Below, in pieces: positions 1-64,000 of a DNA stretch of 64,000 bases. The translations under genes were made by a program, and so were the position numbers. Origin of the DNA: Motilibacter rhizosphaerae (GTDB taxonomy: Bacteria; Actinomycetota; Actinomycetes; Motilibacterales; Motilibacteraceae); contig NZ_SGXD01000003.1 of the NCBI RefSeq assembly GCF_004216915.1, positions 628,222 to 692,221 on the forward strand. Direction: 5' to 3'. Numbering within the stretch: the stretch's first letter is position 1; each line of letters begins with the position of its first letter. The notes beneath the pieces are model-generated. The model was given only the letters and a program-made list of their open reading frames with translations, did no database searches and was not told where the DNA came from.

Positions 1-612
1 ACCAGCCCCACCACCGCGACCATCACCGTCCGCGGCAAGATCGCCCTGACCTCCAAGGCCAGCACCCTCACCCTCACCGACGGCGACCCCGTGACCTTCA
101 CCGGCACCGTCGCCAACGCCCTCACCCCCGCCGGCATCCCCATGCAGCTCCAGCAGCAGACCAGCACCGGCTGGACCACCATCGCCACCACCACCACCGA
201 CACCACCGGCACCGGCACCTTCACCCAGACCCCGCACACCACCGCGACCTACCGCATCACCACCAGCGCCACCACCGACTCCCCCGCCCTGCCCGCCAAC
301 GCCACCTACACCGTCACCGTCAGCCCCCGCGCCACGCTCGGACTGACGGCGAGCGCAAGCGCCGTGAGGAGCGGCACGTCTGTCGTGGTGAAGGCGGTGC
401 TCGCCAGGACGAGCACCCTCGCAGGCGTCCAGGTGTGGCTTCAGCAGCAGGGTGTCGACGGCCTCTGGATCACCACCTCCACTGGAACCACCGACACCAA
501 CGGCGTCGCCAAGTGGGTGATCACACCTCGGGGCAGTGCGGCGTACCGCGCGGTGACCGCGGACGGGAGCGCACTGACGAGCTCCGTGGTGGCCGTGACA
601 GTGACCACCTAG
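1..612 (+). CDS. C-terminal part of an exported Thr-rich protein with bacterial Ig-like repeats (cut by window edge)
   Basis: The reading frame is open from the first base of the window, so only the C-terminal 203 residues are visible. It contains two repeats of about 85 residues that look like bacterial Ig-like beta-sandwich modules: each has an LT..AS segment, a V.V(Q)LQQQ strand followed by a W, a T-rich strand and a Y/YRA strand. The first repeat is extremely Thr/Ala/Pro-rich with monotonous acc and gcc codons. The second uses more ordinary codons. Such modules usually form stalks or C-terminal repeats of secreted actinobacterial wall proteins. The enzymatic or adhesive part lies outside the window, so no function can be assigned. 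The gene ends in a strong hairpin shared with the convergent glycosyltransferase gene. Confidence 0.8.
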   Translation, partial: TSPTTATITVRGKIALTSKASTLTLTDGDPVTFTGTVANALTPAGIPMQLQQQTSTGWTTIATTTTDTTGTGTFTQTPHTTATYRITTSATTDSPALPANATYTVTVSPRATLGLTASASAVRSGTSVVVKAVLARTSTLAGVQVWLQQQGVDGLWITTSTGTTDTNGVAKWVITPRGSAAYRAVTADGSALTSSVVAVTVTT

Positions 613-625
613 CACTCGGGACGAC

Positions 626-666
626 GGACGAAGGGCCGACAGCACCACGCTGTCGGCCCTTCGTCC
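626..666. terminator. bidirectional intrinsic-type terminator hairpin
   Basis: A perfect 17-base-pair stem (626-642 with 650-666) closes a 7-base loop. It sits between the stop codon at 612 of the plus-strand gene and the stop at 684 of the minus-strand gene. There is no long T tract, as is common in actinobacteria. It can serve both converging transcripts. Confidence 0.8.
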
Positions 667-683
667 TCGCCGCCGCCGGAGAC

Positions 684-1604
684 CTAGCCCGCTCTGCGCG
701 CCTTGAGCTGGCGCAGCCGCTCGAGCCCGCTGTCGACCGCCTCGTAGGCGAGCGCCGCCACTCGGTTCGAGTGGTGCCGGTGGAGGGTGCGGCGCGCTCT
801 CCGCATCATCTGCCGCTTCTGCTCGCTGGTGGAGCTCGCACCGCCGATGTGCACGACCTCGACAGCGGGCACGTAGAGGGCGTGCCGCCCGTCCTTCCTC
901 GCCCGCAGGCAGAAGTCGAGATCCTCGTCGTACATCGGGAAAGCCGGGTTGAAGGGACCGTACGCGAGCGCATCAGCGCGCTTCATCAGCCAGACGGTCG
1001 CCCAGAGCGACTCGACGACAGTGGTGCCGGTGATGCCGGTGAGGTCCTGACGGACTCTGGCGACAGCCTTCCGGGGGTCCCATACGGGCCTGACGAGGGA
1101 GCCGAGTCGGGTGTTCTGCAGCAGCAGACCGATCTCGAAGTCGACTCCCGGGAAGCGGGTGACCGACTGCTGCAGGGTGCCGTCGGGGTAGACGAGCTTG
1201 GGACCCGCGACGATGGCCGCCGGGTCCTCCCGCAGCGCCTCGAGCAGCGGAGTGCAGATGTCCTTCGGCGTCACGGTGTCGGGGTTCATGATCAGGACGT
1301 AGTCAGCGCGGCTCGTGTCCACGAGGAGGTTCATCCCTCCTCCGAAGAGCCGGTTGCGCTCGATCTCGAGCAGGCGGACCTCGGGGAACTTCGTCCGCAC
1401 GACCTCCGCGCAGCTCCGGGGGCTGCCGTTCTCGAGGACGGCGACGGAGAAGTCGATGTCACTGTCCTGCGGAGCCGAGTCCAGCAGGGAGCGCAGGCAG
1501 TCCTCGATGTCGTCGACGCTGTTGTAGGCCACGACGAGAGCCTCGATGGTCGTCCTGCTGCCGGGCACGGGGTTCCTTCCACTGGACGGGCTCATGGTGG
1601 TCAC
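684..1604 (-). CDS. GT2 family glycosyltransferase, rhamnosyltransferase-like
   Basis: This is a 306-residue GT-A fold glycosyltransferase that would add a sugar from a nucleotide donor to the lipid-linked polysaccharide repeat unit at the cytoplasmic membrane face. Visible GT2 features are the N-terminal VVAYNS strand (about 24-29), the NPDT metal-binding motif (107-110), the acceptor-side YDEDLD motif (225-230) and a later H..G..S segment. This layout resembles WbbL-type rhamnosyltransferases, and dTDP-rhamnose genes are present at 17-20 kb, but donor specificity is inference. The GTG start was chosen because it overlaps the TGA of the upstream gene as GTGA. An internal ATG three codons later is possible. 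It is the last gene of a three-gene minus-strand operon. Confidence 0.88.
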   Translation of the reverse strand: MTTMSPSSGRNPVPGSRTTIEALVVAYNSVDDIEDCLRSLLDSAPQDSDIDFSVAVLENGSPRSCAEVVRTKFPEVRLLEIERNRLFGGGMNLLVDTSRADYVLIMNPDTVTPKDICTPLLEALREDPAAIVAGPKLVYPDGTLQQSVTRFPGVDFEIGLLLQNTRLGSLVRPVWDPRKAVARVRQDLTGITGTTVVESLWATVWLMKRADALAYGPFNPAFPMYDEDLDFCLRARKDGRHALYVPAVEVVHIGGASSTSEQKRQMMRRARRTLHRHHSNRVAALAYEAVDSGLERLRQLKARRAG

Positions 1605-2734
1605 GGACGGGCGCGGCCGGTGACGTCGCGCAGGTGCTCGAGCACCTGCGCGGAGGACGCGGCCCAGGTGTTGCGGGCCGTGCTGCCGCGAGCGGCCACC
1701 ACGGCCTTGTCCCGGGCGCGGGGGTCCTGGAGGTCGACCAGCGCACGAGCTGCAGCGGCGGCCGTGCGAGGGACGACCACCCCCGCTTCGTCCACCACGG
1801 TCTCGGGCAGCCCACCCTCGTCAGCCACGACGACCGGGCACCCGCTCGACTGCGCTTCGATGCTGACCAGGCCGTAGGGCTCGGCCACCGCGAGGTACAT
1901 CGTGGCGAACGCGCGGCGGAAGAGCTCGAGCAGCTCATCGTCCGACACTCCGACGCGCACGGACAGCTGCACTCCGAGCCGCTCGGCGAGGGCGCGCAGC
2001 CGTTGCTCCTCCTCGGGGCGGCTCCGCGGCGAGACCACGACCACCGGCAGGTCCAGCCCTGCCCCTGCCACGGCCTCGAGCACGAGATCGTGCCCCTTCG
2101 TCGGGATCAGCGTCCCGACGGAGAGGACGTGGGTCGGCACCAGCGCGTCCGCAGCGGGAGTGAAGAGCTCCGGCACTCCGCAGTAGACGACGTGGGAGTC
2201 GACGCCGTACGCCCTGCGGATGGTCCCGCTCGTGTAGCGGGAGTTGGTCAGCACCCGCGACGCGCGCGCGACGCCCCTGCGGTCCGCTCGGCGCTCGCTC
2301 TCGTGCAGCAGCCAGTACGGCAGGCGCGTCACGGTGTTCTTGCTGGAGCGGGCCTGCTGCTCGTAGTCCGCCCTTCGCGGCTCGTCGCAGTAGTAGACGA
2401 TCGGGGCGCCCCCGACGTCGGCCAGCGGCGGCGTCTGCAGGTAGCGGCAGGGGTTCAGGTAGACCACGTCCGGGCTCCACGCTGCGACGGCCCGCGACAA
2501 CGTGCGCCAGGCGAGCAGGAGCGCGAGGTGGTCGGGGTAGCGCACGAGCGGCTTGAGAGCGCGGGGCACGGAGTCGGCACGCTGGGTGAGCGGCACGATC
2601 ACGGCGTCATCCGTCACCGGTGTCGCGCTCTCGAGGACGAACTCCTTCACCTCACCCTCGAGCCCGCGCAGATGGCCCTCGACCCGGCGCCTCGCGCCGC
2701 CCGGAGGGAGGTTGTGGACGACCGCGATCCTCAT
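1601..2734 (-). CDS. GT4 family glycosyltransferase
   Basis: This 377-residue GT-B fold enzyme begins with a typical MRIAVVHNLPPGG Rossmann strand and glycine loop. It carries the C-terminal nucleotide-sugar domain with VLSVGTLIPTKGHD and the E-x7-E motif in AEPYGLVSIEAQ, followed by a GGLPE loop. The family transfers sugars with retention from nucleotide donors. Here it should extend the exopolysaccharide repeat unit on undecaprenyl diphosphate. The ATG start overlaps the TGA of the upstream GT4 gene as ATGA, and its own TGA overlaps the downstream GTG start. The three genes are therefore translationally coupled. A much longer open frame upstream of the ATG is antisense-biased and lacks family similarity. 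Confidence 0.9.
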   Translation of the reverse strand: MRIAVVHNLPPGGARRRVEGHLRGLEGEVKEFVLESATPVTDDAVIVPLTQRADSVPRALKPLVRYPDHLALLLAWRTLSRAVAAWSPDVVYLNPCRYLQTPPLADVGGAPIVYYCDEPRRADYEQQARSSKNTVTRLPYWLLHESERRADRRGVARASRVLTNSRYTSGTIRRAYGVDSHVVYCGVPELFTPAADALVPTHVLSVGTLIPTKGHDLVLEAVAGAGLDLPVVVVSPRSRPEEEQRLRALAERLGVQLSVRVGVSDDELLELFRRAFATMYLAVAEPYGLVSIEAQSSGCPVVVADEGGLPETVVDEAGVVVPRTAAAAARALVDLQDPRARDKAVVAARGSTARNTWAASSAQVLEHLRDVTGRARP

Positions 2735-3852
2735 CGGGCACCGACTCCCTCGAACAGCACCGACCGGGTCGCGGCTGCTACCCGCTCCCAGGAGAAGCCC
2801 TTCGCCCAGTCGATCCCGGCCTCCGCCATCCGGAGCCGCTCGTCCTCGTCGCGCAGGATCCTCCCGACGGCACCCGCGACCGCAGCGGGATCGCGCGGGT
2901 CCACGAGGAGGCCGGTGCGGCCGTCCGCCACGGCGTCGAGCGCTCCTCCCTCCGCGGCCGCCACGACGGGCACGCCGTGCGCAGCGGCCTCGACGTACGT
3001 GATCCCGAACCCCTCCCCGTCCTTGCCGTCCTCGCTCACCCTGCTGGGCATCACGAAGACGTGGGCCTGCCCCAGCAGCTCGTCGCGCTCGTCGTCGGAC
3101 ACGCTGCCGCGGAACGACACGGCGGTCGCCGTTCCTGCCGAGCTCGCGCGTCGTTCGAGGGACTCGCGCAGCGGTCCGTCGCCCACTACGTCCCAGCGGA
3201 GGTCGGGGAACTCCTCGAGGAGGGCGGGAAGCGCCTCCAGCACCACGTCGTGGCCCTTGTACGAATCGGCGAGCCGGGAGATCGTGAGCAGCCGCGGTGG
3301 ACCGCCGCGCTTCGCCGTGACCCCACCCGAGGGCAGGTCGATGCCGGGCGGCACCACTGCGACGCGGTCGCGGGGGCCGCCTGCGCGCTCGACCAGGTCC
3401 GCGGTGTAGCGCGACACCGCGATGTGCGCGTCCGCCCTCTTGGCGCACCACCCGGCCTGGCGGCGCCACGTGGGCACCTCCTTCGCGTGGTAGTACTGCA
3501 CCCACCGGCACTTGGTCAGCGCCCGCACCGCTTCTGCGGCCGGCCCCAGTCGCACGTGCATCGACACCGTGATGTCGGGCTTGAACCTCCGTGCAGCTGT
3601 GACTGCGGCAGCTGTCAAGCGCAGCTGCGTCTTCCGGCCGCCCCGCGGGACGTTCGCGACCCGCTCGACGGTCAAGCCGCTGCCGGCGTCCCACTCGCGC
3701 CAGCCGTCCTGCTCCGCGGTCACGACGAGGAGCGCGCACTCGCCCAGGTGTCGGCTCATCTGCAGCGAGAGGGTCTCGATCCCGCCTCTGGCCGGCGGGA
3801 AGACGGGTGTCAGCAGGAGCACTCTCGGCGAGCTGCTGGGCATGCGAACCAT
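2731..3852 (-). CDS. GT4 family glycosyltransferase
   Basis: This 373-residue GT-B enzyme has the N-terminal VLLLTPVFPPARGGIE loop used by PimA/PimB-like and other GT4 proteins. Later come the RLLTISRLADSYKGHD strand that opens the donor domain and the C-terminal EGFGITYVEAAAHG motif with its two conserved glutamates. It is the first gene of a three-gene operon reading toward 684. The start is uncertain: ATG at 3852 or ATG at 3843 (three residues shorter), neither with a strong Shine-Dalgarno. An extension to 3939 is less likely because those residues precede the conserved first beta-strand. Donor and acceptor cannot be read from sequence. Confidence 0.88.
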   Translation of the reverse strand: MVRMPSSSPRVLLLTPVFPPARGGIETLSLQMSRHLGECALLVVTAEQDGWREWDAGSGLTVERVANVPRGGRKTQLRLTAAAVTAARRFKPDITVSMHVRLGPAAEAVRALTKCRWVQYYHAKEVPTWRRQAGWCAKRADAHIAVSRYTADLVERAGGPRDRVAVVPPGIDLPSGGVTAKRGGPPRLLTISRLADSYKGHDVVLEALPALLEEFPDLRWDVVGDGPLRESLERRASSAGTATAVSFRGSVSDDERDELLGQAHVFVMPSRVSEDGKDGEGFGITYVEAAAHGVPVVAAAEGGALDAVADGRTGLLVDPRDPAAVAGAVGRILRDEDERLRMAEAGIDWAKGFSWERVAAATRSVLFEGVGAR

Positions 3853-4056
3853 CCAAGGGTCGAGCCGAAGGGCAGAGGACGGTCCGATGGCCTCGATGAC
3901 CGAGCCTACCGGAGAGGCGCGACGCCACGAAAGACACACCCTGCGTTCGCATGGATGTCACGTCACCACTCCCCTGCGCAGAGAAGTCCCTGTGAGGACG
4001 AGACAACAATCGATCTCGGCTACCTCAGCGCAACATTCCCCTGCCACGATGGGAGC

Positions 4057-4626
4057 ATGATCACGAGCAAGCACGAGCTCGAGCTCTACCTGGCTGAGGA
4101 CCTCCGCGCAAACGGGATCCACGGCTCGTGGAACTGGCGGCACGCCGTGAGTCCTACGAGCCAGGCACGGATCCTGCGGTGGCAGCGGTCCCTGCGTCGG
4201 CTCGAGTACCTGACGACGCAGCCCCCCACGCCTCTCCAGCGCATCAGGCTCGCCGTCCTGTGGCGGCTCCACCTGCGCCAGGCCGCCGTCCTCGGGTTCA
4301 CCATCCCCTTGGGGACGTTCGGGCCCGGACTCTCGATCGCCCACTACGGGACCATCACCGTCAACACTCGCGCTCGCATCGGCGCCAACTGCCGGATCCA
4401 CCCCTCCACGACGATCGGGGCGACGCACGAGGGAGTACCCACCATCGGGGACGACGCCTACATAGGCCCCGGAGCCCGCATCACGGGTGACGTGCGACTG
4501 GGCGACCGCGTCACGGTGGCGGGGAACGCGGTCGTGACCAAGAGCTTCGAGGAGAGCGGGGTGATCATCGGCGGGGTGCCCGCCAAGGTCCTGCGCAGCG
4601 GCGTGGCCTACGAGTGGCGCCACTGA
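4057..4626 (+). CDS. serine acetyltransferase-like hexapeptide-repeat acyltransferase
   Basis: This 189-residue protein has an alpha-helical N-terminus (about 1-75) followed by a left-handed beta-helix. The helix is built from hexapeptide repeats such as IGANCR, IHPSTT, IGATHE, IGDDAY and IGPGAR, and ends in the usual GVIIGGVPAKVLR tail. This is the CysE/SAT architecture, but in polysaccharide loci such proteins (SerO, WcaB, VioB types) O-acetylate sugar residues from acetyl-CoA. The catalytic His is visible in the IAHYG segment. Its position between glycosyltransferases and a polymerase supports sugar acetylation over cysteine synthesis, but no cysK lies nearby to test this. It is transcribed alone, divergently from the GT4 operon and convergently to the polymerase gene. 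Confidence 0.85.
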   Translation: MITSKHELELYLAEDLRANGIHGSWNWRHAVSPTSQARILRWQRSLRRLEYLTTQPPTPLQRIRLAVLWRLHLRQAAVLGFTIPLGTFGPGLSIAHYGTITVNTRARIGANCRIHPSTTIGATHEGVPTIGDDAYIGPGARITGDVRLGDRVTVAGNAVVTKSFEESGVIIGGVPAKVLRSGVAYEWRH

Positions 4627-4653
4627 CACTGAGCACCGCGGAGCCCCTCGGGC

Positions 4654-6135
4654 TCAGGACCGCGAGGTCCCCGGGCCGGCAGCCTCGCTGCGCTGCACAG
4701 CGGCACCGGCCCTGAGCCGCGCGGTGCCGCTGATGAGGCCGAACAGCACGGCGAGGACAGCCATGACGGCCGGGAGCCGGACGGTGTAGTCCGTCGCCCA
4801 CCCCACCATGACGGCCCCGAGCGCACCTGCTGTCCCAGCGGCGAACAGGCGGTCTGAAGCGGCGCCTGAGAAGATGTCGGTCCAGGCCGCGAGGAGCACG
4901 AGGACGAGTGCTGCGAGACCGACGACGCCAGCCTCAGCCGCGACGTTGAGGTACGCGTCGTGGGCGTGCGTCCCGAGGGTCTGACCTGGTACGCGCGCGA
5001 CGATCCACTTGTCGATGTTGCCGAAGCCGAGACCCGTCCACTGGTGCTCCCAGAACGCCTGCTTCGCGGCGTGCCAGATGCGGAGCCGGTCGAGATCCCC
5101 CTGCTGCGTCGAGACCTTGGCGCCCGTGGGCCGGAGGATGGAGGCGAACCTGTCGCGGATGGTGGGCCCTCCGAGCGAGAGTGCCGCAGCGATCGCGAGC
5201 AGGCCGAGGCCCGCGACGGAGCCCGCGCCCCGCAGTGCCGTGCGACGGGGCATGACCGCCAGCGCGAGGACGATCCCCACGGTGGCCCCGATCCAGCTCA
5301 TGCGGGAAAGCGTGAAGGCGAGGGCCGTGACCAGGACCACCCCCACCACCGCACAGGCTGCCCGCTCGACCGCACGCTTCGCCGACAGGCCGAGCACGAG
5401 CACGATGGGGAGCGAGAGCGCCAGCAGGTTCCCGAGGGAGATCGGGTCCGGCATGGCGGCAGCGGGTCGGAAGGTGTCCTCGTAGGCGAAGAAGTAGTCC
5501 GTGCTCTGCTGGCCGCCGTACAGGTTGAGCCGGTGCTGCGTCGCCACCTCGTACAGCGCGAGGACCGCCTGGAGGGAGGCGGCGCAGACGAGGGCCTGCG
5601 CGACCCTGGTCCGGCCCTGCTCCTCCCGGACCACGACGTGCGAGACCACCAGCGGCACCACGACCGTGACGCACAGGAGCGTGAGCGTGCGCGTCGGGTG
5701 CGAGGTCCGCAGCAGGGACGTGGAGGCGGCCGCGAGGGCGACCCAGCCCACGGACCGCAGCGTGCTGCGGGGGCCGGCGTGGTCCGCACTGCTGCGCAGG
5801 TAGACGGCGACCGCGGCAGGGACGAGGAGCAGGAACAGGGGCGTGACGCTCACCCCGGAGAAGGTCGCCTCGACCGAGAACGGCGCCATGACCGTGAGGA
5901 GGAAGACGAGGAGCAGACTGCGCCGCTGCACTGCCGCGAGCGCCAGGCCCGCCACCGGGCCCGCGACGGTGAGCGCGTACTTCAGGGTGCTCTGCTGCGA
6001 GAACAGGTGGGAGGCCACGATCCCGGTCGAGGCGGCGACGGCGACGACAGCGCACAGGACTGCCACCAGGAACGGCGAGCGGGACCGGGTGCCCACCGAG
6101 GGGCCCTCGAGACGGAACGTGTTGACAGCGCTCAC
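4654..6135 (-). CDS. O-antigen ligase/polymerase (Wzy-like) membrane protein
   Basis: This 493-residue protein has about 10-12 hydrophobic segments beginning near residue 20. It has the hallmark periplasmic loop of the Wzy/WaaL family: an R-rich approach (DRLRIWHAAKQAF), then GLGFGN, then GTHAHDAYLNVAAEAGVVGL with the conserved H-x-x-Y-L and E-x-G-x-x-G-L. It would polymerise lipid-linked repeat units on the outer face of the membrane after Wzx export. The GTG start has AGGAG eight bases upstream. It is the last gene of the long minus-strand operon from 16.3 kb. A small 6-bp hairpin at 4641-4655 overlaps its stop codon and may end transcription against the convergent acetyltransferase. Confidence 0.88.
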   Translation of the reverse strand: MSAVNTFRLEGPSVGTRSRSPFLVAVLCAVVAVAASTGIVASHLFSQQSTLKYALTVAGPVAGLALAAVQRRSLLLVFLLTVMAPFSVEATFSGVSVTPLFLLLVPAAVAVYLRSSADHAGPRSTLRSVGWVALAAASTSLLRTSHPTRTLTLLCVTVVVPLVVSHVVVREEQGRTRVAQALVCAASLQAVLALYEVATQHRLNLYGGQQSTDYFFAYEDTFRPAAAMPDPISLGNLLALSLPIVLVLGLSAKRAVERAACAVVGVVLVTALAFTLSRMSWIGATVGIVLALAVMPRRTALRGAGSVAGLGLLAIAAALSLGGPTIRDRFASILRPTGAKVSTQQGDLDRLRIWHAAKQAFWEHQWTGLGFGNIDKWIVARVPGQTLGTHAHDAYLNVAAEAGVVGLAALVLVLLAAWTDIFSGAASDRLFAAGTAGALGAVMVGWATDYTVRLPAVMAVLAVLFGLISGTARLRAGAAVQRSEAAGPGTSRS

Positions 6136-6212
6136 GCGGGGCGCTCCTCACCTCAGGTGTATGAGTGGCTCCGTTGCCCGACGTGGAGTCACGAGGCTAC
6201 CACGCGCGGGGT

Positions 6213-7409
6213 CTACCCGAAGGACGCCGAGGCCAAGGGCCGATCACGCGCTCGGGTCCCTGCGAGGTGGGCCACCAGCACGGTCATCGCCGCCTGCGAC
6301 CCCAGCGCGAAGTACTCGTTGGGGTCTGCGCCCTGGTAGGTCGAGGCGAAGCGCGGCACGAGGTGGGAGCAGACCGCTAGAGCGGGGCGCCGCAGGTCGT
6401 CCCGCCCGTCCAGGCGCCACAGGGCCACGGGTGCGGCGCTGTCGAAGTAGATCCAGCGACCGGGCTCCTGGTGCCGCGAGCCCCCCGACGTGTCCAAGCG
6501 GTCCCGTGCGACGTCCACCCGCTGCGCCAGCTGCCCGTAGAGCAGGTTGACCAGGCGCAGGGACTCCGTGTCCCTCTCCAGCAGCCACAGGCGCAGAGCG
6601 ACGTCCAGCTGCACCTGGCCGTAGTCCGGGTCGAACCCCTCGGCGCCACCGGCGCTCTCTGAGAGGTAGCCCGCTCCGTCCGAGCCGTCGGCTCGAGCTC
6701 CTCGGCGCGTCACGACGAGCCCTGCACCCGCGGGGGCGTGTCCCCTGCCCTGCGGGTGCAGGGCGAACTCGAGAGCCTCGCGGTAGCGGGCACCGTAGGC
6801 GGCGTCGCCCGTCAGGCGCTGGGCGAAGGCCATGTCCACGGCGTTGAACAGGGCGATGTTGCCGTTGGTGTACCAGTGGAGGTTGCCGTTGCGGATGAGG
6901 AAGTCGGCGCCTCCTCGGACACTCGCCGCGAGCTCCGCCCGCTGCCGGCCGTCCATCCTGTCGGCGAGCAGGAGCGCCACCAGGGCGACCTGCCCCGTCA
7001 CCATCGCCGTGTCGATGTCGGGCTGCTTGACCTGCTGCGGGAACGACGAGGCGAAGCTCCCGTTCGCCTGCTGCCGTGCACGGATGAAGCGGGACAGGGC
7101 CTCGAGGGCGCGGCCGGCGTGCACGGAGTCGTGCTCCGTCGCACCGAGGACGGCGTCAGCCACGACGGCTCCCAGGGCACAGCGCGGGCAGGAGCCGTCG
7201 AAGTGCCACACGCCGTCCGCGAAGAAGCGCGGGTCCTCCGGCGAGGACCGGGCGCTGCGGAGGGCGAGCGCCTCGGCGAGGCCAGGCGTGACGGCGCTGC
7301 TCGAGCAGGCGCTGTGCTCCTCCCCCTCCTCCGGCCGGAGCAGCAACGCGGCGATCAGAGCGAGCAGCAGCACCGGCACCGCGAGCAGAGCGGTGCGGGG
7401 ACGGGACAT
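6213..7409 (-). CDS. exported protein of unknown function, possibly an alpha/alpha-toroid enzyme
   Basis: This 398-residue protein begins with a single hydrophobic segment (about 6-24, after MSRPRT), consistent with a signal anchor or signal peptide. The exported part holds two close cysteines (FDGSCPRCALG) and then repeating amphipathic helices with aromatic- and glycine-rich turns such as NGNLHWYTNGN, GFDPDYGQVQLD and GSRHQEPGRWIYFDS. This pattern recalls six-hairpin or toroid-fold polysaccharide lyases and hydrolases, but I do not recognise the family and no catalytic residues can be assigned. The ATG was chosen for the hydrophobic N-terminus and a GGAGAGG about ten bases upstream. It lies between wzx and wzy in the operon, suggesting a role in trimming or modifying the polymer outside the membrane. 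Confidence 0.75.
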   Translation of the reverse strand: MSRPRTALLAVPVLLLALIAALLLRPEEGEEHSACSSSAVTPGLAEALALRSARSSPEDPRFFADGVWHFDGSCPRCALGAVVADAVLGATEHDSVHAGRALEALSRFIRARQQANGSFASSFPQQVKQPDIDTAMVTGQVALVALLLADRMDGRQRAELAASVRGGADFLIRNGNLHWYTNGNIALFNAVDMAFAQRLTGDAAYGARYREALEFALHPQGRGHAPAGAGLVVTRRGARADGSDGAGYLSESAGGAEGFDPDYGQVQLDVALRLWLLERDTESLRLVNLLYGQLAQRVDVARDRLDTSGGSRHQEPGRWIYFDSAAPVALWRLDGRDDLRRPALAVCSHLVPRFASTYQGADPNEYFALGSQAAMTVLVAHLAGTRARDRPLASASFG

Positions 7410-7449
7410 CCGTGGTGGGGCCTCTCCATGAAGGGAGCGCTCCGCGAGG

Positions 7450-8964
7450 TCAGGTCGGCAGGATCCGCCGGACCGGGCCAGGGAGCTTGTCGGTGAAGCG
7501 ACTGAGCTCGGGGGGGAGGGCACCGAGGACCGCGCCCGAGATCACGAGCACGACGAGGGTGAGGACCGCGGACAGCAGCGGTACGCGCACGAGCGCGGCA
7601 CCGGCAGCTGCGCTGAGGGCGAGCGCGAGCAGCGGACGCCCTGACACCCTGGCGAGCTGGCCGAAGGGGACGACCCTCCGCAGAGAGACGACGGAGGCCG
7701 TGCAGATGAGCAGCTCCGTGGCCAGCGTCACCCAGGCGGAGGCCACGGCGTCGTAGCGGGGCACGAGGACGACGTTGCCGACGACGTTGACGACGATCGC
7801 CAGGGCGTTCTGCACGAGCATCGCGGGAACCATGTGCCGGACGACCAGGACGGTCCCCAGGAAGCCGTTCACCACGCTGACGAGGCCGACCACGCTGAGG
7901 ATGCGGAGCATGCCGGACGACCCGTCGTACGACGAGCCGGCGAGCGCGTGGATGACGAAGGGAGCCCCGACCGCCGAGACGACGTAGACGGGCATGCCCA
8001 GCACCAGCAGCCAGTGCCACAGCTTGGACAGCATCGCGTCGAAGTCGACGCGGTCGCCGCGCAGGAGCGCCGCCAGCGCGGGCATCGCCGACGAGACGAT
8101 CAGGCTCGGCACGGTGCCCACGAGCGTGTACACCTTGGTCGCCACCGCGTACTGGCCGATCGCCACCTGCGTCGCGGACAGCCACCCCAGCAGGATCAGG
8201 TCCACCGAGACGTAGACCCGGGACATGAAGGCGACGCCGCCCAGCTCGAACACGCCGCGGAGCACGCGCCGGCGGAGCGAGCGGTAGGACCGCTGCAGTG
8301 CGACGTGACGGCGCGCCATGAGCGCGACAGCCACCGCGGTCGTCAGCGACCCGGCGCTGAGCGCGCCCGCGAAGAAGACAGGACCGGCACCGAGGACCGC
8401 TCCCACGACGACGACCGCGACCTGGGCCGCGGTCACGGCGAGGTCCGCCACCACGAGCTCGCCGGTCTTGTAGAAGCTGGTGAAGACCTGCCGAGCGCTG
8501 TTCAGCGAGACGAACGGGACGCTCACCGCGAACGCGAGCATGCACTGGCCCCGCACGGTGTCGAGTCCGGCGGCGAACGCCAGCGCCAGCTGCACGGCGG
8601 TCAGCAGGCCCGCCCAGACCGCCTGCATGCGGTAGGCGGCGGACAGCAGGGCACCGCGCTCCTCGGTGACGGCGAGGTCGCGCCCGAGCAGGAGGGCGAA
8701 GCCGGTGTCGCCGGCGCTCATCAGCAGCGTCCAGACCGCCAGGGCGGACGCGAACGCACCGTACTGCGCCGGCCCCATGCCCCGGGTCAGGGCAGCGGTG
8801 GACACCGCGGACAGGACGAGCAGGAGGACGCGCCGCCCGATCATGTTCACGGCGGAGCCGGCGACCTTCTTCGCGAGCGACGCCCCGTGCTCGGGAGCGG
8901 ACCCAGCGCTGTGACCGTCCTCCGGGCTCGCCGACGGCGCAGGCGTTTCGTCGACGACGCTCAT
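7450..8964 (-). CDS. Wzx-type polysaccharide flippase (MATE/MVF superfamily)
   Basis: This 504-residue polytopic protein has about 12-14 hydrophobic helices starting near residue 45 (the segment GRRVLLLVLSAVSTAALTR). It then has the typical flippase stretch RGMGPAQYGAFASALAVW and the later QYAVATKVYTLVG segment. It should move the undecaprenyl-diphosphate-linked repeat unit across the membrane for the polymerase encoded downstream. The first about 40 residues are hydrophilic and cytosolic. The ATG start overlaps the stop of the upstream GT4 gene as ATGA, which fixes the start and implies coupling. It belongs to the long operon from 16.3 to 4.65 kb. A second, divergent wzx is at 59-60.5 kb. 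Confidence 0.9.
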   Translation of the reverse strand: MSVVDETPAPSASPEDGHSAGSAPEHGASLAKKVAGSAVNMIGRRVLLLVLSAVSTAALTRGMGPAQYGAFASALAVWTLLMSAGDTGFALLLGRDLAVTEERGALLSAAYRMQAVWAGLLTAVQLALAFAAGLDTVRGQCMLAFAVSVPFVSLNSARQVFTSFYKTGELVVADLAVTAAQVAVVVVGAVLGAGPVFFAGALSAGSLTTAVAVALMARRHVALQRSYRSLRRRVLRGVFELGGVAFMSRVYVSVDLILLGWLSATQVAIGQYAVATKVYTLVGTVPSLIVSSAMPALAALLRGDRVDFDAMLSKLWHWLLVLGMPVYVVSAVGAPFVIHALAGSSYDGSSGMLRILSVVGLVSVVNGFLGTVLVVRHMVPAMLVQNALAIVVNVVGNVVLVPRYDAVASAWVTLATELLICTASVVSLRRVVPFGQLARVSGRPLLALALSAAAGAALVRVPLLSAVLTLVVLVISGAVLGALPPELSRFTDKLPGPVRRILPT

Positions 8965-10046
8965 GCCGACTCGTAGACGCGCAACGTGGACTCCAGCATC
9001 GTCTCGAGGGTGAAGCGCGACAGCAGCCGCGCACGTCCCGCCGCGCCCATCTCCAGGACCGCCGCGCGGTCCTTGTCGAGCCGGTCCAGGGCGGCGGCCA
9101 GGGCGGAGGGGTCGTCGGGGGGGACCAGCAGACCGGTGACACCGTCCTCCACGAGCTCGGGGACCCCGTCCACGGCCGAGGCGACGACCGCACGACCGCA
9201 CGCCATGGCCTCGAGCACCGAGTAGGGCATGGCCTCCGAGCGCGAGGGCAGGCAGAGGACGTGCGCCGCCTCAGCTGCGCGAGCGGCGTCGGGTCGCCAC
9301 CCGAGCAGGTCGACGGAGGTCCTCGGCAGCTCGGCCGCCCTGGCCCGGATGGCCTCCATCTCCCGTCCCTCGCCGATCACCGACACCGACCACGTGCCCG
9401 ACGAGAGCGCAGCGGCGTCGAGCAGCACGTCGTACCCCTTGCGGAAGTGCAGGGCGCCGACGCTGAGCACGCGCAGGACCCCCTCCGGGTCCGGGACGGG
9501 CTCGACGACCTCGGGCGGGACCACCCCGTTGGGCACTGCCACGACACGCTCCGGCCGCAACCCGTAGCGCGAGAGCAGGAACCGGCGCGAGTGCTCGCTG
9601 ACCGCGATCACACGGTCGGCGGGGAGGAGCATCGCCTTCTTGAGCGCCGTCTTCGCCAGTGCCGCACCGGGCTTGGCCCTGCCCAGCACGACGCCCGGGT
9701 CCCACGGCAGGGTCGGGTCGGTCGCGGGGACCCGCGGCAGGTGCTCCGTCACGATGGTCGCGCGCCCCCGGACGCGACGTGCGCCCGCCATCCACTTCAG
9801 CGCGCCCCACTCGAGGGACTTGGGCAGGTGCAGGTGCCAGACGTCGGCCTGGAGGGAGCGGGACTCCTGCAGCGGAGCAGCGCGGAGCCCCAGCCTGTCT
9901 GCGGCCTCGGTCATCCGCGGCTCCGCGCCGGGAGGCAGCGCGACGGTCACCTGGTGACCCCGCTGCTGGAAGCCGGCTGCGAGGTCGAGGACGTGCTTCC
10001 AGACGCCGCCGGCCTCTGCTGCGGGGGTCGCGAGGACGATGCGCAC
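8961..10046 (-). CDS. GT4 family glycosyltransferase
   Basis: This 361-residue GT-B enzyme has the N-terminal MRIVLATPAAEAGGVWKH loop (glycine pair for donor or acceptor positioning). It also has VLRVLSVGALHFRKGYD at the start of the donor domain and LPSRSEAMPYSVLEAMACG carrying the E-x7-E pair, followed by DGVPELVEDGVTG. The GTG start is preceded by GAGGAG at a 4-5-base distance. It sits between the Wzz-like gene and wzx, inside the operon, so it is most likely one of the enzymes that build the repeat unit. Sugar specificity is not visible. Confidence 0.9.
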   Translation of the reverse strand: MRIVLATPAAEAGGVWKHVLDLAAGFQQRGHQVTVALPPGAEPRMTEAADRLGLRAAPLQESRSLQADVWHLHLPKSLEWGALKWMAGARRVRGRATIVTEHLPRVPATDPTLPWDPGVVLGRAKPGAALAKTALKKAMLLPADRVIAVSEHSRRFLLSRYGLRPERVVAVPNGVVPPEVVEPVPDPEGVLRVLSVGALHFRKGYDVLLDAAALSSGTWSVSVIGEGREMEAIRARAAELPRTSVDLLGWRPDAARAAEAAHVLCLPSRSEAMPYSVLEAMACGRAVVASAVDGVPELVEDGVTGLLVPPDDPSALAAALDRLDKDRAAVLEMGAAGRARLLSRFTLETMLESTLRVYESA

Positions 10047-10090
10047 GGGGGCTCCTCAGCTCGGGCGGGACGGGCGGGCGCGGTCCCGCC

Positions 10091-11026
10091 TCAGCGCAGG
10101 GAGCGAGCGGAGGCGCTGGGGCGCGTCGCGGCAGGCGCGTTGCCGTTGGCCAGGGTGTTGGGGATGTCCAGGCCCTGCTCGTCCTCGGGCGCAGCACCCG
10201 ACGAGGACGAGCGGGACGACCGGGTCGTACGGCCGCGCGCCCGCACCCGGGCGCGGAGGACGGCGACCTCGCTCAGGGCAAGCAGGGCCACGAGGAAGGC
10301 CACGACCGCGTAGAGCGGAGCGTGCTTCGTGACGGGAGACCCGACCTGCGGCTGGTCCACCACGGCGACGTCGGGCTGACCGACGAGGATGTCGTTGGTC
10401 GACCCGCTGAGCGTGTTCTGCTGGACGTTGAGGAGGTTCGACAGCAGCGACTGCTGGCTCGCCACCTCGGCCTGAGCGAGGTCGGCGGCGCGACCCGTGC
10501 CCTGGGCCACCGCCTGGAGCTTCTTGATCTGGGCGCGGATCGAGGTGATCTGGCTGTCGAGCGAGTCGAGCTGCGCCTTCACCCGCTTGGAAGCAGCGCT
10601 CACCACCGACGAGTTCACGGTCGTCACGTAGTCGACCAGCGCCTCGGCGACGGCGTTCGACCGGGCAGCAGCCTGCTTCGCCGTGCTGCCGCTGGCGGTC
10701 ACCGCGATGAGGTTGTAGTTGTTCAGCGGCACCGCAGTCACCTGACCGACGCCGGCGCCGAGCCGCTTCTCCGCCGACGAGCGGACGTCCGTGCTCGTCG
10801 CGTACTGCGCGTACTGCGCCGCCAGCTCCTCCGAGGCGAGCGCGGAGTCGCGGGCGCCGTTCTTGGTCTGCGGCACGGTGACGCGGACGCTCGACTGCGC
10901 GGAGTAGGAGACCGGCTGCGCCTTGACGTACAGGAACACGCCGGCGCCGAGCAGCAGGGCGACGGCGACGATCAGCCACTTGGCCGGCCAGATGGCATCG
11001 AGGCGGGTGGGTGCGGTGTCGCTCAC
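10091..11026 (-). CDS. Wzz-like chain-length determinant / polysaccharide co-polymerase membrane protein
   Basis: This 311-residue protein has two membrane segments (about 17-36 and 235-257) flanking an extracytoplasmic region. That region begins with a Y-S-A-Q-S-S-V-R-V beta segment and continues with a long coiled coil rich in A, Q, L and K. This is the Wzz/Wzc-N topology that controls polymer length with Wzy. The cytoplasmic C-terminal tail (about 54 residues, R/S-rich) has no kinase domain, unlike the Wzc-like protein at 55-57 kb. The GTG start is well supported: AAGGAG lies seven bases upstream. The 160 bases upstream of it, to the next operon gene, may carry a secondary promoter. Confidence 0.88.
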   Translation of the reverse strand: MSDTAPTRLDAIWPAKWLIVAVALLLGAGVFLYVKAQPVSYSAQSSVRVTVPQTKNGARDSALASEELAAQYAQYATSTDVRSSAEKRLGAGVGQVTAVPLNNYNLIAVTASGSTAKQAAARSNAVAEALVDYVTTVNSSVVSAASKRVKAQLDSLDSQITSIRAQIKKLQAVAQGTGRAADLAQAEVASQQSLLSNLLNVQQNTLSGSTNDILVGQPDVAVVDQPQVGSPVTKHAPLYAVVAFLVALLALSEVAVLRARVRARGRTTRSSRSSSSGAAPEDEQGLDIPNTLANGNAPAATRPSASARSLR

Positions 11027-11185
11027 GCAGGAACTCCTTGGGGGGTCGAGGCGCCGGGAGTGGGCGCCGTCGCCCAAAGAGGATCAGAGGAGGCCGAAAG
11101 ACAGTCGAATGTCCGGCACCGCTCGGTCATCAGTCGAACGACCATGCTAGACCAGCGCCGGTGCCTTGGCCAGGAGCGGTGGTCC

Positions 11186-12376
11186 CTACGGCTCGACCTG
11201 CAGCGTCGACGCCACCGCGGACTCCCGCTCGAAGAGCGGCGTCCGCCCCGTCGACGCGAGGTCGACGGCCAGGACTGCCGTCTGCCGCGCGGCTTCACGC
11301 AGGTCGAAGGCCGCCTCCACCCTCGCGCGACCGTGGTCGCCCTCGGACAGCGCCAGCTGGGGGTCGCGCAGGCGGGCGATGACCGCGTTGGCCAGCTCCG
11401 TCGCGAGTTCGGGGCTCTCGAGGGGGACGACCGCCCCTCCCGACGCGCCGTCCTCGCTCAGCACCTCCTCCATGCCCGACACGTTCGTGGCCACGACGCT
11501 GCGACCCGACGCCGCCGCCTCGAGCACGGCGAGCGCGAGGCCCTCCCAGCGGGAGGGCAGCGCGACGACGTCGGCCGCGGCGTACCAGTCCGCGACTCCG
11601 TCGGTGTCCCCGATGAGGTGGACGCCCTCCGTCGAGCGCGCGAGCTGCTCGAGCTGCGGGCGCATCGGGCCGTCACCCACGAGGTAGAGGCGCGCCTCCG
11701 GCACCGCCTCGCGCACCTTGGGCCATGCGGCCAGGAGCAGGTCCTGGCCCTTCTGCTCAGCCAGCCGCCCGACGGTGACGACGACGGGGACCCCCGACTC
11801 GACGCCGAGCTGGGCGCGGGCTGCAGCCCGGTCGGCGTTGGATCGTGCGGTCCAGGTCTTGAGGTCGACGCCGTTGCGGATGACCACGAGGCGGTCCGCG
11901 GGGATGCCGGCCTCGGCGCCGATCCGCTTCTCCTCGTTGGAGACGCAGACGATGCTGGAGGCCCAGCGGGCGGCGAACTTCTCCCAGGCGAGGGAGGCCC
12001 GGCCCATGGCGCCGCCCGCGGCCTGGAACGACCAGCAGTGCGGCTGGAACACCGTCGGCAGCGCGCCGCGCAGGGCGAGCCGGCCGGCGAGACCGGCCTT
12101 GCTGCTGTGGAGGTGCACGACGTCGAAGCCGCCGCGGCGGACGATCTGCCGCAAGGTGCGGATCTCACCCCGGGTGCTGCGCCCGGGCGAGCGGCTGGCC
12201 TCCCAGAGGACGTGCCGCACGCCGAGGCGCTCGCACTCCTCCTGGATCCAGCCCTGGGGGGAGGCCACGGTCACGTCCCAGCCGCGCGACGACTGGTCCT
12301 GGGCTAGGGCGGCCACCCAGCGGGCGACTCCGGCGGTCGTCGGTTGGGTCACGTGCAGCACGCGCAGCGCTCTCAT
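11186..12376 (-). CDS. GT4 family glycosyltransferase
   Basis: This 396-residue GT-B enzyme starts with LRVLHVTQPTTAGVARW (first beta-strand plus acceptor loop). It contains PDRLVVIRNGVDLKTW-type linker residues before the donor domain, VVTVGRLAEQKGQD, and ALPSRWEGLALAVLEAAASG with the conserved glutamates. It belongs to the family of capsule and exopolysaccharide alpha-glycosyltransferases. The ATG overlaps the stop of the upstream gene as ATGA, excluding the longer in-frame extension. It is followed by a 160-base gap before the Wzz-like gene. Confidence 0.9.
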   Translation of the reverse strand: MRALRVLHVTQPTTAGVARWVAALAQDQSSRGWDVTVASPQGWIQEECERLGVRHVLWEASRSPGRSTRGEIRTLRQIVRRGGFDVVHLHSSKAGLAGRLALRGALPTVFQPHCWSFQAAGGAMGRASLAWEKFAARWASSIVCVSNEEKRIGAEAGIPADRLVVIRNGVDLKTWTARSNADRAAARAQLGVESGVPVVVTVGRLAEQKGQDLLLAAWPKVREAVPEARLYLVGDGPMRPQLEQLARSTEGVHLIGDTDGVADWYAAADVVALPSRWEGLALAVLEAAASGRSVVATNVSGMEEVLSEDGASGGAVVPLESPELATELANAVIARLRDPQLALSEGDHGRARVEAAFDLREAARQTAVLAVDLASTGRTPLFERESAVASTLQVEP

Positions 12377-13569
12377 GAGCGCACCTCCCGGATGTGGGCG
12401 TAAAGGTTCCGGTGCTTCTCGAGCACGACCTTCCAGGACCACTGACCGACAGCGTGGTCCCGGACCCGAGGCCGGAGCTCCTGCAGCAGCGCAGGTTCCG
12501 ACAGCAGGGTGATGATGGACGCGGCCATCGCGTCCGGGGTTGCTGCCTGCGCGACGAGCGCAGGGTGGATGTCCCTCACCAGCTCGGGGTTGGCCCCCAC
12601 GGGGGTCACGAGCACGGGAGTCCCGCAGGCCATGGACTCCCCCGTCGTGAGCCCGAACCCCTCCAGCTCCTGGGTCGGCATGACCGTCAGGTCGGCGTTG
12701 CGGTACCACCGCAGGAGGTCCTCGTCCGACACGCGACCCAGCAGGCGCACCGACTCGCCGAGCCCGAGGCGGGCGATGTCCGCCTCGATCTCGGGACGGA
12801 GCCGGCCGTCCCCCGCCACCGCCAAGCGGGCTCCGGGGAACCTCTGCAGCACGGCAGGCATCGCCTGCACCAGCTGCGCGACCCCCGTGCGGGCGGTGAA
12901 GCGGCGCGCGGTGAAGAGCAGCGGCTGCGCCTGCTCCGCCCACGCGTCGCGCGTCCGCGGCCCCTCGGAGAACCAGTCGACGTCGATGCCGCCCGCGATC
13001 ACGGCAGCACCGTCGCCCGTCGACTGGTCGAGCTGGCGGAGCTCGTCGCGCATGAACTCGCTGAGCACCACGGCCTTCTGGGACTTGCGCACGACACGCG
13101 CCTCAGCCGCGCGCAGCGATGCGACGGCGGGGCGCTGCACGAACCCGGGCAGTGCGTAGCTGTCCTGCCGCTCCGACAGCATCTCCTTGTAGACCGGAGC
13201 GTGGAAGGTGTAGAGGTACGGCCTGGAGCCGAAGGAGACCGGCAGCCCGGTGATCGCGTAGTGCGCGTGCAGCACGGCGTCCGGGAAGCGGGCCAGCTCG
13301 TCGCGCACGCCCTTCGCCACGGCGAGGGGGTACTGCACGGCGAAGAGCGGGTTCTTCTTGCTGGGCACGGGGTGCCGGACGATCCGCACCCCGTCCTCGC
13401 CGACCTCCTCGCGCGGGTGGGCGCGGTCCACCTGCTTCGTCACGACGGTGACGTCGACGCCCGCCCTCACGAGCTGCGCGCTGAGCTCGCGCACGACGCG
13501 CTCCAGACCGCCCAGCTTGTCGGGCGCGATGGCGTTGGTGAGCATGACGACGCGTTCCTGGTCGCGCAC
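12373..13569 (-). CDS. GT4 family glycosyltransferase
   Basis: This 398-residue GT-B enzyme has the N-terminal motif VMLTNAIAPDKLGGLERVV, in which the GG of the KLGG loop is the usual phosphate-contact turn. It also has a donor domain with LLFTARRFTARTGV and PTQELEGFGLTTGESMACG with the paired glutamates. The GTG at 13569 was chosen because a G-rich AGAGGGGGG precedes it by about seven bases and it lies one base from the upstream stop. ATG at 13545 would remove eight residues. The protein shares its operon with three other glycosyltransferases and the initiating transferase. Confidence 0.88.
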   Translation of the reverse strand: MRDQERVVMLTNAIAPDKLGGLERVVRELSAQLVRAGVDVTVVTKQVDRAHPREEVGEDGVRIVRHPVPSKKNPLFAVQYPLAVAKGVRDELARFPDAVLHAHYAITGLPVSFGSRPYLYTFHAPVYKEMLSERQDSYALPGFVQRPAVASLRAAEARVVRKSQKAVVLSEFMRDELRQLDQSTGDGAAVIAGGIDVDWFSEGPRTRDAWAEQAQPLLFTARRFTARTGVAQLVQAMPAVLQRFPGARLAVAGDGRLRPEIEADIARLGLGESVRLLGRVSDEDLLRWYRNADLTVMPTQELEGFGLTTGESMACGTPVLVTPVGANPELVRDIHPALVAQAATPDAMAASIITLLSEPALLQELRPRVRDHAVGQWSWKVVLEKHRNLYAHIREVRS

Positions 13570-13570
13570 G

Positions 13571-14743
13571 TCAGGCCCCCCTCTGGCCGGAGTCGTCCGA
13601 GAGGTATTCCCCCCGGATGGCCATGGCACTCCACTCGCGCCACCGCGACGACCACGCCGCGGACGCCGCCCAGGCGATGCGCTCCTTGGCCGTGGCCAGC
13701 GGTTCCTCGCTGGCCTCGACCACCATGGCCGCGAACTCCTCGGCGGTGCTGGCCAGCCGCGTCCCGGGAGGGGCGTCGGCAGCGTCGGCCATCTGCGGGA
13801 CCGTCGTCACGATGGGGCGTCCGCGGGCGGCGTAGTCGAAGACCTTCATCGACGACTGGCCCTGGGAGAGCTCGGGCCGGTTGGCGACCACGAGCACGTC
13901 CGCCGCGTCCAGCACGGAGCCGAGCTGCTCCCGCGAGACGACGCCGTGCCACCGGACCCGACCGTCTGCCGTGTCCAGCAGCTGCTGCAGCTCCGGCGCG
14001 GGCTCGTCCCCGTGGCCCGCGTAGCGGCACTGGCCGTAGAGGTCGAGGCTCCAGTCCGGGAGCAGCTCGAGCACGCGGGCCAGCAGGGGCGCGTCGAAGC
14101 GCTCGCTCAGGGTGCCCACGTACGCCATGCGCCGTGCACCGGGGCGGCTGGCCGGCTCGTCGCGCACGAGCGCGGAGAGCACGCCGTTGCGCACCACGGT
14201 GACCCGGGCCCGCGGGAAGTCCTCGGCGAGCGAGGGGTTGACGACGATGACCTCGTCGGCCTCCACCCCGATCCGGGCGTAGGTGTCGCGCACCATCGCA
14301 GCCCGGTGCGGCATCAGCGCCGTCCAGTCGTCCGTGCAGTCGAAGACGCGGCGCCGCGCGGGCGTCGAGCGGACCGCGTGCCAGTCCCACGGTGCCTGGC
14401 ACACCAGCACCGACTCCGGCGTGGTGACCCGGCGCAGGAGCTGCTGGAGCAGCAGGCCGTTGCTGCTGCGACCCACCTCCCCGCGGTGGCCCGGGAGGAC
14501 CGTGCTGCGCGACCACACGCGGACGCTGCCGCCGGGGACCACCTGCTGGCGCGCGTGCCCGCGCAGGCCACGGGCGAAGTCGTACGCGCCGCGCGGCGAG
14601 CGCAGGGCCCGGACATCCACCGGCTGCTCGACGAAGTCGACGCGGTGACCCGCCGCCACTGCCTCCTGCGCGAGCGCGTGCTCACGCCGGATGGCCGGCG
14701 ACCACGGGCTCTTGGCGGCGAACACGACATGCTCCCGGCTCAA
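13571..14743 (-). CDS. glycosyltransferase, GT-B fold (GT4/GT1-like)
   Basis: This 390-residue protein begins with VVFAAKSPWSPAIRREHALAQ, typical of GT-B polysaccharide transferases that lack the usual GG loop. It continues with VFDCTDDWTAL, RMAYVGTLSERFDAPLL for the donor-site domain and the segment LSQGQSSMKVFDYAARG in place of the classical E-x7-E, closest in style to GumK/TuaH-like enzymes. The start codon is TTG at 14743 with GGGAG seven bases upstream. No ATG is available near the N-terminus. It follows the initiating transferase, so it may add the second sugar of the repeat, though this is only inferred from position. Confidence 0.85.
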   Translation of the reverse strand: MSREHVVFAAKSPWSPAIRREHALAQEAVAAGHRVDFVEQPVDVRALRSPRGAYDFARGLRGHARQQVVPGGSVRVWSRSTVLPGHRGEVGRSSNGLLLQQLLRRVTTPESVLVCQAPWDWHAVRSTPARRRVFDCTDDWTALMPHRAAMVRDTYARIGVEADEVIVVNPSLAEDFPRARVTVVRNGVLSALVRDEPASRPGARRMAYVGTLSERFDAPLLARVLELLPDWSLDLYGQCRYAGHGDEPAPELQQLLDTADGRVRWHGVVSREQLGSVLDAADVLVVANRPELSQGQSSMKVFDYAARGRPIVTTVPQMADAADAPPGTRLASTAEEFAAMVVEASEEPLATAKERIAWAASAAWSSRWREWSAMAIRGEYLSDDSGQRGA

Positions 14744-14764
14744 CCCGCTGCTCCCGGCCGCACC

Positions 14765-16336
14765 TCAGCCACCACGTGCCCCGGTGACCTCGCGGACCGT
14801 ACGCAGGATGACCTTGATGTCGAGCCAGAACGACCAGTTCTCGATGTAGTAGTTGTCGAAGCGGGCGCGGCGCTCGATCGACGTGCTGCCACCGCGCAGT
14901 CCGCTCACCTGGGCCATGCCCGTGAGGCCGCCGCGCACGCGGTGCCGGTGGGCGTAGTCCGGGATCTCCTGCGTGAACTGCTCGACGAACGAGGGGCGCT
15001 CGGGCCGGGGCCCGACCAGCGTCATGTCGCCGCGCAGGACGTTCCAGAGCTGCGGGAGCTCGTCCAGCGAGGTCTTGCGGAGGAACTTGCCGACCTTGGT
15101 GATGCGCGGGTCGCCGATCGCGCTCCAGGCGGCCAGCTGGGCCTCGCTCACCGGGCGCATGGAGCGGAACTTGAGGACGTCGAACAGGTGCCCGTCCTTG
15201 CCGACCCGCTGCTGGCGGAAGATGATGTCCGGCCCCGTGGTGCGCACCGCGAGGGCGCACGCGACCAGCACCGGGGAGAAGACCAGGATCGCCGCGGCGC
15301 TCGCAGCCACGTCGAAGGCGCGCTTCACGGCGCAGCCGAGGGCAGCGCGGTAGCGCGGGCCGCGCAGGCGCATCACGGGGATCGCGCCGATGTGGTCCAC
15401 GACGCCCTGGGCGCTCAGTGCGCCGGCGAGCCGCGGGACGAGGTAGATGGCGCAGCTCGAGGCGTGGCCCGATCGGAGCGACTCGACGATCTTCGCCTCG
15501 GGGGTCGCACCCGGCGCGACGATCAGCACCTCGACGTCGTAGGTCTTGATGATCTCGTCGAGCTGGTCGACCTTGCCGAGGCGCGAGCCGAGATCGGTCT
15601 TCTGCCACTCGTCACCGGCGTCGTCGATGAAGCCCAGCGGCTGCAGGCCGTAGCGGTGGTCCTCGCGCAGGATCGTCGCCATCTCCGCAGCCTCCGGGCT
15701 GCCGCCGAGGAACAGCGCGCGGTGCCCGACGACGCGCGTCGCGCGCACGGCCCGGACGAGGCGGTAGGACGACGCCCGGCCGAGGCAGACGGTGAGGGCG
15801 CCGAGGGCGCTCACCTGCGCGAAGCGCCGCGGGTCGGCCGGCGTCGTCAGCGTCAGCATGACCAGGCTCGTGGCGCCGAGGGCCGCGGCCCAGCGCAGGA
15901 GGATCGTCGGGGCGTCGTCGAGGACGAACAGCTGGAGCTGCGGGCGGTAGAGGCCGACGGCGGCGCAGAGCACCGCGGCGAGCGCGGCGGTGAGCAGGAG
16001 CCAGCCGCGGTCGCCCCCGCCGAGCAGGACGATCGGCGCGACGGCGGCGACGAGGTCCACGGCGAGGATCGCGTGCGTGCTCGTGGGCGTCAGCCGCTGG
16101 GCCAGCGAGCGCGACCGCGCCGGCGCCAGGAGGTCGGCCGGGGTCGTGCTCTGCCGCAGGGCGGCGACGTCGGCGGGGTGCGGCTCGAGGATCCGGGTCC
16201 GGCGCTCGAGGTCGATGGCACCCCCGCGAGCGGGGGCGGCGAGGGCCGCCTCGAGGTCCTCGGCCCGGATGACCTCGGGGCGACCAGCCCCGAGCTCGTC
16301 CCGGGGTCCGGGCAGTGCGTCTCCGATCGTGGTCAC
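14765..16336 (-). CDS. undecaprenyl-phosphate sugar-1-phosphate transferase (initiating enzyme, PHPT family)
   Basis: This 523-residue protein has a hydrophilic N-terminus, about four hydrophobic helices, a Rossmann-like central domain (VGHRALFLGGSPEAAE) and, from about residue 336, a C-terminal bacterial sugar transferase domain. In that domain KRAFDVAAS, FRQQRVGKDGHLFDVLKFRSM, DELPQLWNVLRGDMTLVGPRP and GLTGMAQVSG are all recognisable. The enzyme transfers hexose-1-phosphate from a nucleotide sugar to undecaprenyl phosphate and so starts the repeat unit. It is the only initiating transferase in the window, so both polysaccharide loci may depend on it. The GTG start has GGAGG six bases upstream. 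A candidate promoter lies about 220 bases upstream. Confidence 0.93.
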   Translation of the reverse strand: MTTIGDALPGPRDELGAGRPEVIRAEDLEAALAAPARGGAIDLERRTRILEPHPADVAALRQSTTPADLLAPARSRSLAQRLTPTSTHAILAVDLVAAVAPIVLLGGGDRGWLLLTAALAAVLCAAVGLYRPQLQLFVLDDAPTILLRWAAALGATSLVMLTLTTPADPRRFAQVSALGALTVCLGRASSYRLVRAVRATRVVGHRALFLGGSPEAAEMATILREDHRYGLQPLGFIDDAGDEWQKTDLGSRLGKVDQLDEIIKTYDVEVLIVAPGATPEAKIVESLRSGHASSCAIYLVPRLAGALSAQGVVDHIGAIPVMRLRGPRYRAALGCAVKRAFDVAASAAAILVFSPVLVACALAVRTTGPDIIFRQQRVGKDGHLFDVLKFRSMRPVSEAQLAAWSAIGDPRITKVGKFLRKTSLDELPQLWNVLRGDMTLVGPRPERPSFVEQFTQEIPDYAHRHRVRGGLTGMAQVSGLRGGSTSIERRARFDNYYIENWSFWLDIKVILRTVREVTGARGG

Positions 16337-16564
16337 GCTGCACCTCCATGTCCGCGTCGTCGCACCCTGACGGGGAGCGGCTCGGGCAGCGTTGACCCAC
16401 CGGCTCCACCCGCTGACGGCGCGGAGCGACTCAACCAGTTGGAAGGGGACCCCGGCACGCACGGTCCCCGGAGCGCAGCGCTGCGCGTGTGGCCCCTCGG
16501 CATCGAAGGACCGGCCTCACGACGGGATGGTCGGACTTCGTCGACCCCACCCGGTATGGGCCAC

Positions 16565-16594
16565 AATCTACTGCTTGGGGTGCTAAGAGCACAA
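16565..16594 (-). promoter_or_regulatory. candidate promoter of the region A polysaccharide operon, with internal palindrome
   Basis: On the minus strand, TTGTGC (16594-16589) and TAGATT (16570-16565) are separated by 18 bases, close to the actinobacterial housekeeping consensus. Between them lies a palindrome with 5-base arms, gtgct and agcac, around a 3-base centre (16580-16592). It could be a repressor site blocking the spacer. The predicted start of transcription near 16558 leaves a leader of about 220 bases. Confidence 0.5.
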
Positions 16595-16707
16595 CAGGCT
16601 GATACCTGCCGTGCATCCTGCGTGACACCCATCCTGCCCGACGTGGGCCGTCCGAGGGAAGCGGCGCACCACGATCTTCACGCTGCGTTCACACCAGGCG
16701 TGGTCCC

Positions 16708-16734
16708 GCGCTGGTCCAGGAGCCGCACCAGCGC
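16708..16734 (-). terminator. putative terminator after rmlC
   Basis: An 8-base-pair perfect stem (16708-16715 with 16727-16734) with an 11-base loop lies 26 bases downstream of the rmlC stop codon. It is modest in strength and has no T tract. Confidence 0.4.
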
Positions 16735-16759
16735 CCGCACCCCACGCAGTGTGACGGCG

Positions 16760-17362
16760 TCAGCGGGCGAGTCCTGCGACGAACGCGCGGCAGGCGTCGT
16801 ACGACGGGAGGAGCCCGTCGCGCTGGGCCTCCGCGAGCGTCGGTGCCGCGAGGTCCTTGGCGGAGAGCTCGAGCTCCTCGCGCCCGACGGGCCACTCGAC
16901 GGCCAGCTGCTCGTCCAGCGGGGAGATGCCGTGCTCGCGGGCCGGCGCGTACCCCTCCGAGCAGAGGTAGCTGACCACGGCACCGTCGGTCAGCGCGACG
17001 AAGGCGTGGCCCAGCCCCTCACTGAGGAAGACGGCGCGGCGGTCGGCGTCGTCGAGGAGCACCGACTCCCACGTGCCGAAGGACGGGGAGCCGACGCGGA
17101 TGTCGACGACCACGTCCAGGACCGCGCCGGACAGGCAGGTGACGTACTTCGCCTGGCCAGGAGGCACATCGGCGAAGTGGATGCCCCGCAGCACGCCGCG
17201 CGAGGAGACGGAGCAGTTGGCCTGCTTGAGGTCCAGCGGTCGACCCACCGCCGCCTCGAAGACCTCCTGCTTGAACCACTCGAGGAAGACGCCCCTGGCA
17301 TCCCCGAAGACGGCGGGCGCCACCTCGTACGCGCCCTCGATGCCCAGCTGCCGGACCTTCAC
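16760..17362 (-). CDS. rmlC: dTDP-4-dehydrorhamnose 3,5-epimerase
   Basis: This 200-residue cupin carries the RmlC signature: FxEWFKQEVF near 27-35, QANCSVSSRGVLRGIHF with the catalytic His at 62, and the QAKYV strand with a conserved Lys. The later segment SEGLGHAFVAL and the SYLCSEGY stretch with the active-site Tyr also fit. It converts dTDP-4-dehydro-6-deoxyglucose to dTDP-4-dehydrorhamnose. The GTG start has GGGAGGGG five bases upstream. It lies 27 bases downstream of rmlA in a two-gene minus-strand unit, with rmlB and rmlD divergent on the other side of rmlA. Together they form a full dTDP-L-rhamnose pathway. A paralogue at 61.7 kb serves a different sugar. Confidence 0.93.
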   Translation of the reverse strand: MKVRQLGIEGAYEVAPAVFGDARGVFLEWFKQEVFEAAVGRPLDLKQANCSVSSRGVLRGIHFADVPPGQAKYVTCLSGAVLDVVVDIRVGSPSFGTWESVLLDDADRRAVFLSEGLGHAFVALTDGAVVSYLCSEGYAPAREHGISPLDEQLAVEWPVGREELELSAKDLAAPTLAEAQRDGLLPSYDACRAFVAGLAR

Positions 17363-17389
17363 GTCGTCCCCTCCCTGGTCCCCGCGCGG

Positions 17390-18274
17390 CTACTCCGCTG
17401 CGGGCGCTGTCGTCCCGTCGAGCAGGCCGAAGAGGTAGTCGCCGTAGCCCGACTTCCTCAGCGGCTCTGCGATGCGGCGGAGCTGGTCGTCGTCGATCCA
17501 GCCCTCGCGCCAGGCAGCTTCTTCGATGCAGCCGATCTTCTGGCCCTGCCGGTGCTCGATCACGCGGACGAACTCCGCGGCCTGCACCATCGTGTCGAAG
17601 GTACCGGTGTCGAGCCAGGCCGTGCCGCGCGGGAGCACGGTGACCGTCAGCTCGCCCCGCTCGAGGTACTCCCCGTTGACCGCGGTGATCTCCAGCTCCC
17701 CGCGGGCGCTCGGCTGCAGCCCGGCGGCGATCTCCACGACCTGGTTGTCGTAGAAGTAGATGCCGGGCACGGCGTAGTTGGACCGCGGCACCTCGGGCTT
17801 CTCCTCGATGGAGACCACCTTGCCGTCCTCGGCGAACTCCACGACGCCGTACGCGCGCGGCCCCGCCACGTGGTAGGCGAAGATGCGGCCGCCCTCGACG
17901 TCCGTGCAGCCCTTGAGCTGCTCATCGAGCCCGACGCCGTAGAAGATGTTGTCGCCCAGCACGAGCGCGACCTTCTCGGCGCCGATGAAGTCGGCCCCGA
18001 TGACGAAGGCCTGCGCGAGGCCTTCCGGGCGGGGCTGCACGGCGTACTCGATCCGGATGCCGAGCGCCGAGCCGTCTCCGAGGAGGCGCTGGAAGGACTC
18101 GGAGTCCTGCGGCGTCGTGATGATCAGCACCTCGCGGATCCCCGCCTGCAGCAGGGTCGTGAGGGGGTAGTAGATCATCGGCTTGTCGTAGACGGGCATG
18201 AGCTGCTTGCTGATCCCGCGGGTGATCGGGTGCAGCCGGGTGCCGCTGCCGCCGGCCAGGATGATGCCTCTCAT
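17390..18274 (-). CDS. rmlA: glucose-1-phosphate thymidylyltransferase
   Basis: This 294-residue enzyme has the nucleotidyltransferase signature GGSGTRLHP at residues 8-16, then [25 protein letters not shown], the sugar-binding GVVEF...EKPEVPRS region and [11 protein letters not shown]. These match RmlA throughout and its length is that of the family (about 290). It makes dTDP-glucose from glucose-1-phosphate and dTTP, the first step to dTDP-rhamnose, and is usually feedback-inhibited by dTDP-rhamnose. ATG start. It is the first gene of the rmlA-rmlC unit and is divergent from rmlB across a 193-base region. Confidence 0.96.
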
Positions 18275-18467
18275 GGCCCGCAGGCTATCGGGCGATCATG
18301 ACGACGGGGAGTCCCCTCGAGCCCTGCACGAGCGCTGCTCGAGCGCTGCGCGCGCTCAGGCGCGGGCGCAGGGGGATTCCCGTGGGGCGGATCCTCGGTA
18401 GTCTGGTCGTGGGCTCGCGAGGGGGCGACCACCCGTTCATCGTCCCTCGACCGGAAGGCCACCGACC

Positions 18468-19457
18468 ATGCGCCTGCTCGTCACCGGAGGAGCCGGCTTC
18501 ATCGGCTCGCACTTCGTGCGCACCGCCCTCGCCGGGGGCTACCCCGGCCTGTCCGGAGCCCGGATCACCGTGCTCGACAAGCTGACCTACGCGGGGACGC
18601 TCACCAACCTCCCCGACGTGGACAGCACGCCCGAGCTCGAGTTCGTGCAGGGCGACATCAACGACGTCGACCTCGTCGACGGCCTGGTGGGCCAGTCCGA
18701 CGCCGTCGTGCACTTCGCGGCGGAGTCCCACGTGGACCGCTCGATCACGGGCGCGGCGGAGTTCGTCGTCACCAACGTGCTCGGCACCCAGACGCTGCTC
18801 GAGGCGGCGCTGCGCCACCGCCTGGCGAAGTTCGTGCACGTCTCCACCGACGAGGTCTACGGCTCGATCCCCGAGGGCTCCTGGCCGGAGACGCACGCGC
18901 TCGAGCCGAACTCGCCGTACTCCGCGTCGAAGGCGTCCTCGGACCTGCTCGCCCGGGCCTACGCCCGCACGCACGGCCTCGACGTCACGATCACCCGCTG
19001 CAGCAACAACTACGGGCCGCACCAGTTCCCCGAGAAGGTCATCCCGCTGTTCGTGACCAACCTGCTCGACGGGCTGACCGTGCCGCTCTACGGCGACGGG
19101 CTCAACGTGCGCGACTGGCTGCACGTCGACGACCACTGCCGCGGCATCTCGCTGGTCCTCGGCAAGGGCCGCGGCGGCGAGGTCTACAACATCGGCGGCG
19201 GCACCGAGCTCACCAACCGCGAGCTGACCGAGCGCCTGCTCGCCTCGGTCGGCGCCGACTGGTCGCGCGTCGTGCCGGTCGAGGACCGCAAGGGCCACGA
19301 CCGCCGCTACTCCGTCGACATCAGCAAGATCCACGCCGAGCTCGGCTACGAGCCCCAGGTCGAGTTCGACAAGGGCCTGGCGGACACGGTGGCGTGGTAC
19401 CGGGACAACCGCTCCTGGTGGGAGCCGCTCAAGCAGCGCGCCGCCCTCGGCGGCTGA
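18468..19457 (+). CDS. rmlB: dTDP-glucose 4,6-dehydratase
   Basis: This 329-residue extended short-chain dehydrogenase has the TGGAGFIGSH dinucleotide loop (6-15). The catalytic STDEVYG (about 124-130) carries the dehydratase-specific Asp-Glu pair, and YSASK follows at about 151-155. It oxidises and dehydrates dTDP-glucose to dTDP-4-dehydro-6-deoxyglucose with bound NAD. The ATG has GGAAGG about ten bases upstream. A TAGTCT -10-like element lies at 18399-18404. rmlD follows after only four bases, so the two are cotranscribed. Confidence 0.95.
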   Translation: MRLLVTGGAGFIGSHFVRTALAGGYPGLSGARITVLDKLTYAGTLTNLPDVDSTPELEFVQGDINDVDLVDGLVGQSDAVVHFAAESHVDRSITGAAEFVVTNVLGTQTLLEAALRHRLAKFVHVSTDEVYGSIPEGSWPETHALEPNSPYSASKASSDLLARAYARTHGLDVTITRCSNNYGPHQFPEKVIPLFVTNLLDGLTVPLYGDGLNVRDWLHVDDHCRGISLVLGKGRGGEVYNIGGGTELTNRELTERLLASVGADWSRVVPVEDRKGHDRRYSVDISKIHAELGYEPQVEFDKGLADTVAWYRDNRSWWEPLKQRAALGG

Positions 19458-19461
19458 CGCC

Positions 19462-20343
19462 GTGGCCACCTGGCTGGTGACCGGCGCGGGGGGCATGCTC
19501 GGGCGTGACGTCGTGTCGGTGCTGCGCGCCCGCGGCGAGCACGTCGACGCGCGGACCCGCGCCGACCTCGACCTCCTGCACGCCGGTGCCGTGGCTGCGG
19601 CCGTCGAGGGCGCGGACGTGGTCGTGAACTGCGCCGCGTGGACCGACGTCGACGGCGCCGAGACTGCGGAGGCGGCCGCGACCGAGCTCAACGGAACCGC
19701 GGTCGCCACACTCGCCGTCGCCGCCGCGCGGAGCGGGGCGCGCCTGCTGCACCCGTCCACGGACTACGTCTTCGCGGGCGACGGCACCACGCCGTACGCC
19801 GAGGACGCGCCGACGGCGCCGATCAACGCGTACGGCCGCTCGAAGCTCGTGGGAGAGGAGGCGGTCCGCCACCTGCACCCGGCGGGCGGCTTCGTCGTCC
19901 GCACCGCCTGGCTCTACGCCGTCCACGGGAAGAGCTTCGTCGGCACGATGGCACGGCTCGCGGCCGAGCGCGGGCCCGACGGCACGGTCGACGTGGTGGA
20001 CGACCAGCGCGGCCAGCCGACCTGGTCGCACGACCTGGCCGAGCAGCTCGTCGCCCTCGGCCTCGCCGACGCCCCGGCCGGGACCTACCACGGGACCAGC
20101 AGCGGCGAGACGACGTGGTACGGCCTGGCGCGGGAGACGTTCGCGCTGCTCGGCCACGACCCCGAGCGCGTCCTGCCCACGACGAGCGAGAAGTTCGTGC
20201 GGCCGGCCAAGCGGCCGGCGTACAGCGTGCTCGGGCACGGTGCGTGGGCCACGGCCGGGCTGGAGCCGCTGCGGGACTGGCGGGAGGCGCTGGCCGGCTG
20301 GGCTGCCGCCCACGCGCGTCAGGTGCCGGTCGTGTCCGTCTGA
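19462..20343 (+). CDS. rmlD: dTDP-4-dehydrorhamnose reductase
   Basis: This 293-residue protein has TGAGGMLGRD (NADPH-binding loop), the hallmark NCAAWTDVDGAE segment, STDYVFAGDG, YGRSKLVGE with the catalytic Tyr-Lys pair, and RTAWLYAVHGKSFV. This is the RmlD pattern. It reduces the C4 keto group to finish dTDP-L-rhamnose. The GTG start is four bases after the rmlB stop. Its last 25 coding bases overlap the 3' end of the convergent glycosyltransferase gene at 20319. That leaves no room for a terminator between them. Confidence 0.94.
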   Translation: MATWLVTGAGGMLGRDVVSVLRARGEHVDARTRADLDLLHAGAVAAAVEGADVVVNCAAWTDVDGAETAEAAATELNGTAVATLAVAAARSGARLLHPSTDYVFAGDGTTPYAEDAPTAPINAYGRSKLVGEEAVRHLHPAGGFVVRTAWLYAVHGKSFVGTMARLAAERGPDGTVDVVDDQRGQPTWSHDLAEQLVALGLADAPAGTYHGTSSGETTWYGLARETFALLGHDPERVLPTTSEKFVRPAKRPAYSVLGHGAWATAGLEPLRDWREALAGWAAAHARQVPVVSV

Positions 20344-21506
20344 CTCGCTGCAGCGGGGGGCGCGGCGGCGGTGACGCCGCCCAGGGCGGCGAGGAGCCTC
20401 CCGGCGACGGCGGTCCACGTGGACGACGCCGCACCCGCGTGCGCGCGCTCCCCGAAGGCCCTCGCGGTCGCCGGGTCCGCGAACCGGGTCATGGCTGTGA
20501 GCAGCGCGGCGTCGTCCTCGGGGTCCACCACTCGGCCCCCCTCCCCGACGAGGTCGGCCGCCCCTCCAGACGTCGTGCCGATGGAGCCGACGCCGGCCGC
20601 AGCCGCCTCGACGTAGACGATGCCGGCCGGCTCGTGGAGCGAGGGGACGACGAGGCAGGTCGCGCGCGCGTAGAGGGCGGCCAGGACGGTCTGGTCGGCG
20701 GGATCGCCCAGCGCGAGCACGCCGTGCCCCGTCACTCCGGGGGCCTCGACCGGGGGGTGCTCCCCGACGAGGTCGAGCGTCGCGGCCGGGACGCGCCTGC
20801 GCAGCTCCGCGAAGGCGCGCATCACGCGGTCGCCGTTCTTGCGCGTCCAGTCCCTGCCGACGAAGAGGAAGCGCGGGCGCGACCAGTCCCGCTCACCCAC
20901 CGGCGCCTGGAGGTCGCGCGCACCGAAGCCGACGACGCGTACCCGGTCGGTGGGGATCCCGTAGTCCGCGCAGACGCTGCGGGCGGCCCACTCCGAGCCG
21001 ACGCAGCACGCGATGGCACCGGCGAAGACCTGCCGTTGGCGCTCGACCACGCGGACGCGCTCCTCGGCGGAGAGCGCCCGGGCCCAGGGGTACTGCCCCG
21101 ACCGCAGCGCCTGGACCACCGTCTGGTCGTCGTACGTCACGTACGCCGATCCCGCCGGCAGTCGGAAGTCCGTGCCGAACTGGATGAAGGCGCCCGCCCC
21201 GGACCGGCGCGCGGCCCGGGCCGCCAGGAGGTTGCGAGCGGCTTCGAGCGGACGGCTCGCGACGAGCCGCGACTGGTTCTCCCGGTACGCGTCCCGGAGC
21301 GGGCGCCCCAGCTGCGCGGGCCTCAGCGCGAGCGCGGCGAGGGCGGCTTCGAGGCCCTGCTGGGACCTCGTGGGGAGCGTCGCGGCGACAGGCCGGCCGT
21401 CGACGCCCAGCGCACGCAGGCCGGCGAGGATGCCGCTCGGGGTGCCCGAGAAGCTCGAAGGGTCTGACGGGTCCTGCGAGCAGGCGACCCCGACGGCTCC
21501 CTGCAC
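20319..21506 (-). CDS. GT4 family glycosyltransferase
   Basis: This protein of about 395 residues starts with GVACSQDPSDPSSFSGTPSG, a variant first strand with the acceptor loop. It carries a donor domain beginning RPRFLFVGRDWTRKNGDRVM, and LVVPSLHEPAGIVYVEAAAAG with the family glutamates. A GTG at 21506 is preferred because GGAGAGGG precedes it by about five bases. A TTG at 21530 would add eight residues. It is isolated from the other minus-strand genes, convergent with rmlD, and plausibly uses the dTDP-rhamnose made next door; that is inference. The C-terminal overlap with rmlD is 25 bases on opposite strands. Confidence 0.87.
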   Translation of the reverse strand: MQGAVGVACSQDPSDPSSFSGTPSGILAGLRALGVDGRPVAATLPTRSQQGLEAALAALALRPAQLGRPLRDAYRENQSRLVASRPLEAARNLLAARAARRSGAGAFIQFGTDFRLPAGSAYVTYDDQTVVQALRSGQYPWARALSAEERVRVVERQRQVFAGAIACCVGSEWAARSVCADYGIPTDRVRVVGFGARDLQAPVGERDWSRPRFLFVGRDWTRKNGDRVMRAFAELRRRVPAATLDLVGEHPPVEAPGVTGHGVLALGDPADQTVLAALYARATCLVVPSLHEPAGIVYVEAAAAGVGSIGTTSGGAADLVGEGGRVVDPEDDAALLTAMTRFADPATARAFGERAHAGAASSTWTAVAGRLLAALGGVTAAAPPAAASQTDTTGT

Positions 21507-21563
21507 CCGGCCCTCTCCCACGCCGCGCAACGCTACCCGGGCCCGCGCGGGTGGACGCCGGGC

Positions 21564-22154
21564 TCACGCGCCCGCTGCCGCCGCCCCCAGCAGCGCGTCA
21601 GCCGCGGTCCGCCAGGCGGCACGCAGGTCGAACTCCTCCGGGGCGCGCAGCCACTGCAGCTGCAGCCCGTCCATCGCCGCCAGCACCTGCACCGCCGCGG
21701 CGTCGGGGTCGGGCACCTCGCCCGCGAGCCAGTCGGCGAACGTCTCCCGGGCCTGCCGGTCGCGCTCGACGAAGTACGCGTGGGCCGGGTGCTCGGGCGC
21801 CAGGGCCTCGGCGTCGAGCACGGTGTAGAGCCGGACGATCTCCGGCTGCCCGGCGTTGCGCTCGACGACGGCGTCGAGAAGCGCGCGGCCGCGCCCGGGC
21901 GTACCCGGCGGGAGGGCGACCTGGCGCGCCACGCTCTCGAGGTCGACGGCGTCGCGGTCGGAGAGGACGGCGAGCAGGATGCCGTCCTTGTCGCCGACGT
22001 GGTGGAGCAGGCCCGCCACGGTCATGCCGGCCGCCTCGGCCACCTGCTGCACCGTGACGCCGCGGAAGCCGCGCTCGGCGATGAGCCGGCGGGCGACGGC
22101 GACGATCTCCGCCCGCCGCTGGTCCGGGGGCAGCCGTCGGCGCAGACCCGGCAC
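21564..22154 (-). CDS. TetR family transcriptional regulator
   Basis: This 196-residue protein has an N-terminal TetR DNA-binding domain (about 11-60) with RAEIVAVARRLIAERGFRG, then VTVQQVAEAAGMTVAGLLHHVGDKDGIL, which contains the recognition helix. A helical ligand domain follows (about 75-190). The GTG start has GAGGAGGA four bases upstream. It is divergent from the GH3 glycosidase gene, and a 20-base palindrome lies between them over the GH3 promoter. The simplest reading is a repressor of the glycosidase, and perhaps of itself, released by a sugar or aglycone ligand. Confidence 0.92.
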   Translation of the reverse strand: MPGLRRRLPPDQRRAEIVAVARRLIAERGFRGVTVQQVAEAAGMTVAGLLHHVGDKDGILLAVLSDRDAVDLESVARQVALPPGTPGRGRALLDAVVERNAGQPEIVRLYTVLDAEALAPEHPAHAYFVERDRQARETFADWLAGEVPDPDAAAVQVLAAMDGLQLQWLRAPEEFDLRAAWRTAADALLGAAAAGA

Positions 22155-22184
22155 GGGCTCCTCCTCGGTGGTGGACGGCGGCGC

Positions 22185-22214
22185 TTGTGCTCCCGCGTCC
22201 CGGCAGCCTAGCCT
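22185..22214 (+). promoter_or_regulatory. candidate promoter of the GH3 gene
   Basis: TTGTGC (22185-22190) and TAGCCT (22209-22214) are separated by 18 bases. The predicted start of transcription, near 22221, falls inside the palindrome at 22219-22238. The overlapping TAGGCT on the other strand (22210-22205) could serve the divergent regulator gene. Confidence 0.5.
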
Positions 22215-22218
22215 TCGC

Positions 22219-22238
22219 TACCTACAAGACAGTAGATA
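22219..22238. promoter_or_regulatory. candidate TetR operator
   Basis: An imperfect palindrome, TACCTAC-N6-GTAGATA (6 of 7 arm positions match), lies immediately upstream of the GGAGG ribosome site of the GH3 gene and at or just after its predicted transcription start. Size, symmetry and position fit a TetR-type operator for the adjacent regulator. Confidence 0.6.
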
Positions 22239-22250
22239 AGGGAGGACGCA

Positions 22251-24416
22251 GTGGCAGGGACGGACTTCTCCGCAGCGCTCGAGGCTGTGCGCGGCGGGAC
22301 CAGCCCGGAGGAGGCCGCCGCCGGCCTCTACGCCGAGCTCACCGACGCCGAGCGGCTCGACCTGCTCGACGGGGACGAGGACTTCTGGCCGGGCATGCTC
22401 GACATGTTCCACAACGGCTACAACCTGCGCCCCTACGTCCACGGTGCAGTCCCCCGCCTCGGCATCCCCGGCCTGCGCTTCACGGACGGCCCGCGCGGGA
22501 TCGTCATGGGCAGCTCGACGGCGTTCCCGGTGTCGATGGCGCGCGGCGCGACCTGGGACCCCGAGCTCGAGGAGCGCGTCGGCGCGGTCATCGGCGCCGA
22601 GGGCCGGGCGCAGGGCGCCAACTTCTTCGCCGGCGTCTGCATCAACCTGCCCCGCCACCCCGCGTGGGGCCGCGCGCAGGAGACGTACGGCGAGGACCCC
22701 GTGATCCTCGGCGAGATGGGCGCGGCCCTGGTCCGCGGCGTCCGCCAGCACCTCATGGCCTGCGCCAAGCACTACGCACTCAACTCCATGGAGAACGCGC
22801 GCTTCACCGTCGACGTGCAGATCGACGAGGAGACGCTGCACGAGGTCTACCTGCCGCACTTCCACCGTGTGGTCGAGGAGGGCGCGGACGCGCTGATGAG
22901 CGCGTACAACTCGGTCAACGGCGAGTGGGCCGGCCAGAACGAGACGCTGCTGACGACGGTCCTGCGCGACTACTGGGACTTCTCCGGCGTGGTCGTCTCG
23001 GACTTCATCTGGGGCCTGCGCGACGCTGCGAAGTCCCTGCGGGCCGGGCTCGACGTCGAGGAGCCGCTGCGCCAGCAGCGCGGCGAGCACCTGGCGAAGG
23101 ACATCGAGGAGGGGCGCGCCAGCTGGGACGACGTACGCCGCTCCGGCGTCCGCATCCTCGCGACCCAGCTGCGCCACGCCGCGTCCCTGACCGAGGCCGA
23201 GCCCGACGCCTCCGTCGTCGCGTCCGCCGAGCACCGCGCGCTCGCACGGGAGACCGCTGCGCGGGCGATGGTGCTGCTGCGCAACGAGTCCGTCGACGGT
23301 GCTCCGGTCCTGCCGCTCGACGCCTCGAGCCTGCGCCGCGTCGCGGTCATCGGCCGCCTCGCCGACCAGGCGAACACCGGCGACCACGGCTCGTCCGACG
23401 TCCGTGCCCCCGAGGTCGTCACGGCGCTCGCGGGCCTGCGTGCCGCCCTGCCCGACGCCGAGGTCGTGCACGTCGACGCGGACGACCCGGCCGCCGCTGC
23501 GGCGGCTGCGGCGCAGGCGGACGTCGCGATCGTCGTGGCGGGCTACACCGCCGACGACGAGGGCGAGTTCATCGACCCCACCGCGTTCCGCGCCCCCGAG
23601 CTCGTCGCGCTCTACCCGCCGAGCGACGACCCCGACGCGCTCGACACCCTCTTCGGCACGGGGGAGACCAAGCCGCTGCAGGGCCCCGGCGGGGACCGCG
23701 CGCGGCTCACCCTGCGCCCGGTCGACGAGGAGATCATCCGCGCGGTGGCGCAGGCCAACCCGCGTACGGTCGTGGCGGTCGTCGCCGCCGGCGCCGTGGT
23801 CATCGAGGGGTGGCGGGAGTCCGTTCCCGGCATCGTCATGGCGTGGTACGCCGGCATGGAGGGCGGCCACGCCCTCGCCGACGTGCTGCTCGGCACCGTG
23901 GATCCCAGCGGCCGCCTGCCGTTCTCCATCCCCACGAGCGAGGAGCACCTGCCGGCCTTCGACCGCGACGCCACGACCGCGGTCTACGACCGCTGGCACG
24001 GGCAGAAGCTGCTCGACAAGCTGGGCGTGGAGGCGGCGTACCCGCTCGGGTTCGGCCTGTCCTACAGCAGCTTCTCGCTGTCGGAGGCCTCGGCCGAGCG
24101 CACCGGCCCCGAGAGCCTCGCCGTCGCGGTGACCGTCACCAACACCGGCGACCGGGACGGCCGGCACGTCGTCCAGGTCTACGGCGTGCGCCAGGACGGC
24201 GACCGCGCGGGCGAGCGGGCCCTGCTCGGGTTCGCCCCGATCGCCGTGCCAGCAGGCGGTTCCGCCTCCGTGCAGGTGACCGCCTCGCTGCGGCCGCTCG
24301 CCCGCTGGGACGCGCAGCAGCACGCGCTCGTGGTCCCGTCCGGAGCCGTGACCGTCGAGGCCGCGGCGTACGCCGGGGACCCCGGGCGCGTCGAGGCGCA
24401 GCTCCAGCTGGCCTAG
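22251..24416 (+). CDS. glycoside hydrolase family 3 beta-glycosidase
   Basis: This 721-residue protein has no signal peptide, so it should act in the cytoplasm. It has the GH3 layout: the N-terminal barrel with GLRFTDGPRG, the conserved KH pair at 173-174 (CAKHYALNS), and VVVSDFIWG with the likely nucleophile Asp 251. The C-terminal alpha/beta sandwich has ARAMVLLRNE, VAVIGRLAD and HGSSDV, and a C-terminal fibronectin-III-like module follows (from about 600: PLGFGLSYSSF, VTVTNTGDRDG). The family releases terminal beta-linked glucose, xylose or related sugars from oligosaccharides or glycosides. The GTG start has GGAGG five bases upstream. It is controlled most simply by the divergent TetR protein. 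Confidence 0.93.
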   Translation: MAGTDFSAALEAVRGGTSPEEAAAGLYAELTDAERLDLLDGDEDFWPGMLDMFHNGYNLRPYVHGAVPRLGIPGLRFTDGPRGIVMGSSTAFPVSMARGATWDPELEERVGAVIGAEGRAQGANFFAGVCINLPRHPAWGRAQETYGEDPVILGEMGAALVRGVRQHLMACAKHYALNSMENARFTVDVQIDEETLHEVYLPHFHRVVEEGADALMSAYNSVNGEWAGQNETLLTTVLRDYWDFSGVVVSDFIWGLRDAAKSLRAGLDVEEPLRQQRGEHLAKDIEEGRASWDDVRRSGVRILATQLRHAASLTEAEPDASVVASAEHRALARETAARAMVLLRNESVDGAPVLPLDASSLRRVAVIGRLADQANTGDHGSSDVRAPEVVTALAGLRAALPDAEVVHVDADDPAAAAAAAAQADVAIVVAGYTADDEGEFIDPTAFRAPELVALYPPSDDPDALDTLFGTGETKPLQGPGGDRARLTLRPVDEEIIRAVAQANPRTVVAVVAAGAVVIEGWRESVPGIVMAWYAGMEGGHALADVLLGTVDPSGRLPFSIPTSEEHLPAFDRDATTAVYDRWHGQKLLDKLGVEAAYPLGFGLSYSSFSLSEASAERTGPESLAVAVTVTNTGDRDGRHVVQVYGVRQDGDRAGERALLGFAPIAVPAGGSASVQVTASLRPLARWDAQQHALVVPSGAVTVEAAAYAGDPGRVEAQLQLA

Positions 24417-24422
24417 CAGGAG

Positions 24423-24456
24423 CGGCGGGACCGGGACCTCCGACCCGGTCCCGCCG
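24423..24456 (+). terminator. terminator after the GH3 gene
   Basis: A perfect 13-base-pair stem (24423-24435 with 24444-24456) with an 8-base loop begins six bases after the TAG stop codon. It separates the glycosidase from the large exported-protein gene downstream. Confidence 0.7.
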
Positions 24457-24595
24457 GCTCCCGCACCGCCGGCCGGGTGGCCCGAAGGTCCCGATCCACC
24501 ACCGCCGGCTCAGGGCGCGCCCACCCGGGCCGAAGCGGTCCGACGTGACCTCCGCGGGCTCCACCGCGGCGGCCCGGTGGACTGGAGCCCTGCGC

Positions 24596-27500
24596 GTGCC
24601 CTCTGCTTCCCTCGCCCGTCGTGCCGCCTCCTCCGCCGTCGCGGCTGCCCTGGCCGTCGGGACCCTGTCCGCCGTGGTCGTGGTCGGGACGGCCGCGACC
24701 GCCAGCGCCGCCACCACCGTCGACCTCGCGTACGCGCCGCTGACGTTCGACCACAGCGCGGGCAAGTTCACCGACGTCGTCGGCAACGGCAAGGCCAACG
24801 GCGACGTCGTCGTCTACAAGAACGTCGGCCCCGCAGGCAAGCCGGCCATCGACGCGGTCGTCACGACCACCCTGTCGGGGGCGGCGTTCCTGAACACCAC
24901 GACCAGCTACGACGCTCCCGGCTCCGCGTCGACGGCTGCCGCGCCGTTCCAGGCCGACATCTCCACGAGCGGCACGAACGGCACGGCGCAGTTCACGTTC
25001 GCGTTCTACGCGGCCGGCACGTACACCCTCCCCGGCTCGGGCACGCCCGTCGTGCTGCGCAACGTCGCGGTCACGTCGATCGACCTCGACTCGTCGGGAT
25101 CCGGCCTGCAGTTCACCGACTTCACCGGGTTCCAGGACTACACGATGATGTCCGCCGGGAACGGCGGGAAGATCACCGCACCGACCGCGCAGGGCGGCCA
25201 GCGCGTGCGGTTCCTCACCTCGGACACCAGCAACTCCAGCGCGATCCCGCAGGACCAGGTCGAGGTCGACTTCGACCGCCTGCAGCAGGTCAGCATCAGC
25301 GTGGGCGCGACCGCGACCTCGTCCACCAACTACTTCGGCCTGCTCTTCTCGCCCGCCGACTGGACCGGGGTGACGACGCCCACGCGGACCGCCAACCCGT
25401 ACAACGTCGCGCCGACGACCACCAGCTCGACCTACTGGGTGCAGTCGGGGACGCCGACCGTGCTGCCCCGCAGCGCTTTCGGCACCTACGCGGACGCCGA
25501 CGGCAACCCGATGGCGGGCGTCCGGATCCCGACCCTGCCGGCCAACGGCACCTTCCAGTACGACGGGAGCGGCACCTGGCAGCCCGTGACGGCGGGACAG
25601 CTCGTCTCCAGCGAGGACGTCGACGCCGGCCTGCTCCGCTTCTCCCCGGGAGCGGCCGCGAGCGTGGGGCCCGTCGGCTTCGTCGTCAACGACGGCCTCG
25701 CCGACAGCGCCGGCGGGACGACGCTGACGGTCGGCATCGCTGCACAGGGCCAAGCGATCACCTTCGCCGCGCCGCCCTCGACGGCGACGGGCCGCGCCTT
25801 CGCCTCCGGCGCGGTGGCCAGCTCGGGCCTGCCGGTCACGCTGACCAGCAGCACCAACGGGATCTGCACCGCCAGCGGCAGCACCATCACGACGATCGCC
25901 ACCGGGACCTGCACGGTGCAGGCGGACCAGGCCGGCAGCGCGTCGTACGCCACCGCCGTCCCCGTCACGCGGTCCTTCCAGGTCGTCGCCCCCGTCGCGC
26001 AGACGGTGACCTTCACCCAGCCGACCGACAAGGTCCTCACCACCGGCCCGCTCCTCTTCGCCTCCGGCGCCACGGCGTCGTCCGGCCTGCCGGTCACCCT
26101 GACCTCGCTGACCCCCGCGGTGTGCTCGACCAGCGCGCAGGCCATCAGCGCCGACGCGGCCGGTACCTGCACGGTGCAGGCCTCGCAGGCCGGGGACGCG
26201 ACCCGGACGGCGGCGACCCCCGTCAGCCGCTCGTTCGCGGTCACCGCGACGACCTGGACGGTGACCTACTCGGCCAACGGCGGCACGGGTTCTGTGGCCT
26301 CCGGCACCTTCTCCGCGGGCGGCTCGACTCCCGTCGCTGCCGGCACCGGACTGGGCCGTGCGGGGTACCGCTTCGCCGGCTGGAACACCGCCGCGGCCGG
26401 CACGGGCACGGCGTACGCCGCCGGCAGCACGTACGCCGTGGCCGCCGACGCGACGCTCTACGCCCAGTGGGTCCAGCAGGTCACCGTGGCCTACTCGGCC
26501 AACGGCGGCACCGGCAGCGTCACCAGCGACACCGTGGACGTCGGGTCGGCGACCACCATCCGCTCCGGGGCGCCGCTGAGCCGCACCGGCTCGGTCTTCA
26601 CCGGCTGGAGCACCACGCCCTCCGGTCCGGGCACGGCCCGCGCCGTCGGCTCGAGCTTCACGCCGGTCGCCAGCACGACGCTGTACGCGCGGTGGAACGC
26701 CACCCCGGTCGTCACCGGCGGCACCACGCAGACCATCGCGCTGCACGGCACCCCCGGCGCCGTCACCGCGACCGACGCGGACGGCGACCCGCTCACCTTC
26801 TCGGCGACCGGACCCCTGCCGGCCGGCCTCGCGCTCGGCTCCGACGGGACCTTCACCGGCACCGCCACCCTCGCCGGCACGTACGTCGCCACGCTCAGCG
26901 TCGACGACGGCCGCACGGGCGGGCTCGCCACCGCGCCGCTCACGATCGTCGTGAGCGCCGCCCCCGGCGCCCCGGGAACCGCGCCGGACGACGTGCGCAC
27001 GCCCGCCGGCGCCCCGGTCACGGTCCCGGTGCTCGCCAACGACACCGACCCCTCGGGCTGGGCCCTGTCGGTCACGTCGGTCGCGCCCGCCGCGCACGGC
27101 ACCCCTACGCTCACCAGTGGCGTCGTGACGTACGCGCCGCAGCCCGGCTGGTCCGGCACGGACGCCTTCACCTACACGATCGGCGACGGGCACGGCGGGG
27201 TGGCCGTGGGCACCGTCACGGTCACGGTGACGCCGGTCGCCGTCGCGGACACCGCCACCACCACCGGCACCGCGCCGGTGGAGGTCGCCGTGCTCGGCAA
27301 CGACGCCGGCACGCTCGACCCGACGACGGTGCGCATCCTCACCCCGCCGGCGCACGGCACCACCACGGTGCTCGCCTCCGGCCGGGTCGCGTACGCCGCG
27401 GCTCCGGGCTTCGCCGGCACCGACACCTTCGGCTACGACGCGGCGGACGCCGCGGGCTCACGGACCGCGAGCACCGTCGCCGTCACTGTGCAGGCGCCGG

Positions 27501-28573
27501 CCCCCGCGCCCGCCGCCCCGCTCGCGTCCACCGGCACGGGCACCGCGACGCAGACCCGGACGGTGCCCGTGCCCTCGGGCGGCTCGGTGGCCCTGCTCGA
27601 CGCGGCGGGGACCACCGTCAGCCGGGTCGAGCGGCCGGGCGAGGGCACCTACCTGCTCGATCCCGGGACCGGCACGATCAGCTTCGTCCCCGCCGCCGGC
27701 TTCGTGGGGACCGCAGGCGGCGTGGGCTTCCGCGTGGTGGACGCGTACGGCCAGGCGCTCGACGCGACCTACGTGCCCACCGTCACGGCGGCACCCGCGG
27801 CACCAGCGGCACCCGTGGCACCCGCGGGTCCCGCGGCTCCGGCCCCGGCTCCCGCGCCGCCCACTGGTGGCGCCGGACCGGCTGCGCCGCAGCAGCCCTC
27901 GCCGCGCGCGGCCACCAGCGCGCCGAGGCTGCGCGTGCTGACGGCCGTCGCCGGAGGCGGCACGGTCCCGGTGCAGTGCAGCGTCTCCGACGCGCAGATC
28001 GCCCGCTGCTCCGTCGTCCTGCGCACCACGGTGTCGGGACGCCAGGTCGTCGTCGGGAGCGGCTCCGTCGCGCTGCCAGCGGCCGCTGCCGCGCAGGCGG
28101 TCACCGTGCCGGTGCAGCTGACCCCGCTGGGGCGCACCCTGGCCGCGCAGCCGGGAGGACAGCCGCTGGTGATCGCGACGTCCGTCACCCCGCGCGACGG
28201 CGGGCCCGCGCTAGCGGCGCGCGCTGTCACGAGGGTGGTCGCCAAGCACGTCGTCGCGGTGCGGCCGGTCTTCTTCGCGACCGACAGCTGGGCGATCTCC
28301 CCGGCGGACCGGCACTACCTCGACCGGCTCCGCACGCAGCTCGACGGCGTGACGAGCGTGCGGTGCGTCGGGTCGACGGACTCGCGCAACACCGACACGT
28401 ACAACACGCACCTGGGCCAGCGGCGGGCGGCGGCGGTGTGCGCGTACCTGCTGCGGGGGCGCGACGTGTCGCACATCGCGGTCACCACGGGCGAGAGCGC
28501 GCCGAAGGCGACGAACACCACGCCGGCCGGCATGGCCTACAACAGGCGCACGGACATCGCGCTCGACTACTGA
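24596..28573 (+). CDS. large exported repeat protein with C-terminal OmpA-like domain
   Basis: This 1325-residue protein has a signal peptide (about 1-38, Arg pair, long hydrophobic core, then TASA as the likely cleavage site). An N-terminal domain of about 300 residues of unknown type follows. Next are two short Ig-like repeats with paired cysteines (about 385-555), two Listeria-Bacteroides-type repeats (SANGGTGS ... YAQW or YARW), and an Ig-like PAGLALGSDG module. Two or three cadherin-like modules (VLANDTD, YAPQPGWSGTDAFTY) and an Ala/Pro linker precede the C-terminal OmpA-like domain (FFATDSWAISPADRHYL ... GSTDSRNTDTYN). OmpA domains bind peptidoglycan, so it is probably a wall-held surface protein. 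GTG at 24596 was chosen for the signal peptide and a GGAG eight bases upstream. An extension to 24545 is possible. Confidence 0.85.
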   Translation: MPSASLARRAASSAVAAALAVGTLSAVVVVGTAATASAATTVDLAYAPLTFDHSAGKFTDVVGNGKANGDVVVYKNVGPAGKPAIDAVVTTTLSGAAFLNTTTSYDAPGSASTAAAPFQADISTSGTNGTAQFTFAFYAAGTYTLPGSGTPVVLRNVAVTSIDLDSSGSGLQFTDFTGFQDYTMMSAGNGGKITAPTAQGGQRVRFLTSDTSNSSAIPQDQVEVDFDRLQQVSISVGATATSSTNYFGLLFSPADWTGVTTPTRTANPYNVAPTTTSSTYWVQSGTPTVLPRSAFGTYADADGNPMAGVRIPTLPANGTFQYDGSGTWQPVTAGQLVSSEDVDAGLLRFSPGAAASVGPVGFVVNDGLADSAGGTTLTVGIAAQGQAITFAAPPSTATGRAFASGAVASSGLPVTLTSSTNGICTASGSTITTIATGTCTVQADQAGSASYATAVPVTRSFQVVAPVAQTVTFTQPTDKVLTTGPLLFASGATASSGLPVTLTSLTPAVCSTSAQAISADAAGTCTVQASQAGDATRTAATPVSRSFAVTATTWTVTYSANGGTGSVASGTFSAGGSTPVAAGTGLGRAGYRFAGWNTAAAGTGTAYAAGSTYAVAADATLYAQWVQQVTVAYSANGGTGSVTSDTVDVGSATTIRSGAPLSRTGSVFTGWSTTPSGPGTARAVGSSFTPVASTTLYARWNATPVVTGGTTQTIALHGTPGAVTATDADGDPLTFSATGPLPAGLALGSDGTFTGTATLAGTYVATLSVDDGRTGGLATAPLTIVVSAAPGAPGTAPDDVRTPAGAPVTVPVLANDTDPSGWALSVTSVAPAAHGTPTLTSGVVTYAPQPGWSGTDAFTYTIGDGHGGVAVGTVTVTVTPVAVADTATTTGTAPVEVAVLGNDAGTLDPTTVRILTPPAHGTTTVLASGRVAYAAAPGFAGTDTFGYDAADAAGSRTASTVAVTVQAPAPAPAAPLASTGTGTATQTRTVPVPSGGSVALLDAAGTTVSRVERPGEGTYLLDPGTGTISFVPAAGFVGTAGGVGFRVVDAYGQALDATYVPTVTAAPAAPAAPVAPAGPAAPAPAPAPPTGGAGPAAPQQPSPRAATSAPRLRVLTAVAGGGTVPVQCSVSDAQIARCSVVLRTTVSGRQVVVGSGSVALPAAAAAQAVTVPVQLTPLGRTLAAQPGGQPLVIATSVTPRDGGPALAARAVTRVVAKHVVAVRPVFFATDSWAISPADRHYLDRLRTQLDGVTSVRCVGSTDSRNTDTYNTHLGQRRAAAVCAYLLRGRDVSHIAVTTGESAPKATNTTPAGMAYNRRTDIALDY

Positions 28574-28594
28574 GGCCGGCGCCCGGCCGTCGCG

Positions 28595-32152
<3,558 letters not shown>

Positions 32153-32262
32153 GCTCGCTCCTCGCGGACAGCCGGACGACCCCCGGACGCGGCTTCGTCG
32201 GGGGGTGCCTCCAGCGTACGGCGGGAGCGGCGACCGGGCCCGGCCGCGCACCTCCGGCGGCG

Positions 32263-32697
32263 TCAGCGCGGCAGCTCGGCCCAGACCACCTTGCCGCCGG
32301 GGACGGCGAGCACTCCCCACGCGGAGCACGTCGCGGACACCAGCGCGAGGCCGCGCCCGCTCTCCCCCAGCCCGCCGGGCGCGCCGACGCGGGCCAGGGC
32401 CACCGCCGCGACGAGGCGGTCGTCGGCCGGTACGCGGTCCTCCACCTCGACCCGGAGCACCCCGGGCTCGAGCACCGCGCGCACGCAGCAGTCGCCGCCC
32501 GCGTGCACCGCGGCGTTGGCGAGCAGCTCGGCGGCGACGAGCGCGGCGTCGTGGAGGTCGACGGGGCTGCCGGCCCGGCGCAGCGCGGCGAGCAGCTGGC
32601 CACGGAGGGCGTGCGCGCCCTCCAGCCCGATCTGCACGCGCAGGGCGAGCAGGACGCCAGGCGGCGGCGGGAGCGGAGCGAGGGTCATGCTGCTCAC
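32263..32697 (-). CDS. HATPase (anti-sigma-factor-type) protein, possible regulatory kinase
   Basis: This 144-residue protein has the compact GHKL ATPase fold of RsbW/SpoIIAB-like proteins: an N-box in [15 protein letters not shown], a DRVPADD G1-like box and [13 protein letters not shown] as the G2 box. Such small HATPase proteins are numerous in actinobacteria and either phosphorylate anti-anti-sigma factors or act as sensor modules. The GTG start overlaps the TGA of the upstream whiB-like gene as GTGA, so the two are coupled. An ATG three codons in is an alternative. Its partner sigma factor is not in the window. Confidence 0.85.
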
Positions 32698-32969
32698 GCG
32701 GTCCGCGCGCGGCGGCTGCGCGGGCGCGCCGCGGCGCGCTGCTCCTCGGTGCTGCCGCCCCAGACCCCGGAGCCGCAGTCGGAGGCAACGGCCCAGGCGA
32801 GGCAGTCGGCCGCCACCGGGCAGCGCCGGCACAGGGCGAGCGCCCTGGCCTCGCGGGCCCGGCGCTCCTCGTCGCCCTCCTTCGCCACGACCGGCGGGAA
32901 GAAGACGGCGTGCTGACCGGCGCACGGCGTGGTGGTGCCGAGGTCGAGGAACGAGGGCAGCACGGACAT
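32694..32969 (-). CDS. WhiB-family Fe-S cluster regulator
   Basis: This 91-residue protein has the four WhiB cysteines (16, 47, 50 and 56, with the CxxCxxxxxC spacing of the last three) and the GVWGG turn at 68-72, followed by a basic tail that would touch DNA. WhiB-like proteins bind a [4Fe-4S] cluster and partner with the primary sigma factor. The ATG has GGAG five bases upstream. It is the first gene of a two-gene unit with the HATPase gene. A TACCGT element (33017-33012 on minus) could be its -10, giving a leader of about 37 bases. Confidence 0.93.
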
Positions 32970-33033
32970 CGGGACTCCAGCGGGTGACGAGGTGTCCACG
33001 AAGAGTGGTCGACGGTAGGTGACAGGAGGATGA

Positions 33034-33762
33034 GGAGCGCGTGGACGGCCGGAGGACGACCTGGTCGGCCCCACGAGGGCGTGCCGAGGATCCGGATCGT
33101 GCTGCGACGACCGGTGCACCCTGCCGCTCCCCGGGCCGGGCGTCGGGCCCGGCTCGCTCACGCTCGGCTCCGACGGCCACCTCTGGTACGCGACGAAGGA
33201 CCCCGCCACCGGGCACGCGATCCTCGACCGCGTCGAGGACGACCTCAGCAGCACGGCGTACGACCTCGGGCCCCGCACCCTCACCGACCTCACCGCCGGC
33301 CCGGACGGCGCCCTCTGGTTCGTCGACGCCGGACTGGACCAGGTGGGGCGCATCGCCCTGCCCGTGGCGTCGACGGCCGACCCCGGCACCCCGCCCGTCA
33401 CGACGCCGCCGGTCACGGGCCCGCCCGTCACGAGCCCGCCGCCCGCCCCGCGCGTCTCGCTCTGCGCCGTCTCGACCCACGGCTCGTGCCGCTCGACGGT
33501 GGGCGCCCGGGCGGTGCGGGTCGCGGCCCGGCTCGACCGGCGCGCGACGCTCACCCTGTCGGTCCAGGCACCCGCGGCCCGCGGGAAGCGGGCGACGAAG
33601 CCCGTGCGGGTGCTCTCGCGGACCGCTGCCCGCGGGACGACCGTGCTCAGCTGGGACCGCCGGGTCGGCCGCCGCGCCGCCGGCCACGGCACGTGGACGC
33701 TCGTGGTCACGGCCACGGCCGGCGGCCGGTCGACGACCGCGCGGCTGCGCGTACGGCTGTAG
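33034..33762 (+). pseudogene. 5'-truncated remnant of a Vgb-like beta-propeller protein with C-terminal Ig-like domain
   Basis: From about 33121 to 33355 the frame reads as about one and a half streptogramin-lyase-like propeller blades ([14 protein letters not shown] ... LTDLTAGPDGALWFVDAG ... VGRIALP). A TP-rich linker and a beta-rich, arginine-rich domain then run to a TAG at 33762. The frame has no ATG, GTG or TTG between the upstream stop at 33033 and 33343, which lies after the propeller segment, and no signal peptide or earlier blades are present. A normal Vgb-type propeller has seven blades. A GTG at 33041 with a good GAGGAG lies in another frame, so a frameshift near 33.1 kb could join it, but even then most of the protein would be missing. 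Confidence 0.6.
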
Positions 33763-33870
33763 GACGACGGCCGAGCGGGGAGCAGTAGGGTTCCGTCGAG
33801 CCGGACAGCGCCGTCCACCCGCCGCCCCGCCCCTCCGGGCAGGGTGCCCGCCCACGAGGAGGAGCCCGCG

Positions 33871-36603
<2,733 letters not shown>

Positions 36604-36638
36604 GCCGGGTCCGACCAGCGGACGGGGGGAGGCGGGCG

Positions 36639-37523
36639 TTGATCAGCCGAGCCCCGGTCGGCAGACTGGCGCGCGTGGAGGAGTTCGGCGCGGCCGTGCG
36701 CCAGCTGCGGGAGGCGACGGCCCCCGAGTCCGTCGGGCTGCGGCCGGGCGGACGGCGCACGAGCGGGCTGCGGCGCGAGGAGCTCGGGGAGCTCGCCGGG
36801 ATGTCGGCCGACTACGTCCGTCGCCTGGAGCAGGGCCGCAGCCACCCCTCGATCGGCGTCGTCGACGCGATCGCGCGAGCGTTGCACGCCGGGCGTGCGG
36901 ACTACGAGCGGCTCTGCGCGCTCGCGGGGTACGCCGCGGCGGCCGGACAGGTGCCCACCACGGTCGGCCCCGGCGCCACCCGGCTGCTCGAGCGCTTCCC
37001 CGGCACCCCGATGTTCGTCTCCGACGCCGCGATGAACCTCGTCGCGGTCAACAGCGCGTTCCTCGCCCTCGGGCACTGGGACCTCCCCGGCGACGCCTGG
37101 GACTGGAACATCGCGTGGCGCACGTTCTGCAGCCCCTTCAGCGCCTTCCAGCAGTCGGACGCGGACGCGACCGACCACGAGGCGGTCCTCGTCGCGCAGC
37201 TGCGGAGCACCGCCCTGCGCTACCCCCGCGACACCGCGCTCGCCGCGCTGCTCGACGAGCTGCGCACGCGCAGCCGCCGTTTCGACGGCCTCTGGCGGTC
37301 GCCGCGGCCCGTCGACGCCTACGAGAGCAGCGCGACGTTCGTCCACCCCGACGGGGAGTCCGTCACGCTGCTCGGGAACCTCGTCGCCATCCCCGGCGAC
37401 GACCTCGCGGCGCTCATGCTGACCGCCGCGCCCGGCTCCGCGGACGCCGCCCGGCTCGCCGAGGTGGTCGGGGCCGCGGAGGGCCCGGCGGTGCTGGAGG
37501 TGGGCCAGTCCGGCCCAGGATGA
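36639..37523 (+). CDS. XRE-family regulator with MmyB-like ligand-binding domain
   Basis: This 294-residue protein has an N-terminal helix-turn-helix (about 13-75) with the family signature GRRTSGLRREELGELAGMSADYVRRLEQGRS. The MmyB-type sensor domain (about 100-285) is PAS-like, with the WDWNIAWRTFCSP segment that in this family is linked to fatty-acid-like ligands. A TTG at 36639 with GGGGGAGG six bases upstream is the best start. GTG at 36675 has no ribosome site. These regulators are often next to an NAD(P)-dependent dehydrogenase they control, as here. A possible operator, ggggatgtcccc, lies between the two genes. Confidence 0.88.
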   Translation: MISRAPVGRLARVEEFGAAVRQLREATAPESVGLRPGGRRTSGLRREELGELAGMSADYVRRLEQGRSHPSIGVVDAIARALHAGRADYERLCALAGYAAAAGQVPTTVGPGATRLLERFPGTPMFVSDAAMNLVAVNSAFLALGHWDLPGDAWDWNIAWRTFCSPFSAFQQSDADATDHEAVLVAQLRSTALRYPRDTALAALLDELRTRSRRFDGLWRSPRPVDAYESSATFVHPDGESVTLLGNLVAIPGDDLAALMLTAAPGSADAARLAEVVGAAEGPAVLEVGQSGPG

Positions 37524-37545
37524 GAGCGCGCGGACCTGCGACGGT

Positions 37546-37557
37546 GGGGATGTCCCC
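37546..37557. promoter_or_regulatory. short palindrome upstream of the oxidoreductase gene
   Basis: The 12-base inverted repeat gggga-tg-tcccc lies 44 bases before the oxidoreductase ATG and 22 bases after the stop of the MmyB-type regulator gene. Its position suggests an operator, but a palindrome of this size can arise by chance in GC-rich DNA. Confidence 0.3.
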
Positions 37558-37601
37558 GGGACCGAGCGGCGGTCCTGGCCCCAGCGAGAGCAGGTCCAGC
37601 C

Positions 37602-38546
37602 ATGAAGGCAGTGCGCTTCCACGAGTTCGGCGGCCCCGAGGTCCTCCGCTACGAGGACGCCGAGCAGCCCGTCCCCGGCCCCGGGCAGGTCCGCCTCCGG
37701 GTGGCCGCCACCTCGTTCAACGGCGTCGACGGCACCATCCGCGCCGGGTCCATGCAGGGCCCGATCCCCGTCGAGCTGCCGCACACCCCGGGCATCGACG
37801 TCGCCGGCACGGTCGACGCGCTCGGCCCGGACGTCGAGGGCGTCGCCGTGGGCGACGAGGTCGTCGGCTTCCTGCCGATGACCGCCCCCGGAGCTGCCGC
37901 CGAGTACGTCCTCGCCCCCGCCGAGGTGCTGACCGGCGCACCGAAGGGCATCCCGCTGGCCGACGCCGCGGCGCTGCCGCTCGTCGGGCTGACGGCGTGG
38001 CAGGCGCTGTTCGACCACGGCGGACTCACGGCGGGGCAGCGGGTCCTCGTCAACGGCGCGGGCGGCGCCGTCGGCGGGTACGCCGTCCAGCTCGCGAAGG
38101 AGGCCGGCGCCACCGTCATCGCCACGGCCAGCCCGCGCAGCGCGGACAGGGTGCGCAGCGCCGGCGCCGACGAGGTCGTCGACCACACCGCGACGCCTGT
38201 GACGGAGGCCGTGACCGAGCCCGTCGACCTCGTGCTCAACCTCGCGCCGGTCGCGCCCGAGCAGCTGGCCGCCCTGACCTCGCTGGTGCGCGACGGCGGG
38301 CGGCTCGTCAACACGACGGTGTGGATGCCCGCCCCGTCCGACGAGGCGCGCGGGGTGCAGGGCATCGACCTGTACGTCCGCAGCGACGCCGACCAGCTCG
38401 CCGACCTCGTCGCGCGGGTGAGCACGGGCGAGCTCGTCGTCGACGTGGCCGAGCGCGTGGCCCTCGCCGAGCTGCCCGCCCTGCACGTCCGCGCCGCCGC
38501 CGGTGAGCTGCCCGGCAAGGTCGTCGTCGTCGCCCCGACCGCCTGA
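37602..38546 (+). CDS. NADP-dependent oxidoreductase (zinc-independent quinone reductase-like MDR)
   Basis: This 314-residue medium-chain dehydrogenase has no zinc-binding cysteines. The N-terminal GroES-like domain has RFHEFGGPEVLRYED, FNGVDGTIRAG and PHTPGIDVAGTV. The Rossmann domain has the NADPH loop VNGAGGAVGGYAVQLAKEAG and a C-terminal return segment. These enzymes reduce quinones or conjugated carbonyls. ATG start; the ribosome site (agcagg) is moderate. It follows the MmyB-type regulator by 78 bases, and in other actinobacteria that pairing reflects regulation of the reductase by the regulator. Confidence 0.9.
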   Translation: MKAVRFHEFGGPEVLRYEDAEQPVPGPGQVRLRVAATSFNGVDGTIRAGSMQGPIPVELPHTPGIDVAGTVDALGPDVEGVAVGDEVVGFLPMTAPGAAAEYVLAPAEVLTGAPKGIPLADAAALPLVGLTAWQALFDHGGLTAGQRVLVNGAGGAVGGYAVQLAKEAGATVIATASPRSADRVRSAGADEVVDHTATPVTEAVTEPVDLVLNLAPVAPEQLAALTSLVRDGGRLVNTTVWMPAPSDEARGVQGIDLYVRSDADQLADLVARVSTGELVVDVAERVALAELPALHVRAAAGELPGKVVVVAPTA

Positions 38547-38686
38547 CCGCCCGCCCGCCCCGGGGTCGTCACTCCCTGCGTCCGTTCGGGTGCCCGGAAG
38601 TCCGGACACCAGGCAACGGCCGGTGCCCCGCCGCTACTGTGAGCGATGACGCGGGCGACGCGCCAGCGCAGACGAGAGGTCCCGTA

Positions 38687-39520
38687 GTGAGCGAGAGCGC
38701 TGCCACGGCTGGAGCCGACGCCGCCGACATCCCCGTCGTCATCCTCTGCGGTGGCATGGGCACCCGCCTCCGCGAGGCGAGCGAGCACCTGCCCAAGCCC
38801 ATGGTCGACATCGGCGGCAAGCCGATCCTGTGGCACATCATGAAGACCTACGCCCACCACGGGCACCGGCGCTTCGTGCTGTGCCTGGGCTACAAGTCCG
38901 ACACCATCAAGCGCTACTTCCTCGAGTACCGCCTCCAGGCCAGCGACTTCACGCTCCACCTCGGTGGCGACAACGAGCCCGTCGTCCACGAGAGCCAGGT
39001 CGAGGAGGACTGGGAGATCACGTTCGTCGACACCGGTGTGACGACCTACACCGAGGCGCGGCTCGCGCGAGTGGCCAACCACCTCGTCGACGCCGAGCGC
39101 TTCATGCTCACCTACGGTGACGGCGTCGCGGACGTCGACGTCAGCGCGCTGCTGCAGCACCACCTCGCGGCCGGGCGCCTCGCCACCGTGACCGCGGTCC
39201 ACCCGTCGAGCCGCTACGGCGAGATCAAGGTCGACCTCGAGTCCTCCAGCGTCACGGCCTTCGCCGAGAAGCCGACGGACACCGCGGGCTGGGTCAACGG
39301 CGGCTACTTCGTCTTCGAGCGCGAGGTGCTCGACAAGTACGTCGAGGACGACCCCGACTCGATGCTCGAGACGAGCACGCTGCCCCGCGTCACCGAGCAG
39401 GGCCAGCTCTCGATGTTCCAGCACGAGGGCTTCTGGATGGGCATGGACACCTTCCGCGACTACAAGGAGCTCAACGGGCTCTGGGACCGCGGCGTCGCGC
39501 CGTGGAAGGTCTGGGCGTGA
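38687..39520 (+). CDS. rfbF: glucose-1-phosphate cytidylyltransferase-like nucleotidyltransferase
   Basis: This 277-residue protein has VVILCGGMGTRLREASEHLPKPMVDIGG, the RfbF form of the sugar nucleotidyltransferase signature. Later segments are ILWHIMKTYAHHG, LTYGDGVADVD (metal-binding Asp), GEIKVD, AEKP and WVNGGYFVFEREVLD. The family makes CDP-glucose from glucose-1-phosphate and CTP. GTG at 38687 was preferred to one at 38639 because GAGAGG lies seven bases upstream. Its stop overlaps the next start as GTGA. No CDP-glucose 4,6-dehydratase is nearby, but an epimerase, RmlC-like epimerase and SAF dehydrogenase at 60.7-63.5 kb could share a pathway with it. A TACTGT at 38635-38640 is a possible -10. 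Confidence 0.88.
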   Translation: MSESAATAGADAADIPVVILCGGMGTRLREASEHLPKPMVDIGGKPILWHIMKTYAHHGHRRFVLCLGYKSDTIKRYFLEYRLQASDFTLHLGGDNEPVVHESQVEEDWEITFVDTGVTTYTEARLARVANHLVDAERFMLTYGDGVADVDVSALLQHHLAAGRLATVTAVHPSSRYGEIKVDLESSSVTAFAEKPTDTAGWVNGGYFVFEREVLDKYVEDDPDSMLETSTLPRVTEQGQLSMFQHEGFWMGMDTFRDYKELNGLWDRGVAPWKVWA

Positions 39521-40560
39521 CCCTGCGGGTCCTCGCCCGGCAGGAGGCGCAGGCCGAGCTGGCGCTGCCCCGCTCGACCTACGACTACTACGCCGGCGGC
39601 TCGGGCGAGGAGATCACCCTCGAGTCCAACCTCGCCGGGTGGCGCGGCTACCGGCTGCGCCCCCGGGTGCTCCGCGACGTGGCCGAGGTCGACACCTCGA
39701 CCGAGGTGCTGGGCACGCGGCTCGCGGCGCCCGTCGTCGTGGCGCCGAGCGCCCTGCACGGGCTGGCGCACCCGGACGGCGAGGTCGCGACCGCGGCAGG
39801 CACCGCCGACTCCGGGTCGCTGCTGTGCCTGTCCACCCGCTCCTCGGTGCCGCTGGAGGAGGTCGCGGCCGCCGGGTCGGGGGCGGACTGGTGGTTCCAG
39901 GTCTACGTCATGCGCGACCGCGAGCTGACCGAGGGTCTGGTGCGCCGGGCCGCCGCCCACGGCGCGAAGGCGCTCGTGCTCACCGGTGACACGCCGTACG
40001 TCGGGCTGAAGAAGCGCACGACCGAGGGCCTCTCGGTCGGCTCGCTGCACCTGGCCAACCTCGCCCAGCACGTGGCCGGCGGTGTCGTGGACCAGCGGGC
40101 GACCGAGCAGGACCCCGGCATCGGGCTCGACGTCATCGGGTGGCTGCACGAGGTCAGCGGGCTGCCCGTCGTCGTCAAGGGCGTGCTGCGCGGCGACGAC
40201 GCGCGCGACTGCGTCAGCGCCGGGGCAGGCGGGGTGCTCGTGTCGAACCACGGCGGCCGCCAGCTCGACCGCGCGGTGCCCACGGCGCTCGCCCTGCCCG
40301 AGGTCGTCGAGGCGGTGGGCGCGGAGGTGCCGGTGCTCGTCGACGGCGGCGTGCGCACGGGCGTCGACGCCCTCGTCGCGCTCGGGCTGGGGGCCAGCGC
40401 GGTCCTGCTCGGCCGCCCGGTGCTCTGGGCGCTCGCCGCCGCCGGCCGCGCCGGCGTCACGCAGTGCCTCGACGCGGTGCGCGCCGACCTCGCACACGTG
40501 ATGGCGCTGGCCGGCGCGCGCAGCGTGGCCGAGCTGCCCGAGGGCCTCGTCACCCGCTGA
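39517..40560 (+). CDS. FMN-dependent alpha-hydroxy-acid oxidase/dehydrogenase
   Basis: This 347-residue TIM-barrel flavoenzyme has YYAGGSGEEITLESN, the APSALHGLAHPDGE substrate loop, the catalytic SNHGGRQLD with its His and Arg, and the C-terminal phosphate-binding DGGVRTGVDALVALGLGASAVLLGRP. It oxidises a 2-hydroxy acid such as lactate, glycolate or mandelate to the keto acid. The exact substrate cannot be told. The GTG overlaps the TGA of the cytidylyltransferase gene as GTGA with GGAAGG eight bases upstream. The coupling to a nucleotide-sugar gene is odd and may be only transcriptional convenience. Confidence 0.92.
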   Translation: MTLRVLARQEAQAELALPRSTYDYYAGGSGEEITLESNLAGWRGYRLRPRVLRDVAEVDTSTEVLGTRLAAPVVVAPSALHGLAHPDGEVATAAGTADSGSLLCLSTRSSVPLEEVAAAGSGADWWFQVYVMRDRELTEGLVRRAAAHGAKALVLTGDTPYVGLKKRTTEGLSVGSLHLANLAQHVAGGVVDQRATEQDPGIGLDVIGWLHEVSGLPVVVKGVLRGDDARDCVSAGAGGVLVSNHGGRQLDRAVPTALALPEVVEAVGAEVPVLVDGGVRTGVDALVALGLGASAVLLGRPVLWALAAAGRAGVTQCLDAVRADLAHVMALAGARSVAELPEGLVTR

Positions 40561-40584
40561 CGGAGCCCGGGGTGGTGCCTCCGC

Positions 40585-40631
40585 GGAGCGGAGCGCTCCG
40601 TACCCCAGGACGGAGCGGAACGCTCCGCTCC
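40585..40631. terminator. bidirectional terminator with bulged long stem
   Basis: An 11-base-pair outer stem (40585-40595 with 40621-40631) continues into a 6-base-pair inner stem (40596-40601 with 40610-40615) over a 5-base bulge, closing an 8-base loop. Two smaller palindromes, cggagcgctccg and cggagcg-gaa-cgctccg, are nested in it. It lies between the convergent hydroxyacid oxidase and pth genes. Confidence 0.7.
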
Positions 40632-40665
40632 CTCGAAGGGGACCACCCGCGCAGCTGCTCCGCGC

Positions 40666-41259
40666 TCAGTCGTTGAACTGCTGCTGCGCGCGCTCGAGGC
40701 CCTCGGTGACGAGGGCCTCGACGCAGTCCGCGGCGCGCTCGACCAGCAGGTCGAGCTCCTTGCGCTCGGTGCTCGACCACGGCTTCAGCACGAAGTCGGC
40801 CGGGTCCTGGCGCCCGGGCGGGCGCCCGATGCCGACGCGCACGCGGTAGAACTCCCCGCCGCCGAGCGAGCGGCGCAGCGACTTGAGCCCGTTGTGGCCG
40901 TTGTCACCCCCACCGAGCTTGCAGCGCAGGGCGGCGAAGGGCAGGTCGAGCTCGTCGTGCACGACGACCGTGCGCTCCACCGGGACGCCGTAGAAGTCGC
41001 GCAGGGCGGCCGCGGGGCCGCCCGACTCGTTCATGTACGTGTGCGGCTTGGCCAGCACGACCCGCAGGCTGCCGGGGCCGGCGATGCGGCCCTCGACGAC
41101 GTCGGCCCGGACGCGGCGGGAGGCCCCGAAGCGCCCGCCCGCCCGCGCCGCGAGGGCGTCGACGACGAGGTAGCCCGCGTTGTGCCGGGTGGCGGCGTAC
41201 TCCTCGCCGGGGTTGCCGAGCCCGATGACCAGCCAGGGCTCGGCAGCGCCGTCCGCCAG
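40666..41259 (-). CDS. pth: peptidyl-tRNA hydrolase, apparently with a CTG start
   Basis: This 197-residue protein matches Pth over its whole length: [20 protein letters not shown] with the catalytic His 26, [10 protein letters not shown] with Asn 77, HDELDLP with Asp 102 and [12 protein letters not shown] with Asn 123. It cleaves peptidyl-tRNA released from stalled ribosomes. The frame has no ATG, GTG or TTG before codon 68. The conserved N-terminus ([10 protein letters not shown]) is preceded by CTG at 41259, where relatives have M, with GAGGG eight bases upstream. The only codons between this CTG and the in-frame TGA of rplY is one GCC. CTG initiation is therefore the likely start. UGA readthrough from L25 is the alternative. 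Confidence 0.9.
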
Positions 41260-41262
41260 GGC

Positions 41263-41910
41263 TCAGCCCTCGGTGGCGGGAGCGGCGTCGGCCTCGGCCT
41301 CGGCGTCCGGGGTCTCGCGCACGACGCCGAGCTCGGCCTCGCTGGCCGAGGTCTCGGCGTCGAGCTGCTCGGCCGTGGTCTCGCCGATGACGCTGGCGAC
41401 CAGGACCTCGCCGCCCTCGGCGAGCGTGGTGCCCTCGGGCAGCGAGAGGTCGCCGGCGTGCACCTGAGCGCCCACCTCGAGGCCCTCGACGCTGTACTCG
41501 ACCGAGGTGGGGATCGCGGACGCGGAGGTCTCGACGGTGACCGTCTGGGTGTCGACGACGAGCGTGCCGCCACCGGCGACGTCGCCCGTGCTGTGCAGCG
41601 GGACGTCGACCGTGACCGTCTCGCCGCGGTTCACGACGACGAGGTCGACGTGCTCGATGTGGCCCTTGACGGCGTCGCGCTGGACGGCCTTCGGCAGGAC
41701 CAGGACCGACTCGCCATCGAGGTCGAGGTCGAGCAGGACGTTGGCCGTCTTGAGCGCCAGCATGAGGTCGTGGCCCGGCAGGGCGACGTGGCGCGGGGCG
41801 AGGCCGTGGCCGTAGACGACGGCGGGCACCTGGTCGGCGCGGCGGGTGCGGCGGGCAGCGCCCTTGCCGAACTCGGTACGGGTCTGCGCGGAGATGCGGA
41901 TCTCGGTCAC
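41263..41910 (-). CDS. rplY: 50S ribosomal protein L25 / general stress protein Ctc
   Basis: This 215-residue protein has the N-terminal 5S-rRNA-binding L25 domain (about 4-93: ARRTRRADQVPAVVYGHG, KGHIEHVDL). The C-terminal CTC/TL5 domain follows (about 98-190: VPLHSTGDVAGGG, VEGLEVGAQVHAGDLSLPEG) and a long acidic tail (A/E/D-rich, about 190-215). This long form is common in actinobacteria. The GTG has AGGAG seven bases upstream. It ends in TGA and is followed, in the same frame and after a single codon, by pth. A TAGACT element (42033-42028 on minus) may be its -10. Confidence 0.95.
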   Translation of the reverse strand: MTEIRISAQTRTEFGKGAARRTRRADQVPAVVYGHGLAPRHVALPGHDLMLALKTANVLLDLDLDGESVLVLPKAVQRDAVKGHIEHVDLVVVNRGETVTVDVPLHSTGDVAGGGTLVVDTQTVTVETSASAIPTSVEYSVEGLEVGAQVHAGDLSLPEGTTLAEGGEVLVASVIGETTAEQLDAETSASEAELGVVRETPDAEAEADAAPATEG

Positions 41911-42147
41911 GGGGCTGCTCCTGGGGTGTCGCTGGTCGGAGCCAGGGCAGGGAGCAGCGCGCTGCTCGTCGATGACGGATCTCGCGACACCAGTCTGAGC
42001 CGCACGGTCCCTCGCCGAGGCTGGTCGAGTCTAGACGATGCCGGCCCCTCGGCGCTCCGCGGTGCCTGGGCCGGCCGTCCGCCTCCCGACCCCGCGGCGG
42101 ACGGGTGGGCGTGGCGCGAGCGTCCGGCGCCACCCAGCGTGCGCGGG

Positions 42148-42153
42148 TAGCCT
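42148..42153 (+). promoter_or_regulatory. candidate -10 for a leaderless transcript of the DUF4012 gene
   Basis: TAGCCT ends six bases before the GTG at 42160, so transcription would start at or next to the first base of the start codon. No ribosome-binding site is visible there, which fits a leaderless mRNA. No convincing -35 hexamer is seen. Confidence 0.4.
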
Positions 42154-42159
42154 CGCCGA

Positions 42160-43935
42160 GTGCTCAAGCCGCGTCGCCGGACGCTCCTCGGCGCCGCCGG
42201 ACTGGTCCTGCTGGCGCTGGTCGCGGTGGGCGCCGTGCTCGGGCTGCAGCTGCGCTCGTCCGCGTCGGCGGCGCGCGACGACCTGGTCCAGGCGCGCACC
42301 GAGCTCGAGCAGGCCCGCAGCCGGGCGCTCGACGGCGACACGACGGGCGCGAGCACCGCTGTCGCCGCCGCCGCCCGGCACACCGCCGACGCGCGGCAGC
42401 GCACGGCCGGTACGGCGTGGTCGCTCGCCGCGCACCTGCCGGTCGTCGGCAGCTCGGTCACGACGGCGCGGGTGATCAGCGTCGCGGCCGACGACCTCTC
42501 CCGCCAGGTGCTGACGCCGCTCGTCGCCGCCAGCGCCGGCATCGACCCGCGCCGCCTGCGCCAGGGCGACCGGATCGACGTCGCGCCGCTGCAGCAGGTG
42601 GGTCCGCGCATCACGGCGGCCCTCGGGGCGGCCCGTACGGTCCAGGCCGCGCTCCACCGCACCCCCGACGACGCCCGCCTCGGCGCCGTGCGCGACGCCC
42701 GCACGCAGCTGCTCGGCTCGGTCGACCAGCTGGTCGCCACCCTGCGCGGCATCGACGGCGCCGCGGCGGTCCTCCCCTCCGCGCTGGGCGCGGACGGCCT
42801 GCGCCGCTGGCTCGTCGCCCTCCAGACCCCCGTCGAGGCCCGCGGCACCGGGGGCCTGCTCGGCGCAGCGGCCGTGGTCGAGGTCGACCACGGGCGCATC
42901 CACCTCGCGCGGGTCGTCATGAACGACGGCATGGACGTCCCCGACGACTCCCCCGTCGACATCGGCGCCCCCGCGGACTACCGCGCGCTGTGGGCCGCCT
43001 GGACCCCGCAGTCCGCCGGGATCAACTCGGGGGTCAGCCCGCACTTCCCGTACGCCGCGGCCACCTGGGCCGCGCTCTACCAGCGGCTCTACCACCAGCA
43101 CGTCGACGGCGTGCTCGCCCTCGACCCCGAGGTCTTCCAGTACGTCCTGCAGGCGGTCGGCACGCCCGTGACGCTGGGCGACGGGCGCGTCGTGCGCCCC
43201 GAGCAGGCCGCCGACTTCGTCCTGCGCGACCAGTACGCGCTGTACCCGCGGCTCGCCGTGCGCGACGCCCGGATCCGCGAGCTGGTCGTCACCGGCTTCC
43301 GCAGCGTGCTCGCCGGCGGCGGGGACACCGGCGCGCTCGTCTCCGCGCTGCGCCGCGCCCTCGACGAGCACCGCCTGCTCGCCGGCATGCCCGGCGACCC
43401 GGCGGTCGACCGGCGGCTCCAGGGCATGGCCATCGGCGGGGCGCTCCCCTCGAGCGCCGCCCCCGGGCTCGGGCTCGTCGTCAACGACGCGGGCGGCAGC
43501 AAGCTCGACTACTACACCGGTCGAGCGCTGCGCTGGTCGCGCGACTGCAGCGCGGGCAGCCCCTCGGCGGTCGTCCAGCTCGAGCTCAGCAGCTCCGCGC
43601 CGCGCTCGGGGCTGCCGGCGTACGTCACCTCGCGGGTGGACCCCGGCCGGCACCCGCTGGGGCAGCAGCGCGCCTTCGTCTCCTTCTACCTGCCGCAGGG
43701 CAGCCGCGTCACGGGGGCGAGCGTCGGCGGGCAGCAGGTGGCGGCCCAGCTGGGCAGCGAGCGCGGGTGGGTGGTCGCCTCGGTCGTCGTCCTGGTCGAC
43801 GCCGGCGCGCGCGTGCCCGTGCGGCTGCAGGTGCAGGGCGCCCTCGCGGCGCAGCGCCCGCGGGTGTGGGCGCAGCCTCTGGTCCAGCCACTCTCGGTCA
43901 GCACCGGCGACGCGCCGTGCACGAAGTCGTCCTGA
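42160..43935 (+). CDS. DUF4012 domain membrane protein
   Basis: This 591-residue protein has one N-terminal membrane helix (about 8-30), a short coiled coil, and a long extracytoplasmic part with the DUF4012 signatures. Those signatures are LPVVGSSVTTARVISVAADDLSRQVL, LVALQTPVEARGTGGLLGAAAVVEVDHGRI, GINSGVSPHFPYAAATWAALYQ and DGVLALDPEVFQYVLQAVG. The biochemical role of the family is not known. It recurs beside polysaccharide and cell-envelope genes, and some relatives lie next to LytR-CpsA-Psr ligases. Here it precedes a sortase-type surface protein and two glycosyltransferase fusions. The GTG start lacks a Shine-Dalgarno. Confidence 0.87.
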   Translation: MLKPRRRTLLGAAGLVLLALVAVGAVLGLQLRSSASAARDDLVQARTELEQARSRALDGDTTGASTAVAAAARHTADARQRTAGTAWSLAAHLPVVGSSVTTARVISVAADDLSRQVLTPLVAASAGIDPRRLRQGDRIDVAPLQQVGPRITAALGAARTVQAALHRTPDDARLGAVRDARTQLLGSVDQLVATLRGIDGAAAVLPSALGADGLRRWLVALQTPVEARGTGGLLGAAAVVEVDHGRIHLARVVMNDGMDVPDDSPVDIGAPADYRALWAAWTPQSAGINSGVSPHFPYAAATWAALYQRLYHQHVDGVLALDPEVFQYVLQAVGTPVTLGDGRVVRPEQAADFVLRDQYALYPRLAVRDARIRELVVTGFRSVLAGGGDTGALVSALRRALDEHRLLAGMPGDPAVDRRLQGMAIGGALPSSAAPGLGLVVNDAGGSKLDYYTGRALRWSRDCSAGSPSAVVQLELSSSAPRSGLPAYVTSRVDPGRHPLGQQRAFVSFYLPQGSRVTGASVGGQQVAAQLGSERGWVVASVVVLVDAGARVPVRLQVQGALAAQRPRVWAQPLVQPLSVSTGDAPCTKSS

Positions 43936-44029
43936 CGGGCGCGGGACGCGGCACGTCCTGGCTTGGTACGGTTCGGCAGGCGCACCATGGGGTGCACGCG
44001 GGGGCAGACCGGATGTCCGGGGGGAACAC

Positions 44030-44677
44030 ATGATCAGCAGTCGAGCTCGGCTCGCAGTGGCGGGGACGCTCGTGGTGGTGGGTGCGGCGGTCCCTGCGAC
44101 CGCGCGCGCGGCGTACGTCCCGACGACGTCGCCGCAGGTCACCTGCAACGACAGCACGAAGACCGTCGTCGTGAGCGGCTTCTCGCCGACCTCGAGCGTG
44201 ACCGTCAGCGTCAAGGGGGCGACGCAGACCGTCACCACCGACGCGTCGGGCACCGCGGGCATCCCGGTCGCCGGCAAGGACCTGAGCGGCAGCACGCTGA
44301 CCGCGACCGGGCCCACGCCGCCGAGCGACACCAGCGCCACGGTCTCCTACACGGTCCCGGCCGGCCAGTGCGCCCTTCCGGCGCCCGCGCCGTCGCCGAG
44401 CGACGTCGTGGCCAGCGACACGCCCACGACCTCCGCCTCGACCGCGCCGACGAGCTCCGCCTCGGCCGAGCCGACGGAGAGCACCGCCTCCGACAGCCCG
44501 TCCAGCGCCCCGCTGGTGAGCAAGTCGGCCGAGCAGAGCCCGGCGGCCCTCCCGGCCCACGGCGCCCTGGCGCACACCGGTGGCGGCAACGCCCTCGCCC
44601 TCGGTGGCGTGGGCGCGCTGCTCCTCCTCCTGGGCGCCGGCACCGCCCTCCTCGCGGCGCGGCGCCGCCGGGCCTGA
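44030..44677 (+). CDS. surface protein with Ig-like domain and LAHTG sortase signal
   Basis: This 215-residue protein has a signal peptide (about 1-28, ending ATARA) and a small beta-rich domain of about 85 residues with two cysteines (VTCNDST ... AGQCALP) that may be disulfide-bonded. A Ser/Thr/Pro/Ala-rich stalk (about 115-178) follows, then LAHTG at 180-184, a hydrophobic stretch of about 26 residues and an RRRR tail. LAxTG plus this tail is the signal recognised by class E sortases of high-GC actinobacteria, so the protein should be linked to peptidoglycan. The ATG has GGGGGA five bases upstream. A TACGGT at 43967-43972 is a possible -10. Ligand or function is unknown. Confidence 0.88.
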   Translation: MISSRARLAVAGTLVVVGAAVPATARAAYVPTTSPQVTCNDSTKTVVVSGFSPTSSVTVSVKGATQTVTTDASGTAGIPVAGKDLSGSTLTATGPTPPSDTSATVSYTVPAGQCALPAPAPSPSDVVASDTPTTSASTAPTSSASAEPTESTASDSPSSAPLVSKSAEQSPAALPAHGALAHTGGGNALALGGVGALLLLLGAGTALLAARRRRA

Positions 44678-44704
44678 CGCCCGGTCCCGAGCAGCAGCAC
44701 CACA

Positions 44705-44748
44705 CGACGCGCCGCTCCCCCGCCTCCGGGCGGGAGGGCGGCGCGTCG
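44705..44748. terminator. terminator after the LAHTG surface-protein gene
   Basis: An 11-base-pair outer stem (44705-44715 with 44738-44748) encloses further short complementary C- and G-runs, giving a very stable GC-rich hairpin. It starts 27 bases after the stop codon. Confidence 0.65.
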
Positions 44749-44830
44749 GCGTGAGACGCCCTGCCCGCGCTGGTGGCGCCCCGACCAGATGACCGCGACC
44801 GTCAGACAGCGACCGGATGAGAGCGAGCGG

Positions 44831-44860
44831 GTGACGGCCGACCGGGTGACGGCCGACCGG
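44831..44860 (+). repeat. two tandem 15-base repeats upstream of the GT4-GT4 gene
   Basis: Two perfect head-to-tail copies of gtgacggccgaccgg lie 53-82 bases before a TAGCCT element. They could be paired binding sites for a regulator or simple tandem duplication. Confidence 0.5.
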
Positions 44861-44912
44861 GTGGTGCCCGGACCAGCTGCGTGCAGCGGGTCCACGGCGC
44901 TCCCGGTCCCCC

Positions 44913-44918
44913 TAGCCT
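44913..44918 (+). promoter_or_regulatory. candidate -10 element for the GT fusion operon
   Basis: TAGCCT lies 55 bases upstream of the GTG at 44974 and just downstream of the tandem 15-base repeats. No clear -35 hexamer is visible. Confidence 0.35.
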
Positions 44919-44973
44919 GGGACGGGCAGCGCTGCCGTACGGGTCGGAGCAGGCGAGGACGGGAGCACGGGAC

Positions 44974-47343
44974 GTGGGGACGGACGGCGCGGCGCAGGAG
45001 CGTGCGCAGGCACCCGGGGGGAGCTGGGGCAGCACGACCAGCAGCGCAGCGCGGCTGCGCCCGGTGCTCGTGGGGATGAGCTGGGACACCCCCGGCGGGC
45101 TGACCCGCTACCTGCGCGACCTGCACGGCGCCCTCGAGGCCGCCGGCGCCGCCCCGCGGGTGCTCGTCCTGGCGCCCGCCACGGAGGCGCCCGCCTCCGC
45201 GCGGGTCGTCGGCGACGAGACCGCGCCCCTGGCGCAGCGGCTGCGCGGCTATGCCCGGGCCGCCGCCCGCGAGGACGCCGGGGTCGTCGACGCGCACTTC
45301 GCGCTGTACGCCGCCTGGCCGGTCCTCGCCGGCGCCTGGCGCCGCCGCCCGCTCGTCGTGCACTTCCACGGGCCGTGGGCCGACGAGTCCCTCGCCGCCG
45401 GCACCCGGCAGGGCGCCGCCGTGCGCGCGAAGCGGGCCCTCGAGGGCGCGGTCTACCGCCGGGCGCGCCGCCTCGTCGTGCTCTCGACCGCCTTTGCCGA
45501 CCTGCTCGTCGAGGGGTACGGCGTGGACCGCGAGCGCGTCCACGTCGTCCGCCCGGGCGTCGACCTCGAGCGGTTCACCCCCGACCACGAGGGCGCCCGC
45601 GAGCGGCTCGGCCTCAGCGGCCCCGTCGTCGTCAGCGCCCGGCGCCTCGTGCCGCGGATGGGCCTCGACGTGCTGCTCCGCGCGTGGGCGCAGCTCCCGC
45701 CCCCGCCCGGCGCGACCCTCCTGCTCACGGGCGAGGGGCCCGAGGCGCCCGCGCTCGCGGCGCTGGCCGCCGAGCTGGGCGTCTCCGGCAGCGTGCGGCT
45801 GCTCGGCCGGGTCACCGAGGAGCACCTCGTCGACCTCTACCGCGCCGCCGACGCGTGCGTGCTGCCCTCGCTCAGCCTCGAGGGGTTCGGGCTGGCCGCG
45901 GTCGAGGCGCTCGCGACCGGGACGCCCGTGCTCGTCACCGCGGTCGGCGGGCTGCCCGAGGTCGTCGAGGGGCTGGAGGGCGGCCAGCGCACCGGCCTCG
46001 TCGTGCCGCCCGGGGACGTGGCGGCGCTCGCCGAACGGCTGCGCGCCGCGCTCGTGGGCGACCTGCCCTCGCGGGACGCGTGCCGGGCGCACGCGGAGAC
46101 CTTCAGCTGGGCGCGCGCGGCGGAGGAGAACCTCGCGGTCTACGCCCTGGCCGCGGACGAGGCGGCGGGGACTGCGGCGCGCACCGCGGCGGCCAGCGCC
46201 GGTCCCGGCGACCGGCCGCTGCGCGTGACCTACCTCGACCACTGCGCGGCGCTGTCCGGCGGCGAGATCGCCCTGCTGCGCATGCTCGAGTCGCTCGACG
46301 GGGTCGAGCGCCACGTCGTGCTCGGCGAGGACGGCCCGCTCGTCCCGCGGTTGCGCGCCGCGGGCATCCGCGTCGACGTGCGCCCGATGGCCGAGGACGC
46401 CCGCGGGCTGTCCCGCGACCGCGTCGGCGGCCGGCTGCCGGTGGCGAGCGCGGTGGGGACCGCGGCGTACGTCCTCCGCCTCGCCCGCGAGCTGCGCGCC
46501 GAGCGGCCCGACCTCGTCCACACGAACTCGCTGAAGTCCGCGCTCTACGGCAGCCTCGCCGCGCGGCTCGCCGGCGTCCCCGTCGTCTGGCACGCGCGCG
46601 ACCGGGTCGCCGACGACTACCTGCCCGGCCCTGCCGTGCGCCTCGTGCGCACCGCGGCGCGCTGGCTGCCCTCAGCGGTGCTCGCCAACAGCGACGAGAC
46701 CCTGCGCACCCTCGGACCGCTGCGGCGGCCGGCGCGGGTCGTGCCGGACCCGTACCAGCCGAGCGTCGCCGCGACCGCCCGCGGCGGCGACGGACCGCTC
46801 GTCGTGGGCATGGTCGGCCGGCTGGCGCCGTGGAAGGGCCAGCACGTCTTCCTCGAGGCCTTCGCCGCGGCCACGGCGGGCAGCGCGCACCGCGCGGTCC
46901 TCCTCGGCACGGCGATGTTCGGCGAGGACGACTACGTCGCGCGGCTGCACCGCGACGTCGAGCGGCTGGGCATCGCCGACCGCGTGGAGTTCCGCGGCTT
47001 CCGCGAGGACGTCGAGGGCGAGCTCGCGGGCTTCGACGTGCTCGTCCACGCCTCCGTCACGCCGGAGCCGTTCGGCCAGGTCGTCGTCGAGGGGATGGCC
47101 GCCGGCCTGCCCGTCGTCGCCACCGCCGCGGGCGGGCCGGCCGAGATCATCACCTCCGAGCGCGACGGGCTGCTGGTCGCGCCCGACGACGCCGTGGCGC
47201 TCGCCGCGGCGCTCACCCGCCTGCTGGACGACCCCGGGCTGCGGACGCGGCTCGGCAGCGCCGCCCGCGCGCGGGCGGCCGACTTCGCACCGGAGGTCCT
47301 CGCCCCGAGGGTCCTCGAGGTCTACCGGGAGGTCCTCGCGTGA
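44974..47343 (+). CDS. fused double glycosyltransferase (GT4-GT4)
   Basis: This 789-residue protein is two complete GT-B enzymes in one chain. The first (about 28-405) has VLVGMSWDTPGGLTRYLRDL, VVVSARRLVPRMGLDVL and LPSLSLEGFGLAAVEALATG. The second (about 411-789) has VTYLDHCAALSGGEIALLRML, VVGMVGRLAPWKGQHVFLEA and TPEPFGQVVVEGMAAG, each with its own E-x7-E pair. Only a short Ala-rich linker separates them, and they are clearly different GT4 types, not a recent duplication. The GTG start has GGGAG eight bases upstream. Its stop overlaps the next start as GTGA. The enzyme could add two sugars in sequence to one acceptor. Confidence 0.9.
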   Translation: MGTDGAAQERAQAPGGSWGSTTSSAARLRPVLVGMSWDTPGGLTRYLRDLHGALEAAGAAPRVLVLAPATEAPASARVVGDETAPLAQRLRGYARAAAREDAGVVDAHFALYAAWPVLAGAWRRRPLVVHFHGPWADESLAAGTRQGAAVRAKRALEGAVYRRARRLVVLSTAFADLLVEGYGVDRERVHVVRPGVDLERFTPDHEGARERLGLSGPVVVSARRLVPRMGLDVLLRAWAQLPPPPGATLLLTGEGPEAPALAALAAELGVSGSVRLLGRVTEEHLVDLYRAADACVLPSLSLEGFGLAAVEALATGTPVLVTAVGGLPEVVEGLEGGQRTGLVVPPGDVAALAERLRAALVGDLPSRDACRAHAETFSWARAAEENLAVYALAADEAAGTAARTAAASAGPGDRPLRVTYLDHCAALSGGEIALLRMLESLDGVERHVVLGEDGPLVPRLRAAGIRVDVRPMAEDARGLSRDRVGGRLPVASAVGTAAYVLRLARELRAERPDLVHTNSLKSALYGSLAARLAGVPVVWHARDRVADDYLPGPAVRLVRTAARWLPSAVLANSDETLRTLGPLRRPARVVPDPYQPSVAATARGGDGPLVVGMVGRLAPWKGQHVFLEAFAAATAGSAHRAVLLGTAMFGEDDYVARLHRDVERLGIADRVEFRGFREDVEGELAGFDVLVHASVTPEPFGQVVVEGMAAGLPVVATAAGGPAEIITSERDGLLVAPDDAVALAAALTRLLDDPGLRTRLGSAARARAADFAPEVLAPRVLEVYREVLA

Positions 47344-49415
47344 GTCCGAACACCCTGGCTCCGCAGGACGCGGGAGCTCGGACCATCAGCGTCGTCGTGC
47401 CGAGCTACCGGCGCCCCGACCTGCTCGTCCGCTGCCTCGACGGGCTGCTGGCGCAGGACCGGCCGGCCGACCAGGTCGTCGTCGTGCGCCGGGACACCGA
47501 CGAGGAGACCCGGACCGCCCTCGAGGCGTACGTCGGGCGGGTCGACGTCGCCGTCGTCGCCGAGCCCGGCGTCCTCGCGGCCATGGCCCGCGGCGTCGAC
47601 GCCGCGACCGGCGACGTCGTGGCCTTCACCGACGACGACGCGGTCCCGCGCCCCGACTGGCTGGCCACCCTGCTGCCGCACTACGACGACGCGCAGGTCG
47701 GCGGCGTGGGCGGGCGCGACGTGAACCACCCCGCGCCCGACGAGCCGGCCCGTACGGTCGCGGGCGCGGGGCGCTTCACCGCGTGGGGCGGCCTGCTCGG
47801 GTTCCACCACGTGGTCGAGGGGCCGGCCGGCGACGCCGACGTGCTCAAGGGCGTCAACATGTCGTTCCGCCGCCCGGCGCTCGCGCTGCCCCTCTCGCTG
47901 CCCGGCTCCGGCGCCCAGGTGCACTTCGAGGTCGCGACCTCCCTGCACGCGCGCACCCTCGGCTGGCGGCTCGTGCTCGACCCCGCCGCGGTCGTCGACC
48001 ACTACCACGGCCCGCGCTTCGACGAGGACCAGCGCCACCGCCCGCAGCCCGTCGCGGTGCGCAACGAGGCGTACAACCTCGTGCTCTGCCTGCTGTCCTA
48101 CCGCCCGGAGCTGCTCGTGCGGCGCGCGGCGTTCGGCCTGCTGGTCGGCGACAGGGCCACGCCGGGGCTGCTCCGCGCCGCGGCCGCCCTGGCGCGCCGC
48201 GACCCCGCCACGGCCGCGCGCCTGCTGCCCTCGCTGCGCGGCCAGCTCGCGGCGCTGCGCGACGTGCGCCGCGGCGTCCGGCCCGAGATGCCCGCGGGGA
48301 CGAGCGCGGCTCCCGAGGACCGCTCGACGGCGCCGCTCGCCACGCTGCCCCGCCTGCGCATCCTCCACGTCCTCAACGACGTCGAGGAGCTCGGCAACGG
48401 CATCAACAACGTCACCGTCGACCTCGCGTGCGCGCAGGCCGACGCCGGGCACGAGGTCACCGTCGCCTCGCAGGGCGGGGGCTGGGCCCGGGTGCTCGAG
48501 CAGCACGGCGTGCGCCTGGCCGCGCTCGACCAGCGCCGCCGCTCGCCGTCCTTCGCGCTGGCGCCCGCACGGCTGCGGCGCATCGTGGCCCGGGTCCGCC
48601 CCGACGTCGTGCACGCCCACAACGTGACCGGCGTGCTGCTGGCGCGCGCCGCGCTCGCCGGCACCCGCGTCCCGCTCGTTGCCACCGTGCACAACGAGGG
48701 CCCCGAGGCGAAGCTCATGCGCTACGCCTCCGCCTCGATCGTGCTGAGCGAGGCCGGCCGCCAGCACCTGCTGTCGCAGGGCTTCCCCGCCCAGCGGATC
48801 CGGGTGCTGCGCAACGGCACCGTCGACGGCGCCCGCAGCCGGTCGCGCGAGCCCCTCCCGCCGCGCGGGCTGGCGCACCCCAACGTCGTCACGGTCTGCG
48901 GCATGAACAAGCGCAAGGGGATCCAGGACCTGCTGGCGGCGCTGCCCGCCGTCCGCGCGGCCGTCCCCGGCACCGTCCTCTACCTCGTGGGCGACGGCCC
49001 GGACCGCGAGGAGTTCGAGCGCCAGGCCGAGCAGCTCGCGCTCGGCGACGCCGTGGTCTTCGAGCGGTTCCAGCCGCGGCCCGACGCGTGGCTGGCCGAG
49101 GCCGACGTCTTCGTGCTCGCGAGCCACCACGAGCCCGGCGGGCTCGTGCTCGCCGAGGCTCGCGAGGCCGGCTGCCCGATCGTGGCGACGGACGTGGCGG
49201 GCAACCCCAACATGCTCGACGGCGGCCGCGCTGGCCTGCTCGTGCCGCCCGGCGAGCCGGAGGTGCTCGCCGCAGCCGTCGTGCGCGTGCTCAGCGAGCC
49301 CGGTCTCGCCGACCAGCTGCGCGCCGCCGCCCGCGAGGGCGTCGAGGACCTCACCGTCGGCCGGCTGGCCGACGACGTGGAGCGCGTCTACCGGGGACTG
49401 CTCGCCGGGCGCTGA
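47340..49415 (+). CDS. fused double glycosyltransferase (GT2-GT4)
   Basis: This 691-residue protein joins a GT2 domain (about 14-240) to a GT4 domain (about 335-691). The GT2 domain has ISVVVPSYRRPDLLVRCLDGLL, FTDDDAVPRPDW with the metal-binding Asp run near 95-99, and LKGVNMSFRR. The GT4 domain has LRILHVLNDVEELGNGINNV, VVTVCGMNKRKGIQDLLAAL and ASHHEPGGLVLAEAREAG. The region between (about 240-330) is helical and Arg/Ala-rich. The GTG overlaps the stop of the GT4-GT4 gene as GTGA with GGGAGG upstream. The two proteins carry four glycosyltransferase domains and may together build a tetrasaccharide or a branched unit. No flippase or polymerase adjoins them. Confidence 0.9.
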   Translation: MSPNTLAPQDAGARTISVVVPSYRRPDLLVRCLDGLLAQDRPADQVVVVRRDTDEETRTALEAYVGRVDVAVVAEPGVLAAMARGVDAATGDVVAFTDDDAVPRPDWLATLLPHYDDAQVGGVGGRDVNHPAPDEPARTVAGAGRFTAWGGLLGFHHVVEGPAGDADVLKGVNMSFRRPALALPLSLPGSGAQVHFEVATSLHARTLGWRLVLDPAAVVDHYHGPRFDEDQRHRPQPVAVRNEAYNLVLCLLSYRPELLVRRAAFGLLVGDRATPGLLRAAAALARRDPATAARLLPSLRGQLAALRDVRRGVRPEMPAGTSAAPEDRSTAPLATLPRLRILHVLNDVEELGNGINNVTVDLACAQADAGHEVTVASQGGGWARVLEQHGVRLAALDQRRRSPSFALAPARLRRIVARVRPDVVHAHNVTGVLLARAALAGTRVPLVATVHNEGPEAKLMRYASASIVLSEAGRQHLLSQGFPAQRIRVLRNGTVDGARSRSREPLPPRGLAHPNVVTVCGMNKRKGIQDLLAALPAVRAAVPGTVLYLVGDGPDREEFERQAEQLALGDAVVFERFQPRPDAWLAEADVFVLASHHEPGGLVLAEAREAGCPIVATDVAGNPNMLDGGRAGLLVPPGEPEVLAAAVVRVLSEPGLADQLRAAAREGVEDLTVGRLADDVERVYRGLLAGR

Positions 49416-49437
49416 CGCCCGCGCCCCACCCCTCTCC

Positions 49438-49478
49438 GTGATCATGCACGTCCTGGGTCCCACGACGTGCATGATCAC
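49438..49478. repeat. AT-rich perfect palindrome with 14-base arms
   Basis: gtgatcatgcacgt (49438-49451) and its exact reverse complement (49465-49478) flank 13 bases. The arms are about 50 % AT in a background near 25-28 % AT. It could be a regulator-binding or REP-like intergenic repeat. It is followed at once by an ordinary GC-rich terminator, so it is probably not needed for termination. Confidence 0.6.
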
Positions 49479-49486
49479 CGGCAGAT

Positions 49487-49532
49487 GACGAGAGGACCCG
49501 GTCGCCCCCTGGGGCGGCCGGGTCCTCTCGTC
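49487..49532. terminator. bidirectional terminator between GT2-GT4 and the secreted glycosidase
   Basis: A 15-base-pair perfect stem (49487-49501 with 49518-49532) continues inward through further C/G pairing to a tiny loop. It lies between the converging genes ending at 49415 and 49563. Confidence 0.8.
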
Positions 49533-49562
49533 GTACGTCCTCGCGGGGACCGCTCCGCGGCG

Positions 49563-52025
49563 TCAGGCCCCGTGCACGGTGCGCGTGACGCGGACCGCAG
49601 CGGCCTTCGTCTTGGCCTTGGCCCCCGCCTTCGCCGTCGCCTTGGGGGCGACGCTGCGCTTGTCGGCGAGCGCGACGGCGACCGCGGTGGTGTCGACCGT
49701 GAGCTTCGCGTCCGCCCAGTCGGCGTGGTCGAAGGCCGTGCCGTCACCGGCGTCGGTCACGACCAGCCGGACCGAGCGCAGGCCCGTGACGTTCGCCGTG
49801 ATGGTGCGGGGAGTCGAGCTGCCCGTCACGACGCCGGAGTCGGCGATCTTGGTCGAGCCGTTCCACACCTGGAAGTCGACCGAGCCGTTCGCGCCCACCT
49901 CGTCGTCGACGCCGACCTTGGCGCTGAACGTGTGGCCGCCCGTCGTCGGGACGACGATCTCGGAGCCGGCGTGCACGCCCAGGCCCGTCGCGTACGTCGT
50001 GCCGCCGATCGTCAGCGTGCGCCCGTCCCCGAGGGCGCCCTCGCCGTTGCTGCGGTCCTTCTCGACCGGGCCCCACCCGTTCTGCACCGTGGTCCAGCCG
50101 AGGCTGCTCACGGCCACCGTGGCGGTGGTCGGCGCCGGGGTGCTCAGCACCGGGCTCGCCCAGTCGGCGTGGTCGTTGTTGCGCCCGTCACCGGCGTCGG
50201 TCACGACGAGGCGGACCTGCTTGAGGCCGCGGACATCGGCGGTGAGCGTCTTGGCGGCCGCGCCGCCCCTCAGCACGCCGGAGTCGGCGATCTTGGTCGA
50301 GCCGTTCCAGACCTGGAAGTCGACCGAGCCCTTGGTCCCCGACTCGGCGTCGACGCCGACCTTGGCGGAGAAGGTCGCGGCACCGCCGACCGGGACGACG
50401 ACCTCCGAGGGGGCGTGGACGCCGAGGCCCTTGCTGAAGGTCTTGCCGGCGATCGTCAGCGTGCGGCCGTCACCCGCGGCGGCCTCGCCGTTGCTCCGGT
50501 CCTTCTCGACCGGGCCCCAGCCGTTGGCGACCTGGGTCCACGCGGTGCGCGACACCTCGGTGGTCGTGGTGGAGCCGCTCACCGGAGGAGCGGAGGCCGG
50601 CGGGGCGGTGGTGGGCGCCGTGGGAGCCGCGGTCGGCGTGCTGGGCGCGGGGGCGGAGGCGACCGGAGGAGCCGGGGCGACCACGGGCGGAGCGGCGACC
50701 GGCGGGGCCGGGGCGACCGGAGGCGCCGCAGGGGCCGAGGCGGTCGGCGCCGACGACGGGTCGATCTTGATGATCGCCGTCGAGGTGGACGAGTCCAGCG
50801 TCACGCTCTGCGTGGAGCTCGCGGAGGAGAGGGGCGCCGTCCCCGAGTTCGGGCGGTAGACCGCGACATCGGCCGGCCCGTCGAGGCGCACGGTCACGCT
50901 GGTGCTCGGCGGGTTCAGCACCGAGGAGCCGTTGAACTGCGGCTGCTGCTGCCACACCGCGAGGTAGAACGTGCCGTCGCGCTTCTCGAGCAGCAGGGAG
51001 CGCGTCGAGCTGTCGCCACCGTCGATCGAGTAGTCCAGCGCGCCCGGCGTGAAGGCCGGGCCCTTGTCGGTGAGCAGGCCGATCATGCTCTGCAGCGCGG
51101 TGTACGACGGCTTGGGGGTGCCGTCGTAGCGCAGCAGGCCGAAGTTGGACTCGAACAGCGGGTCGCGGAACTGGTCGAGCAGCTCGTAGGTGAACGTGCG
51201 GGAGATGCCGCCCGCGTAGTGCTCGAGGAAGAGCCGGGGCAGTGTCGTCGCGACCTGCGCCTCGGGCATCGTCGCGTACGGCGCCTGCTGGGTGCCGGTG
51301 GAGAAGCCCGTCTCCGTCGCGACGACCGGCTTGCCGGGGGCGACGATCGACCAGTTCCGCTTGACCGTGCCGATGATCTGGTCGGTCATCTCGTACTGGT
51401 TGCCGGGGTAGTCGTGGCTCGTGCCGGCGTCGACGTACGCGGACAGGTCGCCGAGCGCCTGGTACTTCGAGGTGTCGTTCGTGTCGGCGAACGACGGGGC
51501 GAGCACGGGGATGCTGCGCGTCGCCGGGTCGCCCTTGACCGCCCGCGAGACCTGGATCGTCCAGTTGCGGGCGTACGCCGCCCAGTCGCCGCCCTGCGTG
51601 TCCCACTCGTTGAGCGACTCGACCGCGTCCGCGCCGGGGACCAGCTGGTTCTTCACCATGTCCTTGAGGGCGGCGGGAGTCGCGTTCTGGCGGGGGTCCA
51701 TCACCATCGTCACGCCGATGCCGTACTTCTGCAGGCGGTTGCGCACGAAGTCGCTCGCGTAGGCGGAGCCGGTGCCCCAGCCGTCGCGGATGTGGCGCAC
51801 GCCCAGGTCGGCGAGGCGCTTCTCGACCATGTCGTAGTTGCCGTACGGCGTGTTCGTGTAGGTGAGGTGCGTGGCCACACCGATCGAGTCGACGAAACCA
51901 TCAGCGGAGAGCGCCTGGTGCGCCGGGAGGACAGCAGCAGAGGCGTTCGCCGGAATGGCGACGAGGGCCGCGGCAGAAGCAGCGACAGCGGCAGCGGCCG
52001 TCGTCAGTGCACGAGTGCGGAGCAT
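49563..52025 (-). CDS. secreted TIM-barrel glycoside hydrolase with two NPCBM domains
   Basis: This 820-residue protein has a signal peptide (about 1-30, cleavage near ASA). Its catalytic barrel (about 38-430) resembles GH39/GH5-like clan A enzymes: the acid/base candidate is Glu 140 in SLNEWD and the nucleophile candidate is Glu 238 in VVATETGFS. After a Pro/Ala/Val-rich linker (about 430-500) come two NPCBM-type carbohydrate-binding modules (about 510-635 and 650-775). They share near-identical openings (NGWGPVEKDRSNGE) and VDFQVWNGSTKIADSG segments, suggesting recent duplication. The tail is Lys/Ala-rich. It probably cuts or remodels the polysaccharide of region B outside the cell. ATG start; the AGGAAG is rather far (12 bases). 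It follows the related membrane-anchored enzyme. Confidence 0.87.
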   Translation of the reverse strand: MLRTRALTTAAAAVAASAAALVAIPANASAAVLPAHQALSADGFVDSIGVATHLTYTNTPYGNYDMVEKRLADLGVRHIRDGWGTGSAYASDFVRNRLQKYGIGVTMVMDPRQNATPAALKDMVKNQLVPGADAVESLNEWDTQGGDWAAYARNWTIQVSRAVKGDPATRSIPVLAPSFADTNDTSKYQALGDLSAYVDAGTSHDYPGNQYEMTDQIIGTVKRNWSIVAPGKPVVATETGFSTGTQQAPYATMPEAQVATTLPRLFLEHYAGGISRTFTYELLDQFRDPLFESNFGLLRYDGTPKPSYTALQSMIGLLTDKGPAFTPGALDYSIDGGDSSTRSLLLEKRDGTFYLAVWQQQPQFNGSSVLNPPSTSVTVRLDGPADVAVYRPNSGTAPLSSASSTQSVTLDSSTSTAIIKIDPSSAPTASAPAAPPVAPAPPVAAPPVVAPAPPVASAPAPSTPTAAPTAPTTAPPASAPPVSGSTTTTEVSRTAWTQVANGWGPVEKDRSNGEAAAGDGRTLTIAGKTFSKGLGVHAPSEVVVPVGGAATFSAKVGVDAESGTKGSVDFQVWNGSTKIADSGVLRGGAAAKTLTADVRGLKQVRLVVTDAGDGRNNDHADWASPVLSTPAPTTATVAVSSLGWTTVQNGWGPVEKDRSNGEGALGDGRTLTIGGTTYATGLGVHAGSEIVVPTTGGHTFSAKVGVDDEVGANGSVDFQVWNGSTKIADSGVVTGSSTPRTITANVTGLRSVRLVVTDAGDGTAFDHADWADAKLTVDTTAVAVALADKRSVAPKATAKAGAKAKTKAAAVRVTRTVHGA

Positions 52026-52206
52026 GGGGATCCAGGTCTTCCTGTGGGGGGGCTAGCGCGTTCGCACGCGCTGACAGGAAATGGATCGCCCCACGGGAAG
52101 TCCCGCTGAATACCTCAACGGGGTGACCAGGGTCCCGGTCCTCTAGGCCGAAAGGCTCAGCCTGACCAGGGGACATCAGCAGGCTGTCGTGAGGCGCTCA
52201 CCCGTG

Positions 52207-52223
52207 TGGGGGAGGCGCCCCCA
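52207..52223 (-). terminator. weak hairpin between the two glycosidase genes
   Basis: A 6-base-pair stem (52207-52212 with 52218-52223) with a 5-base loop lies 14 bases after the stop codon of the membrane-anchored glycosidase. It may partly separate it from the downstream gene, which has its own 211-base leader region. Confidence 0.35.
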
Positions 52224-52236
52224 TGATCGTCACACC

Positions 52237-53538
52237 TCAGTGCGTGAGGTGGAGCAGGACGACCTGGTCCGGGACGCTCAGGTCCAGCGCTGAGCGGTCC
52301 TCCAGGCGCTGCTGGGGGCTGGTCCCGCCGAAGGTCGGCGAGAGCACGTCGACGTCGTACGGGCCGCCGAGCGAGACGTGGACGGGAGCGCTGGTCTCCA
52401 CGTCGCGGCCGTCCGCGAAGCTCTTCACCTCGAGCCAGAGCGCGACGTACCAGGAGCCGTCCCGGTCGTCGTACAGCGTCGTCGAGCGCAGCGCCGCCGT
52501 GCCGTCGACGGTCACGTCGGGGACGGGGACCGTGCTGCGCCGGCCCTTGTGGCCGAGCACCTGGACGAGCGAGCGGACCGCGGAGAACGCGGGCTTGCGC
52601 GAGCCGTCCGCGCGCAGGAAGAGGTCCCAGTCGTCCATGCCGACGTCGTAGAGGTAGAGCCGCTGGACGCCGGCGGCGTAGTAGTCGAACAGCTGGCGCA
52701 GCGCGTACTTCGCGCTCGCGCGCTCCGAGACGCCGCCCTGTCCGGTGCACCCGTGCGGCCGCAGGTCGTTGCAGTAGCCGGACTCCGTGGCGACCACCTT
52801 CCCGCTGCGGCAGAGCAGGCTGGAGTCGGGGATCCACATCGAGCCGAGCTTGTCGTCGGGGAGGTTCTCCGACCCCGGGTAGCTGTGCATCGCGGCGGCG
52901 TCGCAGTCGACCCGCCCCAGGGCGTTGGACCGCTTGGCATCGGCGAGGGCGGGACTCAGCACCTGCAAGGAGCGCACCTGCTCCTGGAGCTTCGAGTCAT
53001 CAGAGCGGAATCCCTTGACTCCCGACCAGATCTCGCGCTGGAAGGTCTGCACTCCACCGGGAAATGCCTGCCCGTCATAGCTCAGCTGCGGATTGGCATC
53101 CCATTCATTGGGGCCTTCCACACCGTCGAGAGCGTGAAGGACGGGAAGCACTCCGTCCTTCACCACCGAATTCCCGGAATAGCCGTCGCGGGGGTCGAGG
53201 ACCATCATCGAGGTGATGCCGAACGAGTGGTAGAGGTCGAGCACCTTGTCCTGGAACTCGCGACCGGAGCCGCCCACCCGGACGTGCTTCACCCCCAGAT
53301 CGCCGAGCACCGCGCGCATCTGCGGGTAGTGCTGGGCGGAGTAGACGAGCTGCGCGGCGACACCGATGGAGTCGAGGAAGCGGCTGGTCGTGTCGTGCGT
53401 CGGCGGTGCCGGCACCTCGTCGCGCCGGTGGGAGCGCACACCGACGGCGAGGGCGAGGCAGAGGGCGACGACGACGACCGGGACGAGCAGCGCGGAGGAG
53501 GGACGACGGGGGCGCGTCCCCCGGTGCCACGGAGCCAC
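52237..53538 (-). CDS. membrane-anchored TIM-barrel glycoside hydrolase
   Basis: This 433-residue protein has a basic N-terminus and one membrane helix (about 14-34), then a catalytic domain clearly related to the secreted enzyme at 49.6-52.0 kb. Shared landmarks are RFLDSIGVAAQLVY, LGDLGVKHVRVGG, the acid/base candidate Glu 145 in GPNEWD, HSYPGSENLP, and VVATESGYCND with the nucleophile candidate. It lacks carbohydrate-binding modules. The GTG start has GGGGAGGA about six bases upstream and lies after the polymerase stop with a short overlap-like arrangement. A segment at 52981-53160 has lower GC than its surroundings. Such enzymes beside wzy often act as glycanases that control polymer length or release. 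Confidence 0.86.
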   Translation of the reverse strand: MAPWHRGTRPRRPSSALLVPVVVVALCLALAVGVRSHRRDEVPAPPTHDTTSRFLDSIGVAAQLVYSAQHYPQMRAVLGDLGVKHVRVGGSGREFQDKVLDLYHSFGITSMMVLDPRDGYSGNSVVKDGVLPVLHALDGVEGPNEWDANPQLSYDGQAFPGGVQTFQREIWSGVKGFRSDDSKLQEQVRSLQVLSPALADAKRSNALGRVDCDAAAMHSYPGSENLPDDKLGSMWIPDSSLLCRSGKVVATESGYCNDLRPHGCTGQGGVSERASAKYALRQLFDYYAAGVQRLYLYDVGMDDWDLFLRADGSRKPAFSAVRSLVQVLGHKGRRSTVPVPDVTVDGTAALRSTTLYDDRDGSWYVALWLEVKSFADGRDVETSAPVHVSLGGPYDVDVLSPTFGGTSPQQRLEDRSALDLSVPDQVVLLHLTH

Positions 53539-53551
53539 AGCACGTCCTCCC

Positions 53552-54991
53552 CTAGACCAGCGTGCGGCTCCTTCGCCCCTGCTCGGCCAACGATGCCCCA
53601 GCAACGGGGGTTCCGCTCCCGCGCACGCGCGACAGCAGTGCCAAGAGCACCCAGAAGAGGACGCCCGGTGCTCCCGTCAGGGGGTTGCCGAGCAGCAGCT
53701 GCACCAGCAGCCCGGCCACCGCGGCGCCGCAGGCCACGAGGAAGTCGTCGTCGGACTCCCGCGCTCGTCGCCAGGCCGCGCACACCGCGAGGAGCAGCAC
53801 GACGAGCAGCACCAGCCCCAGCGGCAGGCCGTAGGTGTAGAGCACCTCGAGCAGCCCCGAGTCGAACGTGCCCGCCGCGCCCGGCTTCCCCTGGGCGTTG
53901 CTGAGCTTCGTGCTGACGCCCGTGGAGCCCAGCCCCTTGCCGGTGGCCGAGCCCAGGACGACCGGCAGCGTCTTGCGGTAGACGTCGGTGCGGTCGTTGA
54001 GGCTCTTGTCCTTGCCGCCGGACTGGTAGGAGTTGGCGACCCGCTCCCCGATCGCCTCGCCCACGGGGCCCCCGACGAACGCGAGGCCGACGACCGTGAG
54101 GGTCGCCGCCAGCACGATCGCCACGAGCGCGCGGGTGCGCCCGGCGCGGGCGAGCGCCCCGACGGCGATGACGATGCCCAGCCAGGCGGTGCGGACGAGG
54201 GAGAGGCCGATGCCGACGACCCCGGCGGCCGTGGCGAGGGCGCGCCCCCGGCTGCGCGCTCCGGCGAGCACCATGATGAGCAGCGCGCCCAGCACCGCGC
54301 CGTACGGGTTGGGCGAGTTGAGCGTGCCGAAGACGCGCACCTGGAACGGGTGCGGGTTGCCGATCGAGTTGATCGGCGCGTTGCGCATCCAGAACGCGTC
54401 CCACTCGGGCAGCACGAGGAACTGCACCAGGCCGTACGCGCCGAGCACGATCGCGCCCCACAGCGCGGTGCGCTCGAGCGCCCGGCGCAGCACCGGGGTC
54501 TCGGGGCCGGCTCCCGCCGCCCACGCGCCCACGAGGACCGGCGGCAGCCAGTCGAGCAGGCCGCCGAGCGCGGGGGCCTTGCCGTTGACGAGGGCTCCGG
54601 TGACGAAGGCGAAGACCACCGCCGTGAGCGCCGTGGCCAGGGCGCGGGTCATGTCCGGCGCCACGCGGCGGTGCGCGCGCAGGGCGGGGACGAGGCACAC
54701 GCAGCTGGCGACGGGCATCGCGAGCATGACGGTGCTCTTCGGCGTCCAGCCGACCCCGAAGTCCACCACCCGGCGCATCTCCGGGCCGAGGAACCACAGC
54801 CAGAGCGTGAACACGAGGAAGTCCGCGGTCTCCCGCCGCCGCAGCAGCAGCGCGCAGCAGACGACGGCACCGGCGGGGTACGCGTAGGCCACCAGGCGGC
54901 CCTGGTGCAGCACGAACGCGGCCAGGAAGCAGACGGCGTGGAAGCCGACCACCCACGCCCAGACCGGCAGTCGCCCGCCCGGGGCGCGCAC
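53552..54991 (-). CDS. O-antigen ligase/polymerase (Wzy-like) membrane protein
   Basis: This 479-residue protein has about 11-13 hydrophobic helices from residue 10 on, and the Wzy/ligase landmarks GNPHPFQVRVFGTLNSPNPYGAVLG, SLVRTAWLG and NDRTDVYRKTLPVVLGSATGKGLGSTGV, with GLLEVLYTYGLPLGL in the last loop. It would polymerise the region B repeat unit. The GTG start has only a GAGG very close to it, but no ATG or TTG is available and a strong hairpin lies upstream between it and the Wzc-like gene. A CTG at about 55079 is a remote alternative. It is followed by the membrane glycosidase gene. Confidence 0.87.
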   Translation of the reverse strand: MRAPGGRLPVWAWVVGFHAVCFLAAFVLHQGRLVAYAYPAGAVVCCALLLRRRETADFLVFTLWLWFLGPEMRRVVDFGVGWTPKSTVMLAMPVASCVCLVPALRAHRRVAPDMTRALATALTAVVFAFVTGALVNGKAPALGGLLDWLPPVLVGAWAAGAGPETPVLRRALERTALWGAIVLGAYGLVQFLVLPEWDAFWMRNAPINSIGNPHPFQVRVFGTLNSPNPYGAVLGALLIMVLAGARSRGRALATAAGVVGIGLSLVRTAWLGIVIAVGALARAGRTRALVAIVLAATLTVVGLAFVGGPVGEAIGERVANSYQSGGKDKSLNDRTDVYRKTLPVVLGSATGKGLGSTGVSTKLSNAQGKPGAAGTFDSGLLEVLYTYGLPLGLVLLVVLLLAVCAAWRRARESDDDFLVACGAAVAGLLVQLLLGNPLTGAPGVLFWVLLALLSRVRGSGTPVAGASLAEQGRRSRTLV

Positions 54992-55041
54992 GTCCTCGGC
55001 GCTGGGGGCAGCAGCGTGCCCGGCAGGAGCGGCGGCGGGAC

Positions 55042-55074
55042 CGCCGACGGCGGCGTGCCGCGCCGCCGTCGGCG
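55042..55074 (-). terminator. intra-operon hairpin between the Wzc-like and Wzy-like genes
   Basis: A perfect 14-base-pair stem (55042-55055 with 55061-55074) with a 5-base loop lies 9 bases after the stop of the Wzc-like gene. It could terminate part of the transcripts or shield the upstream mRNA, giving more Wzc-like protein than polymerase. Confidence 0.6.
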
Positions 55075-55083
55075 CGCTCAGGG

Positions 55084-56853
55084 CTAGCCCCCGGTCGGGC
55101 TCGGCGCCGAGCCGCGCTGGCCGGCGGCGTCGCCGCTGCCGGGGTCGAGGTCGTGCTGCCCGGCCGGGCGGTGGTCAGCGGTCCGGTGGTCGACCACCCG
55201 GTGGTCGTGCGCCAGGGCCTCGACCGTCCGCTGCTCGACGGTCTGGGGCTCCGGGCGCGCGCTCGAGCGGGCGTCGTCGGACGCCCGTTGCCGGGTGGAC
55301 CGGTCCTCGTAGTAGGGCGCGAACGAGCCCTTCTCGAGCCGGGCCTTGTTGGCGACGACGCCGAGCACGCGCGCCGGGATCGGCGCCACGACGGTCGACA
55401 GGCGCGCCAGCGCGCGGCGCCGCGAGGAGGTCATGGACGCGACCAGCAGGACGTTGCCGACCTTCGGGGCGAGCACGGCGGCGTCGGTGACGGCGAGCAG
55501 CGGGGAGGCGTCGATGACGATGACGTCGAAGCGCTCCTCGAGCAGCGCGAGCACGTCGTCCATGCGCCCCGAGCCGAGCAGCTCGACGGGGTTGGGCGGG
55601 CAGGCGCCGGCCGGGAGCAGGGAGAGCCCCTCCTGGCGGGTGGCGACGACCGCCGAGCCGACGGCGCTGGCGAGCTGCTCGCGCCGGGCGGAGTCGCTGC
55701 CCGCCGTGAGGCGCAGGGCGAGGACCCCGGACAGGCCCGGGCTCGGTGCGGTGCCGGCGAACAGCGCCTCGAGCCGCGGGCGCCGCAGGTCGCCCGAGAC
55801 GACGACCGTGCGCAGCCCGGCCTGGGCGAAGGTGAGCGCCAGGTTGGCGGCGGTGACCGTCTTGCCCTCGCCCGGCATCGCGCTGGTGACGAGCAGCTTG
55901 GAGACCGGCTGCTCGATGCCGAGGAACGTGATGTTCGTGCGCAGCGCCCGCGTCGCCTCGGCGAAGGTGCCCGAGGAGTCCGCCAGCGCCGCGACGTAGC
56001 GCTCCCGCTTGGCGGTCTTGCGGTCGCGCGGGATCTCGCCGAGCACGGGGACGCCGAGGATGTCCTCGAGCTCCTCGCGCGAGCGGAGCCGGTCGTCGAG
56101 CTGCTCGCGGAGGAACGCCGCACCGAGTCCCAGCACCAGGCCGAACAGCGCGGCGAGGACGATCTCGGTCTTCAGCGAGAGCCCCGTGGGCGACCCCGGA
56201 CCGTCGGCGGGCCCGACGAGCTGGGCTCCGCCCTTCTTCATGCCGGCGTCGATCGTGAGGTCCTGCTGCTTGGAGAACAGCGCGGTGTACTGCGCGATCG
56301 CGGCTTGGAGGGCGGCACTGTTGGCCGTGCCCTTGGAGGCGTTCTGCAGGGCGGTGATCTGCGTGGAGAGCGTGTCCAGCTCGCGCCCGATCCCGTCGGC
56401 GGCCGTCTGGAGCGACTGCTGGGCCTGGGTCTTGTTGTACTGGATGTACGCCCGACCCACCGCGTTGGCAGCGTCGGTCGCCTTGAGGGCGTCGGTCGAG
56501 GTGACCGTGATCTCGACGGTGTCCGCAGAGTCGTCCGCGACGACGGAGAGGTGCCGGCGCAGGTCGTTGACAGGCAGCCCCGCGTCGCGCGCGGCGGCGG
56601 AGACCACCTGCGGGCTCATCATCACGCTGAGCTGGCCCGCCTGGTAGCGGACCGGGTCGGTCGTGTCCCCGGTGTCGCTCGAGACGCCGCGCTCGGAGAG
56701 GTCGTTCGGGAGCAGGAGCACCTGCGCGGTGGAGGAGTAGACGGGGACGGCGCGCTCGTGCGCCAGCACCCCGAGCGGGACGCACACCAGCAGGGCGATG
56801 AGGACGTAGCCCCACCGTCGCCGGACGACCCCCAGGTAGCTGCTGAGACTCAC
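55084..56853 (-). CDS. Wzc/CpsCD-like polysaccharide co-polymerase with ATPase (BY-kinase-like) domain
   Basis: This 589-residue protein combines a Wzz domain with an ATPase. It has a membrane helix at about 14-32, a YSSTAQVLL beta segment, a coiled coil and a second helix at about 227-247. The ATPase is of the bacterial tyrosine-kinase type: Walker A in AMPGEGKT near 325-332, Walker A' in GDLRRP near 351-356 and Walker B in VIVIDASPL near 437-445. It would regulate polymer length and export with the Wzy encoded next. The usual C-terminal tyrosine cluster is absent: one YY pair is followed by a tail of about 80 residues rich in His, Asp and Arg. The GTG start has GGGGAGGAGGAG directly upstream. 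Confidence 0.9.
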   Translation of the reverse strand: MSLSSYLGVVRRRWGYVLIALLVCVPLGVLAHERAVPVYSSTAQVLLLPNDLSERGVSSDTGDTTDPVRYQAGQLSVMMSPQVVSAAARDAGLPVNDLRRHLSVVADDSADTVEITVTSTDALKATDAANAVGRAYIQYNKTQAQQSLQTAADGIGRELDTLSTQITALQNASKGTANSAALQAAIAQYTALFSKQQDLTIDAGMKKGGAQLVGPADGPGSPTGLSLKTEIVLAALFGLVLGLGAAFLREQLDDRLRSREELEDILGVPVLGEIPRDRKTAKRERYVAALADSSGTFAEATRALRTNITFLGIEQPVSKLLVTSAMPGEGKTVTAANLALTFAQAGLRTVVVSGDLRRPRLEALFAGTAPSPGLSGVLALRLTAGSDSARREQLASAVGSAVVATRQEGLSLLPAGACPPNPVELLGSGRMDDVLALLEERFDVIVIDASPLLAVTDAAVLAPKVGNVLLVASMTSSRRRALARLSTVVAPIPARVLGVVANKARLEKGSFAPYYEDRSTRQRASDDARSSARPEPQTVEQRTVEALAHDHRVVDHRTADHRPAGQHDLDPGSGDAAGQRGSAPSPTGG

Positions 56854-57290
56854 GCTCCTCCTCCCCTACGCGCGACCGACGGGCGCGCCGGGCGGTCCCG
56901 GCGGCCGACCTGCCGGGGGCGCCTGGGCGCTGCGCTCCCCATCGGCCGCACGCACCCACATCGCAGTATTCCACCCGTACCAGTCGGGCGAGGACGCTCC
57001 GCGGACCCTCCCCTGACCGGAGCAGGCGCGCCGTGCCCCGACGCGCTACGCGGTCGTGGCCTCCCGGACACGTACGCCCGTCCCAGGCTGCCGGGTTGTT
57101 GCGAAGGGGTGAAATCCCCCTCGCCGCGTCCGTGGTCCGGCGCGATCTGGTTCCATGGGAGTTCGCCATGGCGGGGGGGCCGCCTGCGAGGACGCCGGCG
57201 GGCACCCGCGGGGGTCCGCAGCGGCAGGAGGGTGAGGGTCATGCTGGCAGCAGTGCCGGAGCGGCGTGCTCAGCGGGGACCGGTGGGCGC
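56854..57290. other. divergent control region of polysaccharide region B
   Basis: This 437-base region between the Wzc-like gene (minus) and the GT2 gene (plus) has no supportable gene. It has AT-richer patches: aatact on the minus strand near 56966-56971, a possible -10 for the Wzc-like operon, and ttgttgcgaaggggtgaaat around 57095-57114, which includes a gggg-tgaaat-cccc mini-hairpin and may belong to the plus-strand promoter. An in-frame ATG at 57168 with GGGAG six bases upstream could start the GT2 protein 41 residues earlier. Confidence 0.55.
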
Positions 57291-58238
57291 ATGAGCGGCG
57301 ACCGCACGTCGCACGGGAGCGCGACCGTGCCGCTGCTCACGCTCGCGATCCCGACGTACAACCGGGCACCCCAGCTCGACGAGCTGCTCGCCCACCTCGT
57401 GGCCGAGCTCGCTCCCGTCGACGTGGCGTGGGAGCTCGCGGTCCACGACAACGCCTCGACCGACAGCACCTCCGAGGTCGTCGAGCGCTGGCAGCGCAAG
57501 GTCGGCGAGGAGCGCTTCCGCTACGTCCGCCACCAGCGCAACACCGGCGGCATCGCCAACCTCGTCTCGACGCTCGAGCTGGCCCGCGGCACCTGGGTCT
57601 GGACCCTGGGCGACGACGACGTGCTCCACCCCGGCTGCGTCGCCGAGGTCATCCGGATCGTCCAGGAGCAGCCGGACCTCGCCCTGCTGTTCCTCAACTT
57701 CTGCGGCCGCAACGGCATCACCGGCGAGATGACCAAGCCGCACTACTTCGACACGGCGGCCGCCGGTCGCACCGAGGACGGCCGCGCCGCCTTCATGCAC
57801 CAGTTCGCCCACGACATGGGCAGCGTCATCTTCCTCACGGCCTGCATCTACCGCACGGACTACGCCCAGCAGGCGGTCGCCTCCTGGCAGGGCTCGCTGG
57901 ACAACTGGGCGCTCGCCGCCTACCTCACCGGCGCCACCGCCGCCCACGGGCCGGTCCTCGTGACCGAGCGCAACTGGGTCGACTGCATCGAGGCGGTCAG
58001 CTCGTGGATGCAGCAGAAGGGCCTCTGGGCCAAGATCCAGTACCACGACGTCCCCGTCGCGATGAGCGCGCTCGTCGGCCAGGGCTACCCCGTCGAGTGG
58101 TGCCGTCGCATGGGCCTGCACCTGCTCACCCGCCCGTTGTCACCGAAGGCGCTCGTGCGCCACGTGCGCGCCGCCTACTACTACCCGCGCTACCTGCGCG
58201 CGCTGCCGCGCGTGCTCTTCCTGAAGGAGGCGTCATGA
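57291..58238 (+). CDS. GT2 family glycosyltransferase
   Basis: This protein of about 315 residues has the GT-A N-terminus LLTLAIPTYNRAPQLDELL, HDNASTDST, NTGGIANLVSTLELARG and TLGDDDVLHPG with the metal-binding DDD. FGHMG-type motifs are absent, but ERNWVDCIEAVSSWM lies near the C-terminus. It resembles transferases that act early on lipid-linked sugars. The ATG at 57291 begins just before conserved sequence but has a weak ribosome site. ATG at 57168 has a better site but would add 41 low-complexity residues. Its stop overlaps the next start as ATGA. It is the first gene of the plus-strand operon of region B. Confidence 0.88.
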   Translation: MSGDRTSHGSATVPLLTLAIPTYNRAPQLDELLAHLVAELAPVDVAWELAVHDNASTDSTSEVVERWQRKVGEERFRYVRHQRNTGGIANLVSTLELARGTWVWTLGDDDVLHPGCVAEVIRIVQEQPDLALLFLNFCGRNGITGEMTKPHYFDTAAAGRTEDGRAAFMHQFAHDMGSVIFLTACIYRTDYAQQAVASWQGSLDNWALAAYLTGATAAHGPVLVTERNWVDCIEAVSSWMQQKGLWAKIQYHDVPVAMSALVGQGYPVEWCRRMGLHLLTRPLSPKALVRHVRAAYYYPRYLRALPRVLFLKEAS

Positions 58239-59095
58239 ACGTCGACACCACCGTCCGCGTCGTCCGCCGCGCGGCCCGCCGCGGCACCCGCGAGGCGCGT
58301 CAGGCGGTGCTGGACGCGACCTTCGCCGTCCAGGCCCGCCACCAGCGCGTCGGCCTGCCCCCGCTCGAGGGCGAGGCGCAGCGCATCGTCGCGGCGCTGC
58401 AGCGCGGCGAGGCGGCCGCAGCCGGCCTCGACGAGCTCAAGTTCGGCACCACGGCCGAGATGGAGCGCGTGGGCCGCCAGATCCTCGCCGACATGGCCGA
58501 GGAGCCGAGGCTCGCGTCCGAGGTGCGCGGGCCGAGGATCCGTACGGCGACCGCAGTCCCGGCCCTGCGTGCCTGGGCGCTGGAGCCGCAGATGCTCGCC
58601 ATCGCGTCCAACTACATCGGCTCTCCGGCGGTCTTCCAGGGCGTGCACGCGCGCATCGACCCCGTCAGCAGCGCGCAGGACCTCACCGAGCTGTGGCACC
58701 GCGACGGCGAGGACCGCCGCATGCTCAAGGCGTTCGTCTACTTCCACGACATCACCATCGACCACGGGCCGTTCGAGTACGTCGTGGACAGCGAGCTCGA
58801 CAAGGGCCTGCGCCGCCGCATCCTCGGCGGCATCCGCGACGCCGAGCGGAACGGCCGGCTCGGCCTCGACGACGACGAGATGGCCGCGCTGGTGCCGCGC
58901 AGCCAGTGGCGCAACGGCGAGGTCCCGGGGCGCACCGCGCTGTTCGCGGACCCGACGGCCTTCTTCCACCACGGCAGGCTGCGGACCAAGGCGCGCTCGT
59001 CGCTGTTCTTCGTCTACACCTCGGCGTTCCCGCGCGAGCCCGGCCACTGCCGGCAGTACTGGGACGACACCTTCCCGGCCCCGACCGGGTTCTGA
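58235..59095 (+). CDS. phytanoyl-CoA dioxygenase (PhyH) family protein
   Basis: This 286-residue Fe(II)/2-oxoglutarate-dependent oxygenase-like protein has the H-x-D iron ligands in LWHRDGED (His 155, Asp 157). The distal His is in FFHHGRL (245 or 246), and an Arg shortly after (about 248-254) can bind 2-oxoglutarate. The family hydroxylates or otherwise oxidises small substrates. In polysaccharide loci such enzymes may modify a sugar or an amino-acid or lipid decoration, but the substrate is unknown. The ATG overlaps the stop of the GT2 gene as ATGA with AAGGAGG four bases upstream. It lies directly before the second wzx gene. Confidence 0.87.
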   Translation: MNVDTTVRVVRRAARRGTREARQAVLDATFAVQARHQRVGLPPLEGEAQRIVAALQRGEAAAAGLDELKFGTTAEMERVGRQILADMAEEPRLASEVRGPRIRTATAVPALRAWALEPQMLAIASNYIGSPAVFQGVHARIDPVSSAQDLTELWHRDGEDRRMLKAFVYFHDITIDHGPFEYVVDSELDKGLRRRILGGIRDAERNGRLGLDDDEMAALVPRSQWRNGEVPGRTALFADPTAFFHHGRLRTKARSSLFFVYTSAFPREPGHCRQYWDDTFPAPTGF

Positions 59096-60468
59096 GCGAG
59101 AGCGAGAGCGGGACCATCAGCACGGGACGCGGGAGCGGTCGCTCCCTGTCATGGCACGTCGCCCTCACGGGCCTGTCCAACGTCGGCATCCTCGCGGTCA
59201 ACCTCGCCACCGGGGTGCTGGTCGCCCGCAGCATCGGCCCGGGTGGCCGCGGTGACCTCGCCGTCCTCGCGACGCTGACGCAGTTCACGGGGTGGATCGC
59301 GGCGCTCGGCACCAACGAGGGCGTCGCCTTCCTCGCCTCGAAGCGCGAGGAGGACATCCCGCGGATCGTCGGCACCGCGCTCGCCTTCCTGGCCGGGCTG
59401 GGCCTCGTCGGCGTGGTGCTGGCCGAGCTCGCGCTGCCGCTCGTGCTCCACGCGCAGCACCAGTCGGTCATCGACACCGGGCGCTGGTTCGTCCTCAGCG
59501 TCGTGCTCGTGCTCGCGACGTCCCAGCTGCAGAGCCTGCTGGGCGGGTCGCACGACTTCGCCGGGATGAACGTCCTGCGCGTGCTGCAGCCGACGGGGTA
59601 CCTCGTCGGGCTGGTGGTGCTCGCGCTCACCGTCCGGCTCACCGTCGACGAGGTGCTGCTCGCCAGCATCGCGTCGAGCGTGCTGGCGCTGGGCGTCGTG
59701 GGCGCGCGGTTCCTCCGCAGGGTCGGCGTCGCGCGCCCGTCGCGCGAGGTCGCCCGCGCGGCGCTCGCCTTCGGGATCAAGGTGCAGGGCAGCCTGTTCG
59801 GCGGGCTGGTGAACGGCCGGCTCGACCTGCTCATGATGCCGGCGTTCCTCAGCGTCGCGACGGTCGGCCTCTACTCCGTCGCCACGAACACCGCGGGCAT
59901 CCTGTTCGCGCTGGTCGGCGTGCTGGGCCAGGTGGTCTTCCCGGCGGCCGCGCGCCGCGGCGGCGCGGAGGGGATGCGGCTGGTGGTGCGCGCGGGTCGG
60001 ATCACGGTCGGCACGGCGGGCGCGGTCGCGCTCGTCCTGGGCGTGCTCGCCCCGTGGCTGCTCCCGCTGGTCTACGGCGACGCCTTCCGCGGCTCCGCGG
60101 TCCCGCTGCAGATCATGCTCCCGGGCGTGGTCCTCGCCGCGACGAGCCAGGTCCTCGACGCCGGGCTGCAGGCCACCGGCCGACCGGGCGCCGCGAGCAT
60201 CTGCCAGCTGTGGGGGCTCGTCGTGACCGTGGTCGGGCTCTCGGTCTCGCTGGAGCCCTTCGGCATGGACGGCGCCGCGACGGTGACGACGCTGTCGTAC
60301 CTCACCTGCTTCGTCGCCGCCCTCGTCTACCTGCGCCGGGAGCCCGGCTTCTCGGTGCGCGCGCTGTTCAGCCCGCGGCGGTTCGTCGCCGACGGCCTCG
60401 ACGTCTCCCGGACGCTGCTGCGCCGACGAGGGACGGCGCCCGGGCCCGAGCTGTCGAAGGTCGCCTGA
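59092..60468 (+). CDS. Wzx-type polysaccharide flippase, apparently with a CTG start
   Basis: This is a polytopic flippase with about 12-14 hydrophobic helices: the first is ALTGLSNVGILAVNLATGVLV, then RSIGPGGRGDLAVLATL, NGRLDLLMMPAFLSVATVGLYSVATNTAG, and YGDAFRGSAVPLQIMLPG near the end. It should export the region B repeat unit. The frame has no ATG, GTG or TTG before a GTG at 59215, which lies inside the first helix. The candidates are CTG at 59092, overlapping the PhyH stop as CTGA and giving 458 residues, and CTG at 59146, with GGGAG about ten bases upstream. Coordinates use the first. The gene itself is secure; its start is not. Confidence 0.85.
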   Translation: MSESESGTISTGRGSGRSLSWHVALTGLSNVGILAVNLATGVLVARSIGPGGRGDLAVLATLTQFTGWIAALGTNEGVAFLASKREEDIPRIVGTALAFLAGLGLVGVVLAELALPLVLHAQHQSVIDTGRWFVLSVVLVLATSQLQSLLGGSHDFAGMNVLRVLQPTGYLVGLVVLALTVRLTVDEVLLASIASSVLALGVVGARFLRRVGVARPSREVARAALAFGIKVQGSLFGGLVNGRLDLLMMPAFLSVATVGLYSVATNTAGILFALVGVLGQVVFPAAARRGGAEGMRLVVRAGRITVGTAGAVALVLGVLAPWLLPLVYGDAFRGSAVPLQIMLPGVVLAATSQVLDAGLQATGRPGAASICQLWGLVVTVVGLSVSLEPFGMDGAATVTTLSYLTCFVAALVYLRREPGFSVRALFSPRRFVADGLDVSRTLLRRRGTAPGPELSKVA

Positions 60469-60551
60469 GCTCCCTGTCGGGCGCATTGGGCCGTACGGGG
60501 CGGTTGAGGCAGGGATGGGCCGGTTCTCCCGCTCGGGAGCGGGCCAACCGA

Positions 60552-60557
60552 TAGCCT
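60552..60557 (+). promoter_or_regulatory. candidate -10 element upstream of the epimerase operon
   Basis: TAGCCT lies 125 bases upstream of the epimerase ATG. Just upstream (60520-60550) is an inverted-repeat-rich stretch, cggtt...aaccg around ctcccg-ct-cgggag, that could be an operator. Confidence 0.35.
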
Positions 60558-60682
60558 GGACGCGTACGGCCGCTTCCTGAGCACGACAGATCCCGGGCCC
60601 ACGGCGCGAGTCCCGGAGCCACGCGGGTGGCCAGCACGTCGGAAGCCGACCAGAAGACGCCCACAGGGGGGACCCACACACC

Positions 60683-61708
60683 ATGCGCATCCTCGTCACC
60701 GGCACCGAGGGCTACCTCGGCTGCCTGCTCGCTCCCGAGCTCGACCGTCGCGGTCACGACGTCCGCGGCCTGGACACGGGCTTCTTCAAGTACGGCTGGC
60801 TCTACCGCGGCACGGACCGCTCGGTGGCCACCATCGACAAGGACATCCGCCACGTCACCGTGGACGACCTGCGCGGCTTCGACGCGGTCGTGCACATGGC
60901 CGAGCTGTCCAACGACCCGCTGGGCGACCTCATCGGCGAGATCACCTACGACATCAACCACAAGGGCACGCTGCGCCTGGCCACCCTCGCCAAGGAGGCG
61001 GGTGTCGAGCGGTTCGTGTTCATGTCCTCCTGCAGCGTCTACGGCGTGGCCGAGGGCACGGTCGACGAGACCTCCCCGATCAACCCGCAGACCGCGTACG
61101 CCGTGTGCAAGGGGCTCATCGAGCGCGATGTCACCAAGCTCGCGGACGACAGCTTCTCCCCCACGTTCATGCGCAACGCCACGGCGTTCGGCGCCTCGCC
61201 GCGCATGCGGTTCGACATCGTGCTGAACAACCTCTCGGGCCTCGCGCACACCACCGGCCAGATCGCGATGACGAGCGACGGCACCCCGTGGCGCCCGCTC
61301 GTGCACGCCCTCGACATCGGCAAGGCGATCCGCTGCGTGCTCGAGGCGCCGCGCGAGGCCGTGCACAACGAGGTCTTCAACGTCGGCAGCAACGAGCAGA
61401 ACTACCAGGTCCGCGACATCGCGGAGAAGGTCGCCGCGGCGTTCCCCGGCTGCACCACGAGCTTCGGCGAGCCCGGCGCGGACAACCGCAGCTACAAGGT
61501 GAACTTCGACAAGATCTACTCGCAGCTGCCGGGCTTCTCCTGCGACTGGGACGCCGACAAGGGCGCCGCGCAGCTGGCCGAGGTGTTCGCGCGCATCGAC
61601 CTCGACGAGGCGACCTTCAAGGGCCGCGGCCACACGCGGCTCAAGCAGCTCGAGCACCTGCTCGCCACCAAGCAGATCGACGCCGACCTCTTCTGGACCG
61701 CCCCGTGA
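60683..61708 (+). CDS. NAD-dependent epimerase/dehydratase (extended SDR)
   Basis: This 341-residue protein has the TGTEGYLG dinucleotide loop (6-13), the unusual LDTGFFKYGWLY segment, HMAELSNDP (66-80), the active-site SSCSVYG with Ser 115-118, and YAVCK with Tyr 139 and Lys 143. FNVGSNEQNYQVRDIAE follows. It belongs to the nucleotide-sugar SDR group with GalE and RmlB, but lacks the Asp-Glu pair of 4,6-dehydratases. The reaction may be epimerisation, reduction or oxidation of a CDP- or dTDP-linked sugar. It is coupled by GTGA to the RmlC-like gene, which is coupled to the SAF dehydrogenase gene. These three form a tight nucleotide-sugar cassette. Confidence 0.9.
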   Translation: MRILVTGTEGYLGCLLAPELDRRGHDVRGLDTGFFKYGWLYRGTDRSVATIDKDIRHVTVDDLRGFDAVVHMAELSNDPLGDLIGEITYDINHKGTLRLATLAKEAGVERFVFMSSCSVYGVAEGTVDETSPINPQTAYAVCKGLIERDVTKLADDSFSPTFMRNATAFGASPRMRFDIVLNNLSGLAHTTGQIAMTSDGTPWRPLVHALDIGKAIRCVLEAPREAVHNEVFNVGSNEQNYQVRDIAEKVAAAFPGCTTSFGEPGADNRSYKVNFDKIYSQLPGFSCDWDADKGAAQLAEVFARIDLDEATFKGRGHTRLKQLEHLLATKQIDADLFWTAP

Positions 61709-62250
61709 TCTTCACGCAGACGGCGCTCGCGGGCGCCACCATCATCGACCTCGAGCGGCGCGAGGACGAGCGCGGCTTCTTCGCGCGCACCTTCTGCCGC
61801 AAGGAGTTCGCGGACGCCGGGCTCGACCCGATGGTCGAGCAGTGCAACCTGTCCTACAACTACAAGGCCGGGACGCTGCGCGGCATGCACTACCAGGTCG
61901 CGCCCGCCGAGGAGGCGAAGCTCGTGCGCTGCACGAGCGGCGCCATCCTCGACGTCATCGTCGACATGCGCCCCGACAGTCCGACGCACCTGCAGCACAT
62001 CGCGGTCGAGCTCACCCAGCAGAACCGCCGCGCGCTGCTCGTGCCGCCGATGTTCGCGCACGGCTACCTCACCCTGACCGACGACGCCGAGGTCGTCTAC
62101 CAGGTGAGCGAGACCTACACCCCGGGCACCGAGCGCGGCCTGCGCTACGACGACCCGGCGCTGGGCATCGACTGGCCGGTCGAGGTCGCCGTCATCAGCG
62201 CCAAGGACGCGGCCTGGCCGCTGCTCTCGGAGCAGGGGATCTCGGCGTGA
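61705..62250 (+). CDS. RmlC-like nucleotide-sugar 3(,5)-epimerase
   Basis: This 181-residue cupin has the RmlC landmarks: RGFFARTFCRKEF, QCNLSYNYKAGTLRGMHYQ with the base His 62, EAKLVRCTSGAILDVIVDMR, FAHGYLTL and VYQVSETYTPGTERGLRYDDPALGIDWP. It is shorter and clearly different from RmlC at 16.8 kb, so it probably acts on another nucleotide 4-keto sugar, possibly at only one carbon. The GTG overlaps the epimerase stop as GTGA, and its own stop overlaps the next GTG in the same way. Confidence 0.9.
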   Translation: MIFTQTALAGATIIDLERREDERGFFARTFCRKEFADAGLDPMVEQCNLSYNYKAGTLRGMHYQVAPAEEAKLVRCTSGAILDVIVDMRPDSPTHLQHIAVELTQQNRRALLVPPMFAHGYLTLTDDAEVVYQVSETYTPGTERGLRYDDPALGIDWPVEVAVISAKDAAWPLLSEQGISA

Positions 62251-63536
62251 TCCTCGTCGACACCGCGCTCAAGCAGCGCGCGGCCGAGGGGCGGCCCATC
62301 CGCGTCGGGATGATCGGCGCGGGCTTCATGGGCCGCGGCGTGGCCAACCAGATCATCAACTACACCGAGGGCATGGAGCTGGTCGCGGTCTCGAACCGCC
62401 GGCTCGAGGGCGCCGTCCGGGCGTACGCCGAGGCGGGCGTCGACGAGACCGCGACGGTCTCCGACGCGGCCGGTGTCAGCGACGCGGTCCGGCGCGGAGT
62501 GCCTGCGGTCACGGAGGACCCGTTCGCGCTGGTCGACGCCGAGGGCATCGACGTCCTCTGCGACGTCACCGGCGCGGTGGAGTTCGGCGCGCGGGTGACG
62601 CTCGCCGCCTTCGCGGCCGGCAAGCACATGGTGACGATGAACGCCGAGCTCGACGGCACCGTCGGCCCGCTGCTCAAGGTGCTCGCCGAGCAGGCCGGGG
62701 TCATCTTCTCCGGCGTCGACGGCGACCAGCCGGGCGTGGAGGTCAACCTCTTCCGCTTCGTCACGCAGCTCGGCCTCACGCCGCTGGTGATGGGCAACAT
62801 CAAGGGCCTGCAGGACCCCTACCGCAACCCCACCACCCAAGAGGGGTTCGCCAAGCAGTGGGGCCAGGACCCGGCCATGGTGACGAGCTTCGCCGACGGC
62901 ACGAAGGTGTCGTTCGAGCAGGCGATCGTCGCCAACGCCACGGGGATGACGGTGGCGAAGCGCGGCATGGGCGGTGCGGACCACCGCGGCCATGTCGACG
63001 AGCTCACCACGGCGTACGACGTCGAGGAGCTGAAGAAGCTCGGCGGTGTCGTCGACTACGTCGTCGGGGCCAAGCCCGGGCCGGGCGTCTTCTGCCTCGC
63101 CACCGTCGAGGACCCGAAGCAGCGCCACATGCTCAACCTCTACAAGCTCGGCGAGGGGCCGCTCTACAGCTTCTACACGCCGTACCACCTGTGCCACTTC
63201 GAGGTCCCGACCTCGCTCGCCCGGGCGGTCCTCTTCGGCGACGCGCCGATCGTCGCCGCGGGGGCCCCGCAGGTCGAGGTCGTCGCGACGGCGAAGGTCG
63301 ACCTCAAGGCCGGGCAGGTCCTCGACGGGCTCGGGGAGTACCACACCTACGGCGAGGCCGAGGCGGCCGACGTCACCGCCCGCGAGCGGCTGCTGCCGAT
63401 GGGCGTGGCCGAGGGGTGCACCCTCGTGCGCGACGTGCCCAAGGACGCGACCCTGACCTACGACGACGTCATCGTCCCGGAGGGTCGCCTCATCGACGAC
63501 CTCCGCCGGCGGCAGGCGGAGCACTTCGGGGCGTAG
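62247..63536 (+). CDS. NAD(P)-dependent dehydrogenase with C-terminal SAF domain
   Basis: This 429-residue protein has an N-terminal Rossmann fold (GMIGAGFMGRG at about 21-31, VSNRR), then LCDVTGAVEFG and KHMVTMNAELDGTVGPLL. A central domain has FSGVDGDQPGVEVNLFRFV and NIKGLQDPYRNPTT. The C-terminal SAF-like module (about 340-420) has ATAKVDLKAGQVLDGLGEYHTYG and LLPMGVAEGCTLVRDVP. The general plan is that of homoserine-dehydrogenase-like oxidoreductases. SAF domains in other proteins bind sugars or sialic-acid-type ligands. Translational coupling to the RmlC-like epimerase suggests it works on the same sugar, perhaps an oxidation or carbon-chain step. The exact reaction is unknown. Confidence 0.87.
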   Translation: MILVDTALKQRAAEGRPIRVGMIGAGFMGRGVANQIINYTEGMELVAVSNRRLEGAVRAYAEAGVDETATVSDAAGVSDAVRRGVPAVTEDPFALVDAEGIDVLCDVTGAVEFGARVTLAAFAAGKHMVTMNAELDGTVGPLLKVLAEQAGVIFSGVDGDQPGVEVNLFRFVTQLGLTPLVMGNIKGLQDPYRNPTTQEGFAKQWGQDPAMVTSFADGTKVSFEQAIVANATGMTVAKRGMGGADHRGHVDELTTAYDVEELKKLGGVVDYVVGAKPGPGVFCLATVEDPKQRHMLNLYKLGEGPLYSFYTPYHLCHFEVPTSLARAVLFGDAPIVAAGAPQVEVVATAKVDLKAGQVLDGLGEYHTYGEAEAADVTARERLLPMGVAEGCTLVRDVPKDATLTYDDVIVPEGRLIDDLRRRQAEHFGA

Positions 63537-63577
63537 GAGCACCGGCGCGGCAGGGGGTCCTGCGGCGCGAGCACGTG

Positions 63578-63612
63578 GCAGAGGGGGCGTCCCGCCGGGG
63601 CGCCCCCTCTGC
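63578..63612. terminator. terminator after the SAF dehydrogenase gene
   Basis: A perfect 12-base-pair stem (63578-63589 with 63601-63612) closes an 11-base loop 41 bases after the stop codon. It also faces the minus-strand gene that ends at 63669. Confidence 0.75.
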
Positions 63613-63667
63613 TGTGGGTGCTGGGCTGTGCGTGCCGGGCCGTGCGTGCCGGGCTGTGCGTGCCGGG
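63612..63667. repeat. four tandem 14-base repeats
   Basis: Three adjacent copies of ctgtgcgtgccggg (63626-63639, 63640-63653 with one change, 63654-63667) follow a diverged copy (63612-63625, two changes). The array lies between the terminator and the stop codon of the minus-strand gene. It is probably a slippage-generated microsatellite-like repeat. Confidence 0.65.
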
Positions 63668-63668
63668 C

Positions 63669-64000
63669 TCAGCCGCGGGTGCCGGACTGGCCGCGCACCC
63701 GCTGGGCCAGCGCGAGCGCGCGCCCGGTGGGGAACGGCGCGGCCGCCAGCGCGTACGCCGCGAGGGCGCGCGGAGAGGCACCGCCGCGCAGCACCGGCCC
63801 GAGGACGGAGCGCGCGCCCGCCCGGTCGCCCTCGCGCAGCAGGGTGATCCCGAGACCGGTGCGCCAGTGGCGCGCCTCGCGCTCGAGCTCCGGACGCAGG
63901 TCCGCGGTGGCGGGGTCGGCCAGGAAGCGGTCGTAGCAGTAGCTCAGCGCCCGGTCGTAGCGCGCGCCCGAGGTGATGGACTGGCCGTGGTAGCGGTAGC
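63669..64000 (-). CDS. C-terminal part of a GT2-type glycosyltransferase (cut by window edge)
   Basis: The minus-strand frame is open from the right edge to TGA at 63669 and shows the last 110 residues. It begins with YRYHGQSITSGARYDRAL, the Y-R-x-H-x-x-S-x-T motif that follows the catalytic domain in many GT2 enzymes of polysaccharide loci. An Arg/Ala/Leu-rich helical tail resembling one or two TPR-like hairpins (REGDRAGARSVLGPVL ... ALAAYALAAAPF) follows. The catalytic part lies outside the window. It converges with the SAF dehydrogenase operon. Confidence 0.7.
   Translation of the reverse strand, partial: YRYHGQSITSGARYDRALSYCYDRFLADPATADLRPELEREARHWRTGLGITLLREGDRAGARSVLGPVLRGGASPRALAAYALAAAPFPTGRALALAQRVRGQSGTRG

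Follow-up and report, generated by a model that had tools for sequence, protein, structure and literature searches.

The heterocyst envelope polysaccharide (HEP) of Anabaena PCC 7120 is associated with an island, alr2825-alr2841, and with the adjacent genes hepB (alr3698) and hepE (alr3699), and expression work has grouped the HEP island and hepB together (PMC4390870). Alr3699 is HepE, described as a glucosyltransferase of HEP synthesis (title of Wang 2016, doi 10.1093/glycob/cwv167, cited in PMC5792488), and the lengths of hepB (1170 nt) and of alr2836, alr2837, alr2839 and alr2840, together with a 120-nt gap and a 1-nt overlap, are given in PMC2211374. The Anabaena genes are separate, dispersed and single-domain; they include the HepA ABC transporter and, in the island, the sugar-transferase gene hepC. 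A literature search of open papers found no report of HEP genes outside cyanobacteria. Among actinobacteria, the exopolysaccharide (EPS) locus of Bifidobacterium longum 105-A has, alongside genes for a priming transferase, Wzz and glycosyltransferases (GT), one for a DUF4012 protein (PMC5412050), an arrangement that we liken to the present locus by description; the four-domain set considered below is not reported there.

We analyzed a 64,000-nt stretch of the Motilibacter rhizosphaerae genome (the window), in which two overlapping genes encode four GT domains. Our main reading, to which we give a probability of roughly 85% on sequence comparisons, is that these domains are four repeat-unit transferases of a Wzx/Wzy-dependent EPS system homologous to Anabaena HEP and to a cluster of Paenibacillaceae. 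This reading links an actinobacterial EPS island to the genetically studied heterocyst envelope system.

Results

Two overlapping genes encode four intact glycosyltransferase domains

P0001 (44974..47343, plus strand, 789 aa) is a GT4-GT4 fusion recognized by Pfam, a GT4 tree and a PDB match, and P0002 (47340..49415, plus strand, 691 aa) is a GT2-GT4 fusion recognized by Pfam, relatives in 80 loci and trees. In P0001, a HepB-like part, A1 (residues 1-395), is joined by a linker at about 389-412 to a HepE/Alr3699-like part, A2 (405-789); in P0002, an Alr2840-like GT2, B1 (1-315), is joined by a linker at about 306-337 to B2 (336-691), a GT4 of a clade near HEP genes. Pfam recognizes two complete GT4 units in P0001, and a GT2 at 16-228 followed by a GT4 at 353-666 in P0002, all far above the cut-offs. 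The genes overlap as GTGA, with the GTG start of P0002 at 47340 and the TGA stop of P0001 at 47341-47343, so that open frames and Pfam together confirm the first-pass annotation of two coupled genes with the order GT4-GT4, then GT2-GT4. Similarity of P0001 to its relatives sets in near residue 30, which leaves its start codon uncertain. Third-position GC stays at 0.92-1.00 across both linkers, so the fusions look genuinely coding rather than like bridged stops. No NCBIfam family scores above its cut-off for either protein, and hence no name can be derived from NCBIfam.

The halves are dissimilar, as had been noted: A1 against A2 gives 34.7 bits, with the likeness confined to the region of the nucleotide-binding motif. 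Family alignments bear out the claim that every half has kept its catalytic signature, namely, E303-x7-E311 and R224/R228 in A1, E698-x7-E706 and K621 in A2, D98-D100 and E197 in B1, and E598-x7-E606 and K526 in B2 (E598 being taken from the sequence itself); no half has lost these residues. The earlier proposal of four sugars fits four complete transferases, which could plausibly add up to four sugars of one unit.

The four domains occur as separate, clustered genes in other phyla

When P0002 was scanned against about 85,000 prokaryote genomes, the matches lay mostly in cyanobacteria and Paenibacillaceae, and the relatives were compared in 80 loci. For the search for relatives, P0001 and P0002 were each cut into their halves; when single-domain relatives were aligned jointly with P0001 or with P0002, both kinds of relatives fell on the first half. 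A1, A2, B1 and B2 are each found as separate genes elsewhere, often within one cluster. All four lie as separate genes within about 20 kb in 11 of the 80 loci, an arrangement that the first-pass annotation had named, if coupled with an unrelated order, as one that would count against a dedicated four-sugar machine, and 14 further loci have A1, A2 and B1, the A2 count being made with a loose threshold that admits the sister clade of A2 too. The A1 scores are bimodal (179-222 bits versus at most 97 for the rest), as are those of B1 and B2. In the GT4 tree, A1, A2 and B2 fall inside the matching clades (SH-aLRT 99, 99 and 100, respectively; 91 for the HepE subclade), and in its own tree B1 groups with Paenibacillaceae proteins with moderate support. 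These observations support the view that each of the four domains is a member of a set clustered together in other phyla, an enzyme set common to three phyla.

Three of the domains match heterocyst envelope genes

Among solved structures, A2 comes closest to Alr3699 (PDB 4xso, 150 bits), against which the cyanobacterial A2 gene scores 619 bits, and A2 falls in the HepE-containing clade of the GT4 tree. The counterparts of HepB, Alr2840 and Alr2841 were assigned from gene position and length (PMC2211374). The cyanobacterial A1 gene lies directly upstream of the A2 gene and has the same length as HepB. A1 is 34% identical over 370 aa (195 bits) to the cyanobacterial gene at the HepB position, lies within the clade of HepB-position genes and is fused to A2 in the order in which hepB and hepE adjoin each other in Anabaena. 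In a Nostoc parmelioides locus (L090), gene lengths of 969/975/1146/948 nt, a 120-nt gap and a 1-nt overlap reproduce alr2836/2837/2839/2840, which makes B1 the counterpart of Alr2840 and the next gene, a Wzy, the counterpart of Alr2841. The Wzy of the window (53552-54991) is 29% identical over 459 aa (190 bits) to this Nostoc protein. Three of the four domains therefore match heterocyst coat genes in cyanobacteria. The tie of B2 to HEP is one of neighborhood only: in a Calothrix locus (L124) some 5 kb separate it from the HepB gene, and Trichormus and Brasilonema have it in their combined clusters. We found no experimentally studied relative of B2, which gains a place in a pathway from the present comparison.

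Homologs of HepB, HepE, Alr2840 and the Alr2841-position Wzy are thus shared with Anabaena, at about 29-42% identity between HEP and island proteins. The differences are also clear. Paired fusions are found here whereas the Anabaena genes are single-domain and dispersed; the island has a Wzx flippase whereas Anabaena has HepA; and DUF4012, the LAxTG protein and the glycosidases described below are present here and not in Anabaena HEP. The Bac_transf priming enzyme of the island is likened to the hepC product by description. No ABC transporter was matched by Pfam among the island open reading frames scanned, and since a HepA-type transporter is missing, we call the system HEP-like rather than HEP. 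With identities of only 29-34% to HepB and to the Alr2841-position Wzy, the product may differ in its sugars and linkages. The hormogonium (hps) system was dropped as a further comparison, the similarity to HpsN and HpsE being weak.

The pair lies in a polysaccharide island between rplY and prs

The island extends from window position 41911 to about 71020 and is flanked by two housekeeping genes, rplY (ribosomal protein L25/Ctc; 41263..41910, minus strand) and prs (L014:7021-7998, at window position about 71021, 7.0 kb past the window end). In relative G003, rplY and prs adjoin each other with a 235-bp gap. The congener (G001) has about 3 kb between them, in which a priming transferase was all that was detected, and that genome gave no strong match to P0001 or P0002 and no match to DUF4012. 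In relative G002 the distance is about 42 kb and DUF4012 comes first, and in relative G004 DUF4012 adjoins rplY and a fusion with a HepE-type domain lies 16 kb further in. Within this bacterial family, the rplY-prs junction thus varies in its polysaccharide genes.

The first island gene beside rplY encodes a DUF4012 protein (42160..43935, plus strand; Pfam), in the same place in two family members. It is followed by a gene for a small Ser/Thr/Pro-rich protein (44030..44677, plus strand) whose sequence ends in an LAHTG-type C-terminal sorting signal, NCBIfam NF058582 scoring below its cut-off. The first-pass annotation had looked to co-occurrence of the pair with DUF4012 and LAxTG genes. DUF4012 is found in EPS neighborhoods in the other actinobacterial loci examined. 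For the LAxTG protein, no relative was detectable in the compared loci, a comparison weakened by its low-complexity sequence.

Just past the P0002 stop lies a 41-bp palindrome (49438..49478), GTGATCATGCACGTCCTGGG...ACGTGCATGATCAC, with 8 exact-arm copies in the genome against 0 for a reversed control pattern; a second strong hairpin follows at 49489-49530. The palindrome may be a terminator-type or REP-like element, and the hairpins at 49438-49530 probably mark the end of both convergent units. The opposing minus-strand unit encodes a secreted protein with a glycosidase-like N-terminal part and two NPCBM domains (49563..52025; Pfam), a likewise secreted, glycosidase-like paralog of that N-terminal part (52237..53604; 133 bits), a Wzy_C protein homologous to the HEP-island gene at the Alr2841 position (53552..54991; PF04932 above cut-off) and a Wzz/Wzc-type co-polymerase with a tyrosine autokinase (55084..56853; TIGR01007, 144 bits versus a cut-off of 108). 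The glycosidase part of the 49563-53604 proteins has no Pfam match, and the shorter paralog has no PDB match. Since the PF04932 family also holds ligases, we infer rather than observe the Wzy polymerase function. On the plus strand follow a GT2 (57033..58238; Pfam, weak similarity to HpsE), a Wzx-type flippase (58693..60468), a nucleotide-sugar epimerase/dehydratase (60683..61708; Pfam) and a DRL-type oxidoreductase (61842..63536). The flippase matches PF01943 with 36.1 bits (cut-off 28.2), is the reciprocal-best partner of the Wzx of Paenibacillus glacialis (110 bits) and scores below cut-off for PF13440, 7-fold weaker than the flippase of the other polysaccharide cluster in the window. A priming phosphoglycosyl transferase (PF02397, 222.7 bits) is inside the island at L014:3620-5257, and the island carries two more GT4 and two GT2 genes besides the pair.

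The pair had been placed away from flippase and polymerase genes, which is wrong: the Wzy_C gene lies 4.1 kb downstream, with the co-polymerase and the flippase beyond it. The island Wzy matches 67 of the 80 loci and is found at most 500 bp from a B1 homolog in 51 of them, whereas the Wzy, Wzx and Wzz of the other window cluster (4654-11077) match none of the 80. Reciprocal-best comparison with a Paenibacillus glacialis cluster yields partners for eight proteins of the island (A1, A2, B1, B2, Wzy, the kinase, Wzx and the GT4 at L014:5501) and for none of the other polysaccharide cluster of the window. The proximity of Wzy to B1 and the P. glacialis partners indicate that the pair belongs with the downstream Wzy and Wzx genes. 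The P. glacialis and Cohnella loci (L018, L024, L029 and L043) are each a single compact cluster, holding reciprocal-best partners of as many as eight island proteins. Their A1, B1 and B2 are single-domain, and the A2 of Cohnella and of some Paenibacillus is joined to another GT4. These clusters gave no DUF4012 match, and we found no experimental study of them. A GT4 of the other window cluster (12373-13629) takes a basal position in the HepB-like clade and is a possible paralog of A1.

Unfused relatives and other fusions of the domains

A1 and A2 are adjacent, unfused and in the same order in five actinobacterial genomes (G117, G145, G148, G202 and G314), likely the state before fusion. The B1 of G145 has a very long branch and was left out as proof of an unfused set in actinobacteria. 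When about 400 genomes of the class were searched with each protein, no other genome showed the A1-A2 or the B1-B2 fusion; P0002 was also run against about 400 genomes of the phylum and gave no other B1-B2 fusion, and B1 and B2 share a frame in none of the 80 P0002 loci and are not direct neighbors in the other loci seen. The domain order, which the first-pass annotation had suggested looking for in other genomes, recurs elsewhere for A1-A2 and not for B1-B2. A GT2-GT4 frame in L082 was left uncounted as a parallel fusion: its similarity to B1 ends at residue 232, which suggests a frameshift.

Fusions with other partners do occur. In relative G004, in the DUF4012 island next to rplY, a different GT4 is fused ahead of the HepE-type domain (P0003; L010:1489-3957), in Cohnella and Paenibacillus the partner of A2 is a relative of the GT4 at L014:5501, and a GT4-B1 fusion is present in Calothrix/Nostoc (L067 and L075). 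The M. rhizosphaerae genome itself has at least two further GT4-GT4 frames on contig C1, L147:1001-3376 (791 aa) and L146:751-3492 (913 aa), so that double transferases are not rare in it.

Discussion

Because the separate-gene relatives of the pair lie in cyanobacterial and Paenibacillus-type slime-polysaccharide clusters, we suggest that M. rhizosphaerae probably secretes a related polysaccharide, made by enzymes that are fused in pairs. Judging from the gene content, the priming enzyme would place the first sugar phosphate on undecaprenyl phosphate, and the domains of P0001 and P0002 would make successive sugar additions at the membrane, with A2, on the model of HepE, probably adding glucose. 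Enzymes of consecutive steps may be held together by each fusion, and the two other GT4 and two GT2 proteins of the island could supply remaining sugars or side branches. Wzx would then flip the unit, Wzy and the co-polymerase would build the chain, and the polymer would end as capsule or slime.

The first-pass annotation proposed instead that the pair makes a separate glycan, for instance one attached to the LAxTG protein or one of the wall, and the Wzy_C protein could then be a protein or wall ligase. The LAxTG gene is indeed directly upstream of the pair on the same strand, the pair is a convergent unit of its own closed by strong hairpins, and PF04932, which covers O-antigen ligases too, cannot by itself tell a polymerase from a ligase. 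Wzy_C also covers O-oligosaccharyltransferases. We nevertheless consider this proposal unlikely, given that the pair shares one rplY-prs island with Wzc, Wzx, Wzy and the priming transferase, that the island Wzy goes with the domain set across phyla and that the LAxTG protein lacks detectable relatives in the compared loci, with the reservation about its composition made above. The fused proteins might also polymerize alternating sugars by themselves, without Wzy, each having two intact active sites. WbdA, a two-domain GT4 mannosyltransferase, is such a polymerase in the ABC-transporter pathway and resembles P0001 in having two GT4 modules per chain, whereas the modules here would be repeat-unit enzymes of a Wzy pathway. 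We regard a self-sufficient polymerase as very improbable, since the same domains are separate genes in Wzy-containing clusters and the island has Wzx, Wzy and Wzc, with no ABC transporter found among its scanned open reading frames.

An EPS role is also compatible with fusions that arose neutrally through a lost stop codon, without functional coupling, or with one half of a protein being only structural or regulatory. The recurrence of fusions with differing partners in G004, in Cohnella/Paenibacillus and in Calothrix/Nostoc means that fusion alone may say little. Intact signature residues in all four halves argue against a merely structural half, and since B1 and B2 are not neighbors elsewhere, their fusion took more than the loss of a stop; we see neutral fusion as a possibility of limited weight. 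Within our preferred reading of the pair as repeat-unit transferases, we tentatively propose that the fusions record which HEP-type transferases act together, HepB and then HepE, and the Alr2840-type GT2 with B2, in a two-protein, four-step line producing a tetrasaccharide backbone. If true, the order in which the transferases of the heterocyst envelope act could be read from the fusions. The fusions point to transferases that may act side by side, and two paired enzymes could prove simpler to assay than four separate ones.

With 67% identity to cyanobacterial proteins in two loci, the DRL-type oxidoreductase stands well above the other genes of the island (29-45%), a hint of strong constraint or of a separate transfer of more recent date. 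Just outside the island, a glucose-1-phosphate cytidylyltransferase-like gene (38639-39520) has relatives in two of the B1-containing clusters, L044 (50%) and L121 (37%).
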